Assembly (NCBI GenBank): GCA_018266475.1
Contig: JAFEAI010000268.1
Location: 1-32,725 of the forward strand
Origin: Bacteroidota bacterium
GTDB lineage: Bacteria; Bacteroidota; Bacteroidia; Flavobacteriales_F; PHOS-HE28
DNA: 32,725 bases
Direction: 5' to 3'
Position numbers and translations under genes: made by a program
Shown: positions 1-32,725 of the stretch, in pieces
How the letters are laid out: each line of letters begins with the position of its first letter
Position numbering within the stretch: position 1 is the stretch's first letter
Notes under the pieces: generated by a model
What the model was told of the DNA's origin: nothing
Seen by the model: the letters and a program-made list of their open reading frames with translations, nothing else
Databases searched by the model: none

Positions 1-3000
1 GGCACCTTCAGCCCCAGCCCCAACAACGTGAACGCCACCTACACGCCCACGGCCACCGAGATCGCCAACGGCTCGGTGACCCTGACGCTGACCACCACCG
101 GCAACAACACCTGCACGGCGGTAAGCGACAACATGGCGATCACCTTCACCACCGCGCCCACGGCCAACGCCGGCGCGGCTGTAACGCGCTGCGCGAACAA
201 CGCCAGCGTGGTGCTCGGCGGTGCGGTAACCCTTGCCACCGGCGGCGTATGGAGCGGCGGCGCGGGCACCTTCACGCCCAACAACACCACGCTCAATGCC
301 ACCTACACGCCCACTGCGGCGGAGATCGCCTCCGGCACCCTCACCCTCACGCTCACCACCACGGGCAACGGCGGTTGCAATCCGGCCACCGACACCAAGG
401 TGATCAACTTCACCCCGGCGCCCACGGTGAGCGCGGGCAGCAACGGCAGCGTGTGCGCCAACAACGCCGCCATCACCCTCAACGGCAGCGTGACCGTAGC
501 CACCGGCGCCACCTGGAGCGGCGGTACCGGCACCTACAGCCCCAACGCCAACACGCTGAACGCCGTGTACACGCCCAGCGCCGCTGAGCGCACGGCCGGC
601 ACGGTGACCCTCACCCTCACCAGCACAGGCAACGGCCTGTGCAACGCGGTGAGCAGCCAAGTGACCTACACCATCACCCCCGCGCCCACGGTGAATGCCG
701 GGGCGAACCAAACGCTGTGCGCCAACAATCCCGTGGCCACCTTGCACGGCAGCTACACCGTGGCCACCGGTGCCACCTGGAGCGGCGGCAACGGCACCTA
801 CAACCCCAGCGCCAACTACGTGGGCGCCACCTACACGCCCACGGCCACCGAGATCGCCAATGGATCGGTGACCCTGACACTGACCACCACCGGCAACAAC
901 AACTGCACCGCCACATCCAGCGCGGTGATCCTGCAGTTCACCCCGGCCCCGGCGGTGAATGCCGGCGCCGATGCCACCCTGTGCGCCAACAACGCTACCG
1001 TGGCATTGAACGGCACGGTGGCCGTGGCCACAGGCGGCGTGTGGAGCGGCGGCGCGGGATCCTTCACCCCGAACAACACCACCCTGAACGCCACCTACAC
1101 GCCCACACCGGCCGAACTGGCGGGTGGCACCCTCACCCTCACCCTCACCAGCACCGGCAACAACAACTGCGTGGCGGTGCATGACGACAAGGTGGTCAAC
1201 TTCACCCCCGCGCCCATAGTGAGCGCAGGCCCCAACGGCAGCGTGTGCGCCAATGCACCGGCCATCACCCTGGCAGGTTCCGTGACGGGCGCCACGGGCG
1301 GCATCTGGAGCGGCGGCAACGGCACCTACACGCCCAACAACACCACCCTTAACGCGGTGTACACGCCCACCGCCGCCGAACGCGCGGCCGGTACGGTGAC
1401 GCTTACGCTGACCTCTGCCGGCAACGGCAATTGCACCGCAGTGAGCAGCCACGTCACCTACGCCATCACCCCGGCGCCCACGGTACACGCCGGGGCCAAC
1501 CAAAGCCTGTGCGCCAACAATCCCGCCGCCACGCTGAACGGCAGCTATACCGTGGCCACGGGCGCGGTGTGGAGCGGCGGCAACGGCACCTTCAGCCCGA
1601 GCGCGAACAACGTGAACGCCACGTACACCCCCACGGCGGCCGAGATCGCCAGCGGATCGGTAACGCTCACCCTCACCACCGCCGGCAACAACAACTGCGT
1701 GCCTGTGTCGGCCAACGTGGTGCTCACCTTCACGCCTGCACCCACGGCCAACGCCGGGGCGGCCGCATCCGTTTGCATGAACAACGCCAACGTGGCCCTG
1801 AACGGCAGCGTGACCGTGGCCACAGGCGGCATCTGGAGCGGCGGCGCGGGATCCTTCACCCCGAACAACACCAGCCTGAACGCCACCTACGCGCCCACGC
1901 CGGCGGAACTCGCGGCGGGCACGCTCACCTTGACCTTGACCACCACGGGCAACGGCAATTGCATTGCGGCCACAAGCACCAAACAGATCACCTTCACCCC
2001 TGCGCCCACCGTAAGCACCGGCCCCAACGGCACGGTTTGCGCGAACAACTCCGCCATCACCCTGGCAGGCGTGGTGACCGGCGCCACCGGCGGCACGTGG
2101 AGCGGCGGCACCGGCACGTACAGCCCCAACGCCAACACGCTGAATGCCGTGTACACGCCCAGTGCGGCTGAGCGCACCGCAGGGAGCGTAACCCTTACGT
2201 TGACCTCCACGGGCAACGGCAATTGCACGGCCGTAAGCAAGCAGGTCACCTACACCATCACCCCCGCGCCCACGGCCAATGCGGGCGCGGACCGGGTGCT
2301 GTGCGCGAACAACCCCGTGACCACGCTGGCCGGCGCCTTCACCGTGGCCACCGGCGGGGTGTGGAGCGGCGGCAACGGCACCTTCTCCCCGGGCACCTCC
2401 AACATGAGCGCGATCTACACGCCCACTGCGGCGGAAGTAAGCAACGGCTTGGTGCTGCTGACCCTGACCACCACCGGCAACGGCAACTGCAACGCCGCAA
2501 CCGACCAGGTGGAACTCCACTTCACCGCAGCGCCCACCGCCAACGCCGGCCCCAATGCCACCGTTTGCGCCAACAACGCAGCTGTTGCCCTGGGCGGCAG
2601 CGTAACCATCGCAACGGGCGGCACCTGGTCCGGCGGTGCAGGCACCTTCACGCCCAATGCCAACACCCTGAACGCCACCTATGCCCCGAGCGCGGCCGAC
2701 CTCGCCGCCGGGCAAGTGACACTGACGCTGACCACCACCGGCAACGGCAATTGCATGCCGGCCACTTCCACCAAGACCATCTTCTACACCCCGGCGCCCA
2801 TCGTGAGCGCGGGCAGCAATGGCAGCGTGTGCGCCAATGCGGCGGCCATCAACCTCAGCGGCACAGTGACCGGCGCGGCCGGCGGCGTATGGAGCGGTGG
2901 CAACGGCACGTTCTCCCCGAACAGCATCACGTTGAACGCCACCTACACGCCCACTGCGGCGGAGATCGCCGCAGGCGGTGTAACCCTCACCCTGACCTCC

Positions 3001-6000
3001 GCGGGCAACGGCCTGTGCAGCCCGGTGAGCAGCCAAGTACACTACGCCATCACGCCCGCGCCCACGGTGAATGCGGGCGCCGACCAGTCCCTGTGCGGCA
3101 ACAACGGCACGGCCACGCTCAACGCGGCCATCACCGTGGCCACCGGCGTGCAATGGAGCGGCGGCAGCGGCCTGTACAGCCCCGGCAGCACCGCGCAGAA
3201 CATCACCTACACGCCCTCGCCCATCGAGGTGGCCAACGGTTATGTAGTGCTCACCGCCACCACCACCGGCAACGGCAACTGCAGCGCCGTGGCGGACCAG
3301 GTGCAGATCACCTACACCCCGGCCCCCATGGCCAATGCCGGGCCCAACCAATCCAAGAGCCAGAACAACCCCGCCACCACCCTGGCCGGCTCCTACACCA
3401 TCGCCAGCGGAATTGCCTGGAGCGGCGGCGCGGGCACATACACCCCCAACAACACCACTGCCAATGCGGTGTACATGCCCACGGCGGCGGAAGTGGCAGC
3501 GGGCAGCGTGACCCTCACCCTGACCACCACCGGCAACGGCTCCTGCGCGCCCGCCAGCAGCCAGATGACCATCACCTTCACCGATGCCCCCACTGCAAAC
3601 GCCGGCCCGGACCAAACGACCTGCGCCAACAACGCCAGCATCTTGCTGAACGGCAGCGTCACCATCGCCACCGGCGGCATCTGGAGCGGCGGCACCGGCA
3701 CCTACAACCCGAACAACACCTCGCTGCACACCACCTACACGCCCAGCGCAGTGGAGATCGCCGCCGGCAGCGTGACGCTGACGCTCACCACCGTGGGCAA
3801 CGGCAACAGCAACCCGGTGAGCGACCAAGTGCTCATCACCATTGCCCCTTCCCCCGTGGTACACCCGGGCAGCGCGATCACCATTTGCGCCAACCAGCCG
3901 GTTGCGCAACTGGCCGGCGTGGTGAACAACGCCACCGGCGGCGTGTGGAGCGGCGGCGCGGGCTCCTTCAACCCGAACGCCAACAACCTCAACGCCACCT
4001 ATACGCCCTCGCTGGGCGAGATCGCTGCGGGGACGGTAACGCTCACCCTGACCTCCACGGGCAACGGCACCTGCATGGCCGTAAGCGCCCAACGCAGCAT
4101 CACCATCGCCCCGGCGCCGGTGGTGGATGCAGGCATTGACCGCACCGTATGCACCAACAACGCCAGCGTGCAGCTTACCGGCTCCGTGGCCAACGCCACC
4201 GGCGGCATCTGGAGCGGCGGCACCGGCGGATTCTCGCCGAGCATCAATGCGCTCAACGCCGTGTACACGCCCAGCGCCACCGAGCTGGCCAACGGCGCTG
4301 TAACCCTCACGCTCACCAGCACCGGCAACGGCAGCTGCCTGCAGGTAAGCGACCAGATGACCATCTTCTTCTCGCAGGCCCCGGTGGTAAGCGCAGGCGC
4401 CAACCGCACCGTGTGCGCCAATGACCCCACGGTAGTCCTGAACGGGTCCGTCACCATCGCCGGCGGCGGCACCTGGAGCGGCGGCACGGGCACCTTCACC
4501 CCGAATGCCAGCACCCTGAACGCAACCTACCACCCCAGCGCCGCGGAAGTGGCCTTGGGCACGGCGACCCTCACACTGACCTCCACGCAAAACGGCCTGT
4601 GCAACGCGGTGAGCAGCCAGATGACCATCACCATCATCGCCTCCCCGGTGGCGGATGCGGGCAACGACCTCTTCGTATGCTCGAACAACCCGCAGGTGCA
4701 ATTAGGCGGAGCGGTGAACGGCGCCGGTGGCGGCCAATGGAGCGGCGGCGCGGGCACCTACAGCCCGTCCATCGCCACGCTGAACGCCATCTACACGCCC
4801 ACGGCAGCTGAAGTGGCAGCAGGCACATTGACGCTTACCCTGACCACCATCGGCAACGGCAACTGCGTGCCGGTAAGCGACCAGGTGTTGATCACCTTCA
4901 CGGCATCGCCCACGGCGAACGCCGGGTTGGACGGCGTGCGCTGCGCGAACAATGCCGCAGTGCAGCTCAACGGCAGCGTAACCGTGGCCAACGGCGGCGC
5001 ATGGAGCGGCGGCGGCGGCACCTTCAGCCCCAACGCAAACAGCCTGAACGCGGTGTACACCCCCTCGCAGGGTGAGATCGCCGCAGGAAGCGCAACCTTG
5101 ACATTGACCACCACCGGCAACAACGGCTGCACGGCGGTGACCGACCAGGTGGCCTTCAGCTTCACGCCCGCACCGGTGGTAAATGCCGGGTCCGCCATCA
5201 ACGTTTGCGCCAACAACGCCGCAGTCCACCTCAACGGCAGCGTGACCGTGGCATCGGGCGCGCTGTGGAGCGGCGGGTCCGGCACCTGGTCCCCGAACAA
5301 CAGTACGCTCAACGCGGTGTACACGCCCACTGCGACGGAGATCGCCGCAGGTACGGTAACGCTCACCCTCACCAGCGTGGGCAACGGCCAATGCAACGCG
5401 GTAAGCAGCCAGGTAACGGTAACGATCCTTCCCGCCCCCGTGGTGAACGCCGGAACGCCGCTGCAATCCTGCGCGAACAATCCGGGCGTGCAGCTCAATG
5501 GATCGGTGCAGCATGCCGCAGGCGGCGCGTGGAGCGGCGCAGGCACGTTCACGCCCAACGCCAATGCACTGAATGCGACCTACATGCCCACTGCGGCCGA
5601 AGTGGCCGCAGGCATGGCCATCGTTACCCTCACCAGCACCGGCAATGGCCTGTGCAATGCGATAAGCAGCCAAGTGGCCATCACCATCACCTCCGCGCCG
5701 GTGGTGGAGGCCGGCGCCGCGCAAACGCTGTGCGCCAACAACGCGGCCGCGCAATTGGCCGGGCAGGTAACGAACGCGGCCGGTGGCAAATGGACCGGCG
5801 GCGCAGGCAGCTTCAGCCCCAATTCCACCACGCTCAATGCCGTGTACACCCCGAGCGCGGCGGAAGTAGCCGCCGGCAGCCTCTGGCTGTACCTCACCTC
5901 CACCGGCAACGGAGGCTGCATTGCCTCCATGGATTCGGTGCGGCTGAACTTCACCCCGGCGCCCACGGTGGACGCCGGCCTGGACGCCCACGTATGCGCC

Positions 6001-9000
6001 AACAGCGCGGCCGTGCAACTGGCGGGCGCCATCACGGTGGCCAGCGGTGCCACTTGGAGCGGCGGGGCCGGCAGCTTCAGCCCCAATGCCAATGCCCTCA
6101 ACGCCATCTACACCCCCAGCGCGCTTGAGCTGGCTGCCGGCCAGATCAAGCTGATGCTGACCACCACGGGCAACGGGAATTGCTTGGCGGTGAAGGACAG
6201 CCTGAAGATCATTGTGGACCCCGTGCCCGTGGTGAACGCCGGTCCGGACCAGCAGATCTGCGCCAACAACCCCGTGCTCAACCTGAACGGTTTCGTGGGC
6301 AATGCCCCGGGCGGCCAGTGGACCGGCGGCGCGGGCACCTACTTCCCCAACAGCACCTCCATGGCGGTGCAGTACACGCCCACCCAGGCGGAGATCGCGG
6401 CAGGCTCCATCACCTTCACGCTCACCTCCACGGGCACCGTGATCTGCGCGGCAGTGGCCGACCAGATCGTGGTACACTTCACCAGCGCCCCCGTGGTGAA
6501 CGCCGGGGCGGACCTGATGATCTGCGCCAACAACGCCGCCGTGCAGCTCACCGGCGAGGTGGAAAATGCCAGCGGCGGCAAATGGACCGGCGGCAACGGA
6601 ACCTACGCGCCCTCCAACACGGTGCTCAGCCCCGTATACACGCCCACGGCAGCGGAGATCGCATCCGGCGGAATGAACCTTTACCTCACCAGTACGGGCA
6701 ACGGCAACTGCATTGCCGTAAAGGACACCGTACACATCACCTTCACCCCGGCGCCCACCGTGGAAGCGGGAGCTGACATCAGCGTTTGCGCAAACAACCC
6801 GGTGGTGGTCCTGAACGGCAGCAGCACCGTGGCAAGCGGGGTGCTGTGGAGCGGCGGCTTGGGCACCTATGCGCCCAATGCGCAAGCCGCAAACGCCCAA
6901 TACACGCTTTCGCCCTTTGAACTGCAGGCCGGCACCGTGCTGCTGAAACTGACCACCACCGGCAACGGCAACTGCCTTGCGGTGAAGGACAGCGTGGCGA
7001 TCACGGTGACGCCCGCACCCCTTGTGAACGCGGGCCCCAACATCACCACCTGCTCCAGCGCCCTGCATGTACCGCTGGCAGGCACGGTGTCCGGCGGCGC
7101 CACCACGGGCACATGGAGCAGCTCCGGCACGGGCAACTTCTTCCCCAGCGCCAACGACCTGAACGCCACCTACAACGCCAGCGCGGCTGATTCGCTCAAC
7201 GGCACGGTGAACCTTACGCTTACCGCCACCAACTACGGCCTGTGCAGCGCGGTGAGCAGCATGATGACGCTGACCATCCTGCCCAACGCGGTGGCCAACG
7301 CAGGTCCCGACCAGAACATCTGCGCCAGCATGCCCACCGTGCAGCTGAACGGCACCATTGCGGGCAACGCCACCCAGGGGCACTGGACCACCACCGGCGC
7401 AGGCACGTTCCTGCCCAACGCCAATGCCGCGAACGCGGTGTACCAAGTGGCGCCGGGTGATGCCGCCGCCGGAACGCTCACCTTCACGTGGAGCGTGAAC
7501 AGTTGTGACAACGCCATGGACCAGATGGTGGTGGCCATCACCCCGGTCTCCACGGCCAATGCCGGCAGTGACCAGGTGGTCTGCTTCGGCAACCTCAACG
7601 TGGTGATCAACGGCACCGTGGGCGGGGCCTCCGGCACCGGCACCTGGAGCACGCTGGGCACCGGCACCTTCGCCAACCCGGCAAGCGCGCTGGCCAACAT
7701 CTATCGTGCCAGCGCCCAGGATTCCTTGGCGCACGGCGTTTCCCTGGTGCTGTCCGCCACCAACACCGGCGCGTGCCCGGCGGCCTCCGACACCATGCAC
7801 ATCACCATACAGCCTGCGGGCACGGTAAGCGCCGGCCCCAACCTGAGCTTCTGCGCGAACAATGCCACCGTACAGCTTGCGGGCACCTTGGCCGGCGATG
7901 CCACGCAGGTGCAATGGAGCACCTCCGGCACGGGTTCCTTCTACCCGAGCAGCACGGTGCTCACGCCCACCTACGTGCCCAGCGCCATCGACACGGCGAT
8001 CGGCTCGCTGACCCTGACGCTGAGCGCGGTGAACACCTGCAACAACGCCAGCGCCGCCATGACGCTGACCCTGACACCCGCGCCGTACGTGGACGCAGGG
8101 CCCGACCAGACCTACTGCGACCAAGTGACGCAGTTCAACCTGAGCGGCACCATCAGCGGGGTAACTACCGTGGGCCACTGGGCCACCACGGGCACCGGCA
8201 CCATTGCCAATGCGGGCGCGCTGAACACCACCTACACGGCCAGCGCCGCCGACGTGGCCGCAGGGCACATCACCTTCACGCTCACCTCGCTGAACAACGG
8301 CAACTGCGGCCCGGTAAGCGACCAGATGACCATCTACCTCACCAACGGCATCATCGTCAGTGCGGGGCCTGATCAGAGCGTGTGCGTTACCTCCGACCAT
8401 GCCAACCTGCAGGGAACCGTTCAGAACGGATCGCCCTCGGGCACATGGACCACCACCGGCACGGGCACCTTCCAGCCCAGCGCCAACGTGCTGAACGCAC
8501 ACTACTACTTCTCGCCCGCCGACGTGGCCAACGGTGCCGTGGTGCTCACCTTCACGGCCACCAACACCGGCACCTGCCCCAGCGGAAGCGACCAGATGAC
8601 GCTGACCTTCGGGCACTCCAGCTACGCTTATGCCGGCGTTGACCAGGTGCTCTGCGCCAACGCGCCGATCGCCCACCTGGCCGGCAACTACAGCGGTGGT
8701 GCGCAGGGTGCAACATGGTCCACTTCCGGCACCGGCTCCTTCAGCAACAGCACAAGCCCCACGGCCACCTACACGCTGAGCAATGCGGACATTGCCGCAG
8801 GGGCGGTGCAGCTCACCCTCACCACCCTCACCAATGGCAGCTGCGCCGTTGCTTCCAGCACCGTGCTGCTCACGGTGAACGCACTGCCCGCCATCACCGC
8901 AGGCAGCAACATCATGGCCTGCACCGCAGCACCGATCCAACTTGCGGCCAACGCGGCCAATGCGCCCGGCGGCACCTGGACCACCTCCGGCACCGGCACC

Positions 9001-10212
9001 TTCTTTGATGCCAATGCCCTGGCCACCCTGTACTACCCCAGCGCCGCCGACAGCACTGCGGGCCACGTAACCCTTACCGTGACCACCACGGGCACCTCGC
9101 CGTGCAGCGCGGTTTCCGACCACCTGACCATCACCTTCGGCGGCGGCCTGGCCGCGCAGGCCGGCCAGGATGTCACCGCGTGCAGCACCAGCCCGAACAT
9201 CGCGCTGAACGGCACCGTGGCAGGAACCAGCACGGGAACATGGACCACGAGCGGCACGGGCTCCTTCAGCCCCAGCGCAACGGCCCTCAACGCCACCTAC
9301 ATCCCGGGTGCGGCCGACTTCGTGATCGGCAACATCAACCTGGTGCTGAGCACCACCAACAACGCGGGCTGCCCGGCGGGCCGCGACACCCTGGTGGTAA
9401 GCTACCACGTGCCGCCCACGGTGAATGCGGGCGCCGACCTGCTGCTGTGCGACGGCATCGCGCCGGTGCAGCTCAACGGCAGCGCGCACAACCACGGCAG
9501 CGTGCATTGGATCACTGCCGGCACGGGCACCTTCAGCCCTGATGCCTCCGCGCTGAACGCCACCTACACGCCCACGGCGCAGGACAGCATCAACGGAGGC
9601 GTGTACCTGGTGCTCACGGCATACGGCACGGGCACCTGCGGAAATGCATCCGACTCGCTCTTCATCGGCGTGGGCCCCACGCGCATCGCACATGCCGGCA
9701 ACGACATGGACCTGTGCGCCAACGGCGGGCCGATCACCCTGGCGGGCAGCATCACCGGCGTGGCCGGCGGCACCTGGAGCACCAACGGCACGGGCACCTT
9801 CACGCCGAACGCCTCCGCGCTGAACGCCACCTACGTGCCCAGCGCACCCGACCTGGTGTTCCAGCAGCTGCAGTTCGTGCTCACCACCACCGGCAACATG
9901 GGCTGCACACCGCACAGCGACACCATGCGGGTGGCCATGCACCTGCCGCCCGCAGTGAATGCCGGGGCCGACATCACCACGTGCGACGCGTCCGCCCCCG
10001 TACAGCTCGGCGGCACCTTCACCGGCGCTGCGGGCATCCAGTGGACCACCCTGGGCAGCGGCAGCTTTGCACCCAACGCCTCCACCGCCAATGCCGCATA
10101 CCTGCCCAGCGCGGCGGACAGCGCCATGCAGCATGTGCGCCTGGTGCTCACCACCACCGGCAGCCCCTTCTGCCCGGCTGCAAGCGATACCGTGGCCATC
10201 TCCTTCGTGAAC
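1..10212 (+). repeat. Coding tandem array of ~264-bp Ig-like units
   Basis: About 38 full units plus a leading partial one. Unit starts fall on an exact 264-bp grid from nt 163 to nt 5443. Unit 21 lacks one codon (WSGAG instead of WSGGAG), shifting the grid by 3 bp without breaking the frame. From unit 27 (near nt 7024) units become 88-90 residues and more divergent, with the core changing from WSGG to W(T/S)TSGTG. Nearly all units keep two cysteines. The spacing is continuous and coding. Confidence 0.95.
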
Positions 10213-10977
10213 CCGCTCCACCCGGCCTTCACGGCAGGCAATGCCTGCACCGGCCTGCCCACGGCCTTCACCGATGCCAGCACTTCCGCAGGGGCCGCCA
10301 TCATTGGCCGCGCATGGGACCTCGGCAATGGCACCACCGCCACCGGCCAGCAGGCAAGCACCACCTATGCCGCAGCGGGCCAGTACACCGTAACGCTCAC
10401 CGTATATGCGCAAAACGGCTGCAGCGCCACGGCCAGCCAAACCGTGGAAGTGATGAACTCGCCGGTGGCCGGCTTCTCCATCAGCGGGGATGCCTTCACC
10501 GAAGAACCCGTGGTCATCACCGACAACTCCTTCGGAGGCAGCCACTGGCAGTACAATTTTGGCGACGGCACCGGCTCGCTCATGCAGCAGCCGAACCACA
10601 TCTATGCCGCCGCGGGGCAATACATCATCGTGCAAACGGTGAGCAATGCCGCCGGGTGCAGCGCCCGCGATTCCATCCTGGTCTCCATCAAGGAGAACAA
10701 GATCGTGCCGCCCAAGATGCCTGATGCCTTCAGCCCGAACGGGGACGGCGTGAACGACATCTTCTATGTGCGCGGCGGGCCCTTCAAGACCCTGCACCTG
10801 CAGATCTACAACGGCTGGGGCGAAAAGATCTTCGAGACCGAAGACCCCGAATTCGGATGGGACGGCACCTATAAGGGCAAGCCCGAGACCAACGGCGTGT
10901 ACGTGTACTCCGTAACGGCCACCTCCGTGGACGGCCAGGAATACGACCGCTCCGGCAAAGTCACCCTGGTGCGCTAA
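1..10977 (+). CDS. Giant Ig-like repeat adhesin with PKD domains and T9SS type-B sorting domain (5' partial)
   Basis: The frame is open from base 1, so the start lies upstream; 3658 residues are visible. About 38 complete units of roughly 88 residues run to about residue 3404. Each has an N-A-G...C-A-N-N opening, a W-S-G-G or W-T-T-S-G-T-G core, a Y-T-P-S/T-A-x-E strand, an L-T-L-T-T-T-G-N-G-x-C strand and a P-A-P linker. Two PKD domains follow (about 3405-3568; the second contains FGDGTG). The last ~88 residues are a gliding-motility/type-B sorting domain: AFSPNGDGVNDIF, YNGWGEKIF, GWDGTYKG and a terminal VTLVR. Proteins of this type are exported by the type IX system and act as surface adhesins. 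The PorP/SprF gene 14 nt downstream fits an SprB-SprF pair. The ligand is unknown. The signal peptide and total length are outside the window. Confidence 0.93.
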   Translation, partial: GTFSPSPNNVNATYTPTATEIANGSVTLTLTTTGNNTCTAVSDNMAITFTTAPTANAGAAVTRCANNASVVLGGAVTLATGGVWSGGAGTFTPNNTTLNATYTPTAAEIASGTLTLTLTTTGNGGCNPATDTKVINFTPAPTVSAGSNGSVCANNAAITLNGSVTVATGATWSGGTGTYSPNANTLNAVYTPSAAERTAGTVTLTLTSTGNGLCNAVSSQVTYTITPAPTVNAGANQTLCANNPVATLHGSYTVATGATWSGGNGTYNPSANYVGATYTPTATEIANGSVTLTLTTTGNNNCTATSSAVILQFTPAPAVNAGADATLCANNATVALNGTVAVATGGVWSGGAGSFTPNNTTLNATYTPTPAELAGGTLTLTLTSTGNNNCVAVHDDKVVNFTPAPIVSAGPNGSVCANAPAITLAGSVTGATGGIWSGGNGTYTPNNTTLNAVYTPTAAERAAGTVTLTLTSAGNGNCTAVSSHVTYAITPAPTVHAGANQSLCANNPAATLNGSYTVATGAVWSGGNGTFSPSANNVNATYTPTAAEIASGSVTLTLTTAGNNNCVPVSANVVLTFTPAPTANAGAAASVCMNNANVALNGSVTVATGGIWSGGAGSFTPNNTSLNATYAPTPAELAAGTLTLTLTTTGNGNCIAATSTKQITFTPAPTVSTGPNGTVCANNSAITLAGVVTGATGGTWSGGTGTYSPNANTLNAVYTPSAAERTAGSVTLTLTSTGNGNCTAVSKQVTYTITPAPTANAGADRVLCANNPVTTLAGAFTVATGGVWSGGNGTFSPGTSNMSAIYTPTAAEVSNGLVLLTLTTTGNGNCNAATDQVELHFTAAPTANAGPNATVCANNAAVALGGSVTIATGGTWSGGAGTFTPNANTLNATYAPSAADLAAGQVTLTLTTTGNGNCMPATSTKTIFYTPAPIVSAGSNGSVCANAAAINLSGTVTGAAGGVWSGGNGTFSPNSITLNATYTPTAAEIAAGGVTLTLTSAGNGLCSPVSSQVHYAITPAPTVNAGADQSLCGNNGTATLNAAITVATGVQWSGGSGLYSPGSTAQNITYTPSPIEVANGYVVLTATTTGNGNCSAVADQVQITYTPAPMANAGPNQSKSQNNPATTLAGSYTIASGIAWSGGAGTYTPNNTTANAVYMPTAAEVAAGSVTLTLTTTGNGSCAPASSQMTITFTDAPTANAGPDQTTCANNASILLNGSVTIATGGIWSGGTGTYNPNNTSLHTTYTPSAVEIAAGSVTLTLTTVGNGNSNPVSDQVLITIAPSPVVHPGSAITICANQPVAQLAGVVNNATGGVWSGGAGSFNPNANNLNATYTPSLGEIAAGTVTLTLTSTGNGTCMAVSAQRSITIAPAPVVDAGIDRTVCTNNASVQLTGSVANATGGIWSGGTGGFSPSINALNAVYTPSATELANGAVTLTLTSTGNGSCLQVSDQMTIFFSQAPVVSAGANRTVCANDPTVVLNGSVTIAGGGTWSGGTGTFTPNASTLNATYHPSAAEVALGTATLTLTSTQNGLCNAVSSQMTITIIASPVADAGNDLFVCSNNPQVQLGGAVNGAGGGQWSGGAGTYSPSIATLNAIYTPTAAEVAAGTLTLTLTTIGNGNCVPVSDQVLITFTASPTANAGLDGVRCANNAAVQLNGSVTVANGGAWSGGGGTFSPNANSLNAVYTPSQGEIAAGSATLTLTTTGNNGCTAVTDQVAFSFTPAPVVNAGSAINVCANNAAVHLNGSVTVASGALWSGGSGTWSPNNSTLNAVYTPTATEIAAGTVTLTLTSVGNGQCNAVSSQVTVTILPAPVVNAGTPLQSCANNPGVQLNGSVQHAAGGAWSGAGTFTPNANALNATYMPTAAEVAAGMAIVTLTSTGNGLCNAISSQVAITITSAPVVEAGAAQTLCANNAAAQLAGQVTNAAGGKWTGGAGSFSPNSTTLNAVYTPSAAEVAAGSLWLYLTSTGNGGCIASMDSVRLNFTPAPTVDAGLDAHVCANSAAVQLAGAITVASGATWSGGAGSFSPNANALNAIYTPSALELAAGQIKLMLTTTGNGNCLAVKDSLKIIVDPVPVVNAGPDQQICANNPVLNLNGFVGNAPGGQWTGGAGTYFPNSTSMAVQYTPTQAEIAAGSITFTLTSTGTVICAAVADQIVVHFTSAPVVNAGADLMICANNAAVQLTGEVENASGGKWTGGNGTYAPSNTVLSPVYTPTAAEIASGGMNLYLTSTGNGNCIAVKDTVHITFTPAPTVEAGADISVCANNPVVVLNGSSTVASGVLWSGGLGTYAPNAQAANAQYTLSPFELQAGTVLLKLTTTGNGNCLAVKDSVAITVTPAPLVNAGPNITTCSSALHVPLAGTVSGGATTGTWSSSGTGNFFPSANDLNATYNASAADSLNGTVNLTLTATNYGLCSAVSSMMTLTILPNAVANAGPDQNICASMPTVQLNGTIAGNATQGHWTTTGAGTFLPNANAANAVYQVAPGDAAAGTLTFTWSVNSCDNAMDQMVVAITPVSTANAGSDQVVCFGNLNVVINGTVGGASGTGTWSTLGTGTFANPASALANIYRASAQDSLAHGVSLVLSATNTGACPAASDTMHITIQPAGTVSAGPNLSFCANNATVQLAGTLAGDATQVQWSTSGTGSFYPSSTVLTPTYVPSAIDTAIGSLTLTLSAVNTCNNASAAMTLTLTPAPYVDAGPDQTYCDQVTQFNLSGTISGVTTVGHWATTGTGTIANAGALNTTYTASAADVAAGHITFTLTSLNNGNCGPVSDQMTIYLTNGIIVSAGPDQSVCVTSDHANLQGTVQNGSPSGTWTTTGTGTFQPSANVLNAHYYFSPADVANGAVVLTFTATNTGTCPSGSDQMTLTFGHSSYAYAGVDQVLCANAPIAHLAGNYSGGAQGATWSTSGTGSFSNSTSPTATYTLSNADIAAGAVQLTLTTLTNGSCAVASSTVLLTVNALPAITAGSNIMACTAAPIQLAANAANAPGGTWTTSGTGTFFDANALATLYYPSAADSTAGHVTLTVTTTGTSPCSAVSDHLTITFGGGLAAQAGQDVTACSTSPNIALNGTVAGTSTGTWTTSGTGSFSPSATALNATYIPGAADFVIGNINLVLSTTNNAGCPAGRDTLVVSYHVPPTVNAGADLLLCDGIAPVQLNGSAHNHGSVHWITAGTGTFSPDASALNATYTPTAQDSINGGVYLVLTAYGTGTCGNASDSLFIGVGPTRIAHAGNDMDLCANGGPITLAGSITGVAGGTWSTNGTGTFTPNASALNATYVPSAPDLVFQQLQFVLTTTGNMGCTPHSDTMRVAMHLPPAVNAGADITTCDASAPVQLGGTFTGAAGIQWTTLGSGSFAPNASTANAAYLPSAADSAMQHVRLVLTTTGSPFCPAASDTVAISFVNPLHPAFTAGNACTGLPTAFTDASTSAGAAIIGRAWDLGNGTTATGQQASTTYAAAGQYTVTLTVYAQNGCSATASQTVEVMNSPVAGFSISGDAFTEEPVVITDNSFGGSHWQYNFGDGTGSLMQQPNHIYAAAGQYIIVQTVSNAAGCSARDSILVSIKENKIVPPKMPDAFSPNGDGVNDIFYVRGGPFKTLHLQIYNGWGEKIFETEDPEFGWDGTYKGKPETNGVYVYSVTATSVDGQEYDRSGKVTLVR
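163..3330 (+). repeat. Higher-order repeat: four A-B-C triplets of 792 bp
   Basis: Units recur as A-B-C triplets. The diagnostic B unit (V-S-A-G-x-N-G-S/T-V-C, usually with an A-A-E-R strand) starts at nt 427, 1219, 2011 and 2803, exactly 792 bp apart. C units (N-P-x-x-T-L-x-G-S-Y/F-T type) start at 691, 1483, 2275 and 3067, and A units at 163, 955, 1747 and 2539. The partial unit at the window start is C-type, so the array probably continues leftwards. The pattern stops at nt 3331. Confidence 0.85.
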
Positions 10978-10991
10978 AAAGAAACAAGACC

Positions 10992-11981
10992 ATGAAGCGG
11001 ACAAACGCATTCCTTCTGTTCACGGCCTGCATCCTGGCAGGCGGAACCTCCCGCGCACAGGACGCGCACCTGTCGCAATACGACGCGGCGGCCATCCAGC
11101 TGAACCCGGCGCTGACGGGCATGTACGAGAACAGCGACTTCCGCGTGAGCGGCAACCTGCGCAGCCAATGGACCAGCCTGGCCAGCAACTTCATGACGGC
11201 GGCATTCGCCGTGGACCTTTCCAAGGACCGGCGGTTCGGGGTGGGCGCCTACCTGAACAACTACAACATGGCCGAAGTGATGAACACCTTCCAGACCGGG
11301 ATCACCGGGGCCTGGAACGTATCCAGCCCCAAGGCCAAGCACACCCTGTCCGCCGGGATCAACCTGGGATTGATCTACAAGAAGGTGAACGACTCCAAGC
11401 TCATTTGGGACGCCCAATATGAGCGGGACCACTTCAACGGGGACCTGCCCTCGGGTGAAAACTTCCGCAGGGCGGGGCGCATCATGCCGGACCTGGGCAT
11501 CGGCGTGGCCTACCGTTCGGTGGACCGCAACCGGATGGTGAACCCCTTCGGCAACTTCGCCCTGTTCCACGTCACCAGCCCGGATGAATCCATCTTCCGC
11601 GAAGAGCGCAGCCCGCTGCCCATCCGCTGGTCGGTGAACGGCGGCGCCTACATCACCGTAAGTGAAGGCGTGGACATCATTCCGCAGGGCCTGTACCTGC
11701 GCCAGGGCGCCGACCAGCAGGTGCAGGCCGGCGTATTGGGCAGGGTGGACCTGATGAACGGCGTGTACAGCGTGCTCGCCGGCGGCAGCTACCGCGTGAA
11801 CGACGCCGTGATCGCGCAGGTGGGCATCAAGCACGGCAACAACATGTACCGCTTCAGCTACGACGTGAACACCTCGCCGCTGCGCAGCTACACGCGCAAC
11901 TACGGCGCCTTCGAGTTCTCCATGGTGTACTACGGCACCCTCTCGGGCCGCTCCAGGCGCATGACGAGCAGCACCTTCTAG
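10992..11981 (+). CDS. PorP/SprF family type IX secretion membrane protein
   Basis: 329 residues with a signal peptide ending near ...GGTSRAQ (residues 1-22). The family opening follows: D-A-H-L-S-Q-Y-D, then Q-L-N-P-A-L-T-G-M-Y and G-N-L-R-S-Q-W. The rest alternates amphipathic strands, including F-G-V-G-A-Y-L-N-N-Y and a late Y-R-F-S-Y-D-V-N-T-S-P-L, consistent with an outer-membrane beta-barrel. Known family role: SprF-type proteins are needed for export or attachment of type-B-domain cargo such as SprB, and PorP is linked to T9SS assembly. It begins 14 nt after the giant adhesin, so cotranscription is likely. I infer it is the dedicated partner of that adhesin. Length is normal for the family. 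Confidence 0.92.
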   Translation: MKRTNAFLLFTACILAGGTSRAQDAHLSQYDAAAIQLNPALTGMYENSDFRVSGNLRSQWTSLASNFMTAAFAVDLSKDRRFGVGAYLNNYNMAEVMNTFQTGITGAWNVSSPKAKHTLSAGINLGLIYKKVNDSKLIWDAQYERDHFNGDLPSGENFRRAGRIMPDLGIGVAYRSVDRNRMVNPFGNFALFHVTSPDESIFREERSPLPIRWSVNGGAYITVSEGVDIIPQGLYLRQGADQQVQAGVLGRVDLMNGVYSVLAGGSYRVNDAVIAQVGIKHGNNMYRFSYDVNTSPLRSYTRNYGAFEFSMVYYGTLSGRSRRMTSSTF

Positions 11982-11996
11982 CGGCGCATGGCGCCC

Positions 11997-12045
11997 AAAC
12001 GGCCGGGGCCGGAACCGCATTGCGCGGCTCCGGCCCCGGCCGTTT
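11997..12045 (+). terminator. Strong hairpin terminator after the adhesin-SprF operon
   Basis: A perfect 17-bp stem (11997-12013 pairing with 12029-12045) starts 16 nt after the PorP/SprF stop. CCGC/GCGG can also pair inside it. The left arm begins AAACGGCC and the right arm ends GGCCGTTT; the T tract is short. It could work in both directions, but no gene reads in from the right. Confidence 0.7.
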
Positions 12046-12064
12046 CCACCCCGCGGATCCGCCC

Positions 12065-12072
12065 GACCTTTG
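12065..12072 (+). promoter_or_regulatory. Candidate -7 box of hemW
   Basis: GACCTTTG matches the Bacteroidota -7 consensus TAnnTTTG at 7 of 8 positions (nn free). It lies 12 nt before the hemW ATG, just past the terminator hairpin. I see no clear -33 TTG. Confidence 0.4.
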
Positions 12073-12084
12073 CACGCACGCACC

Positions 12085-13206
12085 ATGGCCGGCCTCTACT
12101 TCCACATTCCATACTGCCACAGGGCATGCACCTACTGCGATTTCCATTTCAGCACCTCGCTGCGCACCAAAGGGCCGGTGCTGGCGGCCATGCAGCAGGA
12201 ATTGCGCATGCGCATCACCGAGCTGGAAGGCGCCGCGCCGGGCTCGGTCTATTTCGGTGGCGGCACGCCCAGCCTGCTTTCCCCGGAGGAGCTGGGCGGC
12301 CTGTTGCATGAAGCACGGGCGCTCGCCAACGTGCGGTCGGACGCCGAGATCACCGTGGAGGCCAACCCGGACGACATCACTGCGGAACGGCTTGCCGCAT
12401 GGGCCGAACTGGGCATCACCCGGGTAAGCCTCGGCATACAGAGCTTCCGCGAAGAGCGGCTGCAATGGATGAACCGGTCGCACAACGCCGCGCAATCGCG
12501 CAGGGCCATTGCCCTGGTGGCCCGCGCCGGCCTGCGCTCCTGGACCATGGACCTGATCTACGGCCTGCCGGGCATGACCCTGGCTGAATGGGACGAGCAG
12601 CTGTCCATTGCGCTCCACCATGGCGTGCCGCACCTTTCCGCCTACTGCCTCACGGTGGAGCCGCGCACAGCCCTGCACAAGCAAGTTGCGGACCGCCGCA
12701 CACTGCTGCCCGACGATGACGAACAAGCCCGGCAGTTTGAACATGGCATAGCGCGCCTGGCGGATGCCGGCCTGGTGCAGTACGAGATCAGCAACTTCGG
12801 GCGCCACGGGCATTTTGCCGTCCACAACACCAGCTATTGGACGGGCGCGCCCTACCTCGGCATCGGGCCCTCGGCACATTCGTTCAACGGTACCCGCAGG
12901 CGCTGGAACGTGGCCAACAATGCGCGCTACGTGGCGGGCCTGGCGCAAGGCACGCCCTGGTGGGAGGAGGAGGTCCTAACGGCGGCCCAGCGCATCAACG
13001 AACGCCTGCTCACCGGGCTGCGCACCATGTGGGGCGTGGAGCTTGCCGGCCTGGGCGAAACATTCCTCCGGCGGAACGCATCCGCAATTGCGCATTACCT
13101 TGCGCTGGAGGAACTGGAGCAACGCGATGGGCGCCTGCTATTGACCCAAAAGGGGCGGAACTTCGCCGACCGCATCGCCTCGGACCTGTTCATGCCCCCC
13201 CAATGA
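12085..13206 (+). CDS. hemW: HemW-like radical SAM haem chaperone
   Basis: 373 residues. The radical SAM motif C-x3-C-x2-C is at Cys11, Cys15 and Cys18 (Y-C-H-R-A-C-T-Y-C-D-F), followed by YFGGGTPSLL (56-65), the EANPDD motif and D-L-I-Y-G-L-P-G-M-T. These are the hallmarks of the HemN/HemW family. The early tripartite Cys motif and ~375-residue length fit HemW (haem-trafficking, formerly 'oxygen-independent coproporphyrinogen oxidase-like') better than HemN. I chose ATG 12085, giving M-A-G-L-Y-F-H-I-P, over an upstream TTG at 12070 because the motif normally sits about 10 residues in. The stop overlaps the next start as ATGA. Confidence 0.93.
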   Translation: MAGLYFHIPYCHRACTYCDFHFSTSLRTKGPVLAAMQQELRMRITELEGAAPGSVYFGGGTPSLLSPEELGGLLHEARALANVRSDAEITVEANPDDITAERLAAWAELGITRVSLGIQSFREERLQWMNRSHNAAQSRRAIALVARAGLRSWTMDLIYGLPGMTLAEWDEQLSIALHHGVPHLSAYCLTVEPRTALHKQVADRRTLLPDDDEQARQFEHGIARLADAGLVQYEISNFGRHGHFAVHNTSYWTGAPYLGIGPSAHSFNGTRRRWNVANNARYVAGLAQGTPWWEEEVLTAAQRINERLLTGLRTMWGVELAGLGETFLRRNASAIAHYLALEELEQRDGRLLLTQKGRNFADRIASDLFMPPQ

Positions 13207-13964
13207 TCGCCGAGATCACCCACCAAGGCCGCACTTGGCGCATTGCGCTCAACGCCCCCATCGACCTCTCCATCCCGTTGGATGCCCGCAGCACCGGGCC
13301 GCTGGCCTGGCACGTGGGGCCGCCCGCCTTCACGCCGGTGAACGACGGGGAGCGCACCTACAGCGTGGAAGCCGGAGCTCCCGTGAACTTCCGCAACGTG
13401 GCCTTCAACCCGCACGGCAACGGCACCCACACCGAAAGCGTAGGCCACATCGCACGCATCATCCACCCGGTGGGCAACCTGCTCCAGCGCTACTGGTTCA
13501 CCGCCCAATTGGTAAGCGTGCTGCCCGAGGAGCGGCGCACGCCCGAAGGCCCTGCCCGGGTGGTCACCCTGGAGCAGTTGCGCAATACCGTGAACGAACG
13601 CCCGCCCGAGGCCCTGGTGATCCGCACCTGGCCGAACGGCCCGGAAAAGCGCACACGGCATTGGACCGGCAGCGACCCGCCGTTCGTTGAAGCCAGTGCC
13701 TGTGCCTGGCTGCGCAGCATCGGGGTGAAGCACCTGCTGCTGGACCTGCCCAGCGTGGACCGCGAGCAAGACCAGGGCAAGCTGGCCGCACACCACGCAT
13801 TCTGGGACTACCCGCGCAGCACCGACCTCAGCCGCACCATCACCGAGATGATCCACGTGCCGGACGAAGTGCGCGACGGCGAATACCTGCTGGAACTGCA
13901 GCTGCCGCACTTCATCAACGACGCGGCACCCAGCCGCCCCGTGCTCTATGCACCCCTGCCATGA
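13203..13964 (+). CDS. Cyclase-family (kynurenine formamidase-like) metal hydrolase
   Basis: 253 residues. The signature HGNGTHTE is at 71-78 with a further His at 82, matching the metal-binding HxGTHxD...H pattern of the cyclase/kynurenine formamidase family. Later motifs include L-L-L-D-L-P-S-V-D-R-E and H-H-A-F-W, also typical. The substrate cannot be told from sequence: formamidase, isatin hydrolase and others share this fold, and no tryptophan-degradation genes are nearby. The start ATG overlaps the hemW stop (ATGA) and its own stop overlaps the next ATG, so the three genes are probably translationally coupled. Reading this frame further upstream only gives an antisense-like shadow of hemW. 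Confidence 0.85.
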   Translation: MIAEITHQGRTWRIALNAPIDLSIPLDARSTGPLAWHVGPPAFTPVNDGERTYSVEAGAPVNFRNVAFNPHGNGTHTESVGHIARIIHPVGNLLQRYWFTAQLVSVLPEERRTPEGPARVVTLEQLRNTVNERPPEALVIRTWPNGPEKRTRHWTGSDPPFVEASACAWLRSIGVKHLLLDLPSVDREQDQGKLAAHHAFWDYPRSTDLSRTITEMIHVPDEVRDGEYLLELQLPHFINDAAPSRPVLYAPLP

Positions 13965-14317
13965 ACATTGAGCGGTTCCGCGAACTGTGCCTTTCCAAGG
14001 CCGGCGCCACCGAGGAAACGCCGTTCGGGCCGGACACGCTCGTGTTCAAGGTGGGCGGCAAGATCTTCGCACTGGCCAGCCTTTCACCCTTCGACAGCGT
14101 GAACCTGAAGTGCGACCCTGAAAAGGCAGCCGAACTGCGCGAAGCGCACGAAGGCATCAGGCCGGGGTACCACATGAACAAGAAGCACTGGAACACCGTG
14201 CTCACCGACGGAAGCGTGCGCGATGCCCTGATCGGCCAACTGGTGGAGCACAGCTATGGACTGGTGGTGGCCGCATTGCCCAGGAAGCTGCGCCACGCAT
14301 TGCACCCTACGGTTTGA
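13961..14317 (+). CDS. MmcQ/YjbR family protein
   Basis: 118 residues, the usual family length. It opens M-N-I-E-R-F-R-E-L-C-L-S-K-A-G-A-T-E-E-T-P-F and continues with V-F-K-V-G-G-K-I-F-A, then G-Y-H-M-N-K-K-H-W-N-T-V, the strongest family signature. MmcQ/YjbR proteins adopt a CyaY-like or double-wing fold and are often annotated as DNA-binding, but a molecular function is not established. The start overlaps the cyclase stop (ATGA), so it is the last gene of a hemW-cyclase-yjbR transcript. A 56-bp gap with no convincing terminator separates it from the next gene. Confidence 0.9.
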   Translation: MNIERFRELCLSKAGATEETPFGPDTLVFKVGGKIFALASLSPFDSVNLKCDPEKAAELREAHEGIRPGYHMNKKHWNTVLTDGSVRDALIGQLVEHSYGLVVAALPRKLRHALHPTV

Positions 14318-14361
14318 CCTGGCCGGGTCCCCAGGGATAACCGCCCCACTGCCGGAAAAAA

Positions 14362-14369
14362 TACCTTCG
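14362..14369 (+). promoter_or_regulatory. Candidate -7 box four bases before the DUF502 start
   Basis: TACCTTCG resembles TAnnTTTG with one change and ends 4 nt before the ATG at 14374. A transcript starting at the usual distance would be nearly leaderless. No clear -33 TTG is at the expected spacing. Confidence 0.45.
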
Positions 14370-14373
14370 CCCC

Positions 14374-14949
14374 ATGAACGCAAAGCGCAACCTGGGCCAG
14401 CTGCTGCTCGGCTATTTCTTCCGCGGCCTGCTGCTGGTGGTGCCCGTGGCCGTGATCGCCCTGGTGGCCTTTGAAGCCCTGGCCTGGCTGGACCAGATCG
14501 TGCATGTGGACATCCCCGGCCTGGGCCTGGTGATCGTGCTCGCCAGCATCGTGGTCATCGGCTGGCTGGGTTCCACCTTCCTGTACCAGCGCCTGGCCGA
14601 GATCGGTGACGACCTGCTCAGGCGCGTTCCGTTCCTGAAGACCGTGTACGATGCGCTGAAGGACCTGATGGAAGGGCTGGTGGGCAGCAAGAAGAAATTC
14701 GACCGGCCCGTGCTGGTAACGCCGTTGGACGGCTCCGGGCTGGGGCAGCTGGGTTTCCTTACCCAGGAAGACCTCTCGCACTTGGGCATCGGCGCCGACC
14801 ATGTGGCGGTGTACGTGCCCTATAGTTTTGCCTGGAGCGGCCGCCTGTTCATCGTCCCGGCCTCTGCGGTCACGCCCATCCAAGCGAAGGCCGCCGAGGC
14901 CATGAAATTCATCCTCAGCGGCGGCGTAACGCGCGTGGACGAGGAATGA
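14374..14949 (+). CDS. DUF502 family inner-membrane protein
   Basis: 191 residues with two membrane segments near the N-terminus (about 17-39 and 50-70). A conserved soluble part follows, with the DUF502 features V-P-F-L-K-T-V-Y-D-A-L-K-D-L, a V-L-V-T-P-L-D-G-S-G-L strand and V-Y-V-P-Y-S-F-A-W-S-G-R-L-F-I-V-P. The family is widespread and uncharacterised; members lie in the inner membrane and no enzymatic role is known. Its stop overlaps the start of the coiled-coil gene (ATGA), suggesting the two are made together. Confidence 0.88.
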   Translation: MNAKRNLGQLLLGYFFRGLLLVVPVAVIALVAFEALAWLDQIVHVDIPGLGLVIVLASIVVIGWLGSTFLYQRLAEIGDDLLRRVPFLKTVYDALKDLMEGLVGSKKKFDRPVLVTPLDGSGLGQLGFLTQEDLSHLGIGADHVAVYVPYSFAWSGRLFIVPASAVTPIQAKAAEAMKFILSGGVTRVDEE

Positions 14950-15812
14950 GGTGCGCCTCCGCCCCTTTCCTGGCGGCGGCCCTGGCCTTGTTGCTGGCCG
15001 CAGGGCAAACGCGGGCCCAAGTGGCGCCGTCCATGGGGGCCTTCCAGTTCAGCACTGGCGTACACCCCACGTTCGATGCGGCGTTCGAGGATGCCTCCAC
15101 AAGGGAGGTGGAGCGTTTCTGGCAGAACGAGCTCAAGGCGATCAGCATGAAGGTGTCCGGCCGCAAGGAGCTCACCGGCCATGCCGCGCGCATTCCCGCC
15201 GCTTCGCCCGACACGCTGCAGGTGCTGCTGGCGGTGGAAAAGCCCAAGGGCGGCCTCTACACCACCGCCCACATCGCCTTCCTCACCACCTCGGGCTATG
15301 TAAGCCCCGATTCGCGGGAGCGCGAAGTGGCCGCTTGCACGGAATGGGTGCGCCAGCGCATGGTCACCCTGCAGCGGCAATTGGCCCAGGCCGCGCTGGA
15401 CCGCGGCCAGCGCCAGCTGGATGACAACAACCGGCAACTGGACCAGCTGAAGCGCGAAGGGCAGCGCGCCCAGGACAACCTGCGCCGCTCGCAGCAGCGC
15501 ATTGAACAGGCCGTGCTGGACAGCGCCGAGGCCGCGCGGCAGCTCCGGCAATTGTCAGCCCCGGACAGTGCTTCACAGGCCGACAGTGCCACGGCGGCCC
15601 TGCGCAATAAACAGGTGCGCAAGGAACAGGCCACCTGGCAGGACAGGGCGAAGCGCGCCGCCTACGCCAAGCAAGGCTTGGAAAAACGGGTGAAGGACCT
15701 CCAATGGGCCATCCGGAAGAACGGCGAGGACCAGGCCGGAAAGCAGGCCGCCATCGAGCGGCAGCAGGCGGTGGTGAAGCAATTGCAGGAAAAGCTACAG
15801 GCCATCCATTGA
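14946..15812 (+). CDS. Secreted coiled-coil protein of unknown function
   Basis: 288 residues. An N-terminal signal peptide (hydrophobic run about 8-19, ending Q-T-R-A-Q) predicts export. Residues 35-130 form a small globular part I do not recognise. From about 137 to 206 and 218 to 286 the sequence is rich in Q, R, K, E and A with heptad-like spacing, typical of coiled coil. A Ser/Asp-rich linker (about 204-216) separates the two coils. No transmembrane anchor follows, so it is probably periplasmic. The ATGA overlap with the DUF502 gene suggests a functional pair, but no family name can be given. Confidence 0.75.
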   Translation: MRCASAPFLAAALALLLAAGQTRAQVAPSMGAFQFSTGVHPTFDAAFEDASTREVERFWQNELKAISMKVSGRKELTGHAARIPAASPDTLQVLLAVEKPKGGLYTTAHIAFLTTSGYVSPDSREREVAACTEWVRQRMVTLQRQLAQAALDRGQRQLDDNNRQLDQLKREGQRAQDNLRRSQQRIEQAVLDSAEAARQLRQLSAPDSASQADSATAALRNKQVRKEQATWQDRAKRAAYAKQGLEKRVKDLQWAIRKNGEDQAGKQAAIERQQAVVKQLQEKLQAIH

Positions 15813-15825
15813 TGGCGCAGCAGGC

Positions 15826-16752
15826 ATGACCGGGGACCCTTCCTCCACGTCCCGCCGCAATGCGGTGCTGCTGCTGCACCTCACGGTGTTCATCTGGGGG
15901 TGGACCGGCATCCTTGGCAAATGGATCGACCAAAGCGCACTGCACATCGTGTACGTGCGCACCGTGATCGCCTGCATCGGCCTGGTGGCCGTGGCGCGGT
16001 GGATGCGGGTCTCCCTCTCGCCCCGCACTCCCGACCTGGGCCGCTACCTGCTCACCGGCCTTATCGTACTGGCGCACTGGACCACCTTCTACCTCTCCAT
16101 CAAGCGCGGCAATGCCTCGGTGGCCGTCACGTGCCTTAGCACAAGCACCTTCTTCACGGCCATGATCACCCCGTTTTGGACCAAGGAGCGCGTAAGCGGG
16201 TTCGAGGTGGTGCTCGGGCTGGTGATCATCGGTGCGCTGCTGCTGATCTTCGGGCTGGAGGTGCAATACCGCGAGGGCATGCTCCTGGGCGTGCTGAGCG
16301 CCCTGCTCAGCGCCTGGTTCAATGTGGTGAACAGCAGGCTGGTGCGGCGCGGCGAGGCCGTGCGCATCTGCTTTTACGAACTGCTGGCCGTGCTGGGCGG
16401 CATGGGCCTGTGGCTTGCCGTGCAGGGCGACCTGCCGCCCCCCCTGTGGCACATGCCGGCCCATGATGTGGCGGGCTACCTGGTGCTGGGGCTGCTGTGT
16501 ACCACCTTCGCCTTCACCGCCGGCATCCACGTGCTCAAGCGCCTGTCGCCCTTCACGGTGATCCTCACCGTGAACCTGGAACCCGTGTACACCATCCTGA
16601 TCGCCCTGTTGCTGTGGCCCGCCAGTGAGCGCATGCACTTCGGCTCCTACCTCGGCTTCGCGCTCATCCTGGCCTGTATCTCGCTCAATGGGTGGCGGCA
16701 GCGGCGGCAGGAGACAAAAGTGGTGAAGCCGCAGGTGTTCGCCCAGGGCTGA
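15826..16752 (+). CDS. EamA/DMT-family transporter
   Basis: 308 residues, mostly hydrophobic, arranged as about ten membrane helices in two homologous halves, the usual EamA design. Supporting features are the first helix with F-I-W-G-W-T-G-I-L-G-K-W, the half-ending F-F-T-A-M-I-T-P-F-W-T-K-E-R, and the second-half F-T-V-I-L-T-V-N-L-E-P-V-Y-T-I-L, which matches the typical 'LEPV' end of EamA repeats. Family members export amino acids, sugars or other metabolites; the substrate here cannot be assigned. It ends 6 bp from the convergent cytochrome/monooxygenase gene with no room for a dedicated terminator. Confidence 0.9.
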   Translation: MTGDPSSTSRRNAVLLLHLTVFIWGWTGILGKWIDQSALHIVYVRTVIACIGLVAVARWMRVSLSPRTPDLGRYLLTGLIVLAHWTTFYLSIKRGNASVAVTCLSTSTFFTAMITPFWTKERVSGFEVVLGLVIIGALLLIFGLEVQYREGMLLGVLSALLSAWFNVVNSRLVRRGEAVRICFYELLAVLGGMGLWLAVQGDLPPPLWHMPAHDVAGYLVLGLLCTTFAFTAGIHVLKRLSPFTVILTVNLEPVYTILIALLLWPASERMHFGSYLGFALILACISLNGWRQRRQETKVVKPQVFAQG

Positions 16753-16758
16753 TCGCGC

Positions 16759-18210
16759 TCAAGGCCCGTGGTGCACGGCCTGTGGGTCCAGGCTGATGTG
16801 CTCATCGCCGGGGCGGTAGTCCACATAGTTCACGAAGAACTGCAGCATCTCGTCCGTGGTGCGCATGTTCCCGGTTTCGGGGGCCCGCACCATGCGCGGC
16901 GGGTCATACGGATTGTTGCGGTTGGCGCGCGTATTGTCGAAGACCGCCTCCACATGGATCACCGAACCGCCGGGAATGTGCAGCATGCGCGGGAACGTGT
17001 ATGCGTACTGCCAGCGGAAATCCCAATCGGGGATGCGCACCAGGCGGATGGTGTCGCCGGCGGGCGTGGTGGCGTATGCCAGAAAGGACTTCCCCAGCAA
17101 GTGCAGGTGCGGATTGATGGTGAGCACGCTGATGTCACCGGGCACCTGCAGGCTGGTGCGGAAGGTCATCACCGTGTCGGCGGGGATCACCAACGGCGGC
17201 ACCACGGGGCTCATGCCCAAGGTGCCAAGTTGCAGTTCCTTCATGGGCCGCTCCGGCGGTGCAGGTGTGAACCACAGGTTGAAATGCGACCTGTCCATGG
17301 TGTCGCGCATGCTGGGGCCGTAGTGCATGGTGTTCAGCAGGAATGCGCCCTTGCGCGGAATGCGGTAGCCCCCGATGCCGGGGGGATAAACGGGCGGTGA
17401 AAGCCCGGGCAGGTAGTTCACCATGTTCGGCGTAAGCGCGGGCCACGTGCCATCGTCGTTCTGCAGGTGCAGTTCCGCATAGGCGTCCAGGCTCTTGGTG
17501 CGGTCCGCATCAATGTAGGCGGGTCCTGGCGGCTCCTCCTTCCTGGCCCCGGGCGCATAGCTGATCATGGCCCCGTTCATGTGGTGTACGTAGCGCCGCG
17601 TGCCGGGCACAAACTCCACCGCAGCAAGGAAGGTGTCCCGTTCCAGGAGGAACGGCGCCTTGGCGATGATGAAGCGGTCCCGGTTGTCGCCGGGTATGTG
17701 GAACGTGTCCGGCAGCCACACCACGGCGTCCGGTGGCCGGCCTGCCGTGCGCATACTTCCGCTGGCCGTGGCATAGGAGGCGATGGGCGGCAGGCCGGAA
17801 GTATCGCCGGGCAATGCCCCTTGGTCCACCCATTTGGCGATCATGGCGATCTGGCGCGCGTTCAGCACCCGCTCCCCGAGGAATCGGCTGTAGGACGTGT
17901 CGGCGGGCCAGGGCGGCATCCATCGGCCCACCACCATCTTGCGCACGGTCTTCGCCTTTCTGCGCACATCGTGGAAGCTCACCAAGGGGAACGGGCCGGC
18001 CTGCCCCGTGCGGTGGCAGCCCATGCAGTTGGCGCGGATGATCGGCGCCACCTCGGCGAAGGTCACCGTATCGGGCAGGCCCTCCACCAAGGGCACCATG
18101 TCCCTGCCCTGTTCATGCGGCCCTTGCCGCGAACAAGCGGCAACCAACGCACAAAGCCCGGCAAGGATCCAAGCCCGTGGAAGGTGATGCCGCCGCCACG
18201 GAATCCTCAT
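16759..18210 (-). CDS. Haem c / PHM-DBH-like copper monooxygenase lipoprotein
   Basis: 483 residues from an ATG that overlaps the redoxin stop (ATGA); two in-frame ATGs lie 12 and 24 nt further upstream. A lipobox (A-L-V-A-A-C, Cys26) follows the N-terminal helix. A haem c site C-M-G-C-H is at 62-66, with R-W-M-P-P-W (96-101) offering an axial Met. The C-terminal half carries the ligand pattern of type II copper, ascorbate-dependent monooxygenases: HHM (209-211), M-H-Y (295-297), H-L-H-L-L-G (368-373) and D-E-M (453-455). These correspond to the CuH and CuM sites of PHM/DBH. Predicted role: a periplasmic or outer-membrane-facing redox lipoprotein that may hydroxylate an unknown substrate, with the cytochrome domain supplying electrons. 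Substrate and activity are inference. Confidence 0.8.
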   Translation of the reverse strand: MRIPWRRHHLPRAWILAGLCALVAACSRQGPHEQGRDMVPLVEGLPDTVTFAEVAPIIRANCMGCHRTGQAGPFPLVSFHDVRRKAKTVRKMVVGRWMPPWPADTSYSRFLGERVLNARQIAMIAKWVDQGALPGDTSGLPPIASYATASGSMRTAGRPPDAVVWLPDTFHIPGDNRDRFIIAKAPFLLERDTFLAAVEFVPGTRRYVHHMNGAMISYAPGARKEEPPGPAYIDADRTKSLDAYAELHLQNDDGTWPALTPNMVNYLPGLSPPVYPPGIGGYRIPRKGAFLLNTMHYGPSMRDTMDRSHFNLWFTPAPPERPMKELQLGTLGMSPVVPPLVIPADTVMTFRTSLQVPGDISVLTINPHLHLLGKSFLAYATTPAGDTIRLVRIPDWDFRWQYAYTFPRMLHIPGGSVIHVEAVFDNTRANRNNPYDPPRMVRAPETGNMRTTDEMLQFFVNYVDYRPGDEHISLDPQAVHHGP

Positions 18211-18794
18211 TCGTCGTCGCATTCCACAATGCACCCCACGGCCACCACTTCCGGCTGTGGCCGGCCCGTGGCCAGGAACTTGTTGAGCGCATCCGCCAGC
18301 CAGGTGTGCCGGGCCTGCAATTGCTTCCTGCCCTGCCGCACGGGCCTGTCATCAAATGCCCCGCGGTACATCACCTTTCCGTCGGGCCCGGCCACAAAGC
18401 ATTCCGGGGTTACCCGCGCCTGCAGCGCCAGGGAAAGCGCGCAGGCGCTGTCCATCACTTGCGGAAACCCGAATGCACCTGCGGCCGAAAAGGCCCTTGC
18501 GGCCTCGCGCTCCATGAAAGGCCCGGAATAGAGGCCCACCACATGTACGCCTTGGGGGGCGAACGTATCTGCAAGGGCTTGAAAATCGGCGGTGTACAAT
18601 TGGCAGATCGGGCAATCGGGGTCCATGGTGATGAACACGGTGGCCTTTTCACCCAGCATGGAACGCAGGCTGCGCTCCTCCCCTTGCACGGTATGCCAGC
18701 GGCTTTCGAACAGCGGGGCCACGGTGGCCGCAGGCGGCGCACAGCCTGCCGCTGCAAGCAGCAAGAATGCAGCCAAGACACGCAAGAAGCACAT
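18207..18794 (-). CDS. Redoxin / thioredoxin-like lipoprotein
   Basis: 195 residues. The signal peptide ends in a lipobox L-A-A-A-G-C (Cys18). The thioredoxin-fold core contains V-F-I-T-M-D-P-D-C-P-I-C with the CxxC pair at 61-64, then V-G-L-Y-S-G-P-F and T-P-E-C-F-V-A-G-P-D-G-K-V-M-Y-R-G, the usual cis-Pro and following strands of AhpC/TSA-Redoxin proteins. The C-terminal G-C-I-V-E-C adds two more cysteines. It is translationally coupled to the copper/haem protein downstream. From memory, related redoxin, cytochrome and Cu-monooxygenase parts occur fused in other phyla, so this pair may be a split version. Confidence 0.85.
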   Translation of the reverse strand: MCFLRVLAAFLLLAAAGCAPPAATVAPLFESRWHTVQGEERSLRSMLGEKATVFITMDPDCPICQLYTADFQALADTFAPQGVHVVGLYSGPFMEREAARAFSAAGAFGFPQVMDSACALSLALQARVTPECFVAGPDGKVMYRGAFDDRPVRQGRKQLQARHTWLADALNKFLATGRPQPEVVAVGCIVECDDE

Positions 18795-18798
18795 GGCG

Positions 18799-18806
18799 CA
18801 AAGCTA
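18799..18806 (-). promoter_or_regulatory. Candidate -7 box before the redoxin gene
   Basis: On the minus strand the box reads TAGCTTTG, a full match to TAnnTTTG, ending 4 nt before the ATG. This is the clearest example in the window of a box set against the start codon. No TTG sits at the standard -33 spacing. Confidence 0.5.
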
Positions 18807-18822
18807 CGGGCACCAACAGGCA

Positions 18823-19215
18823 CTATTGGACCGGCACGGCCAGGGCCAGTACATGGGCATCGGGATCGGCCAAGTAGGCCACGCGGTGCCCCCAATCGCG
18901 GTCCGTGGCCGGGTCCACCAGGAGCGCACCGGCCCCAAGCGCACGCTGCACCGCCCGGTCCAGGTGATCCACCAGCAGGTAAAGCTCGCACCGCGGCACC
19001 CCGTGCCCTTGGGCCGGGTGTGGCAGGGGACCGCTGATGATGCGCGCGATGCCTTGCTCGGGCATCAGGCCCAGCTTCACGCCGGGCCCAAGGCTGAACT
19101 CCGTCATGCCGGGCACCTCCAGCACGGGTGCATGGCCCAGCACCGCCTTGTAGAACGCAGTGCTGCGCGCCTGGTCGGCCACGTACAAAATAAATTGGAC
19201 GGCTGTGGTCTGCAT
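18823..19215 (-). CDS. VOC family (glyoxalase-fold) protein
   Basis: 130 residues, normal for a single-chain VOC protein. Two beta-alpha-beta-beta-beta modules are visible. The first opens V-Q-F-I-L-Y-V-A-D-Q-A-R-S-T-A-F-Y. The second contains C-E-L-Y-L-L-V-D-H-L-D-R-A, then D-R-D-W-G-H-R-V-A-Y-L-A-D-P-D-A-H-V-L, the typical C-terminal signature. Members include glyoxalases, dioxygenases and antibiotic-binding proteins. Metal ligands are not clear enough here to choose, so the substrate is unknown. It is probably transcribed separately from the redoxin gene, which has its own box. Confidence 0.88.
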   Translation of the reverse strand: MQTTAVQFILYVADQARSTAFYKAVLGHAPVLEVPGMTEFSLGPGVKLGLMPEQGIARIISGPLPHPAQGHGVPRCELYLLVDHLDRAVQRALGAGALLVDPATDRDWGHRVAYLADPDAHVLALAVPVQ

Positions 19216-19219
19216 GCGC

Positions 19220-19227
19220 CGAAGGTC
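19220..19227 (-). promoter_or_regulatory. Candidate -7 box before the VOC gene
   Basis: Minus strand GACCTTCG, 4 nt before the ATG; it differs from TAnnTTTG at two positions but matches the spacing and form of several other starts in this window. Confidence 0.35.
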
Positions 19228-19407
19228 GGCATTTCCGTGCGTTTACCAACGCTGCCGGGGCCGGTGGAGGCCTGGTGGGGCCATGCGATCCAGGGCCATC
19301 GGGCCTTGATTCCTTTCCTTGCGCGGGGTCTTGCACCGCCACCCCGGATAACACGGAAGAGACTCCGGAACAGGGGCAGGCCGCCACTAGGGCCAAAGGC
19401 CCGGCAT

Positions 19408-19443
19408 TATCCCTGCCCTACGCTCACGCGTAGGGCAGGGATA
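19408..19443. repeat. Perfect 16-bp hairpin 1
   Basis: Left arm TATCCCTGCCCTACGC (19408-19423), loop TCAC, right arm its exact complement (19428-19443). It lacks a T tract on either side, so a simple intrinsic terminator is less likely than a REP-like structure. Confidence 0.85.
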
Positions 19444-19531
19444 CCAAATGCGTGATCGCCAGGGCTGAAGGCCCGGCCTCATCGCCAGGTGCGGTAAGGT
19501 CGGGCCTACAGCCCTCCCCGATGACAAGGTG

Positions 19532-19567
19532 CATCGCTGCCCAACGCGCAAGCGTTGGGCAGCGATG
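19532..19567. repeat. Perfect 16-bp hairpin 2 (GCAA tetraloop)
   Basis: Left arm CATCGCTGCCCAACGC (19532-19547), loop GCAA (a GNRA tetraloop if transcribed), right arm its exact complement (19552-19567). Compared with hairpin 1 there are three changes in the left arm, and each is matched by a compensating change in the right arm. Confidence 0.85.
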
Positions 19568-19694
19568 AGGTCGCGCCTTCAGCGCTCATCAGGGCCTTTC
19601 CCGGCAAGATAAGAAGACCCGATAGCCCCGCCATGCGACCCCGCTTCTTGCCAGCGGTGGATTGCCTGTGTACCAGCTTAGGATAGGAGTCCCT

Positions 19695-19808
19695 TGCACT
19701 CTCGCACCCTTCGACCCTTCGGCACGCTCAGGGTTCAGGGCAGCGTTGGCACTCTCGCACCCTTCGACGGGTTCAGGGCAGCGTTGGCACTTTCGCACCC
19801 TTCGGCCC
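19695..19808. repeat. Short direct repeats, CCCTTCG-type
   Basis: Two adjacent 38-bp units (19733-19770 and 19771-19808) begin GTTCAGGGCAGCGTTGG and continue CACTYTCGCACCCTTCG. The second half recurs once more at 19695. The CCCTTCGAC...TTCAGGG theme resembles dispersed repeats common in environmental genomes, which produce spurious 'PVEG'-type peptides when translated. Confidence 0.7.
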
Positions 19809-19901
19809 TTCGGCAAACCCGATCTTTAGTGCAGCATTGGCCCCCTCCCACCCATGGGCCTGCGTGTGATGATCCTCACCGGCATCCTTTCCGCACTATT
19901 C

Positions 19902-19909
19902 CATCTTTG
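19902..19909 (+). promoter_or_regulatory. Candidate -7 box of the small membrane-protein operon
   Basis: CATCTTTG (7 of 8 to TAnnTTTG, nn free) ends 15 nt before the ATG at 19925. A purine-rich GGAAAAAA stretch lies between box and start. Confidence 0.4.
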
Positions 19910-19924
19910 TCCCGGAAAAAACCA

Positions 19925-20137
19925 ATGGGCATGAAAGCGAACATGGGCAATACCGACCGGCTGCTCCGGTCCATTGCGGCGGTCATCATTGTGCTGCTCT
20001 ACTTCACCGGGGTGATCACCGGTACACTTGGCGTGGTGCTGCTGGTGCTTGCCGCCGTGTTCGTGGCCACCAGCTTCATCAGCTTCTGCCCGCTGTACAC
20101 CCTGTTCGGCATCCGCACCAACAAGAAAGCATCCTGA
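19925..20137 (+). CDS. DUF2892 (YgaP-like) small membrane protein
   Basis: 70 residues. The first part M-G-N-T-D-R-L-L-R-S-I-A-A-V matches the start of DUF2892 proteins. Two membrane helices follow (about 15-33 and 35-53), then the family ending S-F-C-P-L-Y-T-L-F-G-I-R-T. I chose ATG 19925; an in-frame ATG lies at 19931. Upstream open sequence is repeat DNA and not part of the protein. DUF2892 helices form the membrane part of YgaP-type rhodaneses, but here no rhodanese is attached. It starts a three-gene set of small membrane proteins with 4-nt spacing to the next gene. Confidence 0.88.
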   Translation: MGMKANMGNTDRLLRSIAAVIIVLLYFTGVITGTLGVVLLVLAAVFVATSFISFCPLYTLFGIRTNKKAS

Positions 20138-20141
20138 CCTG

Positions 20142-20360
20142 ATGCGCGGCTGGGGATTTACGGCGATCGGCGTGGTGCTTGGCGCGGTGGCGGGCTGGTT
20201 CTACTGGCGGCACTGGGGCTGCACGAACGGTTGCGCCATCACGGGCAGCCCGGTGAACAGCACGTTGTACGGCGCGGTGATGGGGGCCTTGGTGATCAAT
20301 CTGTTCCGGAAGGACAACGCTGCGGAACAAGCCCGGGACAAAGGCGATCTTCATGGGTGA
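20142..20360 (+). CDS. DUF6132 family small membrane protein
   Basis: 72 residues: a membrane helix (about 6-22), then W-G-C-T-N-G-C-A-I-T-G-S-P-V-N-S, the two-cysteine motif of DUF6132 proteins of Bacteroidota, then a second helix (about 42-55) with L-Y-G-A-V-M-G-A. The two cysteines (27 and 31) lie between the helices and could be redox-active. It starts 4 nt after the DUF2892-like gene and overlaps the next gene by 8 nt. No function is established. Confidence 0.85.
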   Translation: MRGWGFTAIGVVLGAVAGWFYWRHWGCTNGCAITGSPVNSTLYGAVMGALVINLFRKDNAAEQARDKGDLHG

Positions 20361-20649
20361 CGCGAAACAAAAGCCCGATGGAATGATGCGGCAGATGCGC
20401 GGGCCTTGGGGGCCGGTGCGCTGGATCCGCCTGGCCTTGGCCGGGGCCCTGCTCATGGCGGGCATCTATTCGGGTGATGCGGTGGCGTATGCCTTGGCCG
20501 CGTTCCTCGGCCTGCAGGCGGTGCTCAATTTCGGCTGCTGCGAATCCGCGTGCGGCACCGGCCTGCCTGCGGCGGAAGTGGCCGACGACGGCGATGTGGC
20601 CTATGAGGAAGTGGGAGATCCCGCGCAGAACGCCGCACAAAGGCGCTGA
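20353..20649 (+). CDS. Small membrane protein with C-terminal Cys cluster
   Basis: 98 residues. A basic N-terminus (W-G-P-V-R-W-I-R) precedes two hydrophobic stretches (about 25-40 and 43-60). The motif L-G-L-Q-A-V-L-N-F-G-C-C-E-S-A-C-G-T follows, with cysteines at 62, 63 and 67, and then an acidic tail. The Q-A-x-x-N-x-G-C-C pattern recalls DUF2892-like proteins found beside sulfur or thiol-redox genes in Bacteroidota, but I do not recognise a named family. The start overlaps the DUF6132 gene by 8 nt, so the three genes form one operon. The opposing Crp/Fnr gene ends 20 bp away. Confidence 0.75.
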   Translation: MGDAKQKPDGMMRQMRGPWGPVRWIRLALAGALLMAGIYSGDAVAYALAAFLGLQAVLNFGCCESACGTGLPAAEVADDGDVAYEEVGDPAQNAAQRR

Positions 20650-20678
20650 AGAGCGCCCTGCGCCGGGCATTACCCGGC
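20642..20678. terminator. Paired short hairpins between convergent genes
   Basis: GGCGCT-GAAG-AGCGCC (20642-20657) and GCCGGG-CATTA-CCCGGC (20662-20678) sit at the junction of the small membrane operon and the Crp/Fnr gene. Either or both could end transcription from both sides; neither has a long T run. Confidence 0.4.
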
Positions 20679-21281
20679 CATTTGAGCCTGGCGCAGTTCC
20701 ACCACGCCGCGTCCCAAGGCCACCCGCCCTTCCGCACGCAACTGTTGCAGCAGGCGGGTGATCACCTCCCTGGGCGAACCGAGCTCATCGGCGATCTGCT
20801 GGTGCGTAAGCTGCAGCGTGCGGCCCCCGGTTGCTTGTGCGCGCTTCAGCAAATAGCTCCACAGCTGCTCATCCAGCTTGTGGAAGGCCACCACCTCAAA
20901 GGCCTCCAGCAATTCCTCAAAGCGCTGGGCCTGCACCTCGTTCACGTACTTGCGCCATTCCGGCCACGCCATCCATTCATCCACGTACCGCACGGGCACC
21001 ATCAGCAGCTCCGCATCCTCCTCCACCACGGCACGCACACTGCTCATGCGCTTGGCCACGCAGCAGGTGAGCGAGGTGGCGCAAGTCTCCCCCGGCAGGA
21101 TGTGGTACAGGTAGCGCTCGCGCCCGTGCCGGTCCTGGGCCAGTATGCGCAGGCTTCCCTTTTCCACGATCGGGATGTGGGTGATGGCATCGCCAACGGC
21201 CATCAGCTCGGTACCTGCCGGCACGTTCTTGCGGACCGCCACGCGCCCAAGTTCGCGCTGGAGGGAGGGATCGGTGAACAT
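20670..21281 (-). CDS. Crp/Fnr family transcriptional regulator
   Basis: 203 residues. The N-terminal cyclic-nucleotide-type barrel includes V-E-K-G-S-L-R-I and L-P-G-E-T-C-A-T-S-L-T-C-C with cysteines at 67, 73 and 74. A long dimer helix (about 105-135) follows, then a winged helix (about 156-190): L-T-H-Q-Q-I-A-D-E-L-G-S-P-R-E-V-I-T-R-L-L-Q-Q-L. I chose ATG 21281, giving M-F-T-D-P-S, because a promoter-like box sits 4 nt upstream and the longer frame adds only low-complexity sequence. The Cys cluster in the sensor domain suggests thiol, sulfide or redox sensing. It probably regulates the convergent small membrane operon. The signal is inference. Confidence 0.88.
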   Translation of the reverse strand: MFTDPSLQRELGRVAVRKNVPAGTELMAVGDAITHIPIVEKGSLRILAQDRHGRERYLYHILPGETCATSLTCCVAKRMSSVRAVVEEDAELLMVPVRYVDEWMAWPEWRKYVNEVQAQRFEELLEAFEVVAFHKLDEQLWSYLLKRAQATGGRTLQLTHQQIADELGSPREVITRLLQQLRAEGRVALGRGVVELRQAQMAG

Positions 21282-21285
21282 GGAG

Positions 21286-21293
21286 CGAAGATA
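21286..21293 (-). promoter_or_regulatory. Candidate -7 box before the Crp/Fnr gene
   Basis: Minus strand TATCTTCG, 4 nt before the chosen ATG; one mismatch to TAnnTTTG. This supports the shorter start. Confidence 0.45.
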
Positions 21294-21349
21294 GGCCGAA
21301 CCTGGCGCGGGCACTGGCCTACCGCTGCCGGGCTTGTCCGCTGCCGGGC

Positions 21350-22630
21350 TCACTCGCTGCCCTGTGACAGCCGCGTCCGGCGCCCGGCAGGCTTTGGGGC
21401 CGCATTCCCCTTGGCCGGCTTAAGCTGTTTGAGCCAGGTCACCTCCTTTTCCTCCAGGTGGCGCCACCGCCCGCGCGGCAGATCCTTTTTGGTAAGGCCG
21501 GCGAACATCACGCGGTCCAGCTTCACCACTTCGGCGCCCAAGGCGCTGAACATGCGCCGCACCACGCGGTTGCGGCCCATGTGGATCAACAGGCCCACTT
21601 CCCGCTTGGAGCCGCCCGCGAAGCTGGCCTCATCGGCCTGTGCGGGCCCGTCCTCCAGCATTACGCCTTCCACCAGCTTGTGCAGCTCCTCCGCCGTGAG
21701 GTTGCGGTCCAGCGTGGCATGGTAGAGCTTCTCGGCACCGTGGCTCGGGTGGGTGAGCTTCTTGGCCAGGTCGCCATCGTTGGTGAGCAGCAGCACGCCG
21801 GTGGTGTTGCGGTCCAGGCGGCCCACGGGGTAAAGTCTCTCATGGCATGCGTTGGCCACCAGGGACATCACGGTGTGGCGCTCGCGGGGGTCATCCGTGG
21901 TGGTGATGGTGTCCTTGGGCTTGTTCAGCAGCACATAGCGCTTCTGCTCCATGCGCAGGCCCTGTCCGCCGTATTGCACCTTGTCGTCCGGGTGTACCAT
22001 GGTGCCCAGCTCGGTAACCACCTTGCCGTTCACCGATACTACGCCGCTGGCAATGAGCTCATCGCATTCGCGGCGGCTGCCCACCCCGGCGTGTGCCAGG
22101 TATTTGTTCAAGCGCACCAAGCCCTCGTTGGCTGGGTTGGGAAGGCTGAAGCGGTTGCTGCGTTCGCCCTTTCGGAAGGGCCGGCGGGCGCCCGCGTCGC
22201 CTTCCTTGAAGGTGCGCTCATCCCGGCTCTGCGTCTTCCACGGCTTTGGCGACCGCCCTTCAGCGCCTTGCTTTTCGCCGCGCGGCCCGCCTTTGGGCCC
22301 GCCTTCCTTGCGCCACGGCCGGGCCTCGTCAACCTGCCCGCCCGGCCTCCTTGCCCGGCTTGGCGGCAGGGCTTCACCATCGCGCCGGAAAGGCTTTCGG
22401 GCGGCAGGCCCCGGCCTTTTCCCCGCAGGGCCGGCATCGCCCTTGGCGCGTTTGCGCCAAGGCGCCTCCCCGCTGCTTGCGCGATCATCCTTCCCGGCGT
22501 GTTCCTCTCCGCCACGTGCCGCGCGGCTTTTGGGCCCCGTTGGCTTGCCCCCCCTGCGGGGTGCGGGTCCTTTGCCGGCCTTGGCCGGTCGTTCGCCTTG
22601 GAAAGGCCTGGTGTGCGTGCGTTTGCTCAT
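21350..22630 (-). CDS. rluB: RluB/RsuA-family 23S rRNA pseudouridine synthase with long basic N-terminus
   Basis: 426 residues. The enzyme starts near residue 171 with an S4 RNA-binding domain (V-R-L-N-K-Y-L-A-H-A-G-V-G-S-R-R-E-C-D-E-L-I). The synthase domain follows, with Y-V-L-L-N-K-P-K-D and the catalytic loop G-R-L-D-R-N-T-T-G-V-L-L-L-T-N-D-G (Asp273). The later N-R-V-V-R-R-M-F is also typical. RluB modifies a uridine near helix 90 of 23S rRNA. Residues 1-165 form a disordered tail rich in K, R, G, P and E with repeated K/R-P-F/W motifs. Such extensions occur in Bacteroidota homologues and may bind RNA. The start overlaps the yraN stop (ATGA). Confidence 0.93.
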   Translation of the reverse strand: MSKRTHTRPFQGERPAKAGKGPAPRRGGKPTGPKSRAARGGEEHAGKDDRASSGEAPWRKRAKGDAGPAGKRPGPAARKPFRRDGEALPPSRARRPGGQVDEARPWRKEGGPKGGPRGEKQGAEGRSPKPWKTQSRDERTFKEGDAGARRPFRKGERSNRFSLPNPANEGLVRLNKYLAHAGVGSRRECDELIASGVVSVNGKVVTELGTMVHPDDKVQYGGQGLRMEQKRYVLLNKPKDTITTTDDPRERHTVMSLVANACHERLYPVGRLDRNTTGVLLLTNDGDLAKKLTHPSHGAEKLYHATLDRNLTAEELHKLVEGVMLEDGPAQADEASFAGGSKREVGLLIHMGRNRVVRRMFSALGAEVVKLDRVMFAGLTKKDLPRGRWRHLEEKEVTWLKQLKPAKGNAAPKPAGRRTRLSQGSE

Positions 22631-22989
22631 AAGGTGGGATAGAATGCGTCAGGGATGTGCAGGAACTCCGGGCCCGCTGCGGTGTGCGTTATGCTCAGCA
22701 CATCGAACCGCAGCTCGATGTCCTCTTCCACGGTTTGCAGCAGTTCGGTGGCGGCATTTAGCAGCATGCGCCGCTTGGCGGGGCCCACGGCCAGCTCCGG
22801 AGGCCCCCAGCGGGCACTTCCCCGGGTCTTCACCTCCACCACCACCAGGAAATCACCGTCGCGCGCCACAATGTCGATCTCGCCGCGGCCGCTCCGCCAA
22901 TTCCGGTGCAGCACGGTAAACCCGTTGGCTTCCAGCCAGCGGCTCGCCAACTGCTCGCCCTCCGCGCCTTTCCGGTTGTGTTCGGCCAT
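22627..22989 (-). CDS. yraN: YraN/UPF0102 family nuclease-fold protein
   Basis: 120 residues, the normal length. Family motifs are G-A-E-G-E-Q-L-A-S-R-W-L (8-19), then R-G-E-I-D-I-V-A-R-D (36-44) and V-V-E-V-K-T-R (50-56). They resemble a PD-(D/E)xK nuclease core with acidic residues at 37, 39 and 52 and Lys54. The family's role is not established. I chose ATG 22989 (M-A-E-H-N-R-K-G) because upstream codons look unlike coding sequence and the family begins here. It is coupled to rluB by an ATGA overlap. Confidence 0.9.
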   Translation of the reverse strand: MAEHNRKGAEGEQLASRWLEANGFTVLHRNWRSGRGEIDIVARDGDFLVVVEVKTRGSARWGPPELAVGPAKRRMLLNAATELLQTVEEDIELRFDVLSITHTAAGPEFLHIPDAFYPTL

Positions 22990-23042
22990 GGAAAAACTTT
23001 CACCTGTGCGTAACCCGGAAAAGGGGCCTCGCGTTGGATGGA

Positions 23043-23050
23043 CAAAGTTC
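23043..23050 (-). promoter_or_regulatory. Candidate -7 box of the yraN-rluB operon
   Basis: Minus strand GAACTTTG (7 of 8 to TAnnTTTG, nn free), 53 nt before the yraN ATG, in the 102-bp divergent region shared with the DUF4412 gene. Confidence 0.35.
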
Positions 23051-23091
23051 AGCATCTTTCGCTCGCAGTCACCGATCCAACCAACATTCCC

Positions 23092-23733
23092 ATGAAAGGA
23101 CATCTCCGCACCCTGGCCCTGACAGGCACACTATGCTCCGCCCTGCTGGCCGCCCAGGCCCAAAGTTTTGAGGGCACCATTGAATTCACCAAGACCACCG
23201 GCCCGGTGGTGACCAACTACAAGTACTACATCAAGGGCGACCATGTGCGCATTGAGGAGCTAAGCTCGCGCGGCGCGGTGCAGGGCATCATGCTGGTGGA
23301 CAACCACGACCGCACGGTAACCGCCCTGAGCCCGGACCGCAAGCTGTACATGGACGTGCCCAACATGCGGCTGCCCAAGGAGTTCAAGGCCGAGGTGAAA
23401 AAGACCGGGGAAATGAAGGAGATGGCCGGCTACAAGTGCGAGAAGTGGATGGTGAAGAGCCCCGCGGAAGACCGCCAACTCACGTACTGGGTGGCGCAGG
23501 ACGCCTTTGATTTCTTTGTTCCCATGCTGGAAACGCTGAACCGCAAGGACGAGCAGGCCCTGTTCTTCCTGAAGATCGACGGCGTGAAGGGCGTATTCCC
23601 CATGCTGGGCACGGAACAGAAGATGGATGGCAGCGAAGTGAGCCGCCTGGAGGTGACCAAGGTGGCGCGGGGCGCGCAAAAACCTGACCTGTTCCAGGTT
23701 CCGCCCGGGTTTGCCAAGTTCGAGCGGAACTAA
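23092..23733 (+). CDS. Secreted DUF4412-type protein
   Basis: 213 residues with a signal peptide ending ...L-L-A-A-Q-A-Q. The mature part starts S-F-E-G-T-I-E-F-T-K and continues with Y-Y-I-K-G-D-H-V-R-I-E, I-M-L-V-D-N-H-D-R-T-V-T-A-L-S-P-D-R-K-L-Y and M-A-G-Y-K-C-E-K-W. This is the pattern of DUF4412 proteins, which have an LolA/LolB-like beta shape. The role is unknown but a periplasmic or outer-membrane place is likely. I chose ATG 23092; the frame stays open further upstream but the signal peptide fixes this start. It is divergent from yraN and ends 6 bp from the convergent carboxypeptidase gene. Confidence 0.8.
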   Translation: MKGHLRTLALTGTLCSALLAAQAQSFEGTIEFTKTTGPVVTNYKYYIKGDHVRIEELSSRGAVQGIMLVDNHDRTVTALSPDRKLYMDVPNMRLPKEFKAEVKKTGEMKEMAGYKCEKWMVKSPAEDRQLTYWVAQDAFDFFVPMLETLNRKDEQALFFLKIDGVKGVFPMLGTEQKMDGSEVSRLEVTKVARGAQKPDLFQVPPGFAKFERN

Positions 23734-23739
23734 GCGGAT

Positions 23740-24651
23740 TCAGCCTTCCGTGAAGCTCAACGCGGTGCCTGCGGGCCCCACGTTGAGCTTCACCTGCTTT
23801 CCGAGCACCATGGCCCGGTTGTCCGCAAGGTGCCCCGCGGGCATGCCGTAGCAGACGGGAAATTCGCCGCCCGCCACGGCACGGGCCACAATGGCCTCGG
23901 CGGAAAGGCCGAACGGGTCGGCGGGATCCTTGTCCCGCATGTCGCTCATGCCGCCCACCACCAGCCCGGCAAGGTTGGCGAACAGGCCGCCCAACTTCAG
24001 GTTCATCACCATGCGGTCCATGTGGTACAGCAGTTCATCAAGGTCTTCAATGAAGAGCACTTTGCCGCGGGTGCCCAGGTCATACGGCGTGCCGCGCAAG
24101 GCATACAGCAGGGACAGGTTGCCGCCCACCAGCTCCCCATGGGCCACCCCCTGCCTGTCCAAGGGATGGGCGCCCTGCCGCAGCAGCGGGGGGCACTCCC
24201 CGAAGAGCGCCTGCCTGAGCGAGCTGGTGGTGCCCTCGCCCTTGGCGGCGATGTTGAAGGGCATTTGGGCGTGCAGCGAGGCAACGCCCAAGCCGTGCAG
24301 CGCCGAATGCAGCACGGTGGCATCGCTGAATCCGATGATCCATTTGGGGTGCTTCCGAAGGATCGAAAGGTCCACCAGCTCCAGCAGGTGTACCGTGCCA
24401 TAGCCGCCCCGCGCACACCATACCGCCTTCACTTCATCATTCTCCAGTGCCGCCATCAGGTCGGCCGCGCGTTCCCCGGCGGTGCCGGCCTGCTGGAAAT
24501 GCTTGCGGCCCACCCCCTGGCCCAGCACGGGCCGCAGGCCCCATGCCCTGGCCATGGCCATGGCCGGTTGAAGTTCGTCCACGGTGATGGCGCGTGCCGT
24601 GGGCACAATGGCAATGGCATCGCCTGGGCGGAGCGCGGGTGGCAGGATCAT
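23740..24651 (-). CDS. S66-family LD-carboxypeptidase
   Basis: 303 residues. It opens L-R-P-G-D-A-I-A-I-V-P-T-A-R, followed by C-A-R-G-G-Y-G-T (79-86) and I-I-G-F-S-D-A-T with the nucleophile Ser109. The rest of the Ser-Glu-His triad is Glu202 in L-F-I-E-D-L-D-E and His274 in G-M-P-A-G-H. These are the hallmarks of LdcA/MccF peptidases, which remove the D-residue from muropeptide tetrapeptides in cell-wall recycling. MccF-type microcin immunity is possible but no microcin genes are nearby. I chose ATG 24651 because the conserved N-terminus begins there. Confidence 0.92.
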   Translation of the reverse strand: MILPPALRPGDAIAIVPTARAITVDELQPAMAMARAWGLRPVLGQGVGRKHFQQAGTAGERAADLMAALENDEVKAVWCARGGYGTVHLLELVDLSILRKHPKWIIGFSDATVLHSALHGLGVASLHAQMPFNIAAKGEGTTSSLRQALFGECPPLLRQGAHPLDRQGVAHGELVGGNLSLLYALRGTPYDLGTRGKVLFIEDLDELLYHMDRMVMNLKLGGLFANLAGLVVGGMSDMRDKDPADPFGLSAEAIVARAVAGGEFPVCYGMPAGHLADNRAMVLGKQVKLNVGPAGTALSFTEG

Positions 24652-24656
24652 GGGCG

Positions 24657-24664
24657 CGAAGGTC
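24657..24664 (-). promoter_or_regulatory. Candidate -7 box before the LD-carboxypeptidase gene
   Basis: Minus strand GACCTTCG, 5 nt before the ATG; identical to the box before the VOC gene. Confidence 0.35.
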
Positions 24665-24730
24665 GCAGATCGGGGCGGCAAAAGACCGCGCACCGGGCCT
24701 CCCGGCCCTTCCATCACCGGCGAAAATGCC

Positions 24731-24738
24731 GAACTTTG
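24731..24738 (+). promoter_or_regulatory. Candidate -7 box of the sigma-factor operon
   Basis: GAACTTTG (7 of 8 to TAnnTTTG, nn free), 63 nt before the sigma factor ATG. It lies in the 150-bp region divergent from the carboxypeptidase gene. Confidence 0.35.
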
Positions 24739-24801
24739 CAAGAAATGGACCGGGCCGGGCAACTTTCGCCGCCCCGGTTGCATCATACCCCTTGCAAGGC
24801 C

Positions 24802-25347
24802 ATGACGGATGAGCAATTGGTAGCGGGATGCCTTCGGCACGACCCGATCGCCCAACAAGCGCTCTACCAGGTCTATGCACGGAAGATGATGAGCATCTGC
24901 ATGCGTTATGCCTCAGGCCGGGACCAGGCGCAGGACATCCTGCAGGACGGCTTTGTGAAGGTGTTCCAGAAGATGGACCACTACAGGGGCGAAGGGCCGC
25001 TGGGCGGCTGGATCGCGCGCACCATGGTGAACACGGCACTGGACCAGATCCGCCGCGACAAGCCTTACGCGCACAGTTTGGACCTCACCGATGCGGAGCA
25101 CCTGCACGCGGTGGACGAGGAAGTGCTGGCGGCCATGTCCGCCGACGAACTGCTGGCCCTGATACAGGCCCTGCCGGCGGGCTACCGCACCGTGTTCAAC
25201 CTGTTTGCCATTGAAGGCTATTCGCACAAGGACATCGCGGACATGCTGGGCATCTCGGAGAACACCTCCAAATCACAATTCATGAAGGCGCGGGCCTACC
25301 TGCGCAAGCTGCTGCCCAAGGGAACGGCTGAAATGCACGGATACTGA
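24802..25347 (+). CDS. ECF-type RNA polymerase sigma factor
   Basis: 181 residues. Region 2 (about 15-85) includes A-L-Y-Q-V-Y-A-R-K-M-M-S-I-C, D-I-L-Q-D-G-F-V-K-V-F and L-G-G-W-I-A-R-T-M-V-N-T-A-L-D. Region 4 (about 115-170) has L-P-A-G-Y-R-T-V-F-N-L and the helix-turn-helix Y-S-H-K-D-I-A-D-M-L-G-I-S-E-N-T-S-K-S-Q. This two-domain form is typical of extracytoplasmic-function sigma factors. The next gene begins 2 nt after its stop and has anti-sigma-like features, so the pair probably works as a sigma/anti-sigma switch. The targets may be the downstream surface-protein genes; that is inference. Confidence 0.93.
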   Translation: MTDEQLVAGCLRHDPIAQQALYQVYARKMMSICMRYASGRDQAQDILQDGFVKVFQKMDHYRGEGPLGGWIARTMVNTALDQIRRDKPYAHSLDLTDAEHLHAVDEEVLAAMSADELLALIQALPAGYRTVFNLFAIEGYSHKDIADMLGISENTSKSQFMKARAYLRKLLPKGTAEMHGY

Positions 25348-25349
25348 CC

Positions 25350-26429
25350 ATGAGCGACCCGATCAAGAACCTGTTCCAGGAGCGCCTTGCAGGCCATGAG
25401 GCGGATGTGCCCGCCGGGGCATGGGAGCACATCAGCGGGCTGCTGGCATCGGCTGCCGCCGGGGCATCGCTGCGCGAAAGCCTCCAGGGCAAGTTCCAGG
25501 CCCACGAGGCGCCCGTGGACCCTTCCGCATGGGCGCACATCAGCGGCAGGCTCGGGCATGCCGGCAGCGGCACGGCGGCAGGCCACGGCATCCGCTGGGG
25601 ATGGATCGCCACCGGCGCAGCCGCCGTGGTGGCCACCACGGTGCTGCTGCTGCTGAACCTGCAAACCGGTCCGGCCGCACAAGTGTTGCCTGAACAACAC
25701 CGCACGGAGCAGGTCATGCCGGAGCAACCGGCTACTGGTGCCGCCGCCACCGAAAATGCGCAGGTGGAGATGCCTCCCGTTCACCCAATGCCGCAAGTTG
25801 CTGCAAAACACACGGCGGAACCCCGGGTTTCTGCGCCAAGGGCCGTGGTGGAACCGGCACGTGAAACGGCCATGCCGGAACAGCAGCGTGAAGCTGCGCC
25901 TGCCATCCCCGTACCTGCCGCAGCTGCGGAAACCGCCCTTGCGAGCCAGCCGGATGGCCCTGTGCCCGCCAGCGGCACAGCCCCAAGTGTGCCTGCCACC
26001 ACGCAGGAAACCCGGCCAACCGCCGCAACTGGCGCCGTGCAACCCGCACCCGAGCATGGCCCCAAGCACGATGCCGCCAAGGCAGGCGCCGAATCTTCCC
26101 CTTCGGACCCCGCAACCGCCGCAGCAGACCCCTTCCACCGCAACATGGACAGCGGCATCATGATCCCCAACGCCTTCAGCCCGCAAGGCGACGGAATAAA
26201 CGACGTGCTGGAAGTAGTGGCCACCGGGTATGAACGGGCCGACGTGCGCGTGATTTCCGTGCAGACCGGCATGCTCGTGTTCCAAACAAACGACCTGGCC
26301 AACCGGTGGGACGGCCGCCTGGCCAACGGCAGCAATGCCGAGGAAGGGTATTACCGCTGCGTGGTGATCCTCACGGACAAGGACGGGCGCCAGCGCGTAC
26401 AGTCGGAAGTGGTGCGGTTGTTCCGCTAG
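25350..26429 (+). CDS. Anti-sigma-like membrane protein with tethered T9SS type-B domain
   Basis: 359 residues. The predicted cytoplasmic N-terminus (1-82) contains a duplicated motif: F-Q-E-R-L-A-G-H-E-A-D-V-P-A-G-A-W-E-H-I (9-28) and L-Q-G-K-F-Q-A-H-E-A-P-V-D-P-S-A-W-A-H-I (45-64). This pattern is seen in proteins encoded directly after ECF sigma genes in Bacteroidota. One membrane helix (about 84-104) follows, then a Pro/Ala/Glu-rich spacer (105-269). A type-B sorting domain (270-359) ends the protein: P-N-A-F-S-P-Q-G-D-G-I-N-D-V, N-R-W-D-G-R and terminal V-V-R-L-F-R. There is no N-terminal signal peptide, so the sorting domain is held in the periplasm by the inner membrane rather than released as cargo. 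No named anti-sigma family is certain. Confidence 0.8.
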   Translation: MSDPIKNLFQERLAGHEADVPAGAWEHISGLLASAAAGASLRESLQGKFQAHEAPVDPSAWAHISGRLGHAGSGTAAGHGIRWGWIATGAAAVVATTVLLLLNLQTGPAAQVLPEQHRTEQVMPEQPATGAAATENAQVEMPPVHPMPQVAAKHTAEPRVSAPRAVVEPARETAMPEQQREAAPAIPVPAAAAETALASQPDGPVPASGTAPSVPATTQETRPTAATGAVQPAPEHGPKHDAAKAGAESSPSDPATAAADPFHRNMDSGIMIPNAFSPQGDGINDVLEVVATGYERADVRVISVQTGMLVFQTNDLANRWDGRLANGSNAEEGYYRCVVILTDKDGRQRVQSEVVRLFR

Positions 26430-26440
26430 AACCGGTAAAA

Positions 26441-29392
26441 ATGAAAATGAAGAACAAACTTTCCCTCGTGCTGCTTGCGGCCCTGATCGGCACCGCCCCC
26501 GCGCTGCTGGCACAAACCGTACACTTCAACAACGTGGAGGAATACGATGCGTGGAAGGCGCAGCAGGCTGCGCAAACCCCGGCCACGCCGCCGGCGCACC
26601 CCGCCCCGCCCGAGGGCGCCCCGGGCACCGAACGCGACGGCGTGGCCTCCTGCAACTGCTGGATCACGCCCAATGCCAGCTACACCACCATCAACAACAA
26701 CACGCAGTGGAACGCCAGCGGGTATGGCAACGGGGATGACGGCTCCTACGGCCCGATCAACCTCCCGTTCAGCTTCTATCTCTACGGCCAGTACTACACC
26801 CAGGCCTACATCAACATCAACGGCAACATTTCCTTCGGCACGTACAACGGCACGTACAGTTCTTCCTCATTCCCCATGACCGGCCCCGCCCTGGTGGCTC
26901 CTTTCTGGGCCGACGTGGACCTGCGGGGCGGCACCGTTAACCAGAACAAGGTGCAATACAAGGTAACGCCCACGGCCCTGTATGTGAACTGGACGAACGT
27001 GGGCTACTACAGCCAACAGACGGACAAGCTGAACTCCTTCCAGGTGATCATCACCAATGGGGCCGACCCGGTGATCTCCGGCACGGCCAACGTGTCCTTC
27101 TGCTACGGCACCATGCAATGGACCACCGGCAGCGCCTCGGGCGGCACCAACGGCTTCGGTGGCACCGCCGCCACCGTGGGCGCCAACAAGGGCGACGGGG
27201 TGAACTACATCCAGTTCGGCCGCTTTGACCATGCCGGCACCAACTACAACGGGCCCTTCGGCGCACCCGGCGGCGTGGGTTGGCTCACGGGCAAAAGCTT
27301 CAACTTTTCCACCGACATCACCACGGGCAACATTGCCCCGGTGGTGGCCGGCCAATCGGTGTGCGACACCCTTGAGATCTGCACCGGCGTGCCCACGCAG
27401 CTCATCGTGGATTTCCTTTCACCCGAGCCCAACCAGATCACCACAGCCACCTCCACGGCACCCACACTGAGCAACTACACCATCGTCTCCAACACGTCCG
27501 GCAATACCGCATCCATCACCACCCAGGTGCTGGCCGCACTGGCCGACACCGGCTACCATGTGGTAAACTTCTCCGGAACGGACAATGGCACCCCGGTGCA
27601 AACCTCCATCCTCAACATCGTCATCCATGTGATCGCTTCCCCGCAGCTGGTCTCCAACACCTTGGCGGTATGCGACAATGCCGCACCGGTGGACATGCTC
27701 ACGGTATTGGGCGGCAATGCGCCCGCCGGCGGCACCTGGACCGCGCCGGACGGCACGGGCCATACCGCGTTCTTCAACCCGCTCGCCGATGCCCCGGGCG
27801 TATATTCCTACGCCGTTTCCGCCGGTGGCCAGTGTGAGGCCACAGGCACCGCCACCATGTCCATCGTGCAGCACGTCAATGCCGGAAATGACCTTGCGCT
27901 CGCCTATTGCTCCTCGGACGCTCCGGACCCGCTCTTCCCGCACCTCACCGGCAACCCGGAGGCCGGTGGTGCGTGGAGCACCCCCGCAGGAGCAGCGTTC
28001 AACGGTACCGTGGAGCCCGCCACATTCACCTCGGGGATCTATACCTACTTGGTGGCCGGTACGGGGCCTTGCCCCAATGACACCGCATTCATCACCTTAG
28101 CCATACCCCAGGCGGTGCATGCGGGCACGGACGGCTCCGCCACCCTGTGCCACGATGCCGCCCCCTTCAGCATGCGCAGCAAGCTGGGCGGCGCCCCGGA
28201 TGCCACGGGGCAATGGACTTCGGGCAATGGCGATGCCGCGCCCGACCTCTTCAACCCCGCCACGGACACTGCGGGCACCTATACCTACACCGTGCAGGCC
28301 ATTGCACCATGCCCCGGCCAAAGCGCGCAGCTGATCATCCATGTGGACCCCCTGCCGAATGCGGGCTTGGACAGCGCCCTGGTGATCTGCGCCAACGGCA
28401 ACCCCACCCCGCTCTTCCCCTTGCTGGGCGGATCTCCCGATGCTGGCGGGCAATGGCTCAAGCCGGACGGAGGCCCCCTGCCGGACGGAATCCTGCTGCC
28501 GGCAACCAACCTGCCCGGCGACTACCGCTACGTGGCCATCGGCCCGGGCACCTGCGCACACCGGACTGACACCGCCCTGGTGCAGGTGCAGATCAACCCT
28601 GTGCCGGTGATCACCTTCACCGCCGCCCCCGACAGCGGTTGCGCCCCCTTGGAAGTAACCTTCACCAACACCACGGACTCCGTGTACATCGGCAACTTCT
28701 GCCAATGGGACCCGGGTGATGGCACCGGCTATGTGGAAACCTGCGGAACCTTCACCCACACGTACACCAATGCGGGCTGGTACCATGTGAAGCTGAAGGT
28801 AACCACGCCCCAAGGCTGCACGGACCAGTTGATCGTGCCCGGCGCGGTGCTGGTGGACCCTGCGCCAAAGGCCACCTTCGTATTCACCCCCAACCCGGGC
28901 ACCGCCGGCAACAGCAAGCTGGTCTTCTCCGCCACCGACCCCCATGCCGTGGACTTCCTGTGGACCTTCCCGAACAGCTCGGTGCAGACCGGCCAGCAGG
29001 CCACTTACCTCTTCCCGGACGATAACAACGCCAAGTACCAGGTGTGCCTGAACGTGGCCGACCGCTACGGCTGCCAGGACACCTTCTGCGACAGCGTGCC
29101 CATCGTGGTGCCCAACCTGTGGGTGCCCACTGCCTTCACCCCGGACGGCAACGGCATCAACGACGTGTTCAAGCCCGTGATGATGGGCCTGGACCTCAGC
29201 GTGTACCACATGATGGTGTTCAACCGCTGGGGCGGGCTCGTGTTCGAAAGCACGGACCCTGAAAAGGGCTGGGACGGCACCCGCGGAGGCAGCCAAGTGC
29301 CTGAGGGCGCGTACATCTGGCGCATCACCTACAGGCCCATGCACACGGCCGACCTGCAGGAGAAATTCGGCACCATCACCCTGCAACGCTGA
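26441..29392 (+). CDS. Secreted nidogen-domain protein A with Ig-like, PKD and T9SS type-B domains
   Basis: 983 residues from ATG 26441 (M-K-M-K-N-K-L), with a signal peptide ending A-L-L-A-Q. A nidogen-like domain (about 80-292) includes A-Y-I-N-I-N-G-N-I-S-F-G, V-A-P-F-W-A-D-V-D-L-R-G-G and Y-V-N-W-T-N-V-G-Y-Y. A linking beta region (300-397) and four Ig-like units with two conserved cysteines follow (about 400-477, 478-556, 558-636, 639-718); these resemble units of the giant adhesin. Then come two PKD domains (721-806, 808-890) and the type-B sorting domain (891-983; A-F-T-P-D-G-N-G-I-N-D-V-F, F-N-R-W-G-G-L-V-F). It is predicted to be a T9SS-exported surface protein. It lies 11 nt after the anti-sigma-like gene and is paralogous to the next gene. 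Confidence 0.92.
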   Translation: MKMKNKLSLVLLAALIGTAPALLAQTVHFNNVEEYDAWKAQQAAQTPATPPAHPAPPEGAPGTERDGVASCNCWITPNASYTTINNNTQWNASGYGNGDDGSYGPINLPFSFYLYGQYYTQAYININGNISFGTYNGTYSSSSFPMTGPALVAPFWADVDLRGGTVNQNKVQYKVTPTALYVNWTNVGYYSQQTDKLNSFQVIITNGADPVISGTANVSFCYGTMQWTTGSASGGTNGFGGTAATVGANKGDGVNYIQFGRFDHAGTNYNGPFGAPGGVGWLTGKSFNFSTDITTGNIAPVVAGQSVCDTLEICTGVPTQLIVDFLSPEPNQITTATSTAPTLSNYTIVSNTSGNTASITTQVLAALADTGYHVVNFSGTDNGTPVQTSILNIVIHVIASPQLVSNTLAVCDNAAPVDMLTVLGGNAPAGGTWTAPDGTGHTAFFNPLADAPGVYSYAVSAGGQCEATGTATMSIVQHVNAGNDLALAYCSSDAPDPLFPHLTGNPEAGGAWSTPAGAAFNGTVEPATFTSGIYTYLVAGTGPCPNDTAFITLAIPQAVHAGTDGSATLCHDAAPFSMRSKLGGAPDATGQWTSGNGDAAPDLFNPATDTAGTYTYTVQAIAPCPGQSAQLIIHVDPLPNAGLDSALVICANGNPTPLFPLLGGSPDAGGQWLKPDGGPLPDGILLPATNLPGDYRYVAIGPGTCAHRTDTALVQVQINPVPVITFTAAPDSGCAPLEVTFTNTTDSVYIGNFCQWDPGDGTGYVETCGTFTHTYTNAGWYHVKLKVTTPQGCTDQLIVPGAVLVDPAPKATFVFTPNPGTAGNSKLVFSATDPHAVDFLWTFPNSSVQTGQQATYLFPDDNNAKYQVCLNVADRYGCQDTFCDSVPIVVPNLWVPTAFTPDGNGINDVFKPVMMGLDLSVYHMMVFNRWGGLVFESTDPEKGWDGTRGGSQVPEGAYIWRITYRPMHTADLQEKFGTITLQR

Positions 29393-29499
29393 CAACACCT
29401 ACCGCACCCGCGCATCCCCCCTGCCCGGTTCATTTTCAACACGATCGGATTACATTGCACCCGCCCCAAAAACACAAGGCCCGAAAGCGCCTTCCGCCC

Positions 29500-31719
29500 A
29501 TGATGAAAAAGCTACTTCCCGCCGCGATCCTGTACTGCACCGCCGTTAGCCTGGTGCAGGCACAGGGCACCAACCTCACCTGGCAGCAATATGATGCCAT
29601 GAAGGCCGCAGGCACGCTGCCTTCGGAATTCCACCTTACCTACCCTGCGGCGGCGCCCGTGCCCGTGCATGCGGCAAGCATGGCCAAGGGAGGAGGAGGC
29701 ACCGGCGGTGAATGCAATTGCTGGAAAACCCCCGACGGCAACTACACCACCATCGACAACGCCACCCAGTGGAACGCTTCGGGCTTCGGCAACGGTGACG
29801 ACGGGTCCTACGGTCCGGTGAGCCTGCCGTTCAATTTCAACCTGTACGGCAACGTGTACAACACGGCGTACATCAACATCAACGGCAACATCTCCTTCGG
29901 CGCACCGATCTCCACCTACAGTTCCAATGCCTTTCCCGGTAACGGCAATGTGATGGTGGCACCTTTTTGGGCGGACGTGGACCTGCGCGGCGGCGCGGCC
30001 GGGCAGAACGTGGTGCAGTACAAACTGACCAGCAATGCGCTGTACGTGAACTGGACCAATGTGGGCTACTACAACTCCAGGACCGATAAACTGGCCACCT
30101 TCCAGGTGATCATCAGCGACGGCACCAACACGGATGTGGGCGTGGGCAGCAACGTGTCCTTCTGCTACAAGGAGATGGGCTGGACCACCGGGCAGGCCTC
30201 CTGCACGGGCAGCCCCAGTTGCACATACGGGAACCAAACCTACTCCTGCAGCAATGCCGGCAATGCAGGCTACGGCTTCTGCGGCGTGCCCGCCACCGTG
30301 GGCGCCAACCGCGGCAATGGCGTGGACTACATCCAGTTCGGCCGCTTCAACCACCCCGGCACCGACTACAACGGGCCCTTCGGCGATGCCAGCGGCGTGG
30401 GCTGGCTGGACAACAAGAACTTCGTGTTCAACACGGCCGTGAGCACGCAGAACATTCCGCCCATCGCCAGCAGCACCTCCCTGTGCGACACCGTGGACGT
30501 GTGCGTGCATGAGCTGGTGAACTTGGACGTGAACTTCCTCTCCCCGGAGCCCGGGCAGATGACCTCCGCCGGCTATACCATCACCCCGCCGCTGAACGCC
30601 GTCATCACCGAAACCAACACCAGCCCGGCGAACACCGTTAACCTGCACCTGCAGTTCGTGCCCACGGTGGCCGACACGGCCAACGGGGGCATCCACGTGA
30701 TCACCTACACGGCCACCGATGACGGCGCACCCCCGCTCACCTCCACCGTGTCCACGGTGATCCGTGTGTTCTACGTGGCAGCGCCCCCGCCCGTGATCAC
30801 CGGCGATTCCATCGCCTGCGCCGACCAGGGCGTGGTGATCACCGCCTCCGGCGGCTTCCAGCACTACCAATGGTCCAACGGCTGGAACGGCGAGACCGTA
30901 CTGGTGGGGCCCGGCACCTATTTCGTGCAGGCCAGCACCGGTGCTTGCGTCATGGTTTCCAACTCCATCACCGTTACCGAGGCGCCCGTACCCGCCCCGG
31001 TGATCAGCGGCGTGCTCTTCAACTGCGGCGGCGAACCTGCCACCCTTACCGCCAACCAGCCCAACGGGCAGCCCTACACCAGCTACAACTGGAGCAATGG
31101 CAGCCATGACCCCTCCATCAGCGTAGGCACCGGCTCCTACTCGGTGACCGTGGGCAATGCGTTCGGCTGCCAAGGCACCTCCGCCCAGGTGAACGTGCTG
31201 AGCGCGAACGCCCCCACCGCCTTCTTCAGCGGCAACCCCAACGGCAACGTGTTCCCCGGCACCACCGTGGTGTACACCGACCACTCCAACGGCAACGGTG
31301 CCACCATCACCTCCTGGGCCTGGAATGCGGACACCCTGGGCTCCGGCAATGCAACCACCTTCGCCCCCACCTTCCACACACCGGGAATCTACCCCATCAC
31401 CCTTACGGTAACCACCTCCGACGGCTGCACGCACACCTACACCTACAACCAAGTGGTGGTGCCCACCGAGATCGTGGTGCCCAACGTGTTCACCCCCAAC
31501 AACGACGGCAAGAACGACGCCTTGGTCTTTGAGGGCGCGCAGTTCTACCCCAACACCTCCCTGAAGGTCTTCAACCGCTGGGGCAATGAGGTGTACTCCA
31601 ACGCCAACTACAAGAACACCTGGAAGCCCTCCAAGGACATCCCCGAGGGCACCTACTTCTTCATCCTCCGCCTGGAAACCGGCAAGGAATACACCGGCAA
31701 CGTGACGCTGCTGCGCTGA
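29500..31719 (+). CDS. Secreted nidogen-domain protein B with PKD and T9SS type-B domains
   Basis: 739 residues from ATG 29500 (a second ATG is next to it); the longer frame from 29455 would add a charged stretch before the signal peptide. The signal peptide ends L-V-Q-A-Q. The nidogen-like domain (about 80-312) closely follows protein A, sharing A-Y-I-N-I-N-G-N-I-S-F-G, A-P-F-W-A-D-V-D-L-R-G-G and L-Y-V-N-W-T-N-V-G-Y-Y. It carries an extra Cys-rich loop (about 235-262) absent from A. After a shared beta region (320-424) come two Ig-like parts (430-493, 498-567), a PKD domain (572-653) and the type-B domain (657-739; V-F-T-P-N-N-D-G-K-N-D-A, F-N-R-W-G-N-E-V-Y). It is a likely surface or adhesion protein from tandem duplication followed by divergence. 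Confidence 0.92.
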   Translation: MMKKLLPAAILYCTAVSLVQAQGTNLTWQQYDAMKAAGTLPSEFHLTYPAAAPVPVHAASMAKGGGGTGGECNCWKTPDGNYTTIDNATQWNASGFGNGDDGSYGPVSLPFNFNLYGNVYNTAYININGNISFGAPISTYSSNAFPGNGNVMVAPFWADVDLRGGAAGQNVVQYKLTSNALYVNWTNVGYYNSRTDKLATFQVIISDGTNTDVGVGSNVSFCYKEMGWTTGQASCTGSPSCTYGNQTYSCSNAGNAGYGFCGVPATVGANRGNGVDYIQFGRFNHPGTDYNGPFGDASGVGWLDNKNFVFNTAVSTQNIPPIASSTSLCDTVDVCVHELVNLDVNFLSPEPGQMTSAGYTITPPLNAVITETNTSPANTVNLHLQFVPTVADTANGGIHVITYTATDDGAPPLTSTVSTVIRVFYVAAPPPVITGDSIACADQGVVITASGGFQHYQWSNGWNGETVLVGPGTYFVQASTGACVMVSNSITVTEAPVPAPVISGVLFNCGGEPATLTANQPNGQPYTSYNWSNGSHDPSISVGTGSYSVTVGNAFGCQGTSAQVNVLSANAPTAFFSGNPNGNVFPGTTVVYTDHSNGNGATITSWAWNADTLGSGNATTFAPTFHTPGIYPITLTVTTSDGCTHTYTYNQVVVPTEIVVPNVFTPNNDGKNDALVFEGAQFYPNTSLKVFNRWGNEVYSNANYKNTWKPSKDIPEGTYFFILRLETGKEYTGNVTLLR

Positions 31720-31738
31720 GGCACGGCTGCTGATGATC

Positions 31739-31775
31739 GAGAAAGGGGCTGTCTCTGCGGAGGCGGCCCCTTCTC
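31739..31775 (+). terminator. Hairpin terminator after nidogen protein B
   Basis: GAGAAAGGGGC (31739-31749) pairs with GCCCCTTCTC (31766-31775), with one bulged A. The following CTTTC is pyrimidine-rich. It starts 19 nt after the stop and separates the surface-protein genes from metF. Confidence 0.6.
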
Positions 31776-31857
31776 CTTTCCCGCGCCCTTGCAGGAGCGC
31801 CGAAGCCGAACGTGCATCCCCGGAACCTTTTCCGGGACATGGACACGGCCTCCTGCT

Positions 31858-31865
31858 TTATTTCG
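31858..31865 (+). promoter_or_regulatory. Candidate -7 box of metF
   Basis: TTATTTCG ends 7 nt before the metF ATG; two mismatches to TAnnTTTG. This is the weakest of the boxes, listed because it follows the same spacing trend. Confidence 0.3.
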
Positions 31866-31872
31866 CATCCCC

Positions 31873-32725
31873 ATGAAGGTAATCGACCACCTGCGCAACA
31901 GCCAGCGCACCTTGTTCTCCTTTGAGATCCTTCCGCCGCTAAAGGGCAGGGACATCCGTTCCATCTATGCGGGCATCGACCCCTTGATGGAGTTCAAGCC
32001 CAGCTTCATCAACGTGACGTACCACCGCGAAGAAGTGATCTACAAGGAGCGCGGCCAAGGGCTGCTGCAAAAAATCCGCCTGCGCAAGCGGCCCGGCACT
32101 GTGGGCATCTGCGCCATGATAAAGGCCAAGTACGACGTGGACACCGTGCCCCACCTGATCTGCGGGGGCTTCAGCCGCGAGGAAACCGAGGATGCCCTCA
32201 TCGAGCTCAACTTCCTGGGAATCGACAACGTGCTGGCCCTGCGCGGCGATCCCGAAAAAAGTGAGAGCCACTTCATACCCGAGCGCGACGGCCATGCCCA
32301 TGCCGAGGAGCTGGTCCGGCAGATCGCCGGGCTGAACCGCGGCAAGTACCTCTACGAGGAGGAACAGGAGGCCGCCCCCACCAGCCTGTGCATCGGTGCG
32401 GCCTGCTATCCGGAGAAGCACCCCGAGGCCCTGAACCTGGCCACGGACATGGCCTACCTGAAGCGCAAGGTGGATGCCGGCGCCGAATACCTGGTAACCC
32501 AGATGTTCTTCGACAACCAGCGCTACTTCAGTTTCGTGGAGCGCTGCCGCGCCGAAGGGATCCATGTGCCCGTCATTCCCGGCCTGAAGCCGTTGACCAC
32601 CTTGCGCCACGCGGCATTCCTTCCCAAGACCTTCCACATCGACCTGCCGGACGACTATGCCCGCGAACTGGTGAAATGCACCAACGACGACCAGGTGAAG
32701 GCCTTGGGGATCGAATGGACGGTGC
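31873..32725 (+). CDS. metF: Methylenetetrahydrofolate reductase (3' partial)
   Basis: 284 residues are visible and the frame stays open at the right edge, so perhaps 30-40 are missing. The TIM-barrel signatures are F-S-F-E-I-L-P-P (catalytic-type Glu18), F-I-N-V-T-Y-H, L-A-L-R-G-D-P and E-Y-L-V-T-Q-M-F-F-D-N, then P-V-I-P-G-L-K-P. MetF is a cytoplasmic FAD enzyme that reduces 5,10-methylene-THF to 5-methyl-THF for methionine synthesis. The start at 31873 gives M-K-V-I-D-H-L, a usual family N-terminus. It has its own promoter region after a terminator and is not linked in function to the surface genes upstream. Confidence 0.95.
   Translation, partial: MKVIDHLRNSQRTLFSFEILPPLKGRDIRSIYAGIDPLMEFKPSFINVTYHREEVIYKERGQGLLQKIRLRKRPGTVGICAMIKAKYDVDTVPHLICGGFSREETEDALIELNFLGIDNVLALRGDPEKSESHFIPERDGHAHAEELVRQIAGLNRGKYLYEEEQEAAPTSLCIGAACYPEKHPEALNLATDMAYLKRKVDAGAEYLVTQMFFDNQRYFSFVERCRAEGIHVPVIPGLKPLTTLRHAAFLPKTFHIDLPDDYARELVKCTNDDQVKALGIEWTV

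Follow-up and report, generated by a model that had tools for sequence, protein, structure and literature searches.

A predicted anti-sigma factor family of Bacteroidia with a type-B-like C-terminal tip that lacks the NRWG motif

Dma proteins, PorA and type-B signals as the closest comparisons

The closest known kinds of protein to the one described here are the Dma anti-sigma factors of Bacteroides and PorA of Porphyromonas gingivalis. Dma (dual membrane-spanning anti-sigma) proteins combine an N-terminal anti-sigma domain, one helix, a long disordered tether and a C-terminal outer-membrane beta-barrel, and their genes adjoin an ECF sigma gene; NigD1 is a target of Dma1 (PMC13088901). PorA is a type IX C-terminal-domain protein that acts upstream of the ECF sigma factor SigP. 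It is a secreted surface protein without an anti-sigma domain, signals via the two-component system PorXY and has the T9SS machinery as its target (PMC7712824). On the export side, type-B signals are received by PorP/SprF proteins, which act as shuttles at the outer membrane (PMC12618676, PMC9143113). For the signal of SprB from Flavobacterium johnsoniae, each of five conserved type-B motifs was required for secretion or shuttle recognition (PMC12618676). Beyond PorXY-SigP, little is understood of how Bacteroidota adjust the production of large secreted adhesins to what the type IX system can export.

The locus analysed here lies in a 32,725-nucleotide stretch of DNA from a Bacteroidota bacterium (hereafter the window) and encodes an ECF sigma factor followed by a predicted anti-sigma protein. 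The latter shares with Dma the N-terminal domain, the single helix, the long disordered tether and the adjacent sigma gene, but its tip is a CHU_C beta-sandwich instead of a barrel and the genes downstream encode type IX cargo. As the defining barrel is absent, the protein is not classed as a Dma member despite the same working layout, whereas barrel-tipped relatives found with the same N-terminal profile do match the published Dma layout (PMC13088901). With type-B cargo such as SprB (PMC12618676), the protein has in common the CHU_C fold and the majority of conserved positions, namely F[TS]P, GDG.ND, W.G, G.Y and final L.R; it differs from such cargo in lacking a signal peptide, in being anchored by an inner-membrane helix, in missing the NRWG motif and in scoring below the TIGR04131 cut-off. 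The likeness to PorA lies in the regulatory order, in which a protein that bears a type IX C-terminal domain acts above an ECF sigma factor. PorP/SprF shuttles (PF11751) are otherwise free-standing outer-membrane proteins, yet their barrel forms the tip of two relatives; the window protein itself has no barrel. Our search of the open-access literature found no description of this combination of an anti-sigma protein with a type-B tip.

Architecture of the locus and linkage to an ECF sigma factor

The sigma gene (24802-25347, plus strand) encodes 181 aa and matches Pfam Sigma70_r2 (2.4e-14) and Sigma70_r4_2 (6.5e-16), both above cut-off, as well as the superfamily model TIGR02937 (89.5 bits); none of the NCBIfam subgroup models reached its cut-off. 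After a gap of 2 nt follows the predicted anti-sigma gene (25350-26429, plus strand; 359 aa). Its product begins, on the presumed cytoplasmic side, with two copies of the motif HE..V....W..I. The first (25377-25442, plus strand; approximately residues 10-31, RLAGHEADVPAGAWEHI) has H16, E17 and W25 conserved in an alignment of 30 relatives, and in the second (25485-25550, plus strand; approximately residues 46-67, KFQAHEAPVDPSAWAHI) F49, H52, E53 and W61 are invariant. Within the genus two or three copies occur, whereas outside the genus usually one is recognised, and it is the second copy together with the helix that these more distant relatives match.

The transmembrane helix (25605-25661, plus strand; residues 86-104) is the single strong hydrophobic segment, with a mean Kyte-Doolittle value of 2.06, and a hydrophobic N-terminus that could serve as signal peptide is absent from the window protein and from all 108 members checked. 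The following tether (25662-26159, plus strand; residues 105-270) contains 27 Pro and 38 Ala among its 166 residues and is predicted to be disordered by composition and by AlphaFold2 (pLDDT mostly 44-58). In the same model, the N-terminal helices come out poorly and the membrane helix (91-102) at low confidence, while the tip forms a beta-sandwich with pLDDT of ~94-98. Tethers of members ending in a type IX C-terminal domain (CTD) measure 130-311 residues (median 179). Pro/Ala richness was rejected as a special feature, since outside the genus Pro and Ala amount to 14% and Asn, Ser, Thr and Gln to 34% of tether residues; composition probably follows GC content. Inner-membrane tethering of the window protein is well supported. 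Its charge distribution, judged by the positive-inside rule, leaves the topology undecided; however, the barrel tips of relatives must sit in the outer membrane, which means that the C-terminus must exit the cytoplasm and thus supports an N-in/C-out orientation.

Within the genus, 39 of 45 genomes encode full-length relatives (~26-47% identity, open frames of 350-432 codons), so the arrangement in the window is not due to chance. A scan of named genomes with the window protein as single query gave no match; with the clade alignment as query, relatives were recovered from six metagenome-assembled genomes of Flavobacteriales. Across the class, 395 genomes were sampled with a profile restricted to the N-terminus and helix (A2); it matched in 139 of them, corresponding to 80 of 196 genera. 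We examined 131 loci, comprising 36 from within the genus and the 95 best-scoring ones from outside, and in every case an ECF sigma gene lies directly upstream (phmmer E of ~1e-32 or better against the window sigma factor), its end within ~75 nt of the anti-sigma start. As the sigma factor was not part of the search, this linkage provides independent support for a sigma/anti-sigma pair. Moreover, the NCBIfam model NF052375, which describes an anti-sigma factor, is matched by five members, and from the genomic evidence an anti-sigma role of the second gene is very probable. SprA is present in 385 of the 395 genomes and is thus so common that its co-occurrence with the family tests little; none of the 10 genomes without SprA had an A2 match. 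The original prediction of a sigma/anti-sigma pairing is supported by the 131 loci. The order that it described, with a duplicated motif, one helix and a long Pro/Ala spacer, was confirmed in the window protein, and its arguments that the protein is tethered to the membrane without a signal peptide and is not ordinary cargo are likewise supported.

Some loci depart from the common pattern. In one family (L079, L082, L086, L087 and L110), the CTD-tipped anti-sigma gene is immediately followed by a second, divergent sigma-like gene. Four proteins of 246-301 aa (L101, L114, L144 and L146) adjoin an ECF sigma gene and have neither a CHU_C domain nor a recognised barrel as tip.

The type-B-like tip and its replacements

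The tip of the window protein (26160-26426, plus strand; residues 271-359) matches CHU_C (PF13585) with 43.1 bits against a cut-off of 27 over residues 271-345. TIGR04131 yields 23.6 bits against a cut-off of 35, covering model positions 2-66 of 85, and the position of NRWG is occupied by VQTGMLVF. We compared tethered tips with a set of 71 cargo domains, 32 of them from the window genome (including both cargo proteins of the operon) and 39 from two other genomes. From this set we omitted two TIGR04131 hits, namely L214, whose match is no clear type-B domain, and L199, a second tethered anti-sigma protein of the same genome. The strict NRWG motif is present in 66 of the 71 cargo domains but in only one of 108 tethered tips (Fisher p = 9e-42, a value that overstates independence owing to kinship among rows). 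Because the cargo domains were collected with TIGR04131, a model that itself contains NRWG, the comparison carries some bias, although this is limited as matches down to ~21 bits were listed. At the individual positions, cargo domains have R in 97% and W in 92% of cases, whereas the tethered tips have R in 14% and no common W. Both groups preserve F[TS]P, the GDG.ND loop, W.G, G.Y and the terminal L.R to a similar degree. Among the 35 TIGR04131 matches of the window genome, the two tethered domains have the two lowest scores. A second sigma/anti-sigma pair of this genome is located at L240:1543-2835 (contig C209, ~53542-54834), with an ECF sigma gene just upstream; here, too, the type-B-like tip of the anti-sigma protein lacks NRWG, and the protein has two PKD-like stretches.

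From its order and strand character, we infer that NRWG corresponds to motif B of the SprB study. Given that every conserved motif of the SprB signal was required (PMC12618676), its absence makes direct competition with cargo for SprF-like shuttles less likely; the loss argues that the tip is neither exported nor a simple shuttle competitor. The original prediction had described a complete type-B domain and, as one option, competition with cargo. A complete domain is not supported, since TIGR04131 stays below cut-off and NRWG is missing nearly family-wide, and competition appears less likely. Nor does the tip most resemble the domains of the cargo encoded in the operon. Its best matches in the genome are other cargo domains, and we consequently rejected a cognate pairing of tip and operon cargo. 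In structure comparisons of the tip, Foldseek hits were limited to latent PorU and to generic folds of the Fn3/Ig-like kind; no sequence relative with a solved structure was found.

The tip can be replaced. Among 127 members, 104 carry CHU_C, 12 an OMP_b-brl_2 barrel and two a PorP/SprF barrel (E<=1e-22); FlgD_ig is also matched by 13 members, and 40 have extra PKD domains. The two PorP/SprF-tipped anti-sigma proteins are L097:199-2124(-) and L117:1-2016(-) (PF11751, E ~1e-23). NigD-like lipoproteins are encoded downstream of two barrel-tipped loci. Each of these three kinds of tip would be expected to sit in the outer membrane or close to it.

Cargo genes, promoter and possible role of the tip

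Two large cargo genes follow the anti-sigma gene in the window. The first product (26441-29392, plus strand) is a secreted protein with NIDO, PKD and genuine type-B domains, the second (29503-31719, plus strand) a secreted protein with NIDO, PKD-like and genuine type-B domains; both have signal peptides, and their type-B domains score 47.5 and 53.5 bits with TIGR04131, in line with the original prediction. The metF gene for methylenetetrahydrofolate reductase (31870-32724, plus strand) lies 3' of them. At the other end, a frame of more than 3600 codons (28-10977, plus strand), cut by the window start, ends in PKD and CHU_C domains; it represents a giant type IX cargo whose interior contains GGCAACGGCACCT-like repeats.

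Elsewhere, we inspected 20 distant CTD-tipped loci that had been selected because the product of the next gene looked secreted; in 18 of them, this gene encodes a large secreted protein that carries a type-B domain or a closely similar one. At other loci, what follows is often unrelated or hard to assign, so that cargo linkage is frequent but not universal. The loci of five Flavobacteriales relatives (13 kb each) show the anti-sigma gene followed by genes for a large secreted protein and a second one. As in the window, metF follows cargo in L262-L264, and the order anti-sigma, cargo, metF is found in L248, L255, L256 and L259. Recurrence of metF after cargo in the window and in other families suggests that the locus is ancient.

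A predicted ECF-type promoter, GGCAAC-N16-GCATCA (24758-24785, plus strand), precedes the sigma gene, which is probably autoregulated. The pattern is found with fixed spacing upstream of sigma in all 26 aligned family loci of the genus, and this site is its sole exact match within the window. In 44 genomes, a slightly longer pattern gave 92 matches as compared to 22 for the reversed control. The window genome contains six exact sites: besides the sigma promoter there is one on contig C189, and the remaining four are internal to long reading frames. A broad regulon based on the exact motif was rejected, as these four sites and nearly all checked non-sigma sites in relatives fall within long frames. 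The second intergenic copy (L272; contig C189, 22038-22066, minus strand) lies 109 nt ahead of the start codon (ATG) for a protein with a signal peptide; judged by position and length, this frame appears to be the one that has a type-B domain of 68 bits at its end. With this single further intergenic copy, the predicted regulon is small, comprising the operon and one additional cargo gene. The conserved promoter, its copy on C189 and the 18 of 20 chosen distant loci thus agree with the earlier proposal that the genes regulated by the sigma factor are probably type-B cargo.

What the tip senses can be weighed against this background. It might be an Ig-like domain of type-B descent that responds to a cue other than export, for instance envelope stress, a glycan or some feature of peptidoglycan. 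A trans-envelope anti-sigma factor of this kind would fit the lost NRWG motif, the generic Foldseek hits and the FlgD_ig matches and extra PKD domains, which are possible ligand binders. However, both the operon and the second promoter site suggest a link to type-B cargo, and a PorP/SprF barrel stands in the tip's place in two genomes; we consider such a cue possible but, on balance, unlikely. Another possibility is a strict gauge, in which the tip competes with cargo for the same SprF-like shuttle and free shuttle capacity sets sigma activity. Most type-B features are indeed retained, cargo is encoded in the same operon and the predicted regulon consists of type-B cargo. Against this stand the loss of NRWG, given that every conserved motif of the SprB signal was needed for secretion or shuttle recognition (PMC12618676), the lack of any special resemblance between the tip and its own operon's cargo signals, and the lack of a shuttle gene adjoining the anti-sigma gene in the window; direct competition is improbable.

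Alternatively, the tip could be pulled through the type IX translocon and be surface-exposed while the N-terminus stays in the cytoplasm, such that the protein spans both membranes like the barrel-tipped Dma proteins. A tether of 166 residues suffices to cross the periplasm, and the barrel-tipped relatives must reach the outer membrane. Yet loss of NRWG predicts no export, as judged from the SprB work (PMC12618676), and a tethered substrate would block the translocon, which renders this arrangement very unlikely. Finally, the protein could be membrane-anchored and unrelated in role to the adjacent sigma factor, the two genes being neighbours by descent only. Preservation of the pair at all 131 loci over very wide divergence, the five NF052375 matches and the same module in Dma-type loci make this hardly credible.

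We favour, with a probability of roughly 0.5, a trans-envelope anti-sigma factor of Dma-like organisation whose tip reads the state of type IX export and which controls an operon of type-B cargo. The architecture, the sigma linkage, the alternative tips, the motif loss, the cargo linkage and the conserved promoter are established as features of the genomes compared. Descent from an export signal, the swap for a shuttle-class barrel in two genomes and the probable control of cargo together lead us to infer that the tip reports type IX export; sensing of export capacity is a possible form of this. In the proposed mechanism, the cytoplasmic N-terminus would bind the adjacent ECF sigma factor and keep it inactive at the inner membrane, while the single helix and flexible tether would place the beta-sandwich in the periplasm. 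The tip, presumably descended from a type-B export signal and probably prevented from export by the missing NRWG, may read an outer-membrane state tied to type IX export, for instance occupancy of shuttle, translocon or cargo. A change at the outer membrane would then free the sigma factor, whether through proteolysis or a pulling force, to turn on its own operon, type-B cargo genes included. An analogy is provided by RseA and sigma-E of Escherichia coli, where C-terminal signals of unassembled envelope proteins govern the release of the ECF sigma factor; to our knowledge, that anti-sigma factor itself carries no cargo-like signal.

For annotation, these data imply that a CHU_C match lacking NRWG probably marks a regulator and is best left out of counts of secreted cargo. 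In evolution, it appears that an outer-membrane barrel, or even a member of the PorP/SprF shuttle class, can take the place of the sensor tip, and the Dma idea would extend from gut Bacteroides to environmental lineages that possess the T9SS. A common sigma/anti-sigma module with a disarmed export signal as sensor makes the question of how cargo supply is matched to export capacity directly testable. Tentatively, the family may represent a class-wide system in which a non-exportable type-B mimic probes type IX export, so that cargo would be made only when an outer-membrane exit is available. The arrangement, which recurs across Bacteroidia, suggests that cells tune the production of exported surface proteins by sensing at the outer envelope.
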